From assembly GCF_000739375.1 (NCBI RefSeq), contig NZ_CP006704.1, forward strand, positions 4,650,001 through 4,714,000: 64,000 nucleotides of DNA, read 5' to 3'. Made by a program: the position numbers and the translations under genes. Below, piece after piece: positions 1 to 64,000 of this stretch (positions are counted from its first letter, which is position 1; each line of letters starts with the position of its first letter). The DNA is from Comamonas testosteroni TK102. Lineage in GTDB: Bacteria; Pseudomonadota; Gammaproteobacteria; Burkholderiales; Burkholderiaceae_C. The notes beneath the pieces are model-generated. The model made no database searches. It saw only the letters and a list, made by a program, of their open reading frames with translations, and had not been told where the DNA came from.

Positions 1-812
1 TTAAGCTTTTCCACCACGGCGGCCGGAGTTCCCTTTGGCGCCAGCAACGCCATCCATACATCGATATCGGGCAGCTTGATACCCACATCGGACATAGACG
101 GCACGGCCGGCAGCGAGGGGATGGGTTTTGCGCTCAGACGAGCCAACGGCTTTAACGTGCCCTTCGCGAAATGGGGCATGGCCGTCGTGATTCCGTCGAT
201 AGTAAAGGTGATGTCCTTGGAAAGTAGGCCTTGGGTTGTCCCAGCACTGCCCTTGTAGGACGCAGAAACCACATCCTTTCCTAGCACGCGCTTGAGGAGT
301 TCACCAGAAAGCTGGGATGTGAAAGTTCCAAAACCGTAGCTAATTGCAGTGGGGTCAGCCTTGGTTCGTGACAGCAGCACTTGCATTGAATCAGGCCCTG
401 CCTGATTGGTCATAACGACCAACGGCGTGGTGGCTACTTTGCCTATTGGCTCGAAGTCATTGATGGGATCGTAGGGCAGCTTGGAGTAGAGATACTGATT
501 CATCACCAGCGTATTGTCGATAGCCATCAGCAGCGTATATCCATCTGGCACTGCCTTCGCAACGACGTCAGCGCCGATGATGGTATTTGCGCCTGGCTTG
601 TTGTCAACGACGATCGGCTGGCGCACCAATTCACCCATACGCTGCCCAACGACGCGGGCCAGCAAATCAGTAGGACCGCCAGCCGGGAAAGGTACAACCA
701 TCCTGATAGGCCGACTTGGAAAATCACGCGAAGCTTGTGCCTGCGCTTGTAGCGGAACAGAGCTCCACACTAACGATAAGGCTAGGGCCGCTGCGGCCTG
801 GGAGGTCATCAT
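1..812 (-). CDS. Bug/TctC-type solute-binding protein, C-terminus cut by window edge
   Basis: This is a periplasmic solute-binding protein of the tripartite tricarboxylate transporter (Bug) family, which captures small organic acids outside the inner membrane. The frame runs open from an ATG at 812 to the window start, giving about 270 residues of the usual 320-330, so the C-terminus is missing. A GGAG sits 7 bases before the ATG. A Sec signal peptide (MMTSQAAAALALSL, ending in AQAQA) is followed by the family hallmark FPSRPIRMVVPFPAGGPTD and later VDNKPGAN and PDGYTLL. No TctA or TctB membrane partner is visible, as is common for Bug proteins in Burkholderiales. The ligand is unknown; the catabolic neighbourhood suggests an aromatic or dicarboxylic acid. 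Confidence 0.9.
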   Translation of the reverse strand, partial: MMTSQAAAALALSLVWSSVPLQAQAQASRDFPSRPIRMVVPFPAGGPTDLLARVVGQRMGELVRQPIVVDNKPGANTIIGADVVAKAVPDGYTLLMAIDNTLVMNQYLYSKLPYDPINDFEPIGKVATTPLVVMTNQAGPDSMQVLLSRTKADPTAISYGFGTFTSQLSGELLKRVLGKDVVSASYKGSAGTTQGLLSKDITFTIDGITTAMPHFAKGTLKPLARLSAKPIPSLPAVPSMSDVGIKLPDIDVWMALLAPKGTPAAVVEKL

Positions 813-1375
813 GGAGAGTCTCCTATACGGTTGTCGATATCCGCAACAACGAACTGCGGATATTTGTTTAGTAGTCAATTCTGGTCGGGTGCCACACGCC
901 CGGCAATGTGGCAGTGGCAATTCGCTGTATCGAAAAAAGGAATCTGCCATCCGCTCCATGCACTAACTCCCATGACACGCAGCGCACTGCCGCACAGCAC
1001 GTCTCACACTAAGTTAGAGACATACAGACCCATTTGATGTTGAGGTTGAAGACCGTCCCAACCTTGCCACCCCTAGACGAATCGAAATGCAAAATCAGTG
1101 CGACGTGAAGTCATCACAGCGTCCCACTGATCACATCAGGAATGCACCGCGCAAAGGCGTTGTCCCCTTCTTGCAAGGACAACGCCTGCTCGCACATGGT
1201 GCTGAAAACGTTCCGCTGTGTTCCGGTCGTCAGGATCGCTCAGGCTAAATACATCACCTCATCCACTGCGAGCTTTTCGGCCTAGCGTGCTACCCTGTTG
1301 GCGTTATTGGCCAACGCTTCTAGAAGTTCACGACAGACTGTGACTTTTTGTGTAACCGCCTCAGCGCTATCATCT
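813..1375. other. Intergenic stretch without an assigned gene
   Basis: This is about 560 bases between the first Bug gene and a decayed IS3 element. Read on the minus strand, 1090-1375 has coding-like runs broken by stops, so it may hold a decayed gene, but I cannot name a family. The promoter of the Bug gene should lie near 820-900; I could not fix -35 and -10 boxes. Confidence 0.4.
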
Positions 1376-1427
1376 TGGACTGCCCTAGGCAGGCAGACAT
1401 ACTCGGCCACTCTTTGGTGGACTGCTT

Positions 1428-2221
1428 CTATTCAGGTAGGCAAATCCCAGCCACAAGTCCGGTGCGCTCAAACGCCTCAGGGCTGATTCCACCCAGATGG
1501 CTATGGCGGCATGACCGGTTGTAGATCACCTCGATATAGTCGAATACATCGGCCCAGGTTTTGTCCCGGGTCTTGTAAATACGCTCGCGGACGCGCTCCT
1601 TCTTCAGGCTGCTGAAGAAAGACTCCACGACGGCGTTGTCCCAGCAGTTGCCACGGCGACTCATGCTGGACGCTAGGCCATGGGCTCGGCAGAAACGCTT
1701 GAAGTCATCGCTGCTGTACTGGGCGGATTCAACCGGTCGTCGCAACACCGGGTTTCCTTTGCTTCACCAGACGTGCGTACTGCGCCAGCAGGAGCTAGCC
1801 ACCACAGACCCAAGATGCACGGTGATATCAGTGACGCACGCTTTGTCTGGGGCATCCTCGGTGAACTGCCAATGCAAGTGGTTGGAGGCAATGATGGAAG
1901 GCTGGCCTGGAATGTGCCAGGAGTCTTGTAGCCCCATATCGCTTTGGTCTTTTGCTTGCGCATGATGCGGGCAACGAGATGCTTACCGCAGCGCTCCACG
2001 GCCTCGCGCAGATCCGCAAACGCACGGATAGCACCGTAGACTCCGTGGCCGGGCGTAAGTGAATGGCGGATCAGCTTGAGCAAGCGTCTGTCGTCATGTT
2101 CGTGAATTGAGGCCAGATCGTGTAGCCACGCATAGACCCCTGCACGAGGCACTCGCAGCAATCTGCACATCAAGCTAATGGCATGTTGGCTGCGGTGCTC
2201 GTTGATGAAGTGGTACTTCAC
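1428..2221 (-). pseudogene. IS3-family OrfB integrase, frameshifted
   Basis: These are remains of a DDE transposase spread over at least three frames. The N-terminal part (MKYHFINEHRSQHAISLMCR, then GVYGAIRAF) is intact to about 1940. The middle is recovered in another frame (EDAPDKACVTDIT). The C-terminal part is at 1428-1748 (RAHGLASSMSRRGNCWDNAV, ending HLGGISPEAFERTG). The GNCWDNAVVESFFSSLK block carrying the last catalytic Glu is present, but no single frame links the D, D and E residues, so it cannot make a working protein. Confidence 0.85.
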
Positions 2222-2255
2222 CCGGGCTCCCTGGCCAAGTACCGCACGGCTTTTT

Positions 2256-2501
2256 TCAGATATCCCGTTCTTCTTTGATGCGTCGCATCTGACTGCGCAA
2301 ACGCAGGATCTCGCTCTTGGCTTCGAGCAGCTCTTTGGACTGCTGCTCGCTCGTGGCTGGGGATAAGGGCCTGACCCATTTATGCAAGGTATGCGTAGGC
2401 ACGCCTAAACGGACTGCGACTTTAGCCACCGAGAGTCCCTTCTCAGCGACTTGCTTGACCGCTTCTTCCTTGAATTCCGGCGTAAACATCTGCGCACTCA
2501 T
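2256..2501 (-). CDS. IS3-family OrfA (transposase helix-turn-helix subunit)
   Basis: This 81-residue ORF has the IS3 OrfA fold. An N-terminal HTH (FTPEFKEEAVKQVAEKGLSV, then VAVRLGVPTHTLHKWV) is followed by a leucine-rich coiled coil (ELLEAKSEILRLRSQMRRIKEE). It would bind the IS ends and, through a frameshift with OrfB, make the transposase. The frame ends early at ERDI: one C appears to be missing, because the family continues ILKKA. It is therefore probably truncated and inactive. Confidence 0.75.
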   Translation of the reverse strand: MSAQMFTPEFKEEAVKQVAEKGLSVAKVAVRLGVPTHTLHKWVRPLSPATSEQQSKELLEAKSEILRLRSQMRRIKEERDI

Positions 2502-2687
2502 GGACTACCTCCTATGCTCAAAAGATAGAAAGGGTTCTCTCTCTGCCTAGGGGCAGTCCAATTGGTAAGTGCTTAAAAAGTACCGAATTTCTCCGACACA
2601 AAGCCTCTGGAACAGCTATTCCACCGCTACCGTCTGTTACACGCCGCAAAGCATTGAAAGAATGCAAGGTTGCTCTACGAGCCGCCC

Positions 2688-3812
2688 TCAGAAGTTGTGC
2701 CGTACCCCCATGTAGATATTGCGTGAGCTTCCATTCGTCGAGCCAACTAACGTTGCTGGAGCTTGTGCAGTTCCAGTGCCTAGCACGTACTGCGATCCGT
2801 TCTGGTTGGTAATCCGAGCGGCACCGAAGTAAAGACGCGTTCGCTTAGACAAGTCATAGTCACCACCAAAGGCAATCCAATTAGCATTGCGATTGCCGGT
2901 TGAAGCGGTGTAGTCGGAGCGGTCGTTAACTCGAGTGAATTGGGCAATGGCGGTGAACAACCCAAATGGCACGCGCACACCGACGTTGGTCAACCTGAAT
3001 TCGCTTGTGGAAGTTCCTGGCAGTCGAGCGATGGCACCAGTGCAGGTACTACAGGAGTTCTTCTCAACCGTCGTGCCGAGGAAAAACCTAGCGAAGCGGG
3101 CATCATAGGATCCCCCCAGCACCATTGCCGAGACCTTACCCGAGCCGGCGTTGTCCGCCCCCTCCTGCCACTGGAAGCCAGCATTGAGGTCGAAGCTACC
3201 AGCCTGATAACGACCAGATACGCCGTAACCGCGACCGATCGTCGCGGACTTCTCACCAAAGGAATACTGCCCGCGTATTTCAAGCCCCCCCCAGCGCGGA
3301 GACACATAATTGATGGCGTTATCTTGGCGAGCCGCTACCCCCATCGGCAATACCTGTCGCTGCGTCGTTGAGCTGATGTTTCGGGTGAGCGACAGCAGCC
3401 CACCCGCTCCCTCCCAGATGAAGGCGTCCACATTACTCTGGACCAAATAGTAGGGCGTAGGAACGCGCCCCATCTGCACAGTACCGAGCCTTGTATCGCT
3501 GAGGCCAACCGATGCTTCCCGCCCGAATGCACGTCCGCCTTGGGCCAAGGTACCTTCATCGAGGTTAAGGCCTTGCTCTAGGCGAAAAACGGCTGAGAGC
3601 CCTCCTCCCAAGTTCTCTACACCTCGGAAGCCTAGGTTACTACCAGCGCTGCCGCCCGAATACAGGCGATTGATGCTGGAACCGTTCGAGCGAGGGGCAT
3701 CCACACCAGAGTCCATGCGCCCATAAATGGTCACACTTCCTTGTGCGTTCGCTGCTCCGCAAACGTTGAGCAACACCGCGCATGCCACAGCATGTTTGGT
3801 CAGTCCGATCAT
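2688..3812 (-). CDS. Gram-negative trimeric porin (OmpC/porin_4 type)
   Basis: This is an outer-membrane beta-barrel porin that lets small polar solutes into the periplasm. I chose the ATG at 3812 because AAGGAG lies just upstream and a clean signal peptide follows (MIGLTKHAVACAVLLNVCGA, cut after NAQ); a longer frame from 3917 exists. The mature protein starts GSVTIYGRMDSGVD, the standard Burkholderiales porin opening. The last residues VRHNF end in Phe, the signal read by the BAM barrel-assembly machinery. Its 374 residues fit the family. It is divergent from the Bug/TPP-enzyme operon and has two MarR-type palindromes about 155-190 bp upstream, so it may supply the outer-membrane step for an aromatic-acid uptake route. 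Confidence 0.92.
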   Translation of the reverse strand: MIGLTKHAVACAVLLNVCGAANAQGSVTIYGRMDSGVDAPRSNGSSINRLYSGGSAGSNLGFRGVENLGGGLSAVFRLEQGLNLDEGTLAQGGRAFGREASVGLSDTRLGTVQMGRVPTPYYLVQSNVDAFIWEGAGGLLSLTRNISSTTQRQVLPMGVAARQDNAINYVSPRWGGLEIRGQYSFGEKSATIGRGYGVSGRYQAGSFDLNAGFQWQEGADNAGSGKVSAMVLGGSYDARFARFFLGTTVEKNSCSTCTGAIARLPGTSTSEFRLTNVGVRVPFGLFTAIAQFTRVNDRSDYTASTGNRNANWIAFGGDYDLSKRTRLYFGAARITNQNGSQYVLGTGTAQAPATLVGSTNGSSRNIYMGVRHNF

Positions 3813-3966
3813 TGATGTCTCCTTCATTTTTTTTGGGGCCTTTTGCCCCAACTCCTGTTCCTCACAATGCACTTGAATCTTCATGGGCAGTCCCAAGCAC
3901 AGTCTTCCAGCGTCCACATCCTCAGATGAATCTCAAATTCAACATGGCTCCTCTGGCTTGCGAAGT

Positions 3967-4002
3967 ATAGGTAGCCATCTAACAATTTAGATAGCCATCT
4001 AA
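3967..4002. promoter_or_regulatory. Tandem MarR-type operator palindromes before the porin
   Basis: Two 16-bp sites lie 20 bp apart (two helical turns). They are ATAGGTAGCCATCTAA at 3967-3982 and TTAGATAGCCATCTAA at 3987-4002. The second is an inverted repeat, TTAGAT and ATCTAA around AGCC. Close matches lie at 12770, 21112 and 27286. The half-site resembles TTAG..CTAA operators bound by MarR/SlyA proteins, and a MarR gene is at 12938-13483. Binding is inferred. Confidence 0.6.
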
Positions 4003-4534
4003 GTAAATTTCCTAGGTTCAGAATTCCCGACTGTGGCTGAGGTGCCACGCTTTATCTGCGAGGCGTCGCAGGCAAACAAGCAACGCTCGAGAAGTGTCCC
4101 CCATTCCATCCCAAACAACCCGGATTGATTAAGTGATCAATGCCATCTGAGCACTAGGTATCACCAGTTCGGCAAGCACAGTGTGTGCAGACAGGCCGCG
4201 CTCGGTAACCGCGCCGTAATTGATTTATCGATTTCATGAGGCAGTGCACCTTCTGCGCTTCACAAAGCAATTTATTTGTGCCCACCCTGGCTGTGAACCG
4301 GAACGTGCTACATCGAATTGAAGATTACGTCGTAGAACCTTTTCATCGCACACAGCACGAAGGTACTACTCAGCCGAGAGCAACGTAGCTGGAGGAGCCA
4401 TTTAACGAAAGACTCCTTCTCCCTTCGCCACCGCCCATAGGTTGAGGGAGCATTCAAGCTTGATGGCAGTCAACAGACTTCCTAGCATTTGAATCCCCAG
4501 AGAGCACGTTTAGTTGCCCGATATTGGAGACACC
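4003..4534. other. Intergenic region between porin and Bug operon
   Basis: This is about 530 bases with no convincing ORF. It should hold the promoter of the operon starting at 4535. An inverted repeat TTGAT-TAAGTG-ATCAA lies at 4125-4140 and could be a regulator site. I see nothing else that is definite. Confidence 0.4.
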
Positions 4535-5524
4535 ATGAAAAACTCAAGCCTAACCCGGCGGTCGCTATGTGTGACCTCAGCCTTGGTCATCGCCTTCCTG
4601 GGCCATACGGCCGTTGCACAAGAGAACTATCCGGCAAAACCGGTCACACTTGTCGTCCCCTTCACCCCAGCAGGTAGCAACGACGTTATCGCCCGAGTAG
4701 TCGGGCAGCGGCTTAGCCAAATTTGGCATCAGCCGGTCATCGTGGACAACAAGCCCGGCGCAGCAGGAAGTATCGGCACCGACCAAGTGGCCAAAGCCTC
4801 TGCTGACGGCTACAAGCTACTAATAACCAACAACAACACGATGTCGATCAACCCGATGCTGCTGCCGAACACTCCGTACGCTGTTGCACGCGATTTCGCC
4901 CAAGTGACGCAATTGGGCACAGTACCCGTAGTGCTGGTCGTGAATTCAAATTTGAAGGTTACCACTGTGAAGGAGCTAGTCGCTCTCGCAAAAATCAGCC
5001 CCGGGAAACTTTCGTATGCATCGTCGGGCTCAGGCAGTCCGCAGCATCTCTCGGCAGAGCTTTTCAAGTCCATGACAGGCACTGATATAGCCCACATTCC
5101 CTACAAAGGCGCAGCCCCCGCCATCACGGACATGCTAGCTGGACAGGTTGACCTTCAGTTCGGTGCCATCAACTCGCTGCTGCCACACATTCGCAGCGGT
5201 AAGCTTCGAGCGCTTGCCGTAGGTGGGACCCGGCGCGCCAGCCTGCTACCCAATGTCCCAACAATGGCAGAAGTAGGCCTACCCCAGTACGACAGCGAAA
5301 TCTGGCTAGGCCTGGCAGCTCCAACAGGCACCCCCTCCGCAGTGATCAAGCGTATCAACGCCGATGTCTCCAGAGTTCTGGAGGAGTCGGGCGTTAAAGA
5401 AAAGCTAGCGGAGCAAGGTATTGAAGCGCGATCCTCGACACCGCAAGAAATGACCCAACTTGTCGAAAGAGATACCGCGCGCTGGGCCAGCGTCATTAAG
5501 GGCGCAGGCATCAAAGCCGATTAA
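4535..5524 (+). CDS. Bug/TctC-type periplasmic solute-binding protein
   Basis: This is a solute-binding protein of the tripartite tricarboxylate transporter family, 329 residues. The ATG at 4535 has GGAG 6 bases upstream; an in-frame ATG at 4514 lacks this. A twin-charged signal peptide (MKNSSLTRRSLCVTSALVIA, ending in AVAQ) precedes YPAKPVTLVVPFTPAGSND. The family blocks VDNKPGAAGSIGTD, ADGYKLL and HIPYKGAAPAITDMLAGQVD follow. It is first in an operon with a TPP enzyme 13 bases downstream and an aldehyde dehydrogenase. The likely ligand is the oxo-acid or acid those enzymes process, but it is not determined. Confidence 0.92.
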   Translation: MKNSSLTRRSLCVTSALVIAFLGHTAVAQENYPAKPVTLVVPFTPAGSNDVIARVVGQRLSQIWHQPVIVDNKPGAAGSIGTDQVAKASADGYKLLITNNNTMSINPMLLPNTPYAVARDFAQVTQLGTVPVVLVVNSNLKVTTVKELVALAKISPGKLSYASSGSGSPQHLSAELFKSMTGTDIAHIPYKGAAPAITDMLAGQVDLQFGAINSLLPHIRSGKLRALAVGGTRRASLLPNVPTMAEVGLPQYDSEIWLGLAAPTGTPSAVIKRINADVSRVLEESGVKEKLAEQGIEARSSTPQEMTQLVERDTARWASVIKGAGIKAD

Positions 5525-5537
5525 ACGGAGCAACCAA

Positions 5538-7346
5538 ATGAATTCAATGCAACCCGTCCCGCTGCGTCGAGACATTCCACTCCCTGGCAATGATACCGAC
5601 AGTCTGTGGGCTAGCGATGCGATCGCAGAGATGATCCGCGCGCTTGATATCCCCTATGTCCTACTAAACCCCGGATCAAGCTTTCGCGGTCTGCACGACA
5701 GCTTGGTCAACCACCTGGGCAATATCAACCCCCAAATGCTGGTTGTGCTTCATGAGGAGCATGCCGTTGCTATCGCCCACGGCTATGCAAAGGTAACAGG
5801 AAAGCCCCTGGCTGCCATTGTCCACAGTAATGTCGGACTGATGCACGCTTCTATGGCGATCTTTAATGCCTGGGTAGACCGCGTGCCGGTGATGGTTCTC
5901 GGCGCAACGGGCCCAGTCGATGCCGCAAAACGCCGCCCTTGGATCGACTGGATGCATACCGCGCAGGACCAAGGTGCGTTGGTACGCGACTTCACCAAAT
6001 GGGATGCGCAGCCCGCTTCCGTTGTTGCCTCTTATGAAGCGCTGCTCCGAGCCAAACAGATTGCACTGACTGCACCGTCCGGTCCAACCTACGTCTGTTT
6101 TGATGTTTCCTTACAAGAGACGAGAATCGACGCGATCCCGCCATTACCCAACGTCTCGCGATACGAGGTTGCCTCACCCGCTGTACCGGGCAAGGAAGAT
6201 CTGGAGAAAGCCGCAGAACTACTTTCCTCGGCAACTCGGCCCGTCATTCTCATGGGACGCGTATCTCGCTCGAGCGAAAGCTGGCGCCATCGCATCCAAC
6301 TGGCCGAGAAGCTAAATGCGGAGGTCCTCACTGACCTGCGCGCTGGTGCGTCCTTTCCTACGGACCATGAACTTCACGCCGCCGTGCCAGGTGTCTTTCT
6401 CTCACCCGAGGCGGCAGCTACGCTGCGCGCCGCGGACGTCGTCCTTAGTCTTGATTGGTACGACTTGAATGGAACACTCCAACAGGCATGGCGCGGTGAG
6501 TCTGTGAGCGCCAAAGTGATCCAGGTCTCACTCGACCACTACAGCCATCGCGGCTGGAGCATGGACCATCAAGGCCTCCCGCCGGTCGACGTATTTATGC
6601 CAGTTGAACCGGACGTCGCCGTTCCTCTCCTATCCGCCGCATGCAATCGCCGCTCGGTCGCCACTCGCCCCTCGAAGACGGTAGCCGCCAAGCTGCCGGC
6701 GCTGCAGGACGGCACAATCAGTATTGCGATGGTCGCGGATGCCCTGCGCCGCGCAGCAGGCGAGCAGCCCGTGACGCTGATTCGCGTGCCACTGGGATGG
6801 AGTGGAGAGATGGGCCACTTTCGCGATCCTCTGGACTACCTAGGCATGGACGGCGGTGCAGGTATTGGCTCAGGACCGGGTATGGCCGTAGGTGCTGCAC
6901 TGGCACTTCGCGATACCGATCGTCTCCCCGTACTGATGACAGGTGATGGCGATTACTTGATGGGCCTGACGGCACTATGGACAGCGGCCAATGCCGGCAT
7001 TCCGCTGCTCACTGTTGTATGCAACAACTGTTCTTTTTTCAACGACGAACTGCATCAGGAGCGTGTGGCACGCGACCGTGACCGACCAGTGCAAAATCGC
7101 TGGATCGGGCAGCGAATCGGAGACCCGGATCCGGATCTAGCTGCACTCGCGCGCGGACTGGGGCTACAAGGCTTTGGGCCGACTACCAACCCGGCCATGC
7201 TTGACGAGATACTAGCTCGCGCCGTAGCAGCGGTTCGGGCTGGCTCAACCGTTGTCGTCGACGTACGGGTCACTCCAGGCTACAGCGCTGCAATGACCTC
7301 CGGCATGACCCGTTCGCATGAAGATCATGAAGGAAGCCAAGCATGA
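5538..7346 (+). CDS. Thiamine-diphosphate-dependent decarboxylase/lyase (acetolactate-synthase-like)
   Basis: This 602-residue enzyme has the three-domain fold of acetolactate synthase and benzoylformate decarboxylase. The N-terminal PYR domain carries the cofactor-activating Glu in VLHEEHAVAIAHGYAKVTG (about residue 72). The C-terminal PP domain has the metal/TPP motif GDGDYLMG, closing with VVCNN (about 468-497). The ATG at 5538 has GGAG 7 bases upstream; the longer frame from 5460 overlaps the Bug gene. The next gene, an aldehyde dehydrogenase, overlaps by 4 bases, which suggests a 2-oxo acid is decarboxylated to an aldehyde that is oxidised at once, as in mandelate catabolism. The substrate is not known. 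A carboligase role is the main alternative. Confidence 0.85.
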   Translation: MNSMQPVPLRRDIPLPGNDTDSLWASDAIAEMIRALDIPYVLLNPGSSFRGLHDSLVNHLGNINPQMLVVLHEEHAVAIAHGYAKVTGKPLAAIVHSNVGLMHASMAIFNAWVDRVPVMVLGATGPVDAAKRRPWIDWMHTAQDQGALVRDFTKWDAQPASVVASYEALLRAKQIALTAPSGPTYVCFDVSLQETRIDAIPPLPNVSRYEVASPAVPGKEDLEKAAELLSSATRPVILMGRVSRSSESWRHRIQLAEKLNAEVLTDLRAGASFPTDHELHAAVPGVFLSPEAAATLRAADVVLSLDWYDLNGTLQQAWRGESVSAKVIQVSLDHYSHRGWSMDHQGLPPVDVFMPVEPDVAVPLLSAACNRRSVATRPSKTVAAKLPALQDGTISIAMVADALRRAAGEQPVTLIRVPLGWSGEMGHFRDPLDYLGMDGGAGIGSGPGMAVGAALALRDTDRLPVLMTGDGDYLMGLTALWTAANAGIPLLTVVCNNCSFFNDELHQERVARDRDRPVQNRWIGQRIGDPDPDLAALARGLGLQGFGPTTNPAMLDEILARAVAAVRAGSTVVVDVRVTPGYSAAMTSGMTRSHEDHEGSQA

Positions 7347-8845
7347 CGAAGATACCAATCTCCCTGCAGGAAAGCGGCGACCTGACCCCGTACATCCAGA
7401 GCACTTTACCGCGTTCAAGCGGTCATTTCTGGGCGGGACGTTGGCATGAAGGTGGGAGCGACACAATTGCGACCTTCAACCCATCGACCGGTGACCTTCT
7501 GGCCGATATCCCCTGCGCATCCCAGGCAGAAGTGAACGCGGCGGTCGCCTCAGCCAAGTCCGCGTTCCCGACATGGGCCGAAACGCCTCCGTTGCAGCGT
7601 GGCGCGCTATTACGCGAGGCCGCACGCCGCGTACGACTGCATTCACGGGAGCTAGCGCTGCTAGACGCCGCCAACTGTGGTAATCCCGTGCACGCCATGC
7701 AGATGGATGCGGAGATCGCTGCCACCCAACTGGACTATTTCTCGGGACTAGTGCTTGAGATCAAGGGCGAAACCATTCCGACCGCGAATGGCTCGCTGAA
7801 CTACACGCTCAGGGAGCCCCTCGGCCCTGTGGCACGCATCTTCCCCTTCAACCATCCGTTCATGTTCGCTGCCGGGAAGATCGCGGCACCTCTCGCAGCA
7901 GGCAACACCGTCATTCTCAAACCGCCAGAGCAAGCCCCTCTCTCGACCATTCGATTGCTGGAAATTCTCGAGGACCTGTTTCCTCCCGGGGTACTGAACT
8001 GCGTCACCGGCGGGCGCGAAACGGGCGCCGCGCTCTCTGCACATACAGATGTTGCCGCTGTCGCATTAATTGGAAGTGTTGGCGCGGGCAAGGCTGTACT
8101 GAGGTCTGCTGCGGACACGATGAAGCACACCTTGCTTGAGCTCGGCGGCAAGAACGCAATGGTCATCTATCCCGACGCCGAACTGGACCGCGCCGTGGAA
8201 GGTGCCGTGCGAGGTATGAACTTCACATGGTGTGGGCAGTCCTGTGGCTCTACCAGTCGCCTATACGTACACCGATCTATCCACGACACATTTATGCAGC
8301 GTGTAGTGGCGGAACTCGCGAAGAAGCACCGGCCCGGTATCGCCACGCATTCGGACACGACCATGGGAGCGATGGCGAGCCGCGCTCAGTACGAGCGTGC
8401 CCTGCACTACATTCGTGCAGGCATCGAGGACGGAGCCACGCTCTTGACGGGCGGCTGCCCGGCACGCGAAGCGCATCTGCAAGCCGGTCTGTTTATCGAA
8501 CCGACCATCTTCACAGGCGTACTCCCCGATATGCGGATCGCGCGCGAGGAAATCTTCGGTCCTGTGCTCTCGGTCTTCTCTTGGGAAGACGAGAACCAAA
8601 TGTTCGCCGATGTCAATGCCGTCGAACTAGGCCTTACGGCCTCGGTGTGGACCACGAGCCTCAACACCGGCTTGCGCGCCGCCAAACGTATTCAGGCCGG
8701 ATATGTATGGGTCAACGAATGCTCAGCACATATTCCTGGCGCGCCGTTCGGCGGCTACAAGCAGTCCGGCGTCGGTAGGGAGGAATCCAAGGAGGAACTA
8801 CTGGAGTTCACGCAGGTCAAGAACGTCAACGTGAGGCTCGACTAG
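7343..8845 (+). CDS. NAD(P)-dependent aldehyde dehydrogenase
   Basis: This is a 500-residue ALDH-superfamily enzyme, close to betaine- and benzaldehyde-type dehydrogenases, that oxidises an aldehyde to its acid. The catalytic Glu lies in LELGGKN (about residue 266) and the nucleophile Cys in TWCGQSCGST (about 300). The family motifs FPFNHPFM, VILKPPEQAPLS and GPVLSVFSW are also present. The start overlaps the stop of the TPP enzyme (ATGA), so the two are translationally coupled. The stop codon TAG is part of the CTAG at 8842-8845 where an IS element begins. The protein end looks natural (FTQVKNVNVRLD), so the insertion did not truncate it. Confidence 0.93.
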   Translation: MTKIPISLQESGDLTPYIQSTLPRSSGHFWAGRWHEGGSDTIATFNPSTGDLLADIPCASQAEVNAAVASAKSAFPTWAETPPLQRGALLREAARRVRLHSRELALLDAANCGNPVHAMQMDAEIAATQLDYFSGLVLEIKGETIPTANGSLNYTLREPLGPVARIFPFNHPFMFAAGKIAAPLAAGNTVILKPPEQAPLSTIRLLEILEDLFPPGVLNCVTGGRETGAALSAHTDVAAVALIGSVGAGKAVLRSAADTMKHTLLELGGKNAMVIYPDAELDRAVEGAVRGMNFTWCGQSCGSTSRLYVHRSIHDTFMQRVVAELAKKHRPGIATHSDTTMGAMASRAQYERALHYIRAGIEDGATLLTGGCPAREAHLQAGLFIEPTIFTGVLPDMRIAREEIFGPVLSVFSWEDENQMFADVNAVELGLTASVWTTSLNTGLRAAKRIQAGYVWVNECSAHIPGAPFGGYKQSGVGREESKEELLEFTQVKNVNVRLD

Positions 8846-9662
8846 GGCGTGTTGAGATTTAACGTGAATTGATCACAGCCGATACCAACGTGATGACAGC
8901 AGCGAAGCTGCTGTCTGTCTTGTCGCAGCGCATTGCAATACGTTTGAACTCCTTGAGCTTGCAAAAGAAGTTCTCGATCAGGTGCCGCCACTTGTAGACC
9001 TCTATATCAATCTGCAAGGGCTCTCGCCGATTGGACTTATGTGCAATCACCACTTGGAAGCCCTGTGCCAGCAAGCGTTGCTCCAGCCAGTCTGCGTCAA
9101 ATGCTTTATCGGCCAGCAATGCCAGCAGATCTATGCCTTCAAGCAGTTGCTCTACACCTTGAAGATCATGTCGTTGGCCTGGCCGCAAAACAAATCGGAT
9201 CAAGTTCCCAAGGGTATCTGTCAGCGCCAAGATCTTGGTGGTCAAACCACCTCGACTGCGACCTATGGCCTAGCCCGCAGACCCTCTTTTGCACCCTTAC
9301 CATGCCGGTGCACTCGCACCATCGTTGCATCCAACATCACGTATTCCATGTGCGGTTGATCGCTGACTGCATCAAACAGCTTTTGAAAAACATCAGCTTT
9401 GACCCAGTCGCGAAACCGCTTCAAGACGGTGCTCCACTTACCAAACTCGGGTGGCAAATCTCGCCAAGGGCTACCTGTTCGTGTAATCCAAAGCACTGCT
9501 TCCAAGAAGAGTCGATTGTTGGAGCCACTGCGTCCTCGGTCTCCAACCTTCCCCAAACACAATGGACTCATACGAGTCCATTGTCCATCTCTCAAAACAT
9601 ATCGCATCACCGCGATGATTGTCACGTAGCCGCGGAGATAAAGGATCAAATCTCAACAAATC
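8846..9662 (-). mobile_element. IS5-family (IS427-like) element, copy 1
   Basis: This 817-bp element has imperfect ends built on GTTGAGATTT. It is identical to the copy at 27501-28317 except one base near 9020, which makes Glu in this copy and Ala in the other. The left flank is CTAG, made from the aldehyde dehydrogenase stop codon; the right flank is CTGG. The near identity shows recent duplication or gene conversion. Confidence 0.9.
8859..9607 (-). CDS. IS5-family transposase, two overlapping frames (copy 1)
   Basis: The first frame (9263-9607 from MRYVLRDGQWTRM, possibly starting upstream) holds the N-terminal domain: RSGSNNRLFLEAVLWITRTG, PWRDLPPEFGKWSTV and the first catalytic Asp in YVMLDATMVRVHRHGKG. 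The second frame (8859-9245) holds the rest: ALLADKAFDADWL with the second Asp, then RRHLIENFFCKLKEFKRIA with the catalytic Glu. IS427-group elements join two such frames by programmed frameshifting, here probably near the AAAAGAGGG in 9280-9300 (minus strand). The DDE residues are all visible, so the enzyme may be active. Confidence 0.85.
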
Positions 9663-9705
9663 CTGGTACTCTGACAATCGGAGGTTCTTCCATACTGGCA
9701 TTAGT

Positions 9706-10055
9706 ATGGGCGCTATATTAGCTGCAGTCGCCTGTAACAGCGCTTTCCAAGCCAGTGCAAGCCCCAAGGCGCTGTGTGAGTATGCATCAGCTTCGTGACC
9801 GAACCTTCAGCCTACTATGAGATATTGAGGCCAGTTGCGAAGACCGGCAAGCCACCCATAGTACTGATCCACGGCGGAGCGCGTACCGGTTCCAGCTACA
9901 TGGCGACAGCCAGCGGTCGCCCAAGATGAATACCTTTTTTCTCAGTCTAGGACAACCAGATGGGGCGGCCTGACTGTGCTGGCACCGGTCGCAACAGCGC
10001 CCCGCACTACATCCTGTCGGCGAGACGGCTGTGCAAGGCCTTAGAAAAATGCTAG
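9706..10055 (+). pseudogene. Decayed secreted alpha/beta-hydrolase
   Basis: These are fragments of an esterase-like hydrolase in shifting frames. A signal-peptide-like start (MGAILAAVACNSAFQASAS) is followed by a stop. Then comes YYEILRPVAKTGKPPIVLIH with GGARTGSSYMATASGRPR, the strand and HGG oxyanion region of the fold. Further on, GTGRNSAPHYILS and, one frame over, GETAVQGLRKML continue it. Stops and frameshifts separate the parts, and the catalytic nucleophile elbow is not found. It lies just inside the left IS copy. Confidence 0.6.
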
Positions 10056-10251
10056 ACCCAGCAAGAAGCTCGTTGACTGCAGCATGCGCTTCGCACTCGA
10101 CTACATGTATAGCTAACTAGCCAGCCTTACTACCTGGTTGTTGCTCAAGCGGGTGATTTTTGAAAACAGCGCACTCCACATGACTGACCCATCGGGTTAC
10201 CCGGGTAAGCAAGGATCTATGCCAGTATCCTATCCACACGAGCACCTGGGT

Positions 10252-10278
10252 TGTTAATTTCCACGCAAAACTGGCCCC
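10252..10278. repeat. Solo IS end (IS21-like terminus)
   Basis: TGTTAATTTCCACGCAAAAC followed by TGGCCCC closely matches both arms of the 66-bp element at 45363-45428 (TGTYGATTTCCACGCAAACC). It looks like one end of an IS21-like element left behind by decay. No partner end is seen nearby. The family assignment is from memory of IS21-type ends and is tentative. Confidence 0.4.
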
Positions 10279-10357
10279 CAGGAGGTTCGGATAAGAGTTT
10301 GGACTGGTGTTATGCGGCTAGGCCTAGTTTGTGCCAGTATTTCACAGGACTTGTCGT

Positions 10358-11297
10358 TCAGTCCCACAGAGAGATGGTGCGGATGAAGTCTAAAGCGGCT
10401 TGGGTCTTTTCCCATGCCTCGCACATCGGCCGGAATGGTGTCTTCCACCTGAGCGCCTTCAAGTGCTTGCCGAAGTTGTAGCTTTGAACGAAGGTCTGGA
10501 CATGCTCCCGTAGTTGCTCCAGTCCCTCGTACTCGTACGCCTTGATCGTGGATTCCCTGAAGGTCCGGTTCATGCGTTCGACCATGCCGTTCGTCCACGG
10601 GTGATACGGCTTGGTATGCGTTTTCGCGACGCCATTGAACTTGCAGATGCGCTCGAAGATGTGACCGATGCATGTGTCGGTGACACCGCCTCTGAAGCAT
10701 TCTTGTCCCGTAAAGGACATGCCGTTTTCCGTCAGAAGGGAATGCATGCGGTACAGGAAGGCCCCAAGCACCTGTCGAAGGAACTTTGCTGCATTGGCTT
10801 TCGTGGCCCTGTCAAAGAACGCGGAATGCGTGAATTTGTGACGCGGTCTATGACGACGAACGTGTGCTGTTTGGTGCGGGAGACCTTCATTTCGGCGCTG
10901 TCGATGGGCACGAAGCCCAGCGTCGCTTCTTCAAACTTTCCGTGCCTTTGTGACACCTGCGTTATGGGCTGTCAACTGATTCCGTGACGCTGCAGGCATC
11001 GATGCAAGGCGCTACGGCTGAGCTTGGATGCTGTCCCATGAGATCGTCCAGCGACAGATGCCCTTGCTTGCGCAATGCAATTGCCAAGTGTTCTTACTCT
11101 TGGGAAAGATGCTGGCTTGCTCTGTCCCGAGGCCCCATGGGCTCATCGAGAACCGAGGTGCGTGCACGCCACTTGGCCACGGTCTTGGGGTTGATGCCGT
11201 AGAGCTTGGCCAAGAACCGATGGGAGCCGGTCGCTAGCTGGAGTTCTGCGCGGATACGCGGCGTCGTGCGGGCGCTACCATGCAGGCGGATTGCCAT
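10358..11297 (-). pseudogene. IS481-family transposase, multiply frameshifted
   Basis: The N-terminus at 11297 reads MAIRLHGSARTTPRIRAELQ, then FLAKLYGINPKTVAKWRART, an HTH typical of IS481. A middle fragment (10732-10956) has LGFVPIDSAEMK and HTFVVIDRVTNSR with the catalytic Asp residues. The C-terminal frame (10358-10771) has KTHTKPYHPWTNGMVERMNR and FVQSYNFGKHLKAL. At least three frameshifts divide them, so the gene is dead. Related remnants are at 21288-22080 and 27330-27500. Confidence 0.85.
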
Positions 11298-11414
11298 AGT
11301 GCTTTCTCCTGTTCCAGGCTGAAGAATGCACCATGACTTCCTGGGACCGTACATCTAAGCGACAGAAGACGACGCGAGCGAGGCAGCAATACGTGCGTCA
11401 GGGCCTTATCACGC

Positions 11415-12698
11415 TCATGGTTGAGGAACATAACGGGCGCGCGGACGCCACAGGCCAGTCGCGCCGCGCTGCTCCTGTACGTGCGCCGCCCAACCAGCCA
11501 TGCGCGCCACTAAAAAGAGAACCGCAGCCGACCACACGGGCAGCCGAAGCCCGCGCACCAGACAGACAAGTGCGAACTCATGCCTGGGATGGTCTGCGAG
11601 GTTTTCCTGCGCCCAAGCGACGAAATCGAACACCTGTCTCATGTCGAAAGAGTCGTCAGCCAAGTCGGCGGCGATGGCAAGTAAGTGCCTCGCGCGCGGG
11701 TCGCCCCCCTTGTAGAGAGGATGCGTGAACCCCGGTATCTGCTGCCCGCTTTGGTGAAGGCGAATGGCCTTTTCACGCAACGCAACCGCCGTCGGTCTTG
11801 CCGTCAGAAAGCGGTCAACGATCGCATAGTGCCCGGCGATCTCGGTCCCGGAGCTAGCGCAGATGCCCGCGGAAATACAGTCGAACAGGTTTGCCCCACC
11901 CGATGCCGCGGCCCGAACAGCCAGGGTGCCTGGCGGCAGCTCATGGTCTGCAAGGAGCACCAGCAGCGCGTTCACCGCGCGGCTCCGCTCGAGCGTGGCC
12001 TCGCATCCGAAGGAGCGAATGAGCGTCGACGCGATCAGTTCCGAACGCTCCGGCAGCGTCAGCGCGTGTACGGGGCTGACACAGCCTAGCGCTTGCGCAA
12101 TGGCAGAGATCAGCAGATGCGGCTCTTGCACCACGCCACCAACACGACCGCCGCTGCCCGACAGCTTGCGGGTACGTCCCAGCTCAAGGGCCAGCATTGC
12201 GATCGCCCCATACACTGTGTGCGGGTCGGTGCCGTGCAAAATCCGCAAGCCAGCTTCCCGAGCGCGAGCCAACTCCCGCGGAGGGATTATCCAAGCGCCA
12301 ATTCTGGCAACGTCGAGCGGAGCGCCCCATAGCAACTCGCAAACGCGCTCGAATGGAACACCCTGGCGCGCGAGGTCACTAGCCAGATAGCCTCGGTATG
12401 CTGGGCCAGCCTCGGTGATTTCTGTTATTCCGCTGCTAATGATGGGCTGCCCATGGTCCATCGCGCCAGCTGCCGCAGCAGCATGGCCTGCACGGGCCGC
12501 CGCACGCGCAATGACCCGCTCAACGTCCGCTCGGCTGTATAGGTGCGCTTTGGTCCCGGGCTGAGGCACACTACGAATTGCCCCTCTGCTCACATATGCG
12601 TAGAGCGTCTGTGGTCGAACGCCCAGGAGGGCAAGACTAGCCTTCGCATCAAGGAAGTCAGGGTGTCGAGAGGACGTGGAGTCAGAGCCTGTGATCAT
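11415..12698 (-). CDS. HTH-citrate-synthase-fold fusion protein (putative regulator)
   Basis: This is a 427-residue protein with two parts. Residues about 16-65 form a MerR/excisionase-like helix-turn-helix (SLALLGVRPQTLYAYVSRGA, then GTKAHLYSRADVERV). Residues about 80-427 match citrate synthase. Two catalytic His are kept (H252 in ADHELPPGT, H326 in PGFTHPLYKGGDPR), but the catalytic Asp is Glu (E374 in DHPRHEFALV). Many genomes annotate such proteins simply as citrate synthase family. A homologue lies at 24998-26300, and each sits near a Rieske oxygenase set. I infer a DNA-binding sensor of an acid or acyl-CoA rather than a TCA enzyme, but activity is unproven. The ATG at 12698 is preferred; a TTG at 12731 extends the frame. 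A MarR-type operator lies at 12770-12785. Confidence 0.75.
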   Translation of the reverse strand: MITGSDSTSSRHPDFLDAKASLALLGVRPQTLYAYVSRGAIRSVPQPGTKAHLYSRADVERVIARAAARAGHAAAAAGAMDHGQPIISSGITEITEAGPAYRGYLASDLARQGVPFERVCELLWGAPLDVARIGAWIIPPRELARAREAGLRILHGTDPHTVYGAIAMLALELGRTRKLSGSGGRVGGVVQEPHLLISAIAQALGCVSPVHALTLPERSELIASTLIRSFGCEATLERSRAVNALLVLLADHELPPGTLAVRAAASGGANLFDCISAGICASSGTEIAGHYAIVDRFLTARPTAVALREKAIRLHQSGQQIPGFTHPLYKGGDPRARHLLAIAADLADDSFDMRQVFDFVAWAQENLADHPRHEFALVCLVRGLRLPVWSAAVLFLVARMAGWAAHVQEQRGATGLWRPRARYVPQP

Positions 12699-12769
12699 GG
12701 GGTCCCACGCAATCCAGACCTGCAATGGCAAGGGATTCCATAAAGCGTGCCATATCTACATGGCTCATA

Positions 12770-12785
12770 TTTATTAGCCATCTAA
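12770..12785. promoter_or_regulatory. MarR-type operator before the HTH-citrate-synthase gene
   Basis: TTTATTAGCCATCTAA shares its right half with the porin sites and 13 of 16 bases overall. It lies about 70 bp upstream of the preferred start at 12698, between that gene and the MarR gene (stop at 12938), where the promoter is expected. Confidence 0.55.
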
Positions 12786-12937
12786 TAATTTTACACGACA
12801 GATGGAATCTACCGCAGAGAGCGAGCTTAGCCAACTGCCGCATGGGACATGGCATTTAGCCTATCTACCAAGATTCTCAAAAGCGTCTTGCTCTATGCGG
12901 GTCAGCGCCTAGGCATGAGGGCTAGCGCCTCCACGGG

Positions 12938-13483
12938 TTAAGGCTTTGGGGAACCTTGGACAGCCGCTCTCCTCGTGTCATCTTGGATACACTCGTCATT
13001 CGCAAGATTCTCAATAATCTTCAATAGCGAGCGCCGCACGATCCCGACATGCGCATCCGACAGAGACTTAACCGCCAGTGCGTTAACCTCCTCGGCCATA
13101 GGCACAAGCTTTGCCTTGAGGCGCTTGCCTGCAGGCGTAAGGAATACGTACATGCTTTTACGATTGTCGGGCCGGTGCCTTCGCACGACATATCCTAACT
13201 CTTCCATGGCTTTCAGTGCAATGGCCGTCGTGGGCGCCATCACTCCTGCCTCAACGCTCAGCTCCGCCTGGGTGAGTCCATCCCTTTCCCAGAGGATCCG
13301 CAGAAAAGTCCAATGGCCGAGCTGAACATCGTAGCGCGCGAGACGATTCTGCAGTGACCGAAGAAATGCGCGCGTCGCGTCTTTAACCAAGTGAGCCAAG
13401 CGATCGTCAGGAACGCCCTCATGCCAGTGCTGCAGGATTCGGCTCGCCATCTCTGCTGATTCTGTCCTTGCTTTCTTAGCCAA
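12938..13483 (-). CDS. MarR-family transcriptional regulator
   Basis: This is a 181-residue winged-helix repressor type that usually dimerises on a palindrome and releases DNA on binding an aromatic acid. The recognition region is LTQAELSVEAGVMAPTTAIA followed by LKAMEELGYVVRRHRPDNRK. The wing DNRKSMYVFLTPAGKRLKAK is the MarR hallmark. Flanking helices would form the dimer interface. It lies between the phthalate-cluster LysR and the HTH-citrate-synthase gene, all on the same strand. Four loci in the window carry a matching 16-bp palindrome, making this the best candidate for their regulator. Confidence 0.9.
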   Translation of the reverse strand: MAKKARTESAEMASRILQHWHEGVPDDRLAHLVKDATRAFLRSLQNRLARYDVQLGHWTFLRILWERDGLTQAELSVEAGVMAPTTAIALKAMEELGYVVRRHRPDNRKSMYVFLTPAGKRLKAKLVPMAEEVNALAVKSLSDAHVGIVRRSLLKIIENLANDECIQDDTRRAAVQGSPKP

Positions 13484-13907
13484 TGTTCATCCCTCAATGC
13501 ATACTAACAGACACTTTGCCTGATTTATTCCCCGCAACACAGGCAACGAGCGACTACGTCTACACGAGCCGACAGGCACAAACAAGGGGGAGAAGAATGA
13601 AAAGGTACGAAACCAGGCCAAGCGAGCTTAGCAAATATAGCACTCCGCATTCCTTAGTTCCGAACTCCACCACTGCAGAAACAGAACACGCAGCAATACG
13701 GCACCACAGGCAAAATTGAAAGTACACCTGAGCGGCAGTACCGTAAGCCGCCGACTGTAGGATAACCGCCCCAAAATGACATGCAGCAGTCAGCAGGATC
13801 AGGCTACTCTGTATCTTAAATCTCTGAGGAGGGCGTTTTACAAGAACGTACAAGGTGCCCGCCAAGCGCAAGCCTTGTGCATTGCACCGGCACACATATG
13901 CCCTAGG
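13484..13907. other. Intergenic stretch between MarR and LysR genes
   Basis: This is about 420 bases. A 111-codon minus-strand frame (13560-13895) crosses it but is Cys- and hydrophobic-rich with no family resemblance, so I do not call it. The MarR promoter should lie near 13490-13560. The LysR gene ends at its right edge. Confidence 0.4.
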
Positions 13908-14822
13908 CTAGCACCGCCTTTGCAGAGTATCCCTCACTAGCGTACGCAGCCAACGATGCGCCGGATCCTGATGGTGGCGCCTGTGCCATATCTGAATTAT
14001 TTCCACGCTCGGCGACGCGAACGGCAGCGGGATGGCCGTTATACCTTCCTTGCCGTCAAACGCACTGGCCAGATCCATCGGAATAATGGCTGTCAGCTCG
14101 GTTTGCGGAATGATGGTCAACAGGCCAAGATAATGGGGAACCGTGGCCACCACATTCCGCTGCACGCCCATTGCAGCCATAGCCTTCTCAATGACCTCCT
14201 GGCTACGGCCTTCTGTTCTGACCGCAATGTGCTCCGCGGCTTGGAACGAAGCGATATCCAGCTCGCCGCGCGCGGCGAGCTCCCTGTCGCCCGTGATGCA
14301 CAGAAATCCGCTATTGCGCAACAACCTCTGCTGAAAAACACCTCCACTAGTGATATCGGGAAAGTACCCAACGGCAAGATCGACACCTCCTGATTCCAGA
14401 CCTACCTTGAGCTTTTCCACGATAGGGGACACCGTTCTCAGGCGAACACCTGGAGCCTGCTTGCGTACAGCATTGATCAGCAGCGGCAAATAGCAAGTTT
14501 CGCCGACATCTGTCATGCAGATCGTGAATATGCGCGAGGAAGTACGCAAGTCCAACGCCACCTTGGAAAAAATATGCTGGCGGGCGAGTTCGAGGGCTTG
14601 CCGGATCGGCTCAGCGACCTCCTGCGCCCTTAGCGTAGGCTGCATCTCGTTCTTAACACGCACGAACATTGGATCGTCGAAAGCCTTACGCATCTTCGAC
14701 AGCGCGTGGCTCATAGAAGGTTGACTCAGGTGCAATTGCTCGCCAGCCTTAGACACACTGCGGGTTTCCATGAGCGCTTCGAAGACAATTAGCAGATTCA
14801 AGTCCTCTTGAGAAGGCGTCAT
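13908..14822 (-). CDS. LysR-family regulator (NahR/LinR type) of the phthalate cluster
   Basis: This is a 304-residue LysR-type activator. The N-terminal HTH is LNLLIVFEALMETRSVSKAG followed by EQLHLSQPSMSHALSKMRKA. The effector domain has the NahR-group pattern FTICMTDVGETCYLPLLINA, and the C-terminus IIQIWHRRHHQDPAHRWLR is shared with the LysR at 28318. I take the ATG at 14822; the frame runs on to 15056 but the extra 78 residues do not fit the family. It lies downstream of ophB on the same strand with its own 265-bp upstream region, and probably controls the phthalate operon in response to an aromatic acid. Confidence 0.88.
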   Translation of the reverse strand: MTPSQEDLNLLIVFEALMETRSVSKAGEQLHLSQPSMSHALSKMRKAFDDPMFVRVKNEMQPTLRAQEVAEPIRQALELARQHIFSKVALDLRTSSRIFTICMTDVGETCYLPLLINAVRKQAPGVRLRTVSPIVEKLKVGLESGGVDLAVGYFPDITSGGVFQQRLLRNSGFLCITGDRELAARGELDIASFQAAEHIAVRTEGRSQEVIEKAMAAMGVQRNVVATVPHYLGLLTIIPQTELTAIIPMDLASAFDGKEGITAIPLPFASPSVEIIQIWHRRHHQDPAHRWLRTLVRDTLQRRC

Positions 14823-15087
14823 TTTGTCCACGCTATGCAATAAGTCTATAGTTTGAAAAGTTGTTGGAGTTCCAGCCTTAGCCAAGCACCTTACATGCAC
14901 TGCATCCGGAATCATGCATGCGCATAAGGCCACTGCAAAATGAGGCCAGACACAAGGTACTGTCGTCAGACCAAAGGAGACTCTTATAACACTGACGTCT
15001 TGCTCGCCTGTGGCCATCGCAGAGGAGAGGCCACATAGGGTGGAGCTTCCGACCACTCTGTCCGCACCTTTCTCTTACGCAAGCACT

Positions 15088-16266
15088 TCAGCGCGGCAGT
15101 TCCACGTCTTTACCCGAGCCGGCCGAGTCGAGCAACGCTAGACATACCTCAAGCGTAGCGCGCGCCCATTCGCCATCATGCAGCGGCTTGATCTCGTTCA
15201 CCACAGCGTGGTACAACTCATCAATAACCTCGAAACGGGGCACCACCGGCCGCTGCAACGACCGCCGCTCCTTGGCGAGGTCTGCGTACACGCAGACACT
15301 GTCCGGTAACGGGCGTATGTCTCCGCGCTCGCACGACACCACTATCGGGCCAAAATGTTGGTGCCAGATAGGCTGCGCATCCATTGCGGCAGCCACATAT
15401 CCAGGACCTCCATAGGTAGCAGCAGCCTTGAGGTTCGCCTCCTCCTGTGCTGAGCCCACGGTAGCCAGCTTGCGGCGGGCGGCGCCATATGCCTCAGGAG
15501 ACTTGTCACCGCCCATCTCGCCAATCCAGTCGCACCACTCGTCGGAGTCGAAGTGCCCGTAGCCGTTATAGGAGATGCTGGCGAACGCGCCCCCCTCGAA
15601 CCACAGCAGCGCCGAATAGGCACCCTGGGTAGGACGCATAGGATCCCAGTCACCCGTGATGGCTCGAACCCTCCTGACCCGAGTGCCAACCAGCAAGCGC
15701 ACAATGTCGACTTGGTGAGCAGCCTGACTGAACACCACGCCACCGCCCTCTTCAGTGCGCAGTTCCTCGGGACGACGCGGTCGGTAGAGAAAGTCGGTGT
15801 AATTCAACGCGTGGACCATACGCACGGGCCCCAGCTCCCCGCTCTGCACGATCTCTCGAGCGCTCAGGTAGGGTGTGTCAAAGCTGTGACAATGACCGAC
15901 GATCAGGTGTACCCCTGCATCACGGCAGTGCTGGATCATCTCGTCGCAGTCGCCAAGGGACAGCGCCATCGGTTTTTCCACAAGAACATGCTTGCCGTGA
16001 CGTGCTGCAATGCGTGCCTGCTGCGCATGAAATTGGTGTGGGCTGGCGATATAGATAGCCTCTACATCCGGATTAGATGCCAGGCCTTCAATGTCCGGGT
16101 ACACCGGAGCACGGAAGTCGCTCGCAAATTGAGCCCGCGCCGATTCGCGCGGATCGCAAGCAGCCACCAGCTTTATCCGCGGGTCCTGCTGGAGTGTCGG
16201 CAACATAAGCGTGAAGGCGCGCCCGAGTCCGGCGACACCCAGTCGAAGTTGGTGGCCGGCGTTCAC
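15088..16266 (-). CDS. ophB: cis-4,5-dihydrodiol phthalate dehydrogenase (Gfo/Idh/MocA family)
   Basis: This is a 392-residue NAD(P)-dependent oxidoreductase. It should rearomatise cis-4,5-dihydro-4,5-dihydroxyphthalate to 4,5-dihydroxyphthalate, step two of the phthalate route. The Rossmann fingerprint is [20 protein letters not shown]. The Gfo/Idh/MocA signature [18 protein letters not shown] carries the EKP motif, and [17 protein letters not shown] is in the catalytic domain. It is unrelated to the SDR-type dihydrodiol dehydrogenases of most ring-oxygenase pathways, which is characteristic of the phthalate (Pht4/OphB) branch. Its start overlaps the stop of the reductase gene by 4 bases, and it closes the operon. 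Assignment is by sequence memory plus operon context. Confidence 0.85.
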
Positions 16267-17234
16267 AGGTCGATCACCAATTCGTCTGACTTAGCCCGAG
16301 AGACGCAGATCATGATTTGCTTGTCCATCTCCTCGGGCAGCAATACCATGTCTCGATGATCAGCCTCGCCACTAAGTAGATTCGTGCGGCAGGTGCCGCA
16401 AGTACCGCTCTCGCAAGACGCCGCTGCATTACAGCCATGCTCACGAAGCACAGACAGAATCGACTTGCCGACTGGTACCTCAAACGCCGCGCCGGAGTTG
16501 GCCAATTTTACCATGAAAGGCTTGTCGTCTGGCCGCACTCCTCCGCCTTCGTTAAAGCTCTCGAAATGTACGTTGGTCGGCGACCAGTGCCCAGTCATGT
16601 CGCGCACAGCTTCCATCAGCGGGCGGGGGCCACAACAGTATACGTGGGCGGAATTAGGCTTTTCAAGCTCGGGCCACAGGTCGAAGACGCGCTCAGCGTC
16701 CCCGTGACTGTGGTGGATCCGCACTCGCCCCTTGAGTTCGGGGGCTCCAAGCTCTTCACGGAAGGCTGTGTTTTCGGGAAAGCGCGTCAGATAGATTAGC
16801 TTCCACGGCGCAGGCGGCAACTCACCGAAAGAACGGATCATGGAAAGGATCGGCGTGATGCCAATACCCCCGGCGATAAAAAGGTAGCGCTTGGCGTTAT
16901 CCACCAGCGGAAATGCGTTGGAAGGAAGCGATGTAGGCAGCGTGTCGCCCTCCTGCAGTTGCTCATGCATTGAAAGTGAACCGCCCTGCCCTTCGGGGTC
17001 GCGCTTGACGGCAATAACATAGCGCTTTCGCTCTGTCGGGTCATTGCAGAGCGAATATTTTCGCAGCATGCCGTTAGGGGCTTGCACCTTTACATGCGAG
17101 CCGGGAGTGAAGGGGGGTAGATCGCTGCCATCGTCATGCACCAACTCAAAGCTGCGGATATCGAGCGCCAAGTCGATGATGCGAGACACCCTCAACGGCA
17201 TCTGCGTATCGGAGTGAGTATGCGTAGAAGACAT
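16263..17234 (-). CDS. ophA1: Phthalate 4,5-dioxygenase reductase (FMN/2Fe-2S)
   Basis: This is a 323-residue single-chain reductase that passes electrons from NADH through FMN to a C-terminal plant-type 2Fe-2S centre and on to the oxygenase. The flavin motif is RKYSLCND, the nucleotide motif is [15 protein letters not shown] and the CGP motif is [12 protein letters not shown]. The iron-sulfur ligands are the Cys of [16 protein letters not shown] and a later one in [10 protein letters not shown]. The domain order FMN-NAD-Fe/S is that of phthalate dioxygenase reductase, a class IA system with no separate ferredoxin. It lies between the Bug gene and ophB in the operon. Confidence 0.92.
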
Positions 17235-17247
17235 TGTGAAATCTCTC

Positions 17248-18225
17248 TTATTCGGCCTTGAGTTGGGCCCGCTTAGCCGCGTCTGTCACCTGCGTCTTCT
17301 CGGCACGTAGTGCCTGCCTCAATTGCTCCACCGAGCCGCCTACTGGGTCAACACCGGCAGTGCGAAGCTGTTCAATGACTTCGGGCATCTTCACAATCTT
17401 GTCAATCTCGGCATTTATGCGGCTAACCACTGCTTCAGGTGTATCCTTCTTTCCTAGAACCGCAACCGTAAAGGCAAAGTCAAAGCCAGGAATCTTTTCG
17501 GCCAGCGCTGGCATTTGCGGCACTAGAAGGGACCGCGCTGAGGAATTAGTGGCCAGAAGCCGAGCTTGACCTGATTTGACAAACCCCATGAGCGATGGTG
17601 GCGAAGCGAAAACCATGTCAACCTGCCCCCCGATCATCGCAGGCACCGAGTTGGCGCTTCCCTTAAAAGGGACGTGTGTCATCGTGAGGCCTAAGCTAGC
17701 ATTCATGGCCTCTGCCGTGAGGTGGTGGATGCTGCCTGTGCCTGCTGAGCCATAGTTAAGCTCTCCCGGCTTGGCCTTCGCCAGCGCGATGAGTTCCTCC
17801 AGCGTCTTCGCCTTAACCTTCGCATTGACAGCAAGGAACAGCGGAGCCTTGCCGACGAGCGAAATCGGGACAAAATCGCGACCAGCGTCGTAGCTAATCT
17901 TCTTTGTTAGCAGCGGCGTAATCGACAGCATTGGTCCATCGGTCACCAGCAGCGTGTAACCATCTGCCGGCGCCTGCAGTATCGCTGATGCCGCCACCGC
18001 GCCACCGGCGCCGGGCCGATTATCGACGTAGACCGGCTGCCCCAAAACATCGCCCAAAGGGCGAGAGAGGATACGAGCCACTGTGTCAGGAAGACCACCC
18101 GCAGAATAGGGAACTATCAACTTGATAGCGCGGGTCGGGTAGTTTTGAGCGTACGCGTTGGAGCTAAATGCAAAGGGAGCCAGAAAGGCCATCCCAAGCA
18201 ACTTGATTAGGGTTTTGCGTCTCAT
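17248..18225 (-). CDS. Bug/TctC-type solute-binding protein in the phthalate operon
   Basis: This is a periplasmic binding protein of the TctC/Bug family, 325 residues from the ATG at 18225. GGAG lies 9 bases upstream; the frame also opens at a GTG at 18240 that overlaps this ribosome site. The signal peptide is MRRKTLIKLLGMAFLAPFAF, cut after AYAQ. It has YPTRAIKLIVPYSAGGLPDT, VDNRPGAGGAVA and ADGYTLLV. Its place between ophC and ophA1 suggests it binds phthalate or a close acid; known phthalate permeases in other strains are MFS or ABC, so this would be a different uptake solution. Confidence 0.9.
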   Translation of the reverse strand: MRRKTLIKLLGMAFLAPFAFSSNAYAQNYPTRAIKLIVPYSAGGLPDTVARILSRPLGDVLGQPVYVDNRPGAGGAVAASAILQAPADGYTLLVTDGPMLSITPLLTKKISYDAGRDFVPISLVGKAPLFLAVNAKVKAKTLEELIALAKAKPGELNYGSAGTGSIHHLTAEAMNASLGLTMTHVPFKGSANSVPAMIGGQVDMVFASPPSLMGFVKSGQARLLATNSSARSLLVPQMPALAEKIPGFDFAFTVAVLGKKDTPEAVVSRINAEIDKIVKMPEVIEQLRTAGVDPVGGSVEQLRQALRAEKTQVTDAAKRAQLKAE

Positions 18226-18256
18226 GGGGCTTGTCTCCACTTATGTTCTTTTGGAT

Positions 18257-19246
18257 TTAGATGCTGTAGCTCTCATAGGTTGCGGGATGGAACAGCTCAC
18301 TAACTGGAACCAGTCTGGATGACAGGCCTTGCTCGTAGCGACTACGAACGAAGGTCTCCAGGGTCCTACTTGCCGGCGCCACACCATAGGACCAGAAATC
18401 CTCACCCATAGCCACGCGTGCAGCGTGCAGTTGCTCTTCAACGAATGGAAGCGTGACCTTGGTGGCCGAGGTATCGGAAAGAAGCTCCAAAGCCACAGCC
18501 TTGGACTGGGTGAAAGCCTTCACAATCGCAGCTGCCAGCCAAGGGTGCTTGGCCGCCAGATCTTTTTTAATTGCCGCCACATGCATGATCGGAAAGACGC
18601 CTGTACGACGGTAATAGTCCTTGGCTACCGCCGTCGGATCGTCGAAGAGCCAGCCAATATTTGGGTTGGCCAGCGCTGCCCGACTGGGTGGACGGGGGGC
18701 CATAAAAGCGTCGATCTCTCCTGAATCGAGCATTTGCGAAATCGTTGCCCCCTCGGGAGCCTGTTCAATACGGATATCAGCTGGAAGCTGCAGTTTGACT
18801 TTCTCAGGGCGACCGGGCGTCTCAATGCCTCCGCGTACCCAGGTCACATCGGAGGGACTGACTCCGAAATCGTCTTGCAAGACCGCTCGTGCCCATACAT
18901 TAGCGGTAAGTTGATACTCAGGTACACCAATGCGCTTGCCCTTCAGGTCAGAAGGCTCCCTAATACGGTCCTTGCGGACGTAGATTGATGTGTGCCGAAA
19001 AGCCCGCGACAGAAAGACCGGCAGCGCGATATAGGGACACTCACCGCGCGAGTGTTTCACCAAGTAGCTGGAGAAAGAAAGCTCGGTGACGTCGAAGTCA
19101 ATGCTACGCATCGCTCGGAAGAACATCTCCTCGGGATTGAGGAGCATATACACTGGGTCGACGCCATCTATTTGCACACGGCCATCGAACAATGCTCGAG
19201 TACGGTCGTAGTCGCCCATCGCGACGGAAAGTTGGAGTTTACTCAT
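18257..19246 (-). CDS. ophC: 4,5-dihydroxyphthalate decarboxylase
   Basis: This 329-residue protein resembles known 4,5-dihydroxyphthalate decarboxylases (Pht5/OphC), which release CO2 to give protocatechuate. The start MSKLQLSVAMGDYDRTRALF and the segments DGVDPVYMLLNPEEMFFRAM and GKRIGVPEYQLTANVWARAV are characteristic. The fold is that of type-2 periplasmic binding proteins (NMT1/TauA-like), but there is no signal peptide, as expected for a cytoplasmic enzyme. It starts 4 bases after ophA2 stops, so the two are coupled. With ophA2, ophA1 and ophB it completes phthalate to protocatechuate. Confidence 0.88.
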   Translation of the reverse strand: MSKLQLSVAMGDYDRTRALFDGRVQIDGVDPVYMLLNPEEMFFRAMRSIDFDVTELSFSSYLVKHSRGECPYIALPVFLSRAFRHTSIYVRKDRIREPSDLKGKRIGVPEYQLTANVWARAVLQDDFGVSPSDVTWVRGGIETPGRPEKVKLQLPADIRIEQAPEGATISQMLDSGEIDAFMAPRPPSRAALANPNIGWLFDDPTAVAKDYYRRTGVFPIMHVAAIKKDLAAKHPWLAAAIVKAFTQSKAVALELLSDTSATKVTLPFVEEQLHAARVAMGEDFWSYGVAPASRTLETFVRSRYEQGLSSRLVPVSELFHPATYESYSI

Positions 19247-19250
19247 GGGA

Positions 19251-20570
19251 TCAGGACTTCACGGAATAGGAGGGTTCGAACTCGGGGCGATCCTGGCCAT
19301 CCAGCCAGACATAGTGAGCGTCGTATGTGCGCCAGTCGGTCGTCTTTGGGACGATGGCTTGGAAGGAACAGACCGTTGGCGTCGCCGCTTCGACCCCCGT
19401 CCCGATGGCAGGTGCCCCTTGCTCGAAGGCCTTCACCGCGTCGAGCATCTGCTTGCGAAATTCCACGATAGCCAGATCGCTTGCGCCCAGGCGGTCATGG
19501 GTACGGTCGGCGATGGGCCCCATAGTCAGCCACATCGCGACATCTTGGTTAGGGAAACCAGTGATGCCAGTGAAGTTACCGGCCTTCATAGCGTTACGGT
19601 CCTGCCAGAATTTGTTTGCTTCATTGCGCAAGGGACGGTAGTTTTGATCCAGGTCGACCCCCACCGTCTGACGCAAAAACTTGCGCCAGGTTTCAGTCTC
19701 CGGCGTTTGCGACGGATGGCCCCACGCGATGAAATAGAACGCCGTGTTTGTGTCATCCATCGGCACGTTGATGTTGGCCACGTTATAGAGGTTGTTTGGC
19801 GGGATCAGCGCAGTAGCCGGGGCCACGAAAACCGTGGAGCGCACGTAATCGTTCTCCGCAGCATTCGAGAGCGGCCGGCGCAACGCGGCATAGCGAAAAC
19901 CGTAACCGGTACGCTGCACCTGCATGCGCGGAGCCTTGTCGGTCGAGGGACGCAACCAAGTCTTGTCGGTAGCCTTCGCGCCATCGACCCGAGCCGGCAC
20001 CATATCTGAGGAATGGAGACTGGAGCTATGGGCTGAGTCGATAGCGCCTTCGAGAATCTGCGCCCAGTTGCACGGCAGTAGCACCTTCGCGATGCTCACC
20101 CGCGTGTCGGCCGTCGGCGCCCATGCCGGCGGCAGGAATTCAGGCATGGTTTCCTTCGGTCCCATGTAAGCCCACACCATACCGGCCCACTCTTGGGTCG
20201 GATACGCGGTGTGCTTAACCTTGTCAACCATGCCGCTGGCTGCTGGCTCGGACGCCATCTCCAGCACGTTGCCATCGACATCCATCTTCCAGCCGTGGTA
20301 GAGGCAGCGCAGACCTCCCTCCTCGTTGCGACCGTACACCAACGAGGCTCGGCGGTGAGGGCAATACTCGTCCATGACACCGACGCGGCCCTCACTGTCG
20401 CGAAAGACCACCAGATCCTCGCCGAACGCACGCGCTTTCACTGGCGTTCCGTCAGGCTCGCCCACCTCCTCCACTAGGCAGATGGGCGTCCAATGCCGAC
20501 GCATGAGACGCCCCATCGGTGCGTCTCCTTCAACGCGACAAAGCAGTTCGTTTTCTTCGTGGGTCATCAT
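19251..20570 (-). CDS. ophA2: Phthalate 4,5-dioxygenase, oxygenase subunit (Rieske)
   Basis: This 439-residue ring-hydroxylating oxygenase adds O2 across carbons 4 and 5 of phthalate. The Rieske 2Fe-2S ligands are C70 and H72 (YCPHRRASL) and C89 and H92 (RCLYHGW). The mononuclear iron site is D178, H181 and H186 (EGAIDSAHSSSLHSS). Length and segments such as MVPARVDGAKATDKTWLRPS match the alpha-only phthalate oxygenase family; no beta subunit is expected or present. The ATG at 20570 has GGAG 10 bases upstream. It follows the hemerythrin gene by 36 bp and precedes ophC by 4 bp. Confidence 0.93.
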   Translation of the reverse strand: MMTHEENELLCRVEGDAPMGRLMRRHWTPICLVEEVGEPDGTPVKARAFGEDLVVFRDSEGRVGVMDEYCPHRRASLVYGRNEEGGLRCLYHGWKMDVDGNVLEMASEPAASGMVDKVKHTAYPTQEWAGMVWAYMGPKETMPEFLPPAWAPTADTRVSIAKVLLPCNWAQILEGAIDSAHSSSLHSSDMVPARVDGAKATDKTWLRPSTDKAPRMQVQRTGYGFRYAALRRPLSNAAENDYVRSTVFVAPATALIPPNNLYNVANINVPMDDTNTAFYFIAWGHPSQTPETETWRKFLRQTVGVDLDQNYRPLRNEANKFWQDRNAMKAGNFTGITGFPNQDVAMWLTMGPIADRTHDRLGASDLAIVEFRKQMLDAVKAFEQGAPAIGTGVEAATPTVCSFQAIVPKTTDWRTYDAHYVWLDGQDRPEFEPSYSVKS

Positions 20571-20606
20571 GATGTGTTCTCTCCAGGAGTGATTAAAGGT
20601 ATCGAA

Positions 20607-21095
20607 CTAAGTCGCCAAGGCAGTCTCAGATTGGCGCCCCTTGCGCAGCACTATCGGTTTAGCGCCGTGCTGCAGCTTGCAAAGCCAATGAGAAAGGGCC
20701 GAGTCGAGGTGCTGAACATGGGCTGGAAACCAAGCAGCCAACTCGTCCGCCAACCGATATGCAACGCTGACTTCGCCGGTGCAATCCATACGCCGGAGCA
20801 CACCTCGAAGCGTTGAAAGCACGGCATCGTGCTCACGAATGTGACAGTCGCGTGGAGGAAATTGCGTAGCGAGCATCAACTCATTCTCAGCCTCAAAGTG
20901 CGATGTCGCATGCGTAAGCACTGCTTCAAGCGTTTGCGCCATATCGGAAGCGCTGGCACGCTGCATGCGTTCGATTAGCCAAGCGAGCCGCTCGTGCTCA
21001 TCATCGACTGCCGCGAGTCCTAGCAATAGCGCCTCTGACCAGAGCGGCGGTGATGACTCAATAGGCATCTGAATAGTCAAAGCAGACATCGACAT
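20607..21095 (-). CDS. Bacteriohemerythrin-like protein heading the phthalate operon
   Basis: This is a 162-residue single-domain hemerythrin, a four-helix bundle that binds O2 or stores iron at a di-iron site. Taking the start at 21095, the ligands line up: H34 (DDEHERL), H66 and E70 (SHFEAENEL), H85 and H89 (CHIREHD), H126 and D131 (AHVQHLD). The frame extends to 21158 but the added residues are Cys/Arg-rich and unlikely. It lies 36 bp before ophA2 on the same strand and has a MarR-type palindrome 17 bp before its start, so it appears to lead the oph transcript. A role in supplying O2 or iron to the oxygenase, or sensing O2, is an inference. Confidence 0.82.
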   Translation of the reverse strand: MSMSALTIQMPIESSPPLWSEALLLGLAAVDDEHERLAWLIERMQRASASDMAQTLEAVLTHATSHFEAENELMLATQFPPRDCHIREHDAVLSTLRGVLRRMDCTGEVSVAYRLADELAAWFPAHVQHLDSALSHWLCKLQHGAKPIVLRKGRQSETALAT

Positions 21096-21111
21096 ACACA
21101 GCCGGCAAGTT

Positions 21112-21127
21112 TTTATTAGACACCTAA
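21112..21127. promoter_or_regulatory. MarR-type operator before the hemerythrin-oph operon
   Basis: TTTATTAGACACCTAA matches the site at 12770 in 14 of 16 bases and is less like the porin sites. It ends close to the hemerythrin start, where a repressor would block transcription. A further palindrome ACTAA-CAA-TTAGT lies at 21197-21209. Binding is inferred. Confidence 0.5.
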
Positions 21128-21287
21128 CAATTCTAACAATGCAAGCTCGTCTCGGCAATGAATTTCACCCCGGGGTTTCCCTAAAATTATTTGTCAACTA
21201 ACAATTAGTCATTCCGCCTTTACACGGAACTACGGGACTCAATCAATGACGGCGCAAAAAGATGGCTGGCTGTGAATCGCCAAGCGG

Positions 21288-22080
21288 TTATTTGCAGATT
21301 TGAGCCGGGACACCGAAGCGACGTTGGCGATGCCGCTGTGCGACCGTGGCAGTTGTAGTGGTGCTGCCAGTTCGCCAGGGCACGAGCCACTCAGCAGAGT
21401 TCTGGTACGTCAGGCCATAGTCCCACTCACTTAGCTCTGACTGGATGGACCGCTCGGCCTCGCCATTGGTCTATGGCCGGTGCGATCTGATGAGCTTTTG
21501 CCGCACGTCCAAAGCCTCGCAGGCAGCCGCAAACACCTTCCACCGGAAAGCTGCACTGCTGTCAGTCAGCAGGCGTTTGATGCACGCGTGGTCAACGATC
21601 GCCACAAACAATGTCTCCCGGCCTGTACCCTCGACCGAGTCTCGCCGGCCGCCAGTCACTTGATGGGTGGGTCTGACGATGCTCCAGAGCATCCTGGTGT
21701 CGATGTGCAGCATGTCACCAGAATCCTTGTCCTCGCAGCGCATAACGGACTCGGCAGGCCCCTGAGGCGAGAGAGGCCAGCACGGCCCCATGTGCGCGCA
21801 AACCTAGCACAGAGCAACGCAAGGTGGCAAGAACCACGGAGATGTACTTCCAAAGTGCCATTGCGCGATAGATCCGGCGGGTGCGCGAGATGAGACAGTG
21901 GGATACCTTCCTGCCGGCAGCCCACCTGCAAAGCAGGCGTGCAGGATTGGTACGTCAAGCGCTGAAAGTACCGGGCCGAGAACACCAGCGTCAATGAGTT
22001 CACGAACAGCCTGAGTACGATGGTCAAGGCCCAGGTGCGCGTCGGGTAGCGCGGTGTTGCACGCAGGAGGCCAGGCCATG
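21288..22080 (-). pseudogene. IS481-family transposase remnant
   Basis: The readable parts are MLHIDTRMLWSIVRPTHQVT, RRDSVEGTGRETLFVAIVDH, KRLLTDSSAAFRWKVFAAAC and, after a stop, TNGEAERSIQSELSEWDYGL then TYQNSAEW. These follow the IS481 integrase core in order (Asp in HIDT, Asp in TDSSAAF, Glu in GEAERSIQ). Frameshifts and stops break it several times, and upstream of about 21790 the N-terminal half is barely readable. It separates the phthalate operon from the second Rieske set. Confidence 0.75.
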
Positions 22081-22171
22081 GTCTCCTAGGGCCCGGCGCG
22101 CCCACAGGGGACACCAAGCCATGTGGTCGTGCCCGGCTCAGTCCTCGCTTAGAAGACGGCCAGCCTGGAGG

Positions 22172-23374
22172 TCAGAGCTTATCGAGGCGCACCGAGCGGT
22201 CGGCGAGCATATCTGCCGACGGGCACGCGCCCTGCTTGAGCCAACGCTTGGCCACCTTGATGTCCCGCGGTGCATTCACCGAGATCACGCTGCGCAGTCG
22301 GCCATCCGAGATCTGGAACATGGAGAACGCGCCCTCCTCTGCAGACCCGCGCAGGGTGCCCTCCAGGTCGTTGGACGGAGTGCCGAGGACCTGCAAATTC
22401 AGGTTGTACTGGTCGGACCAGAACCACGGGATCTCGTCATATGCCCCGTTCCCGCCGGCGATCGCCTTGCCCACGGCGATCGCCTGGTTCTGGGCGTTGG
22501 CCCACGACTCGAAGCGCAGACGGCAGCCCGCCCAGGAATTGGGCTGATTCGCCACGTCGCCGGCCGCATAGATGTCGGGGTCGGAGGTCCGACCGGACTG
22601 GTCTACGACAATGCCGTCCCGGACCTCGAGCCCACAGGCTTCGGCCAAGCTGGTGTCCAGGACCAGCCCGATCCCGACCACGACCGCATCGAACTCCTGC
22701 GACTCGCCGGGCAGTTGCACGGCCAGAGCGCGCTGGAGCCCCACAGAAAACGATGTGATTGTTGTCGACAGGCGGACCTCGACGCCCTCCTGGCGGTGCT
22801 TTTCGAGCAGGAACTCCGAGAATCGGGGGGGAAGCGACCGCGCGCACAGGCGCGGCCCGGCCTCCAGTAGCATAACGTTGACCTGCTTCTTCCTCGCCGT
22901 TGCCGCGATCTCCAGCCCGATCCATCCGCCCCCGATGACCAGCAGCCGGTTGCCGGGAACCAGGTGCCTGGCGATGGCCCGGGAATCCTCGATCGTGCGC
23001 AGGGCATGGACGCTGGGCAGGTCCGCGCCGGGACACGACAGCTGCCGAGGGCGCCCGCCGGTGGCCAGCACGAGCTTGTCGTAGTGGACCAGCGAGCCAT
23101 CCGCGCACCGGACCAGGTGGCCGGCGCGGTCGATGCCGACGGCCTCGACGCCAGGCCGGAAGTCCACGCGCAGCGCCTCGCACTGCTGTGCGGTGAGAAG
23201 CACGGGAGGGTGCTCCTGCGCTCCGCTGAGTACCCCCTTGGACAGCGGGGGGCGCTCGTACGGCGCATGCGGCTCGCGGCCCAGAAGGAGGATCCCTCCC
23301 TCATGCCCTCCCTCGCGCAGCGACCGGGCAACCCAAGCGCCGGCCTGGCCGGCTCCTATGATGACGACATCCAT
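22172..23374 (-). CDS. FAD/NAD-dependent ferredoxin reductase (BphA4 type)
   Basis: This is a 400-residue glutathione-reductase-fold flavoprotein that reduces the Rieske ferredoxin encoded just upstream. It has the FAD motif MDVVIIGAGQAGAWVARSLR, the NAD motif LLVIGGGWIGLEIAATARKK and the second FAD motif DIYAAGDVANQPN. APYERPPLSKGVLSG is characteristic of oxygenase-coupled ferredoxin reductases. I prefer the ATG at 23374 (GGGA 8 bases upstream) over one at 23392. It is the last gene of the oxygenase-ferredoxin-reductase unit. Confidence 0.9.
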   Translation of the reverse strand: MDVVIIGAGQAGAWVARSLREGGHEGGILLLGREPHAPYERPPLSKGVLSGAQEHPPVLLTAQQCEALRVDFRPGVEAVGIDRAGHLVRCADGSLVHYDKLVLATGGRPRQLSCPGADLPSVHALRTIEDSRAIARHLVPGNRLLVIGGGWIGLEIAATARKKQVNVMLLEAGPRLCARSLPPRFSEFLLEKHRQEGVEVRLSTTITSFSVGLQRALAVQLPGESQEFDAVVVGIGLVLDTSLAEACGLEVRDGIVVDQSGRTSDPDIYAAGDVANQPNSWAGCRLRFESWANAQNQAIAVGKAIAGGNGAYDEIPWFWSDQYNLNLQVLGTPSNDLEGTLRGSAEEGAFSMFQISDGRLRSVISVNAPRDIKVAKRWLKQGACPSADMLADRSVRLDKL

Positions 23375-23395
23375 GACTGTTTCCCGTTGCATCGC

Positions 23396-23716
23396 TCAGT
23401 GGACCGGCCGCAGGAAGATCACCCCCTGCTCGACCTTGACCGGATAGCAGTGCAGCGGCACGGTGCATGGGGCTCCCACCGCACGGCCACTCCTGATGTC
23501 GAACGTACCCTCGTGCAGCGGACACTCGATGAGACAGGAGTCAACCACCATGCCCAGCGACAGGTCCGCGTCTCCGTGCGTGCACGTGCCGTCCGTGGCG
23601 AAGATGTCCCCGCCGAGGTTGTAAAGGCACACCCGCTTGCCGTCGAACTCCACCGAATGCGTGTCGTCTTCGTCGATATCGGAGACGTTGCCGACCTTGA
23701 TCCATTCATCTTCCAT
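23396..23716 (-). CDS. Rieske-type 2Fe-2S ferredoxin
   Basis: This is a 106-residue electron carrier between the flavin reductase and the oxygenase. The Rieske ligands are in CTHGDADLS (Cys, His) and CPLHEGTFD (Cys, His), about 18 residues apart. The ATG at 23716 has GGGAG 5 bases upstream. It is like the ferredoxins of biphenyl, naphthalene and related dioxygenases. It lies between the oxygenase and the reductase with short spacers, so the three form one electron-transfer chain. Confidence 0.92.
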   Translation of the reverse strand: MEDEWIKVGNVSDIDEDDTHSVEFDGKRVCLYNLGGDIFATDGTCTHGDADLSLGMVVDSCLIECPLHEGTFDIRSGRAVGAPCTVPLHCYPVKVEQGVIFLRPVH

Positions 23717-23741
23717 AATGACTCCCATTTGTTCCTGTGCC

Positions 23742-24887
23742 TTACGCCGCCTCGGACGTCATCACGTCGATGTAGTGATTCTCCATGTGGTACAGAGCCT
23801 CCTCCAGCGGAGACATCGGACCGGGCTTGAAGAACTCCGAGCCTGCGCTGTTCTGCATGCCCTCCACCATCACGGCATCCTCGGCGATGATTTGGCGCAC
23901 GAAGCCGACATATTTCTCCATCTCCTCGTCGTAGTTCGGGATCGAGAAGGCGCCTTCGGGGAACAGCAGGTAGCAGATGACCCGGGTCTCGGTGGGGGAG
24001 ATCGGCCAGATATGCCACATGCGAACGCTGTCGGCGCGCATCGACAGGTTCAGGTTGGGATAGATACCCGCCTTGCAGGCAATGCCACTGGGCTTGTCCT
24101 GCGCCCAGGGCAGGGTCGGGAAGACCTGATCACCGGACGTCGAGTGGGGCCGGGCCTCGTACTGGGTATGCCATCCGCCGTTTCCCAGGAGATTGAAGCG
24201 CACCTGCTCGCCCTTGACGAAGCCGCCGAAGGTTCCCTTGTGGATGACGCCGACGTGGTAGATGTCGATCAAGTTCTCGACCAGGAATTTCCAATTGCAC
24301 TTGACGTCGATCTCGACCTTCTGGGCAAGCCTGCAATGGTCGGTCTGGAACCACCACAGCGGCTGCTCGAACGGTGCGATGTAGTCCTCGAAGGACATCG
24401 GCTCATCGCTGAAGTTCACGAAAATCCAGCCGCGCCAGACCTTGACGTGCAACTGCCGCAGGCTGCAGTTCTTCAGTTCAACCTCCGAGGCCTTCATGCC
24501 GGGTGCGACAACCAGCTTGCCGCTCACGTCATACAGCCACGCGTGGTAGGGGCAGCTGAATTCCTTCGCATTGCCGCGGCCGACGGCGATCTCCACGCCC
24601 CGGTGCAGGCACTGGTTCATGTAGGCCACGACCTGATCGGGCGCCGGACGGGACACCACGATCGATTCCTTCATCACCTGGAAGGTGTAGTAGTCGCCAA
24701 CATTGGGGATCTCTTCGACGCGCCCCACAGAAAGCCAGTACTTCATAAAGATCTGCTGCTTTTCCATGTCGTAGATCTCGGGCGAGCTGTACACCTCGCC
24801 CGGCAGGTGACGTGCACTGAGCAATTTCTTGCGAGTTTCCTTGAACTTGGGGCGCAGGTCCAGGAGCTGTTGTTCGGCTACTTGCAT
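23742..24887 (-). CDS. Rieske non-heme iron oxygenase, alpha subunit, substrate unknown
   Basis: This is a 381-residue ring-hydroxylating or demethylating oxygenase. The Rieske ligands are C93 and H95 (QCLHRGVEI) and C112 and H115 (SCPYHAWLYD). The mononuclear iron is held by D208, H211 and H216 (NLIDIYHVGVIHKGT). No beta-subunit gene is present, so it is probably an alpha-only trimer, yet it has a separate Rieske ferredoxin and GR-type reductase. The start at MQVAEQQ (24887) has AAAGG 9 bases upstream; MTTM at 24896 is an alternative. It is divergent from the HTH-citrate-synthase gene at 24998 across a short palindromic promoter region. I cannot assign a substrate. Confidence 0.88.
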   Translation of the reverse strand: MQVAEQQLLDLRPKFKETRKKLLSARHLPGEVYSSPEIYDMEKQQIFMKYWLSVGRVEEIPNVGDYYTFQVMKESIVVSRPAPDQVVAYMNQCLHRGVEIAVGRGNAKEFSCPYHAWLYDVSGKLVVAPGMKASEVELKNCSLRQLHVKVWRGWIFVNFSDEPMSFEDYIAPFEQPLWWFQTDHCRLAQKVEIDVKCNWKFLVENLIDIYHVGVIHKGTFGGFVKGEQVRFNLLGNGGWHTQYEARPHSTSGDQVFPTLPWAQDKPSGIACKAGIYPNLNLSMRADSVRMWHIWPISPTETRVICYLLFPEGAFSIPNYDEEMEKYVGFVRQIIAEDAVMVEGMQNSAGSEFFKPGPMSPLEEALYHMENHYIDVMTSEAA

Positions 24888-24939
24888 CGTGGTCATCCTT
24901 TCAGAAATGCGTTGATCGTGCGCAGCGGATACTAGACAA

Positions 24940-24955
24940 TACATTGATTAATGTA
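24940..24955. promoter_or_regulatory. Palindromic operator in the divergent oxygenase/regulator promoter
   Basis: TACATT-GATT-AATGTA is a perfect 6-bp inverted repeat between the Rieske oxygenase gene (start 24887, leftward) and the HTH-citrate-synthase gene (start 24998, rightward). A second pair, ATCGATAT twice with a 3-bp spacer, follows at 24959-24978. These are natural candidate binding sites for the HTH-citrate-synthase protein itself, but that is inference. Confidence 0.55.
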
Positions 24956-24997
24956 TAGATCGATATGAGAATCGATATATTCTGTCGGGAGAACCCT

Positions 24998-26300
24998 ATG
25001 CCCTTGAATAATCCCTCTGAGAGCGCACGTCCTCAGCGCCAGATCAACGACGTCGACTACGTCGGCAGCGCCGAAGCCATGTCGATCCTGGGCGTGCGGC
25101 GCGAAACGCTGTACACCTACGTCAGCCGCGGACTCATCAAGACGATGCAGCGTCCGGGCGTGAAGGCCAAGCTATACCGCAAGGCCGATGTCGAAAAACT
25201 CAGGAGCCGGGCCGTTGCCCGCTCGGGCGGGCCCCAGGTCGCACACTCCCTTCGCTATGGCGAGCCGATCGCGCAGACATGGATCAGCGAGATCACCGCC
25301 CACGGCCCGCGCTACCGGGGGGTGCTCGCGCGCGACCTGGTGCGCGACGGCCGGTCGTTCGAATTCGCCAGCGAGCTCATCTGGACGGGACTGCCGCGCA
25401 CACGGGACATCGCATGGCCCCCCCCTGCAGGACACCCGCCAAGCGGAATCCCTGGTCAATCTGGCCTTGCATTCGGCAGAGCACGTCACGCCGCTCAAGC
25501 TCCTGTCGATGCTGACGACCTCGCTGTCGGCATTCGAGCGGGCCGAGGACGACATGCAGACGGCCGGCTTCGCAGCCTGCCGGAGGCTGTTGCAGACGCT
25601 GGCCGGCACCGCGGGCGTCTTCGGTCCCAGGGCTCAGTTTTCAGCGCCCCGAGACGGAGAGTTCATGGCGCAGTGCGTAGCCCGCGGGCTGGGCCTGGGC
25701 GACAGGCCCGATGCTGTGCGGGCCATCGATGCAGCGCTTGTGATGTCCGCCGAGCACGAGCTGTCGGCCCCGACGTTCGCCACGCGGATCTGCGCCTCGA
25801 CGGGAGCGGATCTGCATGCCTGCGTCGCGGCCGCGATGCTGACCCAGTCGGGGTCGATGCAGGTCGGGGGGGCCGTCGAGGTGGAGGCGCTCATCGATGC
25901 CCTGCCCTTCGGACTGGAACCGGAAGACGCCCTGCCGCTGGCGGCGGCCTCGGGCTTCAAGAGCAACGAACTGCCCTGCTTCGGACACCCTCTGTACGAC
26001 GGCGAGGATCCGCGCTCGGCAGTGCTCCTCGACTTCATCGGACGCCTGGACACGCATGGACCGGACACGCCGAGGGTACAGGCACTGGTGGCCGGTGCAC
26101 GGCAGGCAGGGCAGCATCCGAACGTGTTCGCCGCCCTCGTGATCCTGTGCAAGGCGATCGGTCTACCCAACGGAAGTGGCGCGATGCTCCACACCTTGGC
26201 GCGCACCAGCGGCTGGATCGCCCATGCGATGGAGCAGCGCCTGACCGGGGCCATGCTGCGCCCGAGGGCCAAATACATGGGTCAACACCACCCTCGGTGA
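24998..26300 (+). CDS. HTH-citrate-synthase-fold fusion protein, frameshifted in a C8 tract
   Basis: This is a homologue of the protein at 11415-12698. An N-terminal HTH (AEAMSILGVRRETLYTYVSR, then GVKAKLYRKADVEKL) is joined to a citrate-synthase domain. The frame breaks at a run of eight C at 25418-25425: upstream reads RDIAWPP, downstream continues one frame over as LQDTRQAESLVNLALHSAEH. Removing one C restores 433 residues. In the repaired protein two catalytic His remain (SAEHELSAPTF near 252; CFGHPLYDGEDP near 329), while the catalytic Asp is replaced by Phe (QHPNVFAALV near 377). The start at 24998 has GGGAG upstream. Sequencing error, phase variation or a real pseudogene are all possible. 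Confidence 0.7.
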
Positions 26301-26515
26301 GGCCGCGCGCGCCAGGCCCCCTGCGACCGGGGCAGGACCGGCAGGGAACGCCATGACCGGTGGCGCCCCAGGGTTCACCAGGCGTGTGCGCTAACTGACC
26401 AGAGGTCGCAAGGCCCTGCTCAATGCACACCGAGCGAAGCCCAGTGCCAGCACGGCCTGCTACCGCGTCAAGCGCAAACCGGCAAGCACGCGGTGAGCGC
26501 GAGGCCCCTGCGCCG

Positions 26516-26800
26516 TCACTCCCGCATCACCAGCGCTGCCGTGGCCCTGCGGACCAGGGGCAATGCAAAGAGCAGGGTCGGAAAGGCAATCATCCACGAC
26601 AGCGCCCATGCGCTCAGCCAGATGTAGAAAAAGCCAGGAGTCAGGCCGATGCTGCGCAGCGTCGTGACGGCCGACACGATAAACGTCATCAAGACCGACA
26701 ACAGCAGCGGCATCACCAAGGCCGCGTAAGTGGCGGGGAGTTTGGCGAAGCCAAAGACCGTGCGGGATTGGCATGTTGGAGAAGGAGTTTCGTTCTTCAT
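26516..26800 (-). CDS. DUF2798 family small membrane protein
   Basis: This is a 94-residue protein with two predicted membrane helices: TYAALVMPLLLSVLMTFIVS, and a second around FFYIWLSAWALSWMIAFPTL. The segment between them and the end VRRATAALVMRE match the DUF2798 pattern. Its function is unknown. The ATG at 26800 directly follows the putative gene at 26797-27234, overlapping its stop, so both may form an operon under the operator at 27286. Confidence 0.75.
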   Translation of the reverse strand: MKNETPSPTCQSRTVFGFAKLPATYAALVMPLLLSVLMTFIVSAVTTLRSIGLTPGFFYIWLSAWALSWMIAFPTLLFALPLVRRATAALVMRE

Positions 26801-27234
26801 GGGTAGATCCAAAATGTGTGTTGAGCCCCGCGGTCGGGGCTGCCGAGGATGCCGTCCAGGCGGCCATGGAAGCGAGCGCGCCCACCAGGAATAACGGCAC
26901 GCCGGCCCATGCCCTCGGATACCAGTTGTCGATGGAGTCTGGTGCCGTGCAGGACCCGCCAGGGGCGGGCGCAAACGACAGAGGAGCCTACCTCCGGCCT
27001 CTTCGCCGCATTGCCCTTCTGTCGAAGGGTCTCCACCGAAATCACAGCGCGCACGCCGGACAAGCACCCATCGCTTTTTGCCAGGGTATTCCTCGTCATC
27101 CACGTGACGTCAATCAGGCTGGGAGCGCTCCTCCCGAAATCGCCTTCCTGAACGGCTGGGCAGTCCCGGAAGAAGGAGCGATAGGTGTTGCTCCGCAGCT
27201 GATGCGCCAGATCAGGCTCTTCCTTCGTCGACAT
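26797..27234 (-). CDS. Hypothetical protein with a strong ribosome site
   Basis: This is a 145-codon frame starting MSTKEEPDLAHQLRSNTYRS. GAAGGAG lies 7 bases before the ATG, a MarR-type palindrome lies 52-67 bases upstream, and the stop overlaps the DUF2798 start; these favour a real gene. Against it, the second half (RARFHGRLDGILGSPDRGAQ) looks like out-of-frame GC-rich sequence, so a frameshift may have scrambled the C-terminus. I recognise no family. Confidence 0.4.
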   Translation of the reverse strand: MSTKEEPDLAHQLRSNTYRSFFRDCPAVQEGDFGRSAPSLIDVTWMTRNTLAKSDGCLSGVRAVISVETLRQKGNAAKRPEVGSSVVCARPWRVLHGTRLHRQLVSEGMGRRAVIPGGRARFHGRLDGILGSPDRGAQHTFWIYP

Positions 27235-27285
27235 GGGCTCTCCTTCGTTTGGTTAGCAACTCTGCGTCGCAATGTTAAATTATTG

Positions 27286-27301
27286 TTAGATAGCAAACTA
27301 A
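27286..27301. promoter_or_regulatory. MarR-type operator near the right IS copy
   Basis: TTAGATAGCAAACTAA matches the perfect porin site at 3987 in 14 of 16 bases. It lies upstream of the leftward gene starting at 27234. It is the fourth locus in the window with this motif. Confidence 0.55.
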
Positions 27302-27329
27302 AATTATCCGTCATATAAGCTCTACGTCA

Positions 27330-27500
27330 TATGATTTCCGGCCGTTACATCGCGAGCACCTCGACGACTTCATCAGCGTCTACAACTTCGCGCGCAGGCT
27401 CAGGACTCTGCAGGGCTTGGCACTCTGCGAATTCATCTGCAGACAGTGTGAGCGGCTCAGGATTGATCCGATCCATCCAATGCCGGCACTGAACACCTAG
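27330..27500 (+). pseudogene. IS481-family transposase C-terminal fragment
   Basis: These 56 codons read YDFRPLHREHLDDFISVYNF, ARRLRTLQGLALCEFICRQ and IDPIHPMPALNT, the usual C-terminus of an IS481-type transposase. The rest is missing. Its TAG stop is part of the CTAG where IS copy 2 is inserted. Confidence 0.75.
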
Positions 27501-28317
27501 GGCGTGTTGAGATTTAACGTGAATTGATCACAGCCGATACCAACGTGATGACAGCAGCGAAGCTGCTGTCTGTCTTGTCGCAGCGCATTGCAATACGTTT
27601 GAACTCCTTGAGCTTGCAAAAGAAGTTCTCGATCAGGTGCCGCCACTTGTAGACCTCTATATCAATCTGCAAGGGCGCTCGCCGATTGGACTTATGTGCA
27701 ATCACCACTTGGAAGCCCTGTGCCAGCAAGCGTTGCTCCAGCCAGTCTGCGTCAAATGCTTTATCGGCCAGCAATGCCAGCAGATCTATGCCTTCAAGCA
27801 GTTGCTCTACACCTTGAAGATCATGTCGTTGGCCTGGCCGCAAAACAAATCGGATCAAGTTCCCAAGGGTATCTGTCAGCGCCAAGATCTTGGTGGTCAA
27901 ACCACCTCGACTGCGACCTATGGCCTAGCCCGCAGACCCTCTTTTGCACCCTTACCATGCCGGTGCACTCGCACCATCGTTGCATCCAACATCACGTATT
28001 CCATGTGCGGTTGATCGCTGACTGCATCAAACAGCTTTTGAAAAACATCAGCTTTGACCCAGTCGCGAAACCGCTTCAAGACGGTGCTCCACTTACCAAA
28101 CTCGGGTGGCAAATCTCGCCAAGGGCTACCTGTTCGTGTAATCCAAAGCACTGCTTCCAAGAAGAGTCGATTGTTGGAGCCACTGCGTCCTCGGTCTCCA
28201 ACCTTCCCCAAACACAATGGACTCATACGAGTCCATTGTCCATCTCTCAAAACATATCGCATCACCGCGATGATTGTCACGTAGCCGCGGAGATAAAGGA
28301 TCAAATCTCAACAAATC
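27501..28317 (-). mobile_element. IS5-family (IS427-like) element, copy 2
   Basis: This is an 817-bp copy of the element at 8846-9662, in the same orientation and differing by one base. It is flanked by CTAG on both sides (27497-27500 and 28318-28321), which fits a 4-bp target duplication. The left CTAG ends an IS481 fragment and the right CTAG is the stop codon of a LysR gene. Confidence 0.92.
27514..28262 (-). CDS. IS5-family transposase, two overlapping frames (copy 2)
   Basis: The organisation is the same as in copy 1: an N-terminal frame (27918-28262) with YVMLDATMVRVHRHGKG and a C-terminal frame (27514-27900) with LADKAFDADWL and HLIENFFCKLKEF, to be joined by frameshifting. The only protein difference is Ala for Glu in HKSNRRAPLQ. 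All DDE residues are present, so this copy may also be active. Confidence 0.85.
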
Positions 28318-29208
28318 CTAGTCGAACACGAGCTTCGCAACCACTCCACGCAGCCATTGGTTCGCCGGGTCCCTGTGTGCGCGCCGATGCCAGAACTGCC
28401 GCACATCAGCTGCAGGAATCTTCAGTGGAACCGGAAGGATCTGTACACCCCTGACGTTACGCGCCGCGTTGCGCGGCACGGTGACCACTAGGTTGGACCG
28501 CTCGACGACGTCCGCCGCGACATGGTAGTGGGTCACGCGCAGGATGACCTTGCGCTTGGCACGCATCTTTGACAGGGCACGCTCCACCAAGTCATCCGCA
28601 TGGCCCGTCGCCACGGCCACGTGCTGGGCCTGCAGAAACTGTTGCAGCGTGAAGTCGCTACGGATCGACGGATGCCGCTTGCGCACGAGGCAGCAATAGG
28701 GATCACCAAACAGGCGCTGCTGGTAGAAGCCCGACTTCAGAAAGGCAAGATTGCCGATCGCGAGGTCCGCCTCGCCGCTCTGCAGCAGCTGCAAATACTC
28801 TTCATTGGGTCGTCGCAGCGACTCGATGCGCACATGGGGCGCTTCTCGCAGCACCTCCGATATCAGCCGTGGCAGAACAATGGCCTCCCCCGCGTCGGAC
28901 ATGAGGATTTTGAACGTCCGTTCCGACTCCCGCGGGTCGAATCCGTGCGGTCTCTCCAGCGTCTGCTGAAGGATCGCCAGCGCCCGGCGAACCGGACCAA
29001 TGAGTTCTTCGGCTAGTGCCGTCGGCTCCATCCCCCCCGTCGTCCGCACGAACAGCGTATCGGAGCAGGCCTTACGCAGGCGCAGCAGCGCATTGCTCAT
29101 GGCCGGCTGCGACAGGCCCGCAGTGATCGCCGCCCGCGACACATTGCGTTCCGCATAGATGGCGGCGAAGACCCTCAGCAGGTTCAGATCGAAGGTTTTG
29201 ATATTCAT
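28318..29208 (-). CDS. LysR-family regulator divergent from an aromatic monooxygenase
   Basis: This is a 296-residue LysR activator with HTH FDLNLLRVFAAIYAERNVSR then AAITAGLSQPAMSNALLRLR. The effector domain (FKILMSDAGEAIVLPRLISE) and the end RQFWHRRAHRDPANQWLRGV resemble the LysR at 13908, both of the NahR group. It is divergent from the FAD monooxygenase at 29301 across 92 bp, the standard layout for a LysR and its target. Its stop codon lies in the CTAG abutting IS copy 2. The protein looks complete, so the insertion did not damage it. Confidence 0.9.
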   Translation of the reverse strand: MNIKTFDLNLLRVFAAIYAERNVSRAAITAGLSQPAMSNALLRLRKACSDTLFVRTTGGMEPTALAEELIGPVRRALAILQQTLERPHGFDPRESERTFKILMSDAGEAIVLPRLISEVLREAPHVRIESLRRPNEEYLQLLQSGEADLAIGNLAFLKSGFYQQRLFGDPYCCLVRKRHPSIRSDFTLQQFLQAQHVAVATGHADDLVERALSKMRAKRKVILRVTHYHVAADVVERSNLVVTVPRNAARNVRGVQILPVPLKIPAADVRQFWHRRAHRDPANQWLRGVVAKLVFD

Positions 29209-29300
29209 ATCCTGAATTTTATTTCTCTCTAATATCGATTAGACATGGTTGGTGTAGGCAGTGATCATTTCCCCACCGAAGCAAGAAAGGAAGAGAACCG

Positions 29301-30917
29301 ATGGGGACAGAGATCAAGACACCCGTGCTGATTGTGGGTGGAGGCCCGGTGGGCCTGTCGGTGGCAATCGAACTGGGGTGGCGGGGGATCGAGTCGATCC
29401 TTGTGGACGAAGGCGACGGGACAATCGAACACCCGCGCACCGGCCTCATCGCGGTGCGCACGATGGAGTTGTTCCGGCGCTGGGGGCTGTCGCAGCGCGT
29501 GCGCGAATGCGGCTTCCCGGAGGACTATGACCTCTCGATGTTCTTTTGCACGTCGCTCAATGGCCTGCTGCTCGACCAGGAAAAGTATCCGAGCATGCGC
29601 GACGCACCAACGCCGCCCGAGACACCCGAGAAGAAGCAGCGCTGCCCACAGTTGTGGCTGCAGCCCATCCTCACCGACGCGGCACGCTCCGAGCCAAAGA
29701 CCCAATTGCTCTTCAAGCACCGCTTCGTTTCGCTGCTGCAGGACGACCAAGGCGTCACGGCGGTCGTCACCAACCTGAACACAGGCGAGCCCTTCACCAT
29801 CCGCGCGCAGTATCTACTCGGCTGTGATGGCGCCACCAGCCAGGTGCGTGAACAGGTAGGCATTAAGATGGAAGGCAGACTGCTCAGCTACTCCGTGAAC
29901 GTCCTGATCCGCGCGCCGGGCCTGGTCGACAAGCACAAGCTGGGCCCAGCCGAGCGCTACCTCTTTGTGGGCCCGGAGGGAACCTGGGGCAATCTGACCG
30001 TCGTCGACGGGAACGAGATCTGGCGCCTGACGGTGCTGGGCTCGGAAGAGAAGATGGATCTGAAGAACTTCGATCCCGCAGCCTGGGTTCGGCGCGCGAT
30101 CGGCCGCGACGACGTGGAGTTCGAGGTGGACTCCGCCATCCCGTGGCGGCGCAGCGAAATGCTCGCAGATCGCTACTATCAGGGCCGTGTCGTGCTCGTG
30201 GGAGACTCCGCCCACACCATGTCGCCGACCGGTGGCATGGGCATGAACACCGGAGCGCAGGAGGTGATGGACATCGGCTGGAAGCTCGAGGGCCTCATCA
30301 ACGGCTGGGGCGGCCCTGCCCTGCTGCGCAGCTACGAGTTGGAACGCCGGCCGATCGCGAAGCGCAACATCGACTTCTCCACGCAGAACTTCAGGGCATG
30401 GCGGGACACGCCCAGCCCGGCGGCCGTCTGCGACGCGACCCCCGAGGGCGAGAAGGTTCGCAAGGACCTCGGCAAGCGCCTGCGCGAATCGACACGCGTG
30501 GAATGGGAGTCGCTAGGCCTGCAGATTGGCCATCGCTACGAGGGCTCGCCGATCTGCGTTCCTGATGGCACACCACCGCCCCCGGACGAATACTCGACGT
30601 ATATCCCGACGACACGCCCCGGGTCTCGCGCACCGCATGTCTGGCTAAGCGATGGCCGATCGACGCTCGACCTGTTCGGCGATGGGTTCGTGCTCATGTG
30701 CCTCGACCACAAGCTGGATGCGGATGCGCACGCGCTTGCCAATGCCTTCGCCGCCAAGAGAGTTCCCTTCCGGATCGAGTTCATCGCTCAGGCCGACGTG
30801 GCGGCGGCATACGAGCGCCCCCTGGTCCTGGTTCGGCCCGACGGGCATGTCGCATGGCGTGGCACCCGCGTGGAACTCCCGGGCCAGGTGGTAGACACGG
30901 TCCGAGGCGCCGCATAG
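29301..30917 (+). CDS. FAD-dependent aromatic monooxygenase (PHBH/MhpA type)
   Basis: This is a 538-residue class A flavoprotein hydroxylase that uses NAD(P)H and O2 to hydroxylate an aromatic ring. It has the dinucleotide motif VLIVGGGPVGLSVAIELGWR near the N-terminus, the DG motif YLLGCDGATSQVREQVG and the GD motif VVLVGDSAHTMSPTGGMGMN. The C-terminal third (from about 430) is the thioredoxin-like domain of the 3-(3-hydroxyphenyl)propionate and phenol hydroxylase branch. GGAAGAG precedes the ATG. It is followed 38 bp downstream by a Bug gene and is probably controlled by the divergent LysR. The substrate is unknown. Confidence 0.9.
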   Translation: MGTEIKTPVLIVGGGPVGLSVAIELGWRGIESILVDEGDGTIEHPRTGLIAVRTMELFRRWGLSQRVRECGFPEDYDLSMFFCTSLNGLLLDQEKYPSMRDAPTPPETPEKKQRCPQLWLQPILTDAARSEPKTQLLFKHRFVSLLQDDQGVTAVVTNLNTGEPFTIRAQYLLGCDGATSQVREQVGIKMEGRLLSYSVNVLIRAPGLVDKHKLGPAERYLFVGPEGTWGNLTVVDGNEIWRLTVLGSEEKMDLKNFDPAAWVRRAIGRDDVEFEVDSAIPWRRSEMLADRYYQGRVVLVGDSAHTMSPTGGMGMNTGAQEVMDIGWKLEGLINGWGGPALLRSYELERRPIAKRNIDFSTQNFRAWRDTPSPAAVCDATPEGEKVRKDLGKRLRESTRVEWESLGLQIGHRYEGSPICVPDGTPPPPDEYSTYIPTTRPGSRAPHVWLSDGRSTLDLFGDGFVLMCLDHKLDADAHALANAFAAKRVPFRIEFIAQADVAAAYERPLVLVRPDGHVAWRGTRVELPGQVVDTVRGAA

Positions 30918-30955
30918 AGCAGCCCCCACCTCACAAACCCAAAAGAGACAAACCG

Positions 30956-31945
30956 ATGAAGACTAAACTGCCTAGCAGCGCGTTCAAGGCGGTGGCAACT
31001 GCCCTCCTGGGCTCATGCATCGCACTAGGCGCGCACGCCAACGGCTATCCGAGCAAACCCATCACGCTTGTCGTCCCCTTCCCCCCCGGGGGAAGCAACG
31101 ACGCCCTGGCACGCACGGTAGGCCAGAAGCTCAGCGAGTACTGGAAGCAGCCCGTTCTCGTGGACAACCGGCCCGGTGCTGGCGGCAACATAGGCACCAA
31201 GCACGTGGCGAAGGCCGTACCCGACGGCTACACCCTGCTTGTCGTCGCCAACAATTTTGTCACCAACCCGTTCCTCTATCCAGACGGGCGCGCAGGCTAC
31301 GACCCGGTCAAGGAATTCGTCCCCGTCACCCAGCTGGGCCGTGTACCGTTCGTACTGGTCGTCAATCCAGGCTTTGCCGCCAAATCCACCCAGGAACTGA
31401 TCGCCCTGGCCAAGGCCCAGCCCGGCAAGCTGTCCTATGGCTCCGCCGGCATCGGCACCCCGCACCATCTGACGGGCGAGCTCTTCAAGAGCCTGGCCGG
31501 CATCGACATGGTGCACGTGCCGTACCGCGGCGCCCAGCCCGTGGTCACCGACCTCATCGGGGGTCAGATCCAGGTCCTCTTCGGCGTCGCGAATTCGGTG
31601 CTGCCCCACATCAAGACCGGTGCCTTGCGGCCGCTCGCGGTGACGGGCGAGCAGCCCCTGTTCTATCTTCCGAACGTCCCGACTGTCGCCAGCGCCGGCT
31701 TCAAGGGCTTTCGAAGCGAGGTCTGGATAGCTCTGGTCGCACCGGCGGGCACGCCCGCCGACGTAGTGGCCAAGATCGAGGAAGCGGCGGGCCGGGCTCT
31801 GCGCGATCCTTCCGTCAAGGCGACGCTGGAAGCCCAAGGGCTAGAGCCAGCCCCCTCGACCCCGACGGCCCTCAAGGCCTTGATGCAGGAAGACACGGCA
31901 CGCTGGTCCAAGGTCATCAAGGATACCGGCGCAAGAGCCGAGTGA
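30956..31945 (+). CDS. Bug/TctC-type solute-binding protein
   Basis: This is a 329-residue periplasmic binding protein. The ATG at 30956 follows a purine-rich AAAGAGAC; the same frame is open back to 30698, but that part lies inside the monooxygenase gene. The signal peptide (AVATALLGSCIALGAHA) precedes NGYPSKPITLVVPFPPGGSN, VDNRPGAGGNIGTKHVA and PDGYTLLVV. It is the closest of the four Bug proteins to the one at 4535 (shared VPFVLVVN-like, HVPYRGAQPVVTDLIGGQ and SVLPHIK segments), consistent with the two units once being neighbours. It probably feeds the monooxygenase substrate. Confidence 0.92.
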   Translation: MKTKLPSSAFKAVATALLGSCIALGAHANGYPSKPITLVVPFPPGGSNDALARTVGQKLSEYWKQPVLVDNRPGAGGNIGTKHVAKAVPDGYTLLVVANNFVTNPFLYPDGRAGYDPVKEFVPVTQLGRVPFVLVVNPGFAAKSTQELIALAKAQPGKLSYGSAGIGTPHHLTGELFKSLAGIDMVHVPYRGAQPVVTDLIGGQIQVLFGVANSVLPHIKTGALRPLAVTGEQPLFYLPNVPTVASAGFKGFRSEVWIALVAPAGTPADVVAKIEEAAGRALRDPSVKATLEAQGLEPAPSTPTALKALMQEDTARWSKVIKDTGARAE

Positions 31946-31970
31946 TCCGAGCCGGTGAAGACTGTGACTG

Positions 31971-32847
31971 AGAGCCGCTAATCTCACTTCCCTTTGAGAT
32001 CAGCCAGAAGCATTTATGCTCCTGGCCCTCATGGCAAGACAACCCGTTAGCAAAGAACTGTAGCGACAGTTGTAGTCCCTGATCCCAGCCTTCACGCCTT
32101 CCGTCAAAGGTGGCGCACGTAAGCTTCACCGTGAGCGATGAAGCAGCGCTCAATGGCATTCTGTTCGTGCTGCAAACCGGCATCCCATGGGAAGACTTGC
32201 CTCAGTCCTTGGGTTACGGCAGTGGTATGACCTGCTGGCGGTGCTTGCGTGACTGGAATACCAATGGCGTCTGGCAGCGTTTGCACCAAGCCTTGCTGGT
32301 GCGTCTGCGCGAGCATGACCAGATTGATTGGAACCGAGCAAGCATAGCTGGCTCCACGGTGCCAAGCCCCCGGGGGGCCAGGAAACGGGCCCCAACCCCA
32401 CGGACAGAGGCAAGCTTGGCACCAAGCGCCACCTCGTCGTAGATGCTAGAGGCATCCCACTGTTGATCCTCGTCAGTGGTGCCAACAGGCATGACTCCAT
32501 GATGTTCGAGAAGTGGATGGATGCGATTCCTGCCATTACGGGCTTGCCGGGGCGGGCACGCAAGCGGCCGGAGAAGCTGCATGCGGACAAAGGCTACGAC
32601 TACAAGCGCTGCCGTGCCTATCTCAGACGACGAGGCATTGCCAGCCGGATTGCCAGGCGAGGTGTCGAGAGCAGCGAAAAGCTAGGCAAGCATCGCTGGG
32701 TTGTAGAGCGCACACATGGCTGGTTTGCAGGTTTTGGCAAGCTACACATCCGCTTTGAAAGGCGGCTGGATATCCACGAAGCGTTGCCGAAACTGGCCGC
32801 TACGATCAACTGTGCACGCTTCATGGATCGGTGGTGTTAGCCGCTCT
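31971..32847 (+). mobile_element. Decayed IS5-family element
   Basis: This is an 877-bp element bounded by an 11-bp inverted repeat with one mismatch, AGAGCCGCTAA at 31971-31981 and TTAGCCGCTCT at 32837-32847. It carries a broken IS5-type transposase. No target duplication is evident. It begins 25 bp after the Bug stop and marks the left side of the satellite module. Confidence 0.7.
32031..32840 (+). pseudogene. IS5-family transposase, frameshifted
   Basis: The start MARQPVSKEL at 32031 runs into a TAG. The next frame (32110-32442) gives DEAALNGILFVLQTGIPWED and GMTCWRCLRDWNTNGVWQRL. After a G-rich slip (CCCCGGGGGG near 32370) a further frame gives GPNPTDRGKLGTKRHLVVDA, ADKGYDYKRCRAYLRRRGI and the Glu block RWVVERTHGWFAGFGKLHIR. 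The last shift could be programmed, but the early stop and the first shift make it a pseudogene. Confidence 0.8.
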
Positions 32848-33149
32848 GAATAGAACCCAGGCTCTCCGAAGCGACAGATCGGTTGAATCTATTAGGGAAC
32901 CTCTGCATACATCCGTCGATACAATGAGCGACGGATCAAAATCTCGAAGGAAGCAAGGAGCCCCGTCTAGTCCAGCATATCCTCGAGATCGCTGTATAAC
33001 CCGTCCAATTTTTAGGTCACATCCCCACCTTGAGCTAGCTAATCAGGATCAGCATAAATCGCAAATATAACATCTGACGATTTCCTCTCAATTACTGGAT
33101 GGATGAAAAACACCTATTTCAGAAATTTAAATAAAATTAGGTTAATTAA
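32848..33149. other. Transition to AT-rich DNA
   Basis: This is about 300 bases without an ORF I can support. Base composition changes sharply from GC-rich at 32.9 kb to AT-rich by 33.05 kb, marking the edge of foreign DNA that holds the next gene. The next gene's promoter should be here. Confidence 0.4.
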
Positions 33150-34166
33150 TTGGCAACTATAAGACATCGATCAATAGAAGTTATTAATGACTTTGACTCC
33201 AGTAAATCTAACTACGAGCCATCAAATTTCGTTTCGGTTTTCGATATCAAAAAACCGATATCATTTAAATCCCTCGCAAAGAAATATATTGAAATACATT
33301 CCATCTCGGATCAAGAAGCAGTTTTTAAGAAATTTATTTATTACTATTTTATTTGGAAATTATCCACAGAAATTCTTCTCCATATGGAAGAAACCCGGGA
33401 GTCAACGGTCAAAAAATGGTGGGGCACAACAAATGAAAATACCAATCCTTTTAAGACAAAATGCATATTAAACAAAGCAAATTTTGCATATGAAAAAAAT
33501 CTGCTTACCACCAAGCATCATTTATCACTCAAATCAACCTACTTCAACTTATTGTTTTTATGCGTAAAAATAGAGCGCTTATGGACTATGAATATCACAA
33601 TCAGCGATGAATATTTCACAAAATTTATAAGAAACGAAATTCCTCATGATAAAAATATTTCTGAGGACTTAAAAAACTCTACAGGATATCTTTTTAGAAG
33701 ACTCCTAATCACTTCCAAAAAATTACTGGAATTATCAGCTCAGAAAAAAGGCATCCCAATAGATGAGCACATAAGAAGGCAAAGATCATCCAAAGCGGGC
33801 GTTGCAAGAAATAATGGAAGGCAAGAGTTGATCAATGAATTCAAAAAGTTATTTACTCAAATTGAATTGAATTTAAATACACCACTTAAAAACACTAACA
33901 AAAGCAACCTAAAAAATGGAAAAATCAAAAATTTTAAAAATCTCTATGATTGCTTCTACCTAGAATTTATCCAGATAATAATAGAATATCAAAAATCTGC
34001 TAAGCAAAATAATAAAAACTATGGATTAACACTTCAAGCAGATAATCTCGATACTAAATTTAAAGATTGGTCAAAAAGGGATGAAGATTTCAGAGTATTA
34101 ATTGATAAAATATACAACTCTGATATGCCAAACAAAAAAATAGCGCCCCGTGGTAGGGCGCTATAA
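33150..34166 (+). CDS. AT-rich orphan gene, unknown function
   Basis: This is a 338-residue Lys/Asn/Ile-rich protein; codon and base use differ strongly from every neighbour, which indicates recent transfer from an AT-rich source. It starts with TTG at 33150, with AGG about 8 bases upstream; no early in-frame ATG exists. I recognise no family. Visible features are an aromatic stretch (KKFIYYYFIWKLSTEILLHM), a basic segment (HIRRQRSSKAGVARNNGRQE) and a Lys/Asn-rich C-terminal half. The last codons (KIAPRGRAL) lie inside a terminator hairpin. Its position beside the replication genes of a satellite-like module is where such elements often keep anti-phage or other cargo genes; that is only an inference. 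Confidence 0.7.
   Translation: MATIRHRSIEVINDFDSSKSNYEPSNFVSVFDIKKPISFKSLAKKYIEIHSISDQEAVFKKFIYYYFIWKLSTEILLHMEETRESTVKKWWGTTNENTNPFKTKCILNKANFAYEKNLLTTKHHLSLKSTYFNLLFLCVKIERLWTMNITISDEYFTKFIRNEIPHDKNISEDLKNSTGYLFRRLLITSKKLLELSAQKKGIPIDEHIRRQRSSKAGVARNNGRQELINEFKKLFTQIELNLNTPLKNTNKSNLKNGKIKNFKNLYDCFYLEFIQIIIEYQKSAKQNNKNYGLTLQADNLDTKFKDWSKRDEDFRVLIDKIYNSDMPNKKIAPRGRAL
34140..34164 (-). terminator. Intrinsic terminator for the DUF3987 operon
   Basis: This is a 9-bp perfect stem (ATAGCGCCC / GGGCGCTAT) with a 7-base loop. On the minus strand it is followed by seven or more T, so it ends leftward transcripts from the gene at 34179-35510. The plus-strand gene reads through it in its last codons. 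Confidence 0.8.
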
Positions 34167-34178
34167 ACATATCAAATA

Positions 34179-35510
34179 TTAAAATTTACCCGACAAATTA
34201 TTGGCAATTGTTGTGTTTTTTGGATTCATAGCTGCGATTGATGCGGCCGTCAAAACTACATTCTTGCGCGTGTTCATCGGATAAAAACCAACCTTGCCCT
34301 CCAACTCCAGTTGGTCAAGCGCCATGTCAAGTTGATCGGCTTTACGCAGACTCAACGGCGCACCACGGATTAACGTGTTGCGAGGCGTCGCAGTTGCGTT
34401 GTACTTGACTGCGCGGCGCATCAGATAGTCATAGAGCGTCCGTGCCAATTCTTGCTGCAACGCCTCTTGAGGAAGCTTTCCGAAGCCCGCCCGGGCTTGC
34501 ACCAGATGCCATTGGACGATGTCAATCGCAGTCTCCATCGACGTACGTTCGATCATCTCCTGTGGGGCTGTAAACCACTGCAAGACCCCTGCCAAGCGCA
34601 GTGCCTGCTCTCCTGCACGGCGAACAAAGGGACGAATGCTGTGCCACATGCTGTCCCTCAACAACATCTCCCACTCTTCCAGAGCCTGCTTCCACAATTG
34701 TTCAGCGTCAGCGACAAGCCGCATCTTGCTACGGGGCTTGCCATGCATGAAAAGCTCCTTGTAGTCACGCATCAGCGCTTTGATGCGCTCGTGAAACTCA
34801 TGGTTGTAGGTATTCATGCTGCACGGCGGTGGAGGAACCGACAAAGGCATTGAAGCAAACGACATAAGCATGCGCGGCAAAAGCCCCGACTCGATCAAAT
34901 AAGCGCCTTTGTCACCTTTCATCATGCGGCTGAAGGTCAAGTCCTGGACCAGCATGCACAGCGCACCACGTGTATCAGCCACATAAGTCAATCCACGGGT
35001 ACGGCTAAGATGACGAATAGGCGCAGCATCGAAACGTTTGCACAGCGCAGGCACATCCAGGTTGCGGGTCAGCATGCTCCCTTCATCCAAGGCATAGAAC
35101 AAGGATTTGGCACCCTTGGCGTAAACATCGACTACGCCTTTCTCCGTTGCCTCCTCCAGCAAAAAGGGATGCGAACCCCAATGACGGAAGCTCATCTCTG
35201 GATCAAGATAGCCCTCCATGCCCCGCTCGAACTCCTCCATACCACGACAGGCCAACTTCAGCACCGTGGACTTGCGATCGCCAGACAAAGCCACAACACC
35301 GGTGAACAGACTGGTGGGCATGTCAGTGCCAAACGGGCTCAGGACATCTGCCACACCTTGCACTGCCGCCGATGCCACACTCACGGCCACAGGGCCAACC
35401 AAGGCATCGTTGGCCTGGGTCGCATGCATCACGCAGTAGACGAAATCGCGCATCATCGGCGGCAAAGATTCCGTTGGATAAAGCAGCTGACCTTCTTTCA
35501 AGACACTCAT
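34179..35510 (-). CDS. DUF3987 (YfjI-like) primase/helicase-associated protein
   Basis: This is a 443-residue protein of the DUF3987/YfjI group found in satellites, prophages and plasmids. The N-terminal half has a P-loop-like segment (VVALSGDRKSTVLKLACRGM) that is degenerate: family members usually read SGERKS here. ALDEGSMLTRN is a Walker-B-like segment. The C-terminal part (RRAGEQALRLAGVLQWFTAP) is the usual helical region. It probably helps replicate or transfer the element. It overlaps the end of the Rep-like gene by 4 bases, so they are coupled, and it ends at a strong terminator. Confidence 0.75.
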   Translation of the reverse strand: MSVLKEGQLLYPTESLPPMMRDFVYCVMHATQANDALVGPVAVSVASAAVQGVADVLSPFGTDMPTSLFTGVVALSGDRKSTVLKLACRGMEEFERGMEGYLDPEMSFRHWGSHPFLLEEATEKGVVDVYAKGAKSLFYALDEGSMLTRNLDVPALCKRFDAAPIRHLSRTRGLTYVADTRGALCMLVQDLTFSRMMKGDKGAYLIESGLLPRMLMSFASMPLSVPPPPCSMNTYNHEFHERIKALMRDYKELFMHGKPRSKMRLVADAEQLWKQALEEWEMLLRDSMWHSIRPFVRRAGEQALRLAGVLQWFTAPQEMIERTSMETAIDIVQWHLVQARAGFGKLPQEALQQELARTLYDYLMRRAVKYNATATPRNTLIRGAPLSLRKADQLDMALDQLELEGKVGFYPMNTRKNVVLTAASIAAMNPKNTTIANNLSGKF

Positions 35511-36721
35511 TTCTTATCTCCCTTCACCTTGCGACCACCTTGAGGGCCGCGCACCTGCTTGATATCTGCCTCTGTCATCGTTTTGCTTCTCTTGGGGCCC
35601 CGTTTCTTGCACGATTCATTGCGAAGCTGAGTGCCTCCGAAGCTGTGCATATTTCCCGGCATACGCAGCTTGAGGAAGTAATCCACCTTGGTCAGGTAGT
35701 CGGCATAGACACCTACGATTTCCCACAGCAGCGGATCGTCGTACTGAATCACACGCAATATGGGCTCACCTGTAGACTGGATGGCGTTGACGTTCCAGAC
35801 GTAGGATTTCTCGTTATCGATTACAGACTTCCACATCTGCGCTATGGCACGAGCTGTCCTGATGCGATACTGATGCTTGGACCCATTCAGGCCAATCATC
35901 CAATGCAGATGCAGGCCACGTTGAGCACCAAACTCAATCTTCCAAAAATAAAAGGCCAGATCCGAGCCATAGCGCTTCTTGAGCAGCTCAAGCATGGCAT
36001 CGCGATATTCTGTCACCTCCATCAATTGATCCTCGAAATCTTTCTGATCTTTAAATTTTGCACGTAAGTCAGGAATTGAATGTCGTAGCCCCCAATCCAG
36101 ACGAATCAGCAGAATCTTTGAAAATTTCTTCCAAGATCTGCGGGTTACCCGCATCACCTGACCATAGCGCTTAGTGGCGTTTGTACGATAACTTTTTACA
36201 GCCTTACGCATCCCTTTGTTCAAAAGCATTTTGCGCAATGCAAGTGCCAACTGATCGAAGGCAGATTGAGCCAACTGCAACTCGCAAGCGTTCAATGTCA
36301 TAAACTCTGGCATCCCCATTCCTAGCAAGACACAGTTCTCGGCACCTCCATCCTGAGAGCCTTTCTTCAGGAGAAAGGCACACGTGGTCTCGATGATTCC
36401 TGCAATCATCGGATTAATATCAAGGCAGCTCCAAGCTCCTCTATCTTTTTCTTGCAGAAGCTGAGTGCCAACCTCATCAACCAAGGTGATAAGGGCACCA
36501 GCAAACTTCGATATATATTTTTGTTTTTTCAGATTTTGCTCATTACTCCCAAAAGGTTCCTTGTAGTTATGCTTGATGAGATGCTGAATCAACTCATCAA
36601 GGGCACGCTTCATTCCGGGACCTTCAAAGCCAGGAAGATGATCTTCATCATCATCTTTCGCGTATTCCAACAGAATGTTCTTATGCACAACGGAGTTATG
36701 CATGACGTAGTGTGACTTCAT
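35507..36721 (-). CDS. Inovirus Gp2-like / YagK-YfjJ replication protein
   Basis: This is a 404-residue protein of the YagK/YfjJ (inovirus-type Gp2) family, thought to initiate replication of satellites and filamentous-phage-like elements. The C-terminal domain holds a His-hydrophobe-His pair (GLHLHWMIGLNG) after FYFWKIEFGAQR, and downstream tyrosines in VGVYADYLTKVDYFLKL that could be the nicking residues of an HUH-type enzyme. The N-terminal 180 residues are less conserved. It lies between the AlpA regulator and the DUF3987 gene. Confidence 0.75.
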   Translation of the reverse strand: MKSHYVMHNSVVHKNILLEYAKDDDEDHLPGFEGPGMKRALDELIQHLIKHNYKEPFGSNEQNLKKQKYISKFAGALITLVDEVGTQLLQEKDRGAWSCLDINPMIAGIIETTCAFLLKKGSQDGGAENCVLLGMGMPEFMTLNACELQLAQSAFDQLALALRKMLLNKGMRKAVKSYRTNATKRYGQVMRVTRRSWKKFSKILLIRLDWGLRHSIPDLRAKFKDQKDFEDQLMEVTEYRDAMLELLKKRYGSDLAFYFWKIEFGAQRGLHLHWMIGLNGSKHQYRIRTARAIAQMWKSVIDNEKSYVWNVNAIQSTGEPILRVIQYDDPLLWEIVGVYADYLTKVDYFLKLRMPGNMHSFGGTQLRNESCKKRGPKRSKTMTEADIKQVRGPQGGRKVKGDKK

Positions 36722-36920
36722 AATTAATAATCTATCGAATGGTTTTACTCTTTCTCTTTGATATATTTCTCTTATATATCTTAGTTACTAAGAAACCGAT
36801 TTTCCTTATTGAATATTTGTTTATCCACCGGTGATAATTTCCCCGTTCTCCACGAAGGATTAACCTTCATGGAGATGGAAATTCACACGTGAGTAGTTCC
36901 GGATATTTAATACCCCTAAA
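36722..36920. other. Promoter-sized gap in the satellite module
   Basis: This is about 200 AT-rich bases between alpA and the Rep-like gene. It contains a small inverted repeat (GAAGG-ATTAA-CCTTC) near 36857. The region likely carries the Rep promoter and possibly an origin, but I see no iterons. Confidence 0.35.
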
Positions 36921-37487
36921 TCAGCAAGCTTGTTGCTTTTTCTTCAAGTGCTCGATGTAGTCATTCACATCCGACAGCACCCACCCCCTCGCCTTTGTGC
37001 CAAGACGAATGGGCTTCGGAAACACGGGGTCGTAATACTTGGATTTGGGATTAATGCGCAGATACACCGTGGAGCGAGAAATCCCTAGCGCCTTCAGAAG
37101 TTGGCGCAGGCGGAGGATGGTGTTCAGACGCATGGCATCGTTGCCTACTGTGGCAACGGCCTGGATCGCTTCCTCATCGCAGAAAGGCGTACGGGGGACT
37201 TCCGCAGTCCGAGAGGCTTGGGGGTAAGCGAGCAAGGACATGCTTGCCTGGGATGCCTGTACAGGATGGAAGCTACGCTCCATCTGGCTCTTGGATTGAG
37301 GTGCGTAAGGGGTGTGGTTCATGGCAATCAGCTCGTGTTGAAGAGAACCGGATTGCAGCGGAACGACCAATTTCTTTCGAGCCGGTTGCTTGGCTACGAG
37401 AACAGACTCAAGCATCAATCTTGACTTTTCAATTAATTTGCGATAGCGATAAAAATCAACCATCGCATCCACTCGCAACCTCGTCAT
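36921..37487 (-). CDS. AlpA-family phage/satellite transcriptional regulator
   Basis: This is a 188-residue protein whose last 75 residues are an AlpA/excisionase-like winged helix (TILRLRQLLKALGISRSTVY, then DPVFPKPIRLGTKARGWVLS). AlpA proteins switch on excision or replication of P4-like satellites. The N-terminal 110 residues are an unusual basic extension. I use the ATG at 37487, with AGG 5 bases upstream; the frame continues to 37616, but that part is His/Cys-rich and unlikely. It is first in the leftward alpA-rep-DUF3987 order and divergent from the gene at 37819. Confidence 0.75.
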   Translation of the reverse strand: MTRLRVDAMVDFYRYRKLIEKSRLMLESVLVAKQPARKKLVVPLQSGSLQHELIAMNHTPYAPQSKSQMERSFHPVQASQASMSLLAYPQASRTAEVPRTPFCDEEAIQAVATVGNDAMRLNTILRLRQLLKALGISRSTVYLRINPKSKYYDPVFPKPIRLGTKARGWVLSDVNDYIEHLKKKQQAC

Positions 37488-37818
37488 GCGAACCTGCGAA
37501 AGGTCGCCAACATTTAGTTCCCCCACATTGGAGAAATCGAGTGTTTCGGGCGCATGCGAAAGCTTCGCTTTTTGGCATGCGAAGCCGCATGTGATGCCAG
37601 GCTTGTGACACATCACAAGCTGCGTGATATCGAGACAAACGCCTCTTCGAGCTCTCCCAAAAAGCTGATTCTTTCAATCAACAATCAACTTTTTTTCAAC
37701 CACATATCACCGACCTGAGCAGACACCGCTCTGCCGACCAGGTCGTGGTGATGCGCCTGCCTCCCTCACGACAGGCGCTCCAGCACCTGGCTTCTTGTCT
37801 TTCTTCCAAGGAGCTTTG

Positions 37819-38190
37819 ATGCCTTTTTCCCCTCTCCCTCCCAATTGCCCCCTGTGCCATAGCCCACGGGTCGTCTCCCGCAACTGGGCTCGCAAGACCG
37901 CAGGTGCCATTGGCTGCGCCGCTGGCGCCACAGGTGGCTTTGTGGGCGCCCTGCGTGGTGCGCAGATTGGGATTGCCTCGGGCCTGATGACCGGCCCCGC
38001 GGGTTCAACCCTCGGTGGCATTGCTGGCGCGGTTTTAGGTGGCTTGGCCGGGACAGCCATTGGCTGCGAAGTCGGCACGTCGGTGGGCAAAACGATCGAT
38101 ACCCGAATGCTGGACAACTTCAAGTGCCTGGAATGCAGGCATGTATTTGCCCGCCAGGAATCGACCTCCGGCTATGCCGATTCCGATTGA
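37819..38190 (+). CDS. Glycine-zipper protein between two zinc-ribbon halves
   Basis: This is a 123-residue protein. CPLC near the start and CLEC near the end would make one four-Cys zinc ribbon. Between them is a Gly/Ala-rich glycine zipper (GAIGCAAGATGGFVGALRGA, then GIASGLMTGPAGSTLGGIAG) that could insert in or span a membrane. AAGGAG lies 5 bases before the ATG. It is first of a rightward set leading to DUF932 and YqaJ. I do not know its function. Confidence 0.7.
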   Translation: MPFSPLPPNCPLCHSPRVVSRNWARKTAGAIGCAAGATGGFVGALRGAQIGIASGLMTGPAGSTLGGIAGAVLGGLAGTAIGCEVGTSVGKTIDTRMLDNFKCLECRHVFARQESTSGYADSD

Positions 38191-38276
38191 GCGATTCGCC
38201 CGACTCAGTCCATTTTCCCTTCTACCCCTTACCTCCCCTTTTGGCTTTTCGCTTCTCTTACTGAAGGAGTTCTCTC

Positions 38277-39269
38277 ATGGCACATCTCGTAGAAACCATG
38301 GCCTATACCGGCCAGACCCCCTGGCATGAACTGGGCCACGCCCTCCCTGCCAAGCAAGGCATCGATGTCTGGGCGCAAGCGGCCGGCATGGATTGGCGCA
38401 TCCAGGAAACACCGGTGCGTTATCTCGCATCCAGTGGTGAGCCAGGTCCTTCCGGGCTGTCCGGCCTGTATGCCGAGCCCAAGGAGTTTCCCGAGCAGAA
38501 GGTGCTGTACCGCAGCGACACCCAAGCCCCTCTGTCGGTGGTGGGCAGCCGCTACCAGGTAGTGCAGCCCCGTGAGGTGCTGGAGTTCTATCGGGATCTG
38601 ACCGAAGTGGCCGGCTACGAACTGGAGACGGCCGGGGTGCTCAAGGCCGGGCGCAAGTTCTGGGCCCTGGCCCGTACGGGCAAGTCCGCTGCCCTCAAGG
38701 GCAAGGATGTGGTCAACGGCTATTTACTGCTGGCCACGTCCTGCGATGGGACGCTCGCCACGGTGGCGATGCCTACGACAGTGCGGGTGGTGTGCAATAA
38801 CACGCTGACCATTGCGCTGCGCGATGGGGTCGGTGCCGTCAAGGTGCCGCACAGCACGGCTTTCGATGCCCAGGCGGTCAAGCGCCAGCTGGGCGTGGCC
38901 GTGGGCCAGTGGGACAGTTTCATGTACCGCATGAAGACGCTGGCGGAGCGCAAGATCAAGACCCATGAGGCGATGAATTATTTCCTCAAGGTGATCTGCA
39001 ATACGGACCAGCATTCCGATCCCACGGTGGGCCTGACCAATGAGCGGGCCCTCAAGAAGGTACAGATGCTCTACGAGGGCCACGGCAGGGGCGCCGAGAT
39101 GCAGGCGGCCAAGGATACGGCCTGGGGCCTGCTGTGCGCCGTCACGGAGTTTGTCGACCACGAGAAACAGGCACGAAGCCAGGACAACCGCCTCGACAGT
39201 GCCTGGTTCGGCCAGGGAGCGGTGATCAAGCAACGGGCCCTGGACCATGCGTTGCAGTTGGTCGCCTGA
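38277..39269 (+). CDS. DUF932 domain protein (plasmid/ICE-associated)
   Basis: This is a 330-residue protein of the DUF932 (phage/plasmid-like, LGT_TIGR03299) family, common on conjugative elements and plasmids but of unknown role. Typical segments are GQTPWHELGHALPAKQGIDV at the start, PLSVVGSRYQVVQPREVLEF and MPTTVRVVCNNTLTIALRD. AAGGAG precedes the ATG. A strong terminator lies 90 bp after the stop, so it may be transcribed apart from the YqaJ gene. Confidence 0.85.
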   Translation: MAHLVETMAYTGQTPWHELGHALPAKQGIDVWAQAAGMDWRIQETPVRYLASSGEPGPSGLSGLYAEPKEFPEQKVLYRSDTQAPLSVVGSRYQVVQPREVLEFYRDLTEVAGYELETAGVLKAGRKFWALARTGKSAALKGKDVVNGYLLLATSCDGTLATVAMPTTVRVVCNNTLTIALRDGVGAVKVPHSTAFDAQAVKRQLGVAVGQWDSFMYRMKTLAERKIKTHEAMNYFLKVICNTDQHSDPTVGLTNERALKKVQMLYEGHGRGAEMQAAKDTAWGLLCAVTEFVDHEKQARSQDNRLDSAWFGQGAVIKQRALDHALQLVA

Positions 39270-39359
39270 ATCAGTGGCCTGATCGTGCTTGATCGCTGGC
39301 TTTCTTGTCCGTCTTTGGACGGTTCCCTTCTCTTCTTTCACCACTCTTCTCACCACCAC

Positions 39360-39386
39360 AAGCCGCCTTTTGAGGCGGCTTTTTTA
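39360..39386 (+). terminator. Intrinsic terminator after the DUF932 gene
   Basis: This is an 8-bp stem (AAGCCGCC / GGCGGCTT) with a TTTTGA loop followed by a run of T. It lies between the DUF932 stop and the YqaJ start. Confidence 0.85.
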
Positions 39387-39418
39387 TGCCCGCATTTTTG
39401 CGGGCCAAGGAGTTCTGT

Positions 39419-40483
39419 ATGTCTTTGCACTTGGTGAGCCCTTCGGGGCCTGCTGCGCCTGCAGTGCGCTCTACCTCTGCCCCATCCCGTACTCCCCGCA
39501 AGAGAGCCGCCCTGCGCCTGGTGTCCACCAAGGACCTGGAGCGCGAGGACTGGCTGGAAGTGCGCCGTACCGGCATCGGCAGCTCGGATGCGGCAGCAGC
39601 CATCGGCCTCAATCCCTACCAGTCCCAGTTGGAGCTGTGGATGCAAAAGACCGGCAAGGGCGATCTGTTGCCGGCTGTCGACCCCACGGACGACACCAGC
39701 CCCATGTTCTGGGGCACCTTGCTGGAGCCCATCGTGGCGGCCCATTACACCAAACGCACGGGCAACAAGGTGCGGCGTGTGAATGCGGTGCTGCAGCATC
39801 CCGAACACCCTTGGATGCTGGCCAATGTGGACCGGGAAGTGATCGGAGTTCCCGATGTGCAGTTGCTCGAATGCAAGACGGCCGGCATCCATGGCGCCCG
39901 CCTGTGGCGCGATGGCGTGCCCGAGTATGTGCAGGTTCAGGTGATGCACCAGTTGGCTGTGACGGATAAGCAGGCCGCCGATGTGGTGGTGCTGGTGGGC
40001 GGGCAGGAATTGCGCATCTTTCGCATCGAGCGGGATGAAGCACTGATAGCTCGGCTGATTGCCCTGGAGAAAGCCTTCTGGGACATGGTCCAAAGCGGTA
40101 CCGCGCCGGCCGGTGACGGCTCGGACAGTGCCGAGCAGGCTTTGCGCTGTCTCTATCCCAGCGATGCCGGCGAGCAGGTGGACCTGAGTGAGTATCAGGA
40201 ACTCAACACCACCTTCGAGGAGTTGCTACAGGCCCGTTCCGATCTCGATGCCGCGCAGAAACACGAAGCCCGTCTGCGCCAATGCATCCAGATGCACATG
40301 GGCGAAGCCAGCAAAGCCCTGTTTTCCTGCGGCGGCTCCGTGACCTGGAAGCGCAGCAAGGACGGCCAGGCCTTCAACAGCAGCCAATTCGTGCAAGAGC
40401 ATCCCACGCTGGCCCAGCGCTATCTGAGTCCACGGGCAGGTTCACGGCGATTCTGTGTCTATGAGCCGGAAGCCGAGGCCTAG
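39419..40483 (+). CDS. YqaJ-type viral recombinase (lambda-exonuclease-like)
   Basis: This is a 354-residue 5'-3' exonuclease of the YqaJ family, with a PD-(D/E)XK core. It would process DNA ends for single-strand annealing recombination during transfer or replication of the element. The motifs in order are GIGSSDAAAAIGLNPYQSQL, FWGTLLEPIVAAHYTKRTG (acidic residue), MLANVDREVIG, then LLECKTAG with the catalytic E-x-K. AAGGAG precedes the ATG at 39419. No RecT/Bet-type annealase is beside it. The C-terminal third is helical with a coiled coil. Confidence 0.88.
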   Translation: MSLHLVSPSGPAAPAVRSTSAPSRTPRKRAALRLVSTKDLEREDWLEVRRTGIGSSDAAAAIGLNPYQSQLELWMQKTGKGDLLPAVDPTDDTSPMFWGTLLEPIVAAHYTKRTGNKVRRVNAVLQHPEHPWMLANVDREVIGVPDVQLLECKTAGIHGARLWRDGVPEYVQVQVMHQLAVTDKQAADVVVLVGGQELRIFRIERDEALIARLIALEKAFWDMVQSGTAPAGDGSDSAEQALRCLYPSDAGEQVDLSEYQELNTTFEELLQARSDLDAAQKHEARLRQCIQMHMGEASKALFSCGGSVTWKRSKDGQAFNSSQFVQEHPTLAQRYLSPRAGSRRFCVYEPEAEA

Positions 40484-40803
40484 GCCGAGGAAGGTTCTCA
40501 CTCCCTTGAGGGAAGTTAGACACCGGCCTCGTCAAATATCCGGCGCAAGACCTGCATCGGTAGGAACCGGACTCGGCGTCGCTTGAGCTCGCGCCTGAAA
40601 AGGCGCCCCCTCTCAATGAAGTTGATCCTGGGTTGCATCTCGATTTGGTGAGTTTCCAACGCACCCAATCTAGCAGCAAAAACCAGGCGGTTTGTGACAT
40701 CGCAGTCCGCCCAGGGATCTCCCTCCCCTCCTTCCTTTTCCTTCTTTTTCCTCCCCCGTCCTCCTTGGCTTGGCCCTGGAGGACTTTGTTATTGGAGCAT
40801 TCC
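40484..40803. other. Intergenic region before the Gp3-like gene
   Basis: This is about 320 bases. The plus frame of the next gene is open back to 40633, but that extension is C/T-rich leader-like sequence. I see no other gene, and the promoter and leader of the gene at 40804 are presumably here. Confidence 0.4.
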
Positions 40804-41841
40804 ATGATCAAAGGTTTGATGATCACCCCCCCGGTGATCGGCCGCATCGCCATCGGCAAGGTGGTGGAGCGCAATGGCAAACGATTGCCCGAGAAGGATG
40901 ATGAATTCACCATTACCACCCAGGTGCAGTCTCGTGGGCAGTGGATCCTGCATCCGCTCGACGAAGCGCTACGCCAGGCTACCAGCCAACCATCCAGCGG
41001 CATAAAGGAAGGCGTGAAGCCTTCCCTGTCTGAAGGTAGTGAAGAAGGTGACAGTGGCTTACAGCCCGCTTCTGCTCAGCCTTCGCCGCGTCCCGGCAGG
41101 CGTTCGCTCAAAGAAAAGATGGGGGTTGTCACGGACGCAGAGCAGACAGCCGGCTCCAAAGTCCAGCCTGCAGCGACCTCCACAGCAACCACACCCACCC
41201 GGCGCAAGCTGCGCAGTATCCCTGTGCGGGTGCTGTTCAATGAACCCGATCTGAATCTGCGCGCCCATTACACCTTGTTCGACCGCAGCACGGCTAGGCC
41301 TGTCTGCGTGGGCGACGGCGAGAATTGCAAGCGGGTCACGAGCCAGGGGCTGGCCTCCATGCCCTGCCCCGGACCCGATGCCTGCGCCTTCGGGCGGGAT
41401 GCCTGCAAGCCCTATGGACGGCTGAATCTGGTGATTGGCGACAGCGATGAGCTGGGCAGCTTTATGTTCCGCACCACGGGCTTCAACAGCATCCGCACCT
41501 TGACCGCCCGGCTGCAGTACTTCGCCGCGGTGTCAGGTGGGCATCTGGCCGGCATGCCGCTGGAGCTCAAGCTGCGGGGCAAGTCCACGACGCAGTCACA
41601 TCGCTCGGCGATCTACTACGCGGATCTGGTCGTTCGCAGTGGATTGACGCTGAACGAAGCCATTGCCCAGGCCCAGGAATTGGCGACACAACGCCAGACT
41701 GCGGGGTTTGATCAGCAGGCTTTGGATGAGGCAGCAAGGGTGGGCTATGCCAACGGCAGCTTTGAGGACTCGCTCGAGGAAGCGGAGGTCATTGCCGAGG
41801 AATTTTTCCCTGAAACGTCCTCTGCATCTATCGCCAACTAG
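40804..41841 (+). CDS. Gp3-like recombination-directionality-type protein (often 'hydrolase or metal-binding protein')
   Basis: This is a 345-residue protein. The start MIKGLMITPPVIGRIAIGKV, the segment RSIPVRVLFNEPDLNLRAHY and a Cys-rich zinc-knuckle-like block (CPGPDACAFGRDACKPYGRL) match proteins found on ICEs and plasmids. These are annotated as hydrolase or metal-binding, or Gp3-like after the phage phiC31 directionality factor. I choose the ATG at 40804 (GGAG 6 bases upstream). Residues about 60-130 are low-complexity and probably disordered. It follows YqaJ and may act in the element's recombination; this is uncertain. Confidence 0.6.
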   Translation: MIKGLMITPPVIGRIAIGKVVERNGKRLPEKDDEFTITTQVQSRGQWILHPLDEALRQATSQPSSGIKEGVKPSLSEGSEEGDSGLQPASAQPSPRPGRRSLKEKMGVVTDAEQTAGSKVQPAATSTATTPTRRKLRSIPVRVLFNEPDLNLRAHYTLFDRSTARPVCVGDGENCKRVTSQGLASMPCPGPDACAFGRDACKPYGRLNLVIGDSDELGSFMFRTTGFNSIRTLTARLQYFAAVSGGHLAGMPLELKLRGKSTTQSHRSAIYYADLVVRSGLTLNEAIAQAQELATQRQTAGFDQQALDEAARVGYANGSFEDSLEEAEVIAEEFFPETSSASIAN

Positions 41842-41882
41842 CTTGCTGTCAGTTCCAAAGCGGCCGACTCCCCCACGGGAAA

Positions 41883-42215
41883 TCAGCGTAAGCGACTGCG
41901 CTTGATTTCTGGTGGCTGTGCCGCATTAGCCCGGCGTTCACCGGTCGGAGCCAGCGAGACATCACTCAACGGCTCAAACAGCTCGGCCAGCGTCACTCCC
42001 AGGACATGACAAATGCTTGCCAAGGTTTCGATGGACGGGTTGGCAACACCCCTCTCAATCGCGGAGATGTACGTCCTGTCGACCTGCGCCTCAAAGGCCA
42101 AGGTTTCCTGGGACTTGTCGGCTGCATGCCGGCATTGCTTCACTCGCCGTCCCAAAGCAATGGAAATAGGCGCAGCCGAGGAAGCCGAAGAAGTGGCAGA
42201 GCGCTTGCTGGTCAT
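41883..42215 (-). CDS. XRE-family transcriptional regulator
   Basis: This is a 110-residue Cro/C1-type repressor. The HTH is LGRRVKQCRHAADKSQETLA, FEAQVDRTYISAIERGVANP and SIETLASICHVLGVTLAELF. The ATG at 42215 is preferred; a TTG at 42245 would add ten residues. It is convergent with the Gp3-like gene. A perfect 8-bp inverted repeat lies 57 bp upstream and may be its autoregulatory operator. It marks the right end of the satellite/ICE module. Confidence 0.85.
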   Translation of the reverse strand: MTSKRSATSSASSAAPISIALGRRVKQCRHAADKSQETLAFEAQVDRTYISAIERGVANPSIETLASICHVLGVTLAELFEPLSDVSLAPTGERRANAAQPPEIKRSRLR

Positions 42216-42271
42216 TGGCGGGCAGGATGCCCATTTGCAGACCAATTAACGACGCTATATAAACGTCAATT

Positions 42272-42293
42272 TTTGATGAATATAATCATCAAA
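42272..42293. promoter_or_regulatory. Candidate XRE operator
   Basis: TTTGATGA-ATATAA-TCATCAAA is a perfect 8-bp inverted repeat with an AT-rich centre. It lies upstream of the XRE gene next to TATATAAAC, which could be a -10 element. Cro-like dimers bind sites of this size; binding is inferred. Confidence 0.55.
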
Positions 42294-42529
42294 CGGAGAT
42301 GGAAGGTCTATCAAAACTTCGACTTCAATGAGAGAAGCTCTGCATCCATCTCTTTCCCATTCACCAGTTTCTGCGTCCTCAGCCAAAGCGAGTGACGGGT
42401 TACGAAACCTGGAGTCCACGCCGTTTTGAATGGAGGTCCGCCACCCATCTATCAGCCCTTACTCCGCCCCATGGCCCGCTTCCGGCGGGCTTTCACATTC
42501 AAGACACATCCATAAAGAAGAGGGAAACC

Positions 42530-43843
42530 ATGAAGAAGATTTCGAACCAAGGTATGGCTCAGTTGGCTCTGAGCGTTGTCACGGCAGCAGTGCTGACCGC
42601 CTGCGGCGGCGGCGGTGGCGGCAGCAGCGAAGCGCCACCAGCCTCCAACTCGGCCTCGGCCAACGGCGTGGCGGCTGTGGGCTCGCCCATTGCGGGCGGT
42701 GCCGTGACGCTGAAGTGCGCCTCTGGTGCTTCTGCCTCTGCCACCACCGGCACGGATGGCTCCTGGTCGGCCTCGCTCAAGGGCAGCGACTTTCCTTGCG
42801 TGATCCGCGTCTCCGGCGGCCAGGCCAATGGTCAAGCCCTGACTACGCCTTTGCATTCCATGGTGGCTGCATCGGGTCTGGCCAATATCACGCCGTTGAC
42901 CGATTTGATGGTTGGCATCGTGAGCGGCCAAAAGCCCGATGCCTGGTTCGACTCGGCCACCAATGGGAGCTTGAGCGGTGCGATCCATGCCGGCGCCTTG
43001 GCAACGGCCCAGGACAAGCTCAAGGCGGCTCTGTCCAGCCTGCCGGGCAAGCCGTCGTTGCCGGCTGGCTTCGATCCGCTGACCAGCCAGTTCCAGGCGC
43101 AAAAGGGCGATGCGGGTGATGATTTGCTGGAGAGCTATGGCGCGGCCCTGATTTCTGCTGGTCTGACGCAGTCGGAAGCGGCTGGCAGCGTGGCGGCAGG
43201 CGAGACTCTGACCCAGGCAGCCTTTGCCGGTACGGCTTTCACGACGCCCAACATGACCCTGTTCCGTGCAGGTGCCGCGAAGACCAAGGCCGGCGATTTT
43301 GTTCTGTCGATACCCGATCCCCACCGTGGTCTGCTGACATCGAAGGCGTCCTTGGGCACAGACGGCAATGTGAACCAGGTGGGTCTGCCCTTTGTGGCGG
43401 TGACCAGCCTGCTGGGCAATCGCATCGCACAGTACTGCACGCAAGGCGCTGGCTCCTTTGGCTCCAATCAGCACGGCCAGTACGCCTATCTCTCGGAGGA
43501 CTGGACTCCTGTCACCGATACCACCGAGCTACACGGCAAGGTGTTCAACGAGTACGAGGACTGCAGCCCCACCGGCACGCTGGAATTCCGGGCCGATGAC
43601 TCCGTGGTGTTCACCGAAAACGGTGGCGTTCCCGACGCCCCCAACTTCGGCTTCTCCAAGGCCTTGTCCGGCGAGGGTATGGAGGACCTTGCAGAAAACT
43701 CCATCACGCATGCCAAGGTCTACAAGATCACCTTGGACGGCAAGACAACCTATGCCTATGTCGGTGTCTCGACCCAGAAGGGCCTGACCACACCGGTCAT
43801 CGACGGCAAGGCCAACTACGTGACCATGGGCATTTCGCAATAA
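42530..43843 (+). CDS. Large lipoprotein of unknown function
   Basis: This is a 437-residue protein with a lipoprotein signal (AQLALSVVTAAVLTAC), lipobox LTAC, followed by a Gly6-Ser-Ser linker typical of Burkholderiales outer-membrane lipoproteins. Residues about 45-110 (VGSPIAGGAVTLKCASGASA) look like a carboxypeptidase-regulatory or bacterial Ig-like domain. The rest has no clear match. GAGGG precedes the ATG. It is monocistronic, with a terminator downstream. The function is unknown. Confidence 0.8.
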   Translation: MKKISNQGMAQLALSVVTAAVLTACGGGGGGSSEAPPASNSASANGVAAVGSPIAGGAVTLKCASGASASATTGTDGSWSASLKGSDFPCVIRVSGGQANGQALTTPLHSMVAASGLANITPLTDLMVGIVSGQKPDAWFDSATNGSLSGAIHAGALATAQDKLKAALSSLPGKPSLPAGFDPLTSQFQAQKGDAGDDLLESYGAALISAGLTQSEAAGSVAAGETLTQAAFAGTAFTTPNMTLFRAGAAKTKAGDFVLSIPDPHRGLLTSKASLGTDGNVNQVGLPFVAVTSLLGNRIAQYCTQGAGSFGSNQHGQYAYLSEDWTPVTDTTELHGKVFNEYEDCSPTGTLEFRADDSVVFTENGGVPDAPNFGFSKALSGEGMEDLAENSITHAKVYKITLDGKTTYAYVGVSTQKGLTTPVIDGKANYVTMGISQ

Positions 43844-43886
43844 GCGTTGCCCGATCAACCGGCCTCTGCCGCCCTGCGGCCTCATC

Positions 43887-43917
43887 AAGCGATGCGTTCC
43901 ATTGGAGCGCATCGCTT
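43887..43917 (+). terminator. Hairpin terminator after the lipoprotein gene
   Basis: This is a perfect 10-bp stem (AAGCGATGCG / CGCATCGCTT) with an 11-base loop, followed by CTTGCTTTG. It lies 44 bp after the stop codon. Confidence 0.7.
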
Positions 43918-44061
43918 CTTGCTTTGTAGTTCCGAACCTCATGGGCGCAGCCATTGGCCTAGCGGCCCAGCCATCCTGGCTCACAGCTCACAGAGCCCAG
44001 CGGGCTTGGTACTGCCATGCCTGGCCCTGCCCCACTTCACATTGACCGGAGACCTCTCTCG

Positions 44062-44832
44062 ATGAAAAAGCAACTCTTTCTTTGCACCGCCCTGACCCTG
44101 GCTGGCTGCAGCTCTGCCCCCAGTGACAGCGATGTCAAAAAATTCCTGGAGCCCCAGTTCGCCGCCTGTGACAACGTCAAGGTGACGCACGTCAAGAAGA
44201 CCAACGGCTATGAAGAGGATGGCCACTACCGTGTCGAGTTCACCTACGACATCGAACTCAAGGACCTCGATACCTTGAAGCGCATGCGCCAGACCTACAT
44301 GGAGGAGCGCGACCGCATGAAAGCCTGGGAGGATGCCGGCAAGGCCGATCAACAACAAATCGCGATGCTCAAGGCTGAGATCCTGGCGTTACGCAAGGAA
44401 CACAACAGCAGCGCACCCCGTCGAGAAGACTTCAACTTCAACAATCCACCGGGGATGGGATTCCTGGAAGAAGACGCTTATCGGAAAGCGCTGGTCCACT
44501 GGGAAAACGAGCATCCGCTGCCGGGCAGCCTGCGCCAGAAGATGCAGGCGCTCGATGCGATGGAGCAGGAAGCACGGCAAAAGCAAGAACACAACCAGCC
44601 CAAGAACACTATCTACAACCAGGTGACGGAAAGCGTCTGGTCCATGTACGTTGCAGGATGCCCGAATGGAGGCTCCGCGAAGCTGTTTTATCCTGCGCTG
44701 CTTCGAATCCGTAACGAAGCGGCCAAGGCGCAGGACGTCCTGTACTGGCTGCAAGATCAGCAGCTTCAGATGAAGGGCAAGATCACCATGCGCAAGACCG
44801 AGAACGGTTGGCGAGCACTGAGCGAAGGATGA
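44062..44832 (+). CDS. Small lipoprotein of unknown function
   Basis: This is a 256-residue protein with the lipobox signal MKKQLFLCTALTLAGCSSAP. The mature part starts with a domain (KKFLEPQFAACDNVKVTHVK) reminiscent of small periplasmic stress lipoproteins. A charged coiled coil follows (LKRMRQTYMEERDRMKAWED). The ATG at 44062 has GGAG 10 bases upstream. It is followed by a terminator-like hairpin. I cannot assign a role. Confidence 0.78.
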   Translation: MKKQLFLCTALTLAGCSSAPSDSDVKKFLEPQFAACDNVKVTHVKKTNGYEEDGHYRVEFTYDIELKDLDTLKRMRQTYMEERDRMKAWEDAGKADQQQIAMLKAEILALRKEHNSSAPRREDFNFNNPPGMGFLEEDAYRKALVHWENEHPLPGSLRQKMQALDAMEQEARQKQEHNQPKNTIYNQVTESVWSMYVAGCPNGGSAKLFYPALLRIRNEAAKAQDVLYWLQDQQLQMKGKITMRKTENGWRALSEG

Positions 44833-44852
44833 TTTACGACAAGCAATGCCCA

Positions 44853-44885
44853 ATGGAGCCCGGCGCCTTGTGCGCGGGGCTCCAT
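44853..44885 (+). terminator. Hairpin terminator after the second lipoprotein
   Basis: This is a 9-bp stem (ATGGAGCCC / GGGCTCCAT) with further internal GCGC pairing, followed after 12 bases by a run of T. Confidence 0.6.
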
Positions 44886-45362
44886 GTCACATGACTTTGT
44901 TTTTTGTCCCAGAAACGACTTGATTGCTTTGTAGACAAATGGCTCGATGCAGGTTTGCTCGAAAGGCCTGGCTCGGAGACTGAACTGCGTCGAATCGCGC
45001 TGGTTTCCGGTAGAGATGGAGTCTATAACTCAGAAGACCTTAGCGCACGCAACGAAATGCTGGACTTGTTGGAAGCAACGGTCTCTTCAATGAACCAAGA
45101 TCTCGTTTCTGCTCAATGAGCTGCAGCATGTCCACTTGGTGAACCAAGGTAGCCGCGCCCAAGATCGGCCGCTCGCAGGCGCTTTAGCGGCGACAAGCTC
45201 CGCCGCTGCTCAGTTGCTTCGGTTCGCTGCCCTACCAAGACGCTCCAAACGTGCCTTTTAGCTCCTGGAGGGATGCTGCGCTGAGTTCTAAAGGGAGACC
45301 ATGGCGAGAGACACATGAACTTGGCAGTTTCTTCAAGCTCTTCAAATGCTGCCATAGCCTGT
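44886..45362. other. Gap between lipoprotein and IS-end element
   Basis: This is about 480 bases. A 71-codon frame from a TTG at 44904 (SQKRLDCFVDKWLDAGLLER) could be a small gene but lacks a clear ribosome site. A minus frame at 45113-45376 shows no family. I call neither. Confidence 0.35.
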
Positions 45363-45428
45363 GTGTCGATTTCCACGCAAACCTGACCCAGTAACCTCCG
45401 GTTGAGTCAGGTTTGCGTGGAAATCAAC
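45363..45428. repeat. 66-bp miniature element of two facing IS ends
   Basis: The two arms begin TGTCGATTTCCACGCAAACC and, from the other end, TGTTGATTTCCACGCAAACC. The core 20 bp (45367-45386 and 45405-45424) are a perfect inverted repeat around 18 bp. The arms start TGT and end ACA like an IS21-type element with its inside deleted. A solo copy of the end is at 10252. No target duplication is seen. Confidence 0.7.
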
Positions 45429-45472
45429 AGATGAACGCAAAATTCAGCTAACAGCAGCCATATGGACTAACC

Positions 45473-45670
45473 TTACACGCGTGGCGTGTCCAAGATACTG
45501 TTGTGCTGGAGTGCGTCACTGTGGAGCTCGCCAACAGGAGCGAGCTGCACACTTTCAGGGTTATGCCCCTGCTCGGGGTAGTGGAGTGATACTTTGCACG
45601 GCTGGACAAAAATAGGCGGCGGATGCTCCCGCTCACGCACCTCCTGCAGGCATTGGCGCAACAATCCCAT
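45473..45670 (-). CDS. Hypothetical small protein downstream of etfA
   Basis: This is a 65-codon frame starting MGLLRQCLQEVREREHPPPI, with AAGGAG 10 bases before the ATG and only 17 bp after etfA on the same strand, so it is probably co-transcribed. It may be the start of a longer gene cut by the IS-end element nearby. I recognise no family. Confidence 0.45.
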   Translation of the reverse strand: MGLLRQCLQEVREREHPPPIFVQPCKVSLHYPEQGHNPESVQLAPVGELHSDALQHNSILDTPRV

Positions 45671-45687
45671 GGTGTAATATCTCCTTA

Positions 45688-46632
45688 CTAGATCGCCTTG
45701 ACCAACTCCGGCACGGCCTGGAACAGGTCCGCTTCCAGACCATAGTCGACCACCGAGAAGATCGGCGCCTCGGGGTCCTTGTTGATCGCCACGATCACCT
45801 TGGAGTCCTTCATGCCCGCCAGATGCTGGATCGCTCCCGAGATGCCGCAGGCAATGTACAGCTGCGGCGCCACGATCTTGCCCGTCTGGCCCACTTGCAG
45901 GTCGTTGGGCGCATAGCCCGCATCGACGGCCGCACGGCTGGCGCCGATGGCCGCTCCCAGCTTGTCGGCCAGCGGCGACATGACTTCCTGGAACTTCTCG
46001 GCCGAACCCAGCGCACGACCGCCGGAGACGATGATCTTGGCAGCCGTCAGTTCGGGACGCTCGCTCTTGGTCACTTCGCGGCCCACAAAGGCGCTCTTGC
46101 CGCTGTCGGCCACTGCCGCCACGGCTTCCACGGCAGCAGAGCCGCCAGTGGCAGCCGCTGCGTCAAAGCCCGTGGTACGCACGGTGATGACCTTGACGGC
46201 ATCGGCAGACTGCACGGTGGCAATGGCGTTGCCCGCATAGATGGGGCGCTCGAAGGTGTCGGCGGAGTCGACCTTGGTGATGTCGCTGATCTGGGCCACG
46301 TCCAGCTTGGCGGCCACGCGGGGCGCCACGTTCTTGCCCGAGGCAGTCGAGGGGAACAGAATGTGGCTGTAGTTGCCGGCACCACTGCCCACAATTGCCA
46401 GCACCTGGGCGGCCACGTTCTCGGCCAGGCCGTCCTTGAGGCTGGCGCCGTCGGCATGGATGACCTTGGAGACTCCGGCGATCTGGGCGGCAGCGGCTGC
46501 TGCAGCGGCTGCACCTTCGCCAACCACCAGCACATGCACATCACCGCCGCAGGCCTTGGCAGCCGTCACGGTGTTCAGGGTCGCGGTCTTGATCGAAGCG
46601 TTGTCGTGTTCTGCAATTACGAGAGAAGTCAT
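45688..46632 (-). CDS. etfA: Electron transfer flavoprotein alpha subunit
   Basis: This is a 314-residue FAD-binding subunit of ETF, which takes electrons from acyl-CoA dehydrogenases and passes them to ETF-ubiquinone oxidoreductase. The C-terminal FAD domain has [40 protein letters not shown] and [20 protein letters not shown], the family signature. The N-terminus [20 protein letters not shown] is standard. It starts 14 bp after etfB. Three acyl-CoA dehydrogenases at 59-63 kb are likely electron donors. Confidence 0.96.
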
Positions 46633-46646
46633 TTGTCGTTCTTCCT

Positions 46647-47411
46647 TTAGATCACTTTGGCTTCATTTTTCAGCTTGTCGACCAGGGCCGCCACATCGGC
46701 CACCTTGACGCCAGCGCCGCGCTTGGCAGGCTCGGAGACTTTCACGGTCTTCAGGCGAGGCGTCACGTCCACGCCCAGGTCTTCGGGCTTGAAGGTGTCC
46801 AGCTGCTTTTTCTTGGCCTTCATGATGTTGGGCAAGGTGACGTAGCGGGGCTCGTTCAGGCGCAGGTCAGTGGTGATGACGGCGGGCGTAGCCAGGGCCA
46901 CGGTTTCCAGGCCGCCGTCCACTTCGCGGGTGACGTTGACCCGGGACGCGTCAGCCTTGTCGCCGGCGACTTCGACCTTGGAGGCGAAGGTGGCCTGGGG
47001 CATGTCGGCCAGGGCCGCCAGCATCTGGCCGGTCTGGTTGGCATCGTCGTCGATGGCCTGCTTGCCGCAGATGACCAGACCGGGTTGCTCCTTGTCCACC
47101 AGGGCTTTGAGCAGCTTGGCCACGGCCAGGGGCTGGAGTTCGATGTCGGTCTCGACCAGGATGGCGCGGTCGGCGCCGATGGCCATGGCGGTGCGCAGGG
47201 TTTCCTGGCATTGGGCCACGCCGCAGGAGACGGCGATGACTTCGGTCACCAGGCCTTTTTCCTTCAGGCGCACGGCCTCCTCGACGGCGATTTCGTCAAA
47301 GGGGTTCATGCTCATCTTCACGTTGGCGATGTCCACACCCGTGTTGTCCGACTTCACGCGGACCTTCACGTTGTAGTCCACCACGCGCTTGACAGGGACG
47401 AGGATTTTCAT
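46647..47411 (-). CDS. etfB: Electron transfer flavoprotein beta subunit
   Basis: This is a 254-residue AMP-binding partner of EtfA. It begins [20 protein letters not shown] and contains [18 protein letters not shown], the nucleotide region and the recognition-loop signature [20 protein letters not shown]. The length fits the family. It follows the ferredoxin oxidoreductase gene by 44 bp and precedes etfA, so all three probably share a transcript. Confidence 0.96.
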
Positions 47412-47455
47412 ATGTGTCTCCTATGGATTGGGTAGCAGCTTTGTTTTGGCTGGCT

Positions 47456-50400
47456 TCAGCCTTGGGGAAGGCTGGTCTTTGTTCGCCAGCGGGCCAAGAG
47501 TTCCGATGCCTTTTTCTGCACGACATCGTGCTCGCGCGCCTTCACATGGCCGTAGCCTCGCACCTGCTGGGGCAAACGGGCGAGCGCGAGCGCTTCGCTG
47601 AAGTTGCTGCTATTCAAGTCCTTCAGCAGGTCCTCAACCATGGCTTCGAATTCGTCGATTGCCGCACGTTCCTCCCGCCGCTCCCGAGTCCAGCCGAACG
47701 GATCGAAGACTGTTCCACGCAGGAAGCGCAAACGGGCCAACAAACGAAAGGCGGTCTGTACCCACGCGCCATAGCGCTGCTTGATGGGACGGCCCTGCGC
47801 ATCGCGACGTGCGAGCAGCGGCGGCGCCAGGTAGTAGCTCACGGTGAAATCCCCCTCGAAGCGCTCTTGCAACCGGGCAAGGAAATCACTGCTGGTGTGC
47901 AGGCGAGCCACTTCGTATTCATCTTTGTAGGCCATCAGCTTGTAGAGGCTCACCGCGACCTCGCGCGCCAGGCGCTCCCCCCCGACACGGGCCTTTTCGA
48001 CATCGGCGACACGCCGCACGGCCGCCTCGTAGCGCTGCGCGTAGCGCGCATTCTGATAGTCGGCGAGCCGCTCTGTGCGATCGGCCAGGACGCTCGCAAG
48101 AGAGGCCGTTCTGCTGGGCATCAACATCACCTTCTCATTGGATGGCAGGCCGGCCGCGCGGCGTACCGCAGCAGGATCCAGCGCAGCCTGTCGCCCCCAG
48201 GCAAATGCTGCGCGGTTCATGCCCACCGCGGCACCGTTGAGTTCAATGGCGCGCAGCAAAGAATCCTCTTGCAGAGGCACCCAACCCTTTTGCCATGCAA
48301 AGCCCAGCAGGAATACGTTGGTGGCCACGGCATCCCCCATGAGGGCGACCGCCAGGCGGGAGGCCTCCAGGGACTCCACCTCGGCAGCGGCCGAGCCGAC
48401 CCGCTCCAGCATCGCATCGGGGGAAGCCTGCCAATCGGGATCCCGGGTGAAGCTGCCCGTGGGGGCCACATCCGTATTCAGCACGGCGCGAGTGCGCCCG
48501 GGAGCCATGGAAGCCAGCGCATCGCCCGCCGCGGCCACCATCAGGTCGCAGCCGAGCACCACGTCCGCCTGTCCGCGCGCCACCCGTGCGGCATGCAGTT
48601 GGGAGGGGTCCGCCGCCAGCCGCACATGGGACATCACCGCCCCGCCCTTCTGCGCCAGGCCTGCCATGTCCAGCACCAGCACCCCTTTGCCTTCGAGGTG
48701 CGCAGCCATCCCCATGAGCGCACCGATGGTCACCACGCCGGTGCCGCCGACCCCCGCCACCAGGATGTTCCAGGGACGCGCCAATGCAGGCAGCTCGGGC
48801 TGTGCCAGACCGGTGGGCGGCGCCACGCGGTCACGCTGGGGTTTTCGCAGCTCGGCGCCTTCGAGCACCACAAAGCTGGGACAGAACCCACGCACGCAGG
48901 AGAAGTCCTTGTTGCAACCGCTCTGGTCGATCTGCCGCTTGCGGCCCAGGGGCGTTTCCAGCGGCAGGATGGAGACACAGTTGGACTGCACGCCGCAGTC
49001 GCCGCAGCCCTCGCACACCTCCTCGTTGATGACCACCCTGCGCGCCGGATCGACCAGGGTTTTCTTCTTGCGCCGACGGCGCTTCTCAGCGGCGCAGGTC
49101 TGCGCATAGACGATCACCGATACCCCCTTGACCTCGCGCAGTTGGCGCTGCAGCGCGTCCATACCGTCGCGGTGCGACACCTTGACGTCCTCGGGAAAGT
49201 CGTCCAAGGCTTGAAAGGCCTCGGGCTCGTCGCTCACCAGGTGCAGCTCCGTCACGCCTTCGGCGGCAATCTGTCGCAGCAACTGGGGCACCGAAGGTGC
49301 GCCTTCGACCGGCTGGCCTCCCGTCATGGCAACGGCATCGTTGACCAGCAGCTTGTAGGTGATGTTGACACCGGCGGCCACGGCAGCGCGGATGGCCAGG
49401 GAGCCTGAATGCATGTAGGTGCCATCGCCCAGGTTGGCGAACACATGTGGCGTATCCGTGTAAGGCGCCTGCCCTATCCACGGCACCCCTTCCCCGCCCA
49501 TCTGGCTAAACGTTTCCGTCCTGCGATCCATCCACATCGACATGTAGTGACAGCCGATCCCCGCCAGCGCGCGCGACCCTTCCGGCACCTGCGTGCTGGT
49601 GTTGTGGGGGCAGCCCGAACAAAAGTAAGGAAGCCGCTGCGGTACAGGCGCATCGGATGGGGAGCGGGGCGCCGCCGCCGTCTGGCGCTCCAGCCACTCC
49701 CGCGCCGACTCCGGCAGCTCGCCATGGCCGAACACCTTGACCAGACGCGCGGCGATGACATCAGCGATGCCCGCAGGCGTGAGTTCGCCATTAGGCGACA
49801 GCAGAATGCCGCTGCTGGGGACCTGAACCCATTCGCCCGATTCATCGTATTTGCCGACCACGCGGGGACGGTGGGGTTCGTTGTAGAGATGCTCCTTGAT
49901 CTGGTATTCAAGTACCTGGCGCTTTTCCTCCACGACCAGTATTTCGTCGAGCCCCTGCGCGAACTCGACCACGCAGGTCGGCTCCAAGGGCCAGACCACG
50001 CCGATCTTGAGCAGGCGCACGCCCAGCGCCTGTGCCGCCGCCTCGTCCAAACCCAGCAGCGACAGCGCCTCGCGCACGTCGAGGTAGCTCTTGCCGGTGG
50101 TGCAGATACCCAGGCGCGCGTCGGGGGCCATCCAGTCCTGGCGATTGAGCTTGTTCAAGCGCACGTACTCGAGCAAGGCATAAAGGCGCTCGCGCTGCAG
50201 GCGGTTCTCCTGCTCCAGCGGAGGATCGGGCCAGCGGATCGAGAAACCGTCGGCGGGAACCGGGTAGGACTGCGGAATCTTTATCTCGACCGACATTGGA
50301 TCGATGTCGAACGACGACGAAGACTCGACCGTATCGCTGATCACCTTGAAGCCCACCCAGCAACCCGAATAGCGCGACATGGCGTACCCGTGCAGTCCGA

Positions 50401-50941
50401 ATTCGATGAACTCGTGTACGCCCGAAGGATGCAGCACCGGAATCATCGCAGCGATGAATGCATGCTCGCTCTGATGCGGCAGACTGGATGACTTGCAGGC
50501 ATGGTCGTCGCCCGCCACCAGCAAGACGCCCCCATGCGAGGCACCACCCGCGATGTTGCCGTGCTTGAAGACATCGCCGCTTCGGTCCACGCCCGGCCCC
50601 TTCCCGTACCAGAGGGCGAACACGCCATCGACCCGCGCCTTTGGATCCAGGCTCACCATCTGCGTGCCCCAGACCGACGTTGCCGCCAATTCTTCGTTCA
50701 GGCCGGGCTGGAAGCGCACCTTGTGCTTGTCCAGCAACACCCGGTTCCTCCACAGCTCCTGGTCTACGGCCCCCAACGGAGAGCCACGATAGCCGGATAC
50801 GAAGCCTTCGGTATTCAATCCGGCCGCCTCGTCGCGGGCCTTTTGCGCCAGCAGCAGCCGAACCATCGCCTGCGTGCCGTTCATGTAAACACGGCCAGCG
50901 GGCAGCTCGTACTTGTCCGCCAGGGAAACGGGATGGGTCAT
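47456..50941 (-). CDS. Fused indolepyruvate-type ferredoxin oxidoreductase (IorAB-like)
   Basis: This is a 1161-residue single-chain 2-oxoacid:ferredoxin oxidoreductase that decarboxylates aryl-pyruvate-type acids to acyl-CoA. The N-terminal PYR domain starts GRVYMNGTQAMVRLLLAQKA. The TPP domain has FANLGDGTYMHSGS (about 502). An iron-sulfur cluster region follows near 642 (VCEGCGDCGVQSNCVSI, then GCNKDFSCVRGFCPSF). The gamma domain begins VAGVGGTGVVTIGALMGMAA. The alpha-beta-gamma fusion is the aerobic betaproteobacterial form. It is divergent from a LysR gene over a 106-bp AT-rich promoter and leads etfBA. The substrate is unproven; phenylpyruvate or indolepyruvate are the family norms. Confidence 0.92.
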   Translation of the reverse strand: MTHPVSLADKYELPAGRVYMNGTQAMVRLLLAQKARDEAAGLNTEGFVSGYRGSPLGAVDQELWRNRVLLDKHKVRFQPGLNEELAATSVWGTQMVSLDPKARVDGVFALWYGKGPGVDRSGDVFKHGNIAGGASHGGVLLVAGDDHACKSSSLPHQSEHAFIAAMIPVLHPSGVHEFIEFGLHGYAMSRYSGCWVGFKVISDTVESSSSFDIDPMSVEIKIPQSYPVPADGFSIRWPDPPLEQENRLQRERLYALLEYVRLNKLNRQDWMAPDARLGICTTGKSYLDVREALSLLGLDEAAAQALGVRLLKIGVVWPLEPTCVVEFAQGLDEILVVEEKRQVLEYQIKEHLYNEPHRPRVVGKYDESGEWVQVPSSGILLSPNGELTPAGIADVIAARLVKVFGHGELPESAREWLERQTAAAPRSPSDAPVPQRLPYFCSGCPHNTSTQVPEGSRALAGIGCHYMSMWMDRRTETFSQMGGEGVPWIGQAPYTDTPHVFANLGDGTYMHSGSLAIRAAVAAGVNITYKLLVNDAVAMTGGQPVEGAPSVPQLLRQIAAEGVTELHLVSDEPEAFQALDDFPEDVKVSHRDGMDALQRQLREVKGVSVIVYAQTCAAEKRRRRKKKTLVDPARRVVINEEVCEGCGDCGVQSNCVSILPLETPLGRKRQIDQSGCNKDFSCVRGFCPSFVVLEGAELRKPQRDRVAPPTGLAQPELPALARPWNILVAGVGGTGVVTIGALMGMAAHLEGKGVLVLDMAGLAQKGGAVMSHVRLAADPSQLHAARVARGQADVVLGCDLMVAAAGDALASMAPGRTRAVLNTDVAPTGSFTRDPDWQASPDAMLERVGSAAAEVESLEASRLAVALMGDAVATNVFLLGFAWQKGWVPLQEDSLLRAIELNGAAVGMNRAAFAWGRQAALDPAAVRRAAGLPSNEKVMLMPSRTASLASVLADRTERLADYQNARYAQRYEAAVRRVADVEKARVGGERLAREVAVSLYKLMAYKDEYEVARLHTSSDFLARLQERFEGDFTVSYYLAPPLLARRDAQGRPIKQRYGAWVQTAFRLLARLRFLRGTVFDPFGWTRERREERAAIDEFEAMVEDLLKDLNSSNFSEALALARLPQQVRGYGHVKAREHDVVQKKASELLARWRTKTSLPQG

Positions 50942-50970
50942 GGGGGATATCTCCAGTCGCTCTTTTATTT

Positions 50971-50993
50971 GAACATTTATTTATATTTTGTTC
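50971..50993. promoter_or_regulatory. GAACA-N13-TGTTC inverted repeat in the LysR/oxidoreductase promoter
   Basis: The site lies in the AT-rich gap between the ferredoxin oxidoreductase (start 50941) and the LysR gene (start 51048). The same repeat with the same 13-bp spacing is at 57773-57795 before the amidohydrolase operon. A LysR or IclR protein of this block is the likely binder. Confidence 0.6.
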
Positions 50994-51047
50994 ATATTTG
51001 TGGCATAGTCAAATTCAATTTTTGAACCCCAGGTATTTGCCCTTCCA

Positions 51048-51992
51048 ATGACGATCGGTCTCCCTGCCCTGCCGCGCTTCACGCTGCGCCAACTGCACTA
51101 CTTCGTCGCTGTGGCCCGTTGCGGGCAAATCTCGGCAGCCGCAACGGAAGTCGGCCTGTCGCAGTCGGCCATGACACTGGCGATCGCAGACCTGGAGCAA
51201 GCCATGGGCACGGCCTTGCTGGATCGCGGGCGCCAGGGCGTCACCCTCACCCTGCAAGGACAAGGCTTTCTGCAGCACGCCGAATCCGTTCTGCGCATGG
51301 CCAACGAGGCGGCCCGCTTTCCGATGCACGGACGCGACCTCCACGGGAAACTGGAAGTGGCCGCGACCTACACCGTCCTGGGCTACTTCCTGTTGCCCGC
51401 CCTCGCACGTTTCTGCGAGCTGTACCCCCGGATTGAGCTATCTCTCGAGGAGATGCCGCGCAAGGACATCGAGGCCCGCCTGGCAAGCGGCCAACTGGAA
51501 ATGGGCGCACTTTTGCTGTCCAACCTTGAAGCGCCGGAGCGCTTGGAAACCCGCGTCCTGGAAAGATCCCGGCGCCAGCTCTGGATGGCTGCGGGCCACG
51601 ACTACGCTGGCCGGGGGAGCTTGAGCTTCGAGGAATTAGCGGCGCTCCCCTACATCCTGCCCATGGTGGACGAAGGCGACCGGAATGCCCGGCGCTACTG
51701 GGCCGATGCGGGATACACGCCACGCAAGATCATTCAGACCTCTTCCATGGAAGCGCTGCGCGAGATGGTCGCCCTCAATCTGGGCGTGACCATCCTGTCG
51801 GACATGGTGTTTCGGCCGTGGTCCTTGGATGGACGCCGCATCCACGCCGTCCCCATGGACGCACGGCTACCGGTCATGGAAGTCGGCCTGGCCTGGTCAG
51901 CGAACCGCACATTGAGCCCCTGCGCAGCGGCGTTGGAGCAGTTCCTGGGCCGATCATTCGCCAACGGCGCACAGGCAGTGGCAAGAACATAA
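51048..51992 (+). CDS. LysR-family regulator (CynR/OxyR-like branch)
   Basis: This is a 314-residue regulator. The HTH is FTLRQLHYFVAVARCGQISA then AATEVGLSQSAMTLAIADLE. The effector domain has LEVAATYTVLGYFLLPALAR. It is divergent from the ferredoxin oxidoreductase and 66 bp before an SDR pair on its own strand, so it may control both directions. The GAACA half-sites in 50971-50993 and 51985-52006 flank its gene. Confidence 0.9.
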   Translation: MTIGLPALPRFTLRQLHYFVAVARCGQISAAATEVGLSQSAMTLAIADLEQAMGTALLDRGRQGVTLTLQGQGFLQHAESVLRMANEAARFPMHGRDLHGKLEVAATYTVLGYFLLPALARFCELYPRIELSLEEMPRKDIEARLASGQLEMGALLLSNLEAPERLETRVLERSRRQLWMAAGHDYAGRGSLSFEELAALPYILPMVDEGDRNARRYWADAGYTPRKIIQTSSMEALREMVALNLGVTILSDMVFRPWSLDGRRIHAVPMDARLPVMEVGLAWSANRTLSPCAAALEQFLGRSFANGAQAVART

Positions 51993-52006
51993 ATATGAAC
52001 AAGTTC
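51985..52006. promoter_or_regulatory. GAACA/GTTC half-sites before the SDR pair
   Basis: GAACA at 51985, then GAAC-AA-GTTC at 51997-52006, lie upstream of the SDR gene at 52059 and overlap the LysR end. They share half-sites with 50971 and 57773 but not the exact 13-bp spacing, so this site is weaker evidence. Confidence 0.35.
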
Positions 52007-52058
52007 TTAGATTTTGCCTACAATTTACCAAGCATTCTGAACAACCAGGAGACAACAC

Positions 52059-52913
52059 ATGCTTATCGATTTGAGTCAAAAGCGCGTCATCGTGACGGGC
52101 GCCTCGCGCGGAATTGGCCGGGCCATCGCCAGCGCCTTTGCTAAGGAAGGGGCCCGCGTTGCGGTCTGCGCCCGCACACAAGCCGACATCGACGCCGTGG
52201 GTGCCGAGCTGGCGGCGACGGCGCAGGCCGTGATCGCACGTGCGGTGGACGTCACCGACACCGAAGGCGTGAAAGCCTTCGTGGATGAGATCGCAACCGC
52301 ATGGGGCGGCGTGGATGTCCTGATCAATAACGCTGGCCAGGGTCGCGGCGGCAACCTCGACACACTCACGCCCGAGCAGATCCTGGAGCATGCCAACGTG
52401 CTGCAGATGGGCCACTTCCGCTTCATCCAGGCCGTGGTTCCCCACATGCGCAAGCAGCGTTGGGGGCGCATCGTCGAGATCAATGCGCTTGCCGGCACCC
52501 AGATCACCCCCGACGGCATTCCCTCGGTGGTCAACCGCGCTGGCTGCATCGCGATGTCAAAGTCTTTGGGCATGTCTCTGCCCAAAGACAATATTCTGGT
52601 CAACACCCTCAACATGGGCTGGATCGACACAGGACAGTGGGATCGCCACTACCGCGAAATGCCTCCCGGCACGCCACGCGATGAATTCGATGCCATGGTT
52701 CTCAAGGTCGTCCCACTGGGTCGCTTCGGCAAGCCCGAAGACGTCGCCGGCATGGCATTGTTCCTGGCGAGCGACTACGCCAGCTTCATCAGCGCCGCCT
52801 CGATCGACATTGCTGGCGGCATGGGCGGGCAGATCGCCTACTACCCGACCCTCAAAAGGGACTTTGGCGCAGCTATGGAGTTGCGCTATCCCCAACCGAA
52901 CGCCCAGGCCTGA
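52059..52913 (+). CDS. SDR-fold protein lacking the catalytic Ser-Tyr-Lys
   Basis: This is a 284-residue short-chain dehydrogenase/reductase. The NAD(P)-binding motif VIVTGASRGIGRAIASAFAK and the NNAG motif (VLINNAGQG) are intact. The active site is not: aligned to RIVNISS..AYSASK, this protein reads RIVEINALAG and PSVVNRAG. The catalytic Ser is A143, the Tyr is S156 and the Lys is R160. It may bind a dinucleotide without normal SDR chemistry, or have a different reaction. It precedes a normal SDR by 12 bp. Length is slightly above the 250-residue norm through a C-terminal tail. Confidence 0.88.
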   Translation: MLIDLSQKRVIVTGASRGIGRAIASAFAKEGARVAVCARTQADIDAVGAELAATAQAVIARAVDVTDTEGVKAFVDEIATAWGGVDVLINNAGQGRGGNLDTLTPEQILEHANVLQMGHFRFIQAVVPHMRKQRWGRIVEINALAGTQITPDGIPSVVNRAGCIAMSKSLGMSLPKDNILVNTLNMGWIDTGQWDRHYREMPPGTPRDEFDAMVLKVVPLGRFGKPEDVAGMALFLASDYASFISAASIDIAGGMGGQIAYYPTLKRDFGAAMELRYPQPNAQA

Positions 52914-52925
52914 GGTTTGCGTCAT

Positions 52926-53663
52926 ATGAGTGAAGCAGAACGACCCTTGGAAGGTAAGGTCGCCGTCATCACCGGCGCATCGTCAGGCATCGGCGAAGCC
53001 ATTGCCCATGAGCTCAGCGCCGCTGGCTGCAGCCTGATCTTGACCGCGCGCCGAGCCGATCGGCTGCATACGCTGTGCGCCAAGCTCCCCACCCCCGCCG
53101 CCGCCCTGAGCGCTGCCATTGATGACCCTGCCACGGCACGGGCCCTACTGGAGATGGCCTGCCGAACCTACGGCCGTGCCGATATCCTGATCAACAACGC
53201 CGGCATGCTGGTCAGCGGCCCTCTGGAAACCGTTGACCTCGACGCCCTGATGCAGATGACGCGCACCAACTACGACGCCGTGGTGCGCGCCTCCTATGTG
53301 TTCGCACGCGCGTTCAAGCAGCAGAGTAGCGGCTTCATCATCAATGTATCCAGCGTAGGGGCCTACCTGAGCCATTCATCCATGGGTGTCTACGCGGGAC
53401 TCAAGCAAGCGATCGAGGTTTTCAGCACCGCGCTGCGAGTTGAGCTCAAAGGCAGTGGCGTGCGCGTGGGAACCATCGCACCAGGCACTACGGACACCGA
53501 GATCTTTGACCGGCTGAGAGCCTCGGGCCAGTCGGTGCGGGCAGACCAGACGCCCGCCCTGCAGCCATTGAACGTCGCGTCTGCCGTGCGCTACATGCTG
53601 CAGCAGCCTGAGCATGCCAACGTGGCGCGCATGCTCCTCGTTTCGTCTTCGGAATCCGTCTGA
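52926..53663 (+). CDS. Short-chain dehydrogenase/reductase (classical)
   Basis: This is a 245-residue oxidoreductase with the complete SDR set: VAVITGASSGIGEAIAHELS, ILINNAGMLVSG, the Ser in FIINVSSVGAYLSHSS and the catalytic pair in GVYAGLKQAIE (Tyr-x3-Lys). The motif ARRADRL suggests NADPH preference. I use the ATG at 52926, with GAGG about 10 bases upstream; a TTG at 52917 is possible. It is co-directional with the degenerate SDR upstream, so the two may form a hetero-oligomer. The substrate is unknown. Confidence 0.9.
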   Translation: MSEAERPLEGKVAVITGASSGIGEAIAHELSAAGCSLILTARRADRLHTLCAKLPTPAAALSAAIDDPATARALLEMACRTYGRADILINNAGMLVSGPLETVDLDALMQMTRTNYDAVVRASYVFARAFKQQSSGFIINVSSVGAYLSHSSMGVYAGLKQAIEVFSTALRVELKGSGVRVGTIAPGTTDTEIFDRLRASGQSVRADQTPALQPLNVASAVRYMLQQPEHANVARMLLVSSSESV

Positions 53664-53716
53664 AACGCGAACTCCCACGCTGACTTGCCAGCGCGGGATT
53701 CGGCGAACGGGCTGCG

Positions 53717-54664
53717 TCAGCCCTGCTTGTACTTGGCCAGAAGCTCGGGCTCCAGCAGCTCTTCAGGCGTTCGTACGCTCGGGCCGAGGATCGGCCCCAC
53801 CACTTCATGGCCCCAGGTGCTGAGCTTCTCGGGATTGAGCTCGAAGCCATCGTCGTGCCAAGGCTCCAGCTCGGTGATTGTTTCTAACGCAAAGCCGCCC
53901 GGCGAGAAATGGTAGAAGGAAGCGTGCGGATCCTGCGAGTGCTGACCCAAGGTCATCATCATCGGGATCCCGCGCTGCTTCACGATGTCGTAGGTCTCGC
54001 CGACGTCGCGCAGGCTTTTCACAAACAGGCCCACGTGCTGGACACCCATCTTCCCGGGCCCGTATCCATACGCGATATCGTGGCTGGTGTAGGTGTTGAG
54101 CTTGGAACGGTAGAACGCCGTCTGGCCCTTGCCAGCACCCGGACCATAGTAGTGAAAGCCCATCAGCTTGACGAAGAAATCCTGCAACTCGGGCGGCCAT
54201 TGCGGCGTGATCACAACCAGATGCCCCAATCCCCGCACACCGGCTACGAAGCCCCCGTGAGGGCGGCCTGGCGTGAAGGAGCGGGGCATCCATTTCTGAC
54301 CATGGAACATCTCATGCTGGTAGCCGACCGGGTCGCGAAAACGGAACACTCCCTTGACGCCACGCTGTTCGCACAGCGCCGCATCGCCCATGGTGACCTC
54401 CACGCCATGCTCCTTGAATCGGGCGATTGCCGCCTCGAACTCGATCTTCCCCTTGGCCTCCCACCCAATGTAGGCCAGGCGGTCGATCTTGCCGGGATGG
54501 AAGGCGAACCGGTGCCGCCGGTCGTCCAAGCGGAAGTAGAGGGAGTCCGGATCTGACGCCGGCGACTGGCCGATCTGAAAACCCATGACTTGCGGCCCGT
54601 ATTCCCGCCATTCGTCCACCTTGGTTGTCTCGAAGCCAAGGTATCCAATGCCTATGATGTCCAT
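53717..54664 (-). CDS. Type I extradiol ring-cleavage dioxygenase (VOC fold)
   Basis: This is a 315-residue two-domain vicinal-oxygen-chelate protein like BphC and other extradiol catechol dioxygenases. The Fe(II) ligands of the C-terminal domain are visible: H148 (GLGHLVVIT), H210 (GVQHVGLFV) and E261 (GFALETITE). The N-terminal domain (MDIIGIGYLGFETTKVDEWR) is the structural repeat. It would open a catechol-type ring next to the hydroxyls. The substrate is unknown. It is convergent with the SDR pair and 107 bp downstream of a ferredoxin gene on its own strand. Confidence 0.88.
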   Translation of the reverse strand: MDIIGIGYLGFETTKVDEWREYGPQVMGFQIGQSPASDPDSLYFRLDDRRHRFAFHPGKIDRLAYIGWEAKGKIEFEAAIARFKEHGVEVTMGDAALCEQRGVKGVFRFRDPVGYQHEMFHGQKWMPRSFTPGRPHGGFVAGVRGLGHLVVITPQWPPELQDFFVKLMGFHYYGPGAGKGQTAFYRSKLNTYTSHDIAYGYGPGKMGVQHVGLFVKSLRDVGETYDIVKQRGIPMMMTLGQHSQDPHASFYHFSPGGFALETITELEPWHDDGFELNPEKLSTWGHEVVGPILGPSVRTPEELLEPELLAKYKQG

Positions 54665-54771
54665 GCTGGTGTTTTCCCGTGAGCTAAAAAAATCGATACC
54701 CTTCGGAGCGAGCCATGGGATACGTCAGCGCCCGTCGATAGCAGACCTTGCTGCCCCCCGGCCAATCACGA

Positions 54772-54993
54772 CTAAATCTCTTCGATGACCAGCGCTTCCG
54801 CCGGGCAGGCCGCAGCCCCTTCCCTCGCCTCCTCCTCAAGCCCACCGGGGACAAGCTCGGATTCGACGTACACCAAGCCGTTCTCATCCAGCTTGTATAC
54901 CTCTGGGCAAAGTTGGGCGCACAGCCCATAGCCGCAGCAACGACCGCGATCCACGATCACTCGAAGTGCGGTTTTTTTTCCGTGGGAACTCAT
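54772..54993 (-). CDS. Small [3Fe-4S]/[4Fe-4S] ferredoxin
   Basis: This is a 73-residue ferredoxin of the kind that often serves cytochrome P450s. Cluster ligands are in RCCGYGLCAQLCPEVYKLDE and in ACPAEALVIEEI. The extra residues between the first two Cys, and the missing second full motif, suggest one cluster. The ATG at 54993 has GAAAGGA upstream. No P450 gene is in the window. It precedes the extradiol dioxygenase, where a similar ferredoxin could reactivate oxidised iron; that is inference. Confidence 0.85.
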   Translation of the reverse strand: MSSHGKKTALRVIVDRGRCCGYGLCAQLCPEVYKLDENGLVYVESELVPGGLEEEAREGAAACPAEALVIEEI

Positions 54994-55313
54994 GATTTTT
55001 CCTTTCGATAGAGCTAGATCGGTGATGCTGATCATGGAAACATATGCACATTATTTAGTAAAGTGTTGATTTTCATGCTAGGGTTCCCCCTAAAATCACG
55101 CTTCATACCCCGCGCAATGTGCCGCAGCACCAACCCGGTATTCCCTGGCACTCCAGTGCCCCTCTGAGGAGGTTGGCGATATATAAACTCAATACAGAAT
55201 GCACTTCGCCATTTAGAATACTCGCTACTGCTACCTACGGAAGTTCTGTGGCACCTTCATCGCCCTCAACACATCCCAGGCAACGACCCGCATTCAATTG
55301 ATCACTGGACAAC
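54994..55313. other. Divergent promoter region, ferredoxin / IclR
   Basis: This is about 320 bases between the leftward ferredoxin and the rightward IclR gene. An AT-rich patch near 55040-55080 is the likely ferredoxin promoter. I see no GAACA-N13-TGTTC site here. Confidence 0.4.
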
Positions 55314-56150
55314 ATGAAATCCGTTGTGACCGAAGACAAACCCGCGCCGGACAAAGCTCCGGCCTTGGCCGATAGACCCAAGAAATCTGGATCTAGCCAA
55401 GGCGTCATCGTGAAGCCCGTGGTAAATGCCATCGGAGTCCTTCGATACCTCGCGCACAAGGGCGCCCCCGAACGAGCTGCAGACATAGCTCGGCACCTGG
55501 AAATCAATCCAAGCACCTGCTTCAACATCCTTCGAACACTGGTCTCAGAAGATGTCGTCGACTTCAATCCGCTCTCCAAAACGTACTCTGCGGGGCTGGG
55601 GCTGGCTCGGTTAGCAGAACAACTGGTGACACAAGGCCAGCGTCTCCAACTGGCATTACCGCTCATGCGCGAACTTGCCATCGAGCGAGGGATCACAGTC
55701 ACGCTCTGGCGTCGGATGGGCAATGACAGGATCGTGCTCGTCAGCTCCGAATCCAGCCCTACCGATCTGCACATCTACATGCCGCTGGGCCAGCGCCTGC
55801 CCATCCTGATGGGAGCCAGCGGCCGGCTCTTCGTTGGGCAGATGAATCTCTCGGAGAAAGACCTGCGCGCTGAATTCGCCAACATTCGCTGGGCACGCGC
55901 GCTGTCGTTCGAGGAATACCTGGAACAGGTTCATCTGGCCCAACGCCATGGATGGGCCGTTGACGATGGTTACTTCTCCGACGGCGTCCTGGCGATCGCA
56001 GCCCCCGTTCGCGACACCGCGCACAACATTGCCTACACCGTTTCGGCCGTCATGATCCGCAGCCATCACCCTAATGCACGAGCCCGGATCAAGGCCCTTG
56101 GAGAGTCGCTGAAGGAATTGGGCACGCGGCTGGAATCCGTGCTCTTTTGA
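55314..56150 (+). CDS. IclR-family transcriptional regulator
   Basis: This is a 278-residue regulator. An N-terminal winged helix (VVNAIGVLRYLAHKGAPERA, then ADIARHLEINPSTCFNILRT) is followed by the IclR effector domain (LTVTLWRRMGNDRIVL-like core, RLPILMGASGRLFVG and VDDGYFSDGVLAIAAPVRD). IclR proteins commonly control aromatic catabolism. It lies between the extradiol dioxygenase side and the amidohydrolase operon and may regulate either. A 30-residue Lys/Pro-rich tail precedes the HTH. Confidence 0.92.
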   Translation: MKSVVTEDKPAPDKAPALADRPKKSGSSQGVIVKPVVNAIGVLRYLAHKGAPERAADIARHLEINPSTCFNILRTLVSEDVVDFNPLSKTYSAGLGLARLAEQLVTQGQRLQLALPLMRELAIERGITVTLWRRMGNDRIVLVSSESSPTDLHIYMPLGQRLPILMGASGRLFVGQMNLSEKDLRAEFANIRWARALSFEEYLEQVHLAQRHGWAVDDGYFSDGVLAIAAPVRDTAHNIAYTVSAVMIRSHHPNARARIKALGESLKELGTRLESVLF

Positions 56151-57109
56151 GGCCCCGGCCTCCAACCAGTACCGCTCACTTCATGCCTACGCAGCAATTA
56201 TGGGAGCGGTTTGAACGGCGAATGCACGCACAGAAATAGGAATCAAATCGGCCCCTATCATTTTCCAGGTCGGCGCAAAAAGCTATCAAACGCAAGAGCA
56301 AATTCCGCGCCATACGCGACTCACGCCGCTCCTACGAACCCAGGGCTTAGGGAAACCCGGAGAATATAAGCGCCCACACATCACCAACAAAAGGAGAAAC
56401 GTGGACAGGAGGAACGTGGGCATGCAGATGGTCAACATGCTTGGATTGATGGACGGCAACATCGACAAAGTGCCACATCACAGCAACAGCCACCGCAAGG
56501 CTCGAGACGGTCATAAAGATCAAGGAAGGCATTTTGTCTCCATGGTTCTTCCTCTGAAGGCGAGACGGCCGCGCACTACAAATACAAGACTATTTCCACA
56601 AAAATGTACAAATATTATCTTTATGTGTCAATGCCAAACCAGCTCCATATCCGCTTTTCACCGATAACCAGAGAAAAACACCGGCCCAGCCCCATCCACC
56701 GGACTGAGTCCAAATAACACCGCTCGTCGGCGCACTGCGGGCATGCAGCACAGGCACGAGAGACACCTGCCCATCCACCCCCTCACTGGCATGCAATCTT
56801 GCGCATCGCCCACAACCCTGCGCGACACGCAAATACATACAAGGCCAGTCAGGACAACTGGAATGAACAGACTGCCAAGGTTGATCTCCAGGAAAAGATC
56901 ATCAGGGCCGCAGCCATCCAACAGAAGTAAGCAGCTGGCTCTCATGAAGCGCACCATCAGATGCACACCTCTTGTCAGCCCTTACCACCGGTTGGTTCCC
57001 AGACCTTGGTCCAGCGCAAGCTGAAATAGCCTGGCGTAACCCAATCCGTCGGGATATTCCGGACTATCCGTCGGCAATGGCCGCCTCCGCCCAGTAGAAC
57101 CTCCGTGAG
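56151..57109. other. Long gap without a supported gene
   Basis: This is about 960 bases. Short frames occur on both strands, such as a hydrophobic minus frame at 56347-56532 and a GTG-started plus frame at 56401 preceded by AAAAGGAG. None resembles a family and they overlap each other. This looks like degraded sequence between the IclR gene and a PAS pseudogene. Confidence 0.4.
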
Positions 57110-57480
57110 CAGCAAGCGCTGGACACCGCGGGCGTCAGCATCGCGTTCATTCGCCAACGCGCCATCATGCGCTGAAACCCGCGCTGCACCTACATCTTCG
57201 GATACCCAGACAAGCACGCACTGATAGGCGTGGGCAGCGAGCAACTGCACCTTAGCCGAGACGACTTGCGCAGCCTCCCTGCACCACGCTCAGCGTGGGC
57301 CATGCCTACCGCACGCAGCGGCGCTTTAGGCGCAAGGACGGCAGTCTGTTCTGGGGAGAGCTTACGAGCCGCCTCATCGACTCAGATAACCTGCACGAGG
57401 GCTCGATCTGGATCGTCAGCGACATGAGTGAGAACCTGCTTGCGCAACAGGGTCCGAACGAGGCGCACGAACAGTTCACG
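57110..57480 (+). pseudogene. PAS-domain sensor fragment, broken
   Basis: The readable text is QALDTAGVSIAFIRQRAIMR, a stop, NPRCTYIFGYPDKHALIGVG, a frameshift, then RTQRRFRRKDGSLFWGELTS and SIWIVSDMSENL. This is a PAS core followed by the PAC motif (F.RKDGS.FW.E) of sensor kinases or diguanylate cyclases. No output domain follows. The stop and the frameshift make it a pseudogene. Confidence 0.7.
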
Positions 57481-57880
57481 CGGCAGCCTCAGCGGGGGCT
57501 CAGGGCCATAACGCTTCTCGCGAAGGCGTGCAATAGCAGCTACCAACCCTATAAAGCCAAGGCTTGGCAATCACATGCGGCCTCCAAGGCAACCGCCATA
57601 AATCACCGGCTCCAGGACGGGTAGCCGGAACTGCCTGGGTTCAGATGACCACCGGAATGCCGGATCCCAGGCCCCTCGCCCGCATTGCGCCGGAATGCTC
57701 CAGCGGAGCACCTACCTTGCCAGCTTGGCTAGTGGTATTCCCTAGAATTGCATATTTTTTTCTTCTAAATATGAACATTATTATTGAATATGTTCATTAT
57801 TTGATCTAGCATTCCCTCATACCCCATTTGGCTCGGCCACCACTGAACCAAGCCCCATCGCCTCACCCTCTGGAGACAAG
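57481..57880. other. Promoter region of the amidohydrolase operon
   Basis: This is about 400 bases with no gene. The last 130 bases turn AT-rich and hold the inverted repeat at 57773-57795. The operon promoter is probably just downstream of it. Confidence 0.45.
57773..57795. promoter_or_regulatory. GAACA-N13-TGTTC inverted repeat before the amidohydrolase operon
   Basis: The full symmetric core is ATATGAACAT...ATATGTTCAT in an AT-rich tract about 85 bp before the amidohydrolase start. Half-sites and spacing equal those at 50971-50993, which suggests one regulator for both transcripts. Confidence 0.6.
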
Positions 57881-59188
57881 ATGAAACTGGAAGATCTCAT
57901 CCTCGTCAGCGTTGACGATCACGCCATCGAGCCGCCCAATGCATTCGCCCGTCACATGCCCGCGAAGTACAAGGGGCGCGAGCCCCGCGTCGAGAACCAC
58001 AAGGGCCGCGACGTCTGGGTGTTCGAGGAAAAAGCCACTGGCTACATGGGCCTGAACTCGGTGGTCGGACGCCCCAAGGAGGAATACGGGATGGAGCCGC
58101 TGGGCTACGAGCAGATGCGTCGCGGCACGTGGGACATCAAGGCCCGCGTCGACGACATGAATGCCAATGGCGTCCTAGGCTCCATCTGCTTTCCAACCTT
58201 CCCGGGCTTTGCCGGACAGCGGTTCCAGAGCTATGAAGACCGTGGCGTCTCGCTCGCAGCCATCCAAGCCTACAACGACTGGCATCTGCACGATTGGTGC
58301 AACGCCGCACCGGGCCGCTTCATTCCCCTGATGATGGTTCCCTGGTTCGACATGCAGGCGGCGGCGGAGGAAGTCAAGCGCCTGGCCAAGCAAGGCGTGC
58401 ATGCCCTCACATTCTCCGACAACCCTACCGTGCATGGATATCCGTCCATCCACAACAGCTACTGGGATCCCCTGTGGAAAGCATGTGCGGACAACGACGT
58501 AGTGCTCTGCTGCCATATCGGTACCGGCGTCAAGGCGGCCCATGCATCTGACGAATCGCCAATCGATGCCTGGATCACTTCGATGCCCATCTCTATTTCC
58601 AACTCCGCCGCCGACTGGATCTGGGCGCCGATGTGGAAAAAATTCCCCAAGCTGCGCATGGCCCTGTCCGAAGGCGGCATCGGCTGGATTCCCTACCTGC
58701 TGGAGCGCGCCAACTTCACCCACAACCACCACAACGCTTGGACCAACTCCAACTTTGGCGGTAGAAACCCCAGCGACATCTTCAACGAACACATCATCAC
58801 CTGCTTCATCGAGGATGAGTTCGGCCTGCGCAACCTGGACTTCATCAATGTCGACAAGGTCACCTGGGAGTGCGACTATCCGCACTCCGACTGTACCTGG
58901 CCGGAATCCGCCAACGTGTTCTGGAAGCAATCGCAGCACCTGAGCGACGAGGTCATTAACAAGATCACGCATCTGAATGCGATGCGCGAGTTCTCCTACG
59001 ATCCCTTCGCCATACTAGGTCGCGAAAACTGCACCGTCGGCGCGCTGAAGGCGCAGGCCAAGCACGTGAGCATCGAGCCAGCCTGCGGCATGGGTGGCGC
59101 TGCACCGCTTCGCGACCCGGAGCGTCCGGTCACCTCGGGCGACATCAACAAGATGTTTGCCGCCGCCGACGCCCAGACCGCTTTGTAA
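57881..59188 (+). CDS. Amidohydrolase_2 (ACMSD-like) metal-dependent hydrolase/decarboxylase
   Basis: This is a 435-residue TIM-barrel enzyme of the amidohydrolase-2 family, which includes decarboxylases such as ACMSD and related C-C hydrolases. The metal-site segments are VSVDDHAIEPP at the N-terminus, LCCHIGTGVKAA (His) and WECDYPHSDCTWPES (Asp). It opens a tight rightward operon through to the ferredoxin at 63522. The ATG is preceded by CTCTGGAGACAAG, a good ribosome site. It could act on a ring-cleavage product or a CoA thioester. The substrate is unknown. Confidence 0.88.
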   Translation: MKLEDLILVSVDDHAIEPPNAFARHMPAKYKGREPRVENHKGRDVWVFEEKATGYMGLNSVVGRPKEEYGMEPLGYEQMRRGTWDIKARVDDMNANGVLGSICFPTFPGFAGQRFQSYEDRGVSLAAIQAYNDWHLHDWCNAAPGRFIPLMMVPWFDMQAAAEEVKRLAKQGVHALTFSDNPTVHGYPSIHNSYWDPLWKACADNDVVLCCHIGTGVKAAHASDESPIDAWITSMPISISNSAADWIWAPMWKKFPKLRMALSEGGIGWIPYLLERANFTHNHHNAWTNSNFGGRNPSDIFNEHIITCFIEDEFGLRNLDFINVDKVTWECDYPHSDCTWPESANVFWKQSQHLSDEVINKITHLNAMREFSYDPFAILGRENCTVGALKAQAKHVSIEPACGMGGAAPLRDPERPVTSGDINKMFAAADAQTAL

Positions 59189-59226
59189 ACCGCCATCGGA
59201 TCAACCCAAGAAACCGGCCGCACCCC

Positions 59227-60396
59227 ATGGCGCTTGCATCTTTCCAATACCACCGCGTCCCCACAGAAGCCGAGCCGCTACGTGCCGAGGTAAGGCGTTT
59301 TCTCGCCGCCACACTCAAGGATCGCAGCGCCCTGCGCCGCGCGGATTCGTGGATGGGCGCCGACCCGGCCTTCAGCCGGGAATTGGGGCGCCAAGGCTGG
59401 CTTGGCATGACCTTGCCGCATCAGTATGGCGGCCACGACGCCAGCCCCTGGGCCCGCTATGTCGTGATCGAAGAGTTGCTGGCGGCTGGAGCCCCCGTCT
59501 CCGCCCACTGGATCGCTGACCGCCAAAGCGGCCCCTTGATCCTACGCTATGGCACGGAAGCCCAGCGCCAGAAGTACCTGCCCGGCATCTGCAGGGGCGA
59601 GGTCTATTTCTGCATTGGCATGAGCGAGCCCAACTCGGGCTCGGATCTCGCATCAATCCGCAGCCGCGCGGTTCGCGACGACGCCTCCGGCGATGGCAGT
59701 TGGCGGCTGAGCGGCCAGAAGGTCTGGACCACCAATGCCCACCACGCGCAATACATGATCGCCCTGGTGCGCACGGGTGCTGCGACAGGCGACAAGGCTG
59801 CGCGCCATGAAGGAATGTCGCAGTTCATCATTGACCTGAAGGCACCCGGCGTCACGGTGCGCCCGATCCGCGACCTGGCGGGTGGCGAGCATTTCAACGA
59901 GGTCTATCTCGACAACGTCCGCCTGGATGCCGATGCCTTGATCGGCACCGAGGGCCAGGGCTGGGAACAAGTCACCGCGGAACTCGCCTTCGAGCGCAGC
60001 GGGCCAGAGCGTTTCCTGAGTAGCATGGCGCTGCTGCACACGCTGATCGACGCCATCGGTACACAGCCGGATGCCCTGCAGGCCCATGCCGTGGGCAGCC
60101 TCAGCGCACGCCTTGTCGTGCTGCGCCAGATGTCACTGGCGGTCACGGCCGAGTTGGCCTCGGGAGGCAACCCCGCCTGGGCGGCCTCCTGCCTGAAGGA
60201 TCTCGGGGCTGCATTTGAGCAGGAGATCCCTGAACTCGCGCAACAGGTGCTCGATGTGGCGCCCGCCGTCGGCGGGGGCAGTGACCACGCGCAAGTGCTG
60301 GCGGCCTTGATGCAGATGGCGCCTTCTTTCTCGCTGCGTGGTGGCACACGCGAAATCCTGCGCGGCATTATCGCCCGCGGCCTTGGACTGCGTTGA
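59227..60396 (+). CDS. Acyl-CoA dehydrogenase (first of an adjacent pair)
   Basis: This is a 389-residue FAD enzyme that forms a 2,3-double bond in an acyl-CoA, giving electrons to ETF. The signatures are YFCIGMSEPNSGSDLASIRS, GQKVWTTNAHHAQYMIALVR and, at the C-terminus, SFSLRGGTREILRGIIARGL. The usual YEGT Glu position reads GG; a Glu in ELAFERSGPER is a candidate base, as in isovaleryl-type enzymes. Its start lies 38 bp after the amidohydrolase and its stop 10 bp before a second, divergent dehydrogenase, suggesting a hetero-oligomer. Confidence 0.92.
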   Translation: MALASFQYHRVPTEAEPLRAEVRRFLAATLKDRSALRRADSWMGADPAFSRELGRQGWLGMTLPHQYGGHDASPWARYVVIEELLAAGAPVSAHWIADRQSGPLILRYGTEAQRQKYLPGICRGEVYFCIGMSEPNSGSDLASIRSRAVRDDASGDGSWRLSGQKVWTTNAHHAQYMIALVRTGAATGDKAARHEGMSQFIIDLKAPGVTVRPIRDLAGGEHFNEVYLDNVRLDADALIGTEGQGWEQVTAELAFERSGPERFLSSMALLHTLIDAIGTQPDALQAHAVGSLSARLVVLRQMSLAVTAELASGGNPAWAASCLKDLGAAFEQEIPELAQQVLDVAPAVGGGSDHAQVLAALMQMAPSFSLRGGTREILRGIIARGLGLR

Positions 60397-60406
60397 GAAC
60401 ACAAGC

Positions 60407-61504
60407 ATGCGTGAATTGTTTGAATCCACCATCGAGCGGCTGCTGGCCGACCTCGTCACCCCGGAGCTGATCCGCCATTGCGAGGCAGGCCACTGGCCGG
60501 TCGACCTGTGGGCGGCCCTCGAATCATCCGGGTTCGCCGTGGCGGCCGCGCCGGAACACCTGGGCGGCGCTGGCGCATCCTGGGCAGATCTGTACGGGAT
60601 TGTGAAGGCTGCGGGACGCCACAGTCTGCCCCTGCCTCTGCCCGAGACCATGTTCGCGAACTGGTTGCTGGGCCAGTGCGGGATCGAAGCCCGCAATGAG
60701 CCACTGGGCATCTCCATGCACGGCAAGCTGTCGCTCAGCCATGCCGCAAAAGGAGCCTTCTTCGACGTGCCCTGGGTTGCGCCTGCGGAAACGCTCGTCA
60801 CCGGCACGCTGTGCAACGTACCCTGGGGGCGCGATGTGGAGCATGTCATTGCTCTCGTACCCGGCGAACGAACGACCCTGGTCCTGCTGTCGCGCCGCGA
60901 CGCGGAGGTCAGCGCCAAACAGAACATCGCCGGCGAGCCGCGGGACGACCTCAGTTTCAAGAACACCACGCCCATCGCGGTCGCGGATGTCCCCGCCCAC
61001 TGCGCCGATGACGTGATCTGGTGGGGAGGGGCCATGCTGCGCACGGCCCAGATGGCGGGAGCCCTCGAAACTACGCTAGACCTGAGCACCCGCTACGCTA
61101 CCGAACGGGTTCAATTCGGCAAGCCCATCAGCGCATTTCAGGCAATCCAGCACCAGTTGGCGCAGATGGCTCAACACACTGGCAGCGCGCTCGTCAGCGC
61201 CGAGGCAGCCTTTTCGGAGTCTGGCGGATCGCTGGCGGCCTGGCAGATTGCCGCGGCCAAGGTCTGCGGCGCCGAAGCCGCTGGCGTGGTTGCCGGCATG
61301 GCCCATGCCGTGCACGGCGCCATCGGCTTTACGCACGAACACGCGCTGCAGTTGGGAACCCGCCGCCTCTGGGCCTGGCGCAGCGAGTTCGGCAACCTGG
61401 GGCACTGGACGCAGCGGCTGGGAAAGGCCGTTGCCCAAGGCGGCTCTTCCTCGCTGTGGCCAGCCGTCACCAGCGGCCGCCTGGCAGCCCTGTCCTCCAT
61501 TTGA
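60407..61504 (+). CDS. Acyl-CoA dehydrogenase-like protein (second of the pair)
   Basis: This 365-residue protein has the acyl-CoA dehydrogenase fold but a weak N-terminal half. The recognisable core is MAGALETTLDLSTRYATERV with QFGKPISAFQAIQHQLAQMA, and the C-terminus has HGAIGFTHEHALQLGTRRLW. The flavin-loop signature of the first dehydrogenase is replaced by shorter text. The start at 60407 follows the first dehydrogenase by 10 bp. Such tandem unequal pairs form alpha2-beta2 enzymes in steroid and cyclic-acid catabolism; that is the likely arrangement, by inference. Confidence 0.87.
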   Translation: MRELFESTIERLLADLVTPELIRHCEAGHWPVDLWAALESSGFAVAAAPEHLGGAGASWADLYGIVKAAGRHSLPLPLPETMFANWLLGQCGIEARNEPLGISMHGKLSLSHAAKGAFFDVPWVAPAETLVTGTLCNVPWGRDVEHVIALVPGERTTLVLLSRRDAEVSAKQNIAGEPRDDLSFKNTTPIAVADVPAHCADDVIWWGGAMLRTAQMAGALETTLDLSTRYATERVQFGKPISAFQAIQHQLAQMAQHTGSALVSAEAAFSESGGSLAAWQIAAAKVCGAEAAGVVAGMAHAVHGAIGFTHEHALQLGTRRLWAWRSEFGNLGHWTQRLGKAVAQGGSSSLWPAVTSGRLAALSSI

Positions 61505-61515
61505 GTTCCCACCCC

Positions 61516-62331
61516 ATGAGTGAACAAAGCCCTGCCCCCTTCCTGCTGATCGAACGCGACGGCCCCGTGCTGACCGCCCGATTGAACCGCCCCGAGACGC
61601 GCAACGCCCTGACCGATCCCGCGCACATGGACGAACTGGTGGCTCTGTGCCGCCAGATTCGGGCAGACCACAGCATCAAGGCTCTGGTGCTGACCGGCGA
61701 AGGCACGGCCTTCTGCGCTGGCGGCAATGTGAAGGACATGCAGCAACGCGGCGGCATTTTCGCGGGCAGCCCCTACCAGGTGCGCGACAGTTACCGCGAC
61801 ACCATCCAGCGCATTCCCCTCTCGCTCTACGAGCTCGACGTGCCGGTGATCGCAGCGGTGAACGGCCCTGCAATTGGCGCGGGCCTGGATCTGGCTTGCA
61901 TGTGCGACATCCGGATCGCGAGCGACAAGGCCCTGTTTGCCGAGAGCTTCGTCAAGGTCGGCATCGTGCCTGGAGACGGCGGCGCCTGGCTGCTGCCGCG
62001 CGTGATCGGCATGCCCAAGGCCAGCCTCCTGGCCTTCACCGGCGACACCATCGATGCCGCCAAGGCGCTGTCCTGGGGTCTGGTTGCGGACGTGTTTCCC
62101 ACCGACCAGTTGCTGGGCCAGGCACAGGCGCTCGCCCAGCGCATTGCGCTCAACCCGTCGCATGCACTGCGATTAACCAAGCGCCTGCTGCGCGAAGGCC
62201 AACATGTGCGCCTTGACACCCTGCTGGAGCTTTCATCGGCCTACCAGGCGCTGTCCCACCATACCGAAGACCACCTTGAAGCCGTCAACGCCTTTCTGGA
62301 CAAGCGCCCCGCGCAGTTCACCGGTCGCTGA
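61516..62331 (+). CDS. Crotonase-family enoyl-CoA hydratase/isomerase
   Basis: This is a 271-residue crotonase. The oxyanion-hole segments are FCAGGNVKDMQQRGG and NGPAIGAGLDLACMCDIRIA. The two Glu of classic hydratases are not there: the first position is Asp (GLDLA) and the second region reads FVKVGIVPGDGGAWLLP, closer to isomerase-type members with an Asp near the PGDGG loop. An isomerase or other crotonase reaction is thus as likely as hydration. The ATG at 61516 follows the previous stop by 11 bp and the gene ends on the next start. Confidence 0.9.
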   Translation: MSEQSPAPFLLIERDGPVLTARLNRPETRNALTDPAHMDELVALCRQIRADHSIKALVLTGEGTAFCAGGNVKDMQQRGGIFAGSPYQVRDSYRDTIQRIPLSLYELDVPVIAAVNGPAIGAGLDLACMCDIRIASDKALFAESFVKVGIVPGDGGAWLLPRVIGMPKASLLAFTGDTIDAAKALSWGLVADVFPTDQLLGQAQALAQRIALNPSHALRLTKRLLREGQHVRLDTLLELSSAYQALSHHTEDHLEAVNAFLDKRPAQFTGR

Positions 62332-63485
62332 TGGCAAGCCCCCAGAACCAGGACATTTCCATGCGCCCCGTATTCCGAGAAGACCACGAGCAGTTCCGCG
62401 AACAGGCCCGCCGCTTCATTGAACGTGAAATCGTGCCCCACCTGCATGCATGGGAGGCCGAGGGTATCGTACCCAAGAGCGTCTGGCTCAAGGCTGGCGA
62501 AGCCGGCCTGCTGTGCTCCACCGTGCCCGAAGCCTACGGCGGCGCAGGCGGCGATTTCGGCCATTCCGCAGTGATGATCGAAGAACTCGCGCGGGTCAAC
62601 GCCACTGCGGTCGGGTTCACCACGCACTCGGAAATCGTCGCGCCCTACATCGTGGCGTATGGCACAGAAGAGCAGAAACAGCGGTGGCTGCCCAAAATGG
62701 TGAGCGGCGAGATGATTGGCGTGATCGCGATGAGCGAGCCCGGCGTGGGCAGCGATCTGCGCAGTATGCGCACCACCGCCGCGCGCGGCAATGACACCTA
62801 CATCATTAACGGCCAGAAAACTTTCATCACCAACGGAGGCAACGCGGATCTGGCCGTGACGGCCACCAAGCTGGATCCGGCAGCCAAGGAACTGACGCTG
62901 ATCTGCGTTGAAACCGATCGGGCTGGTTTTTCCAAAGGCCGCCGGCTCGAGAAAATCGGCCTCAAAGGCCAGGACACCTCGGAGCTCTTCTTCGACAACG
63001 TCTCGGTTCCGATGACGAACCGGCTTGGCGAAGAAGGCCATGGCTTCAAGTACCTGACCCACCAACTGGCCTGGGAACGCACGATCATCGGCATCCGCGC
63101 GGCCGCATCGATCGACTCGCTCATCGACCAGACGATCCAGTACACCCGCGACCGGAAGGTGTTCGGCAAAACCGTGTTCGACTTCCAGAACACCAAATTC
63201 AAGCTCGCCGAATGCAAGGCCCAGGCCACCATGCTGCGCGTGTTCGTCGACGACTGCCTGGCCAAGGCGATGCGCGGAGAACTCAGCGCGGAAGTCGGTG
63301 CCATGTGCAAGCTCATGGGCTCCGAAATGCAGGGCAAGATTCTGGACGAATTGCTGCAACTGCACGGCGGATACGGCTTCATGAGCGAGTACATGATCAG
63401 CCGCGCCTGGGTCGATGCCCGGGTGGCGCGCATTTACGGCGGCACCAGCGAAATCATGAAAGAAATCATCAGCCGATCGCTCTGA
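62331..63485 (+). CDS. Acyl-CoA dehydrogenase (isovaleryl/long-chain type)
   Basis: This is a 384-residue complete acyl-CoA dehydrogenase. The FAD and substrate signatures are GVIAMSEPGVGSDLRSMRTT and NGQKTFITNGGNADLAVTAT. The catalytic-base Glu is probably in THQLAWERTIIGIRA, because the C-terminal site reads RIYGGTSEIMKEI, the pattern of the isovaleryl/LCAD branch. Its ATG overlaps the crotonase stop (TGATG), so translation is coupled. A ferredoxin follows 36 bp downstream. Confidence 0.93.
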   Translation: MASPQNQDISMRPVFREDHEQFREQARRFIEREIVPHLHAWEAEGIVPKSVWLKAGEAGLLCSTVPEAYGGAGGDFGHSAVMIEELARVNATAVGFTTHSEIVAPYIVAYGTEEQKQRWLPKMVSGEMIGVIAMSEPGVGSDLRSMRTTAARGNDTYIINGQKTFITNGGNADLAVTATKLDPAAKELTLICVETDRAGFSKGRRLEKIGLKGQDTSELFFDNVSVPMTNRLGEEGHGFKYLTHQLAWERTIIGIRAAASIDSLIDQTIQYTRDRKVFGKTVFDFQNTKFKLAECKAQATMLRVFVDDCLAKAMRGELSAEVGAMCKLMGSEMQGKILDELLQLHGGYGFMSEYMISRAWVDARVARIYGGTSEIMKEIISRSL

Positions 63486-63521
63486 TTGCACTGATTCCGG
63501 GTTCAATTTTAAGGAGATCCC

Positions 63522-63842
63522 ATGCCGCAAATCATCTATGTCACACCCGATGGCAAGCGCACCGTACTGGAGGTTGCCGAAGGCACCAGCGTCATGCAAG
63601 CCGCGCTCGCCAACGGCCTTCCAGGCCTGAATGCCGACTGCGGCGGCGCGTGCCAATGCGCGACCTGCCATGTCTACGTCGAGCAGCCCTGGGCCGAGCA
63701 GTTGAGCTCGATCGACGATACCGAAGATGCCATGCTGGACTGCACGGGCGAGCCCCGCCAGCCCAACAGTCGGCTGTCCTGTCAGTTGATGGTCACCACC
63801 GCACTGGACGGCATGGTGGTGCGGCTGCCCGCCGTGCAGTAA
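63522..63842 (+). CDS. Adrenodoxin-type 2Fe-2S ferredoxin
   Basis: This is a 106-residue ferredoxin with ligands in DCGGACQCATCHVYVEQPWA (C-x5-C-x2-C) and a fourth Cys in RLSCQLMV, the adrenodoxin/putidaredoxin pattern. A strong AAGGAG precedes the ATG. It usually serves P450s or Rieske oxygenases; neither lies in this operon, so its partner may be beyond the right edge. Confidence 0.92.
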   Translation: MPQIIYVTPDGKRTVLEVAEGTSVMQAALANGLPGLNADCGGACQCATCHVYVEQPWAEQLSSIDDTEDAMLDCTGEPRQPNSRLSCQLMVTTALDGMVVRLPAVQ

Positions 63843-63886
63843 CCCACGCCCCCCGATCAGGGTTCGGTCGCGGCCCAGGCCCCCAC

Positions 63887-64000
63887 ATGAGCGAACCCGT
63901 TGCATCTCCCGGGCGGACCAACCTCGGGATCATCTCCATTGTCTGTTTCAACTTCGCGTCCTATGTCTGCAACGGGCTGCCGCTCGCCGTGCTGCCCGGC
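63887..64000 (+). CDS. MFS-type transporter, N-terminus only (cut by window edge)
   Basis: These 38 codons from an ATG at 63887 begin MSEPVASPGRTNLGIISIVC, then FNFASYVCNGLPLAVLPG. A short polar start followed by a first membrane helix is typical of major facilitator permeases. It follows the ferredoxin by 44 bp and is likely the operon's transporter. The family call is tentative because only one helix is visible. Confidence 0.55.
   Translation, partial: MSEPVASPGRTNLGIISIVCFNFASYVCNGLPLAVLPG

Follow-up and report, generated by a model that had tools for sequence, protein, structure and literature searches.

The window, a stretch of 64,000 nucleotides from Comamonas testosteroni TK102, carries two members of a family in which a helix-turn-helix (HTH) is joined to a citrate synthase domain. 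Such fusions are most likely a gene switch rather than an ordinary enzyme, because they combine a DNA-binding head, a catalytic acid that is often replaced and neighbouring genes for the uptake or breakdown of organic acids. The best reading, which we consider probable from sequence comparison, is that they act as one-component regulators whose citrate synthase pocket would serve as a carboxylate sensor, and that they descend from HTH-citrate synthases that keep the catalytic Asp. The family is apparently unstudied: no HTH-bearing or regulatory citrate synthase family was found among the listed titles and abstract openings of literature that is mostly not behind subscription.

Two fusions in the window

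The two copies are homologous (48% over 111 N-terminal columns, 34% over 234 C-terminal columns), and the PF00285 domain and the citrate synthase fold are present in the window proteins. Both domains of the fusions proposed in the preliminary description were matched, although the HTH_17 match of the copy at 11415-12698 is weak (24.7 bits, below the Pfam cut-off of 27); its Citrate_synt match reaches 2e-39. The predicted structure of this copy (H18-25, H29-37, E43-45, E52-55, H56-70) has a winged helix-turn-helix topology. A canonical MerR regulator was rejected, as the Pfam cut-offs are missed in both window proteins: P0002 scores 19.3 bits for MerR_1 (cut-off 21.6) and 15.1 for MerR (cut-off 28.2), and P0001 shows neither, with HTH_17 instead. 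Some relatives carry MerR_1 in precomputed domain assignments.

As the same description stated, the catalytic His pair (H264 and H305, E. coli numbering) is kept in both copies, and the Asp362 column holds Glu in the copy at 11415-12698 and Phe in that at 24998-26300, leaving the catalytic triad incomplete in both. For the Phe copy, phmmer places a one-residue gap in this column and MAFFT an ungapped substitution, so that the acid is absent either way. The oxaloacetate-binding R314, R387 and R407 are all present in P0001 and P0003.

The Phe-type gene had been taken as a single frame. This did not hold, as 24998-26300 measures 1303 nt, which is not divisible by 3, and is split over two frames with no single open frame. 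The frame breaks inside a run of eight C (25418-25425), which may reflect either a sequencing error or a recent inactivation. An intact Phe-type relative lies on an Acidovorax plasmid, with pieces 87-88% identical to the window gene, and the oxygenase set there has the same order as in the window, with a ferredoxin gene in between. The start of the divergent Rieske gene was set at 24887 by aligning it to its annotated Acidovorax counterpart; its longest ORF extends to 24944. A whole Phe-type gene would be expected to control the Rieske/ferredoxin/reductase set at 22.2-24.9 kb.

Each copy had been placed beside an oxygenase set. This is directly true of the Phe copy, which is divergent from a dioxygenase gene with a palindrome between them, but the Glu copy has neither feature. 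Upstream of it lie first the MarR and then the LysR gene, and the phthalate dioxygenase gene (19251-20570) starts about 6.5 kb away. The arrangement of MarR and Glu-type genes also occurs on an Acidovorax plasmid, and the regulatory target of the window's Glu-type gene is uncertain. In the phthalate-type operon, the NMT1-like protein is one that we take to be 4,5-dihydroxyphthalate-decarboxylase-like, and the match of the Rieske protein to 7fjl/7v25 covers all 439 residues at 1038 bits, 7V25 being the phthalate dioxygenase of C. testosteroni.

Table 1. Features of the window around the two HTH-citrate synthase genes
Feature	Position	Strand	Basis or remark
IS copy, left of region	8842..9664		comparison with right copy
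HTH-citrate synthase fusion, Glu type (H264 H305 E362)	11415..12698	-	intact, 427 aa
MarR-type regulator	12938..13483	-	Pfam; upstream of Glu-type gene, same strand
LysR-type regulator	13908..15056	-	Pfam (13908-14828 scanned)
Phthalate-type operon: Gfo/Idh dehydrogenase, reductase, TctC, NMT1-like protein, Rieske oxygenase	15088..20570	-	Pfam
Ferredoxin reductase of the oxygenase set next to the Phe-type gene (Pyr_redox_2, Reductase_C)	22172..23392	-	Pfam-type domains
Rieske oxygenase alpha subunit, divergent from Phe-type gene	23742..24887	-	Pfam, Acidovorax annotation, alignment
Palindrome ATACAT-TGATTA-ATGTAT	24939..24956		between divergent dioxygenase and HTH-citrate synthase genes
Second palindrome ATCGAT-ATGAGA-ATCGAT	24959..24976		same gap, dioxygenase/Phe-type gene
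Phe-type HTH-citrate synthase, frame 1: HTH and start of synthase domain	24998..25417	+	translation; HTH_17 29.7 bits, cut-off 27
Phe-type HTH-citrate synthase, frame 2: remaining synthase domain (H264 H305 F362)	25410..26300	+	translation; Citrate_synt 1.8e-39
IS copy, right of region	27497..28319		comparison with left copy

Catalytic residues across the family

Homologues were sampled as the best 120 of 945 and the best 120 of 219 matches (about 8,000 candidates scored each), and genomes as the best 80 of 587 matches, some rows being fragments; because only best-scoring matches entered, the sample is biased toward relatives of the window genes. The proposed survey of the Asp position bore out the replacement: at 95% representatives and among the matches listed, Asp is replaced in 215 of 311 relatives (138 by Glu, 60 by Phe, 17 by others), and the three oxaloacetate-binding Arg are kept in 307-309 of the 311. 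Asp-to-Glu and Asp-to-Phe mark two large conserved groups. Most Asp-lost relatives are of the Glu type, and most of these retain the His pair and all three Arg; the same architecture is also found in members of the Ala, Ser, Pro, Tyr, Trp and Thr types and in His-lost ones. The clade of Asp-lost members has moderate support in the tree (0.78).

Decaying pseudogenes were rejected on omega values of 0.10-0.20, which indicate purifying selection. The same values, together with HTH positions that are conserved across the family, divergent placement and a recurring palindrome, weigh against the fusions being mis-annotated enzymes with a vestigial HTH, carried in catabolic islands by insertion sequences and playing no regulatory part. 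We regard that explanation as very improbable, even though nearly identical IS copies (a single mismatch over 823 nt) flank the region, one window copy is frameshifted and the distribution is sparse, with matches at E 1e-70 in 27 of 399 genomes of the family, Asp-kept members included.

The preliminary description had read both replacements as loss of the base that starts condensation. This stands for the Phe copy, which lacks an acid, but need not hold for the Glu copy, as M. tuberculosis CitA naturally has Glu at this position (TNVEF where GltA reads PNVDF). Glu also occupies the Asp site in every plain citrate synthase directly adjoining an Asp-keeping fusion (10 of 10); two Pseudoxanthomonas plain synthases, one gene further from the fusion, have D. 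The change from D to E alone was thus rejected as proof of inactivity, and the Glu-type members, including 11415-12698, may therefore be enzymes. Given that Glu occurs naturally in CitA and in plain synthases, the catalytic base can be called lost with confidence only where the residue is Phe, Ala, Ser, Pro, Tyr, Trp or Thr, and in the His-lost members.

These observations on Glu would suit a trigger enzyme, in which Glu would act as the base of a catalytic synthase domain that makes a citrate-like product from an acyl-CoA of the pathway and an oxo acid while the HTH does no more than fit expression to demand, and so would the retained His and Arg of most Glu-type members and the plain citrate synthases found beside Asp-kept fusions (see below). 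We nevertheless consider it unlikely, since members presumably unfit for the standard chemistry (Phe, Ala, Ser, Pro, Tyr, Trp and Thr types, and those that lost a His) share the architecture and, among those with loci, the divergent placement, and the neighbouring operons are highly varied.

Gene neighbourhoods

Of the 41 Asp-lost genes with loci among the matches listed, 31 are transcribed divergently from the gene upstream, against 140 of 504 control genes. This neighbour most commonly encodes a protein for organic-acid uptake or an enzyme of catabolism, and the adjoining operons vary widely. All 10 non-divergent genes are of the Glu type and include L008, a close relative of 11415-12698; the window's Glu copy, itself non-divergent, is an extra case outside the 41. 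The Phe-, Ala-, Ser-, Pro- and other non-Glu members with loci are placed divergently too. Co-occurrence with catabolic operons, which the preliminary description had centred on Rieske oxygenases, was thus found in a wider form: the association is with carboxylic-acid uptake and catabolism generally, Rieske oxygenases being one case.

A plain citrate synthase lies beside the Asp-kept fusion in 17 of the 36 loci scanned and is directly divergent from it in about 10. Such adjacency would be expected if the fusion served as the non-catalytic partner of an ordinary citrate synthase in a heteromer, tethering or regulating it, but this appears highly improbable, as none of the scanned first upstream neighbours of Asp-lost fusions has a Citrate_synt match and the palindromes would be left unexplained. 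Four upstream neighbours lie outside the Pfam scan (those of L181, L135, L011, annotated ferredoxin, and L008, annotated MarR), L060 has no upstream neighbour and that of L129 has no Pfam match; at L132 the scan used the gene beyond a first-called ORF of 83 aa. The partial L180 is excluded from every count. Genes of unannotated loci were called by a simple ORF/GC3 script, and single genes may be wrong.

Palindromes

The palindrome proposed at 24940-24955 is present and spans 24939-24956, followed by a second in the same gap. The first is conserved at L007, the locus of the intact Phe-type gene of Acidovorax carolinensis, and at L181, each differing from it by a single change that falls in the spacer. 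The core of the second (24960-24975) fits TYGATT-N4-AATCRA with one mismatch, a motif that recurs upstream of some family members, with nine exact sites in 27 kb over two locus sets; the 161 kb examined upstream of unrelated control genes contain none. Allowing one mismatch, sites occur in the first set at 8/21 Glu, 3/3 Phe, 1/1 Pro and 6/36 Asp loci and at 0/5 Ala, 0/1 Ser and 0/1 Thr loci, and in the second set at 3/12 Asp-lost and 0/7 Asp-kept loci; the two exact sites of the second set lie at loci whose proteins are 56-64% identical to a first-set protein. Site positions are approximate because fusion starts were estimated from the profile match. A single operator common to all members was rejected, the sites being confined to a minority of loci. 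No sigma-70-like promoter was found in 24800-25050.

Proposed mechanism and evolution

Asp replacement, kept Arg, purifying selection, divergent placement and an operator-like palindrome in part of the family lend comparative support to the proposed class of regulators that sense metabolites with a citrate synthase domain; three points need correcting, namely Glu as a sure sign of base loss, a link specific to Rieske oxygenases and the intactness of both genes. In the regulator model, the N-terminal winged HTH (modelled as two helices followed by a beta hairpin and a long helix) would bind palindromes that separate the regulator gene from the divergent gene set, TYGATT-N4-AATCRA in part of the family and other forms elsewhere. 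The citrate synthase domain, presumably dimeric as in its relatives, would have lost condensation, and its three-Arg oxaloacetate pocket would bind a carboxylic acid, which could be the substrate that induces the pathway or one of its intermediates, perhaps in the form of the CoA ester. Closure of the two lobes on the ligand would then alter DNA binding, whichever sign the regulation may take.

The ancestor would have had all three catalytic residues and, as its divergent neighbour, a second citrate synthase or a CoA-transferase; it was probably enzymatically active and regulated that neighbour as well. In one large group of descendants Asp would have been lost, first perhaps to Glu and later to Phe, Ala, Pro or others, in the course of recruitment to operons for uptake and catabolism. 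We lean, by a little, towards the broader proposal of a regulator class that arose from citrate synthase by stepwise loss of catalysis, starting from an HTH-citrate synthase in control of an adjacent synthase, its oxaloacetate pockets sensing plastic-derived and other aromatic or aliphatic carboxylates and the residue in place of Asp (Glu, Phe, Ala or another) tuning ligand choice. If so, genes annotated 'citrate synthase' or 'citrate/2-methylcitrate synthase' in many genomes would be regulators of organic-acid and aromatic catabolism, phthalate-type clusters included, and metabolic models that count them as TCA-cycle enzymes would need correction. They could also serve in biosensors as new switches that respond to carboxylates, and would be a clear example of an enzyme turned sensor with surviving intermediates, from three residues kept through Asp to Glu and then to non-acid or His-lost forms.

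Comparison with known systems

The fusions share their fold, the two catalytic His and the three oxaloacetate-binding Arg with citrate synthase/2-methylcitrate synthase (PF00285; TIGR01800), but have the Asp replaced, an N-terminal winged HTH and scores far under the NCBIfam cut-offs (at best 99.6 of 421.3 bits, for TIGR01800). The best NCBIfam match of the Phe copy's C-terminal piece is PRK12350 (115.6 of 332 bits), and CitA variants top its PDB list; M. tuberculosis CitA, which we take to be a member of the PRK12350 group, resembles the Glu-type fusions at the Asp position, but its chains of about 380 aa align without the HTH part. Also related are the Asp-kept HTH-citrate synthases, such as Agrobacterium fabrum ATU_RS25370 ('citrate synthase family protein') and L126 of the window's own genome, which have the same architecture, tree group and divergent placement and, unlike the window copies, all three catalytic residues; the neighbour is a plain citrate synthase in Agrobacterium and a CoA-transferase III at L126.

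A DNA-binding domain fused to an enzyme fold recalls the design of the MocR/GabR regulators, in which a GntR HTH is joined to an aminotransferase fold. The working principle would be similar, with an enzyme fold as the sensor of a one-component regulator, although both the HTH and the enzyme fold differ. Caulobacter crescentus CitA is described as a moonlighting citrate synthase that controls CtrA in a role independent of catalysis, and the main text of that paper mentions no helix-turn-helix (PMC7083601). The same source reports no complementation of gltA by CitC, gives citB and citC as synthase-like genes with consecutive locus tags and lists a D361E strain of CitA.

Architecture and active sites of the two fusions

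The two window proteins share a domain layout, with an N-terminal helix-turn-helix followed by a citrate-synthase domain. The Glu copy, which carries Glu in the column of the catalytic Asp362 (E. coli numbering), matches the HTH_17 profile at 24.7 bits, slightly below the cut-off of 27. The fusion architecture given in the preliminary description for the Phe copy also stands, but the description overlooked that this gene is not a single open frame: its 1303 nt span two frames, with the shift falling in a C8 run at 25418-25425. Against the intact protein of Acidovorax carolinensis the two pieces still show 88% and 87% identity and an omega of 0.13, so the break is either a recent event or a sequencing error. 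Relatives with an unbroken frame were found in the homologue search and at the annotated Acidovorax locus.

Residue columns were defined by a MAFFT alignment with solved synthases and the GltA and PrpC of the same genome. As previously described, H264 and H305 are present in both proteins, while Asp362 has given way to Glu in the product of the intact gene and to Phe in that of the frameshifted one. In the latter, phmmer places a gap at this column and MAFFT does not; neither alignment offers an acid.

Homologues (the best 120 of 945 and the best 120 of 219, plus the fetched loci) were collapsed at 95% identity to 311 representatives, a sample in which kin of the two window genes are over-represented and some sequences are fragments. 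The Asp362 column here holds 138 E, 94 D, 60 F, 8 A, 3 Y, 2 S, 2 T, 1 P, 1 W and 2 gaps. Nineteen representatives have N in place of H264 and one has Y; another residue stands for H305 in 9 of 138 Glu-type (4 L, 3 Q, 1 I, 1 R) and in 2 of 94 Asp-type representatives. The arginines are retained at R314 (309/311), R387 (307/311) and R407 (307/311).

Ancestry and the fate of catalysis

A FastTree phylogeny, built from 341 sequences after masking of the Asp column and with GltA as root, separates all 322 HTH fusions from the 19 plain synthases (support 0.84). A single clade of 230 members lacks the Asp (0.78) and contains a Phe subclade of 68 (64 Phe, 3 Tyr, 1 Trp; 0.99); Asp was lost separately in L057 (Glu) and L104 (Thr). 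Of the plain synthases, 17 come from other loci, 10 of them with Glu and 7 with Asp. The ten Glu proteins form one clade, and all ten plain synthases directly divergent from Asp-kept fusions are of this kind (L064, L065, L049, L085, L072, L073, L078, L082, L086, L139); the seven with Asp include two Pseudoxanthomonas genes, each separated from an Asp-kept fusion by a single gene.

Asp362 is the established base of the condensation, so a non-acid residue in its place very probably means that catalysis is lost. Glu need not imply such a loss, since it occurs in these ten plain synthases and at the same position in the alignment of M. tuberculosis CitA. The HTH-citrate synthase architecture is present in databases under enzyme names, and our search of the open-access literature, in keeping with the preliminary description, found no characterised member.

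Two further synthase-like genes lie in the same genome, a single contig of 6.06 Mb: a third HTH-citrate synthase at ~4.12 Mb (L126, contig G000:C1), which keeps Asp and is divergent from a CoA-transferase III gene, and at ~4.23 Mb (L006/L127) a 261-aa protein, by length of the citryl-CoA-lyase type, whose catalytic column lacks Asp. By eye, the latter is flanked by acyl-CoA-synthetase-like and short-chain dehydrogenase-like ORFs.

Gene neighbourhood

Divergence was scored with a simple gene caller as an opposite upstream gene within 300 bp. Removal of five near-duplicates and one duplicate contig, and exclusion of the two window genes, left 85 proteins with no pair above 90% identity, one Asp-lost locus having no upstream gene. 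Divergence was found for 31/41 Asp-lost and 42/43 Asp-kept fusions with an upstream gene, while the control, other genes in these loci that encode 250 aa or more, gave 140 of 504. All ten non-divergent Asp-lost genes are of the Glu type. The neighbours of 36 Asp-kept fusions include 17 citrate synthases, about 10 of them directly adjoining the fusion and the rest (Pseudoxanthomonas and relatives) separated by another reading frame, and 10 CoA-transferases III.

Features of the window fusions and genes upstream of Asp-lost fusions (L numbers denote fetched loci)
Feature	Position or loci	Strand	Remarks
HTH-citrate synthase, Glu copy	11415-12698	-	427 aa; Citrate_synt 2e-39
HTH-citrate synthase, Phe copy	24998-26300	+	HTH_17 29.7 bits; Citrate_synt 1.8e-39; two frames
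Palindromes, Phe copy	24939-24956; 24959-24976		Between divergent dioxygenase and fusion start codons
Palindrome TTATTA-GATGGC-TAATAA	73-90 nt upstream of Glu copy start		Differs from Phe copy palindromes
TctC-type binding protein	L054, L136, L133, L051, L058, L048, L189, L190, L191		Divergent
MFS transporter	L080, L055, L061, L056		Divergent
Rieske oxygenase	L007, L009		Divergent
FAA hydrolase	L199, L179		Divergent
CoA-transferase III	L104, L130		Divergent
Methyltransferase	L057		Divergent; single case
Cupin, TPP enzyme, FAD enzyme, permease, NMT1-like protein, short-chain dehydrogenase, hydantoinase, LysE			Divergent; one case each
TctC	L178, L184, L062		Same strand
EamA	L046, L183		Same strand
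TetR	L052		Same strand
Enoyl-CoA hydratase	L050 (second fusion)		Same strand
Isochorismatase	L188		Second gene upstream

Plasmid pACP3.2 of Acidovorax carolinensis carries both types, its annotation agreeing with the gene-caller results: the Phe type is divergent from Rieske alpha, ferredoxin and reductase genes, and the Glu type follows MarR, closing the end of a phthalate-type cluster. The phthalate end of the region has three regulator genes (LysR, MarR and the Glu-copy fusion), any of which may control the phthalate operon. The phthalate dioxygenase encoded in the window aligns with its C. testosteroni counterpart along its full length, which makes Comamonas the probable host. Annotated plasmids place fusions in other catabolic settings in Massilia WG5, Paraburkholderia fungorum, Caballeronia zhejiangensis and P. 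largidicola.

An additional annotated 'citrate synthase' adjoins an IS5 transposase on pACP3.2 (L008, 1-247), and one genome (G452, L177-L180) holds three full HTH-citrate synthases and a partial one, which share a contig and span ~220 kb. In the window, IS copies at 8842-9664 and 27497-28319, in the same orientation, differ by one mismatch in 823 nt; the 18-kb region between them contains both fusions and both oxygenase sets, resembling a composite transposon.

A candidate operator and a possible mechanism

Inverted repeats upstream of the fusions have TYGATT-N4-AATCRA in common. The discovery set of 68 upstream stretches has 7 exact sites in 21 kb, against 1 in the remaining 1,063 kb of locus DNA. 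A second set of 19 later loci, none above 90% identical to the discovery set, has 2 exact sites in 6,080 bp against none in 323,532 bp (Poisson P ~1e-5), and at one mismatch 3 against 2. Because intergenic DNA is more A/T-rich, 503 upstream stretches (320 bp each) of other locus genes served as a control, giving no exact site and one at one mismatch in 161 kb; the 153 of these upstream of other divergent genes gave neither in 49 kb.

Sites with at most one mismatch occur in the first set upstream of 8/21 Glu, 3/3 Phe, 1/1 Pro and 6/36 Asp fusions, and of 0/5 Ala, 0/1 Ser and 0/1 Thr; in the second set they occur in 3/12 Asp-lost and 0/7 Asp-kept loci. The motif is thus confined to part of the family, or else it varies. 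The two palindromes of the Phe copy lie in a gap of 110 nt between the divergent start codons, the dioxygenase start being set from the annotated gene in Acidovorax with which it aligns. In L007 (A. carolinensis, Phe type) and L181, where the flanking DNA is more diverged, the two palindromes are almost identical to those of the window. The Glu copy palindrome is roughly conserved in L008 (A. carolinensis, Glu type) and less so in L185.

We propose that the helix-turn-helix would bind such palindromes, while the synthase domain may use its three retained Arg to sense a carboxylate, closure of the two lobes on the ligand then altering DNA binding. The active-site Asp reportedly matters for binding of acetyl-CoA and not of oxaloacetate, as the title of Handford et al. 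1988 (cited in PMC7083601) has it, which is compatible with a carboxylate still fitting the pocket once the Asp is gone.
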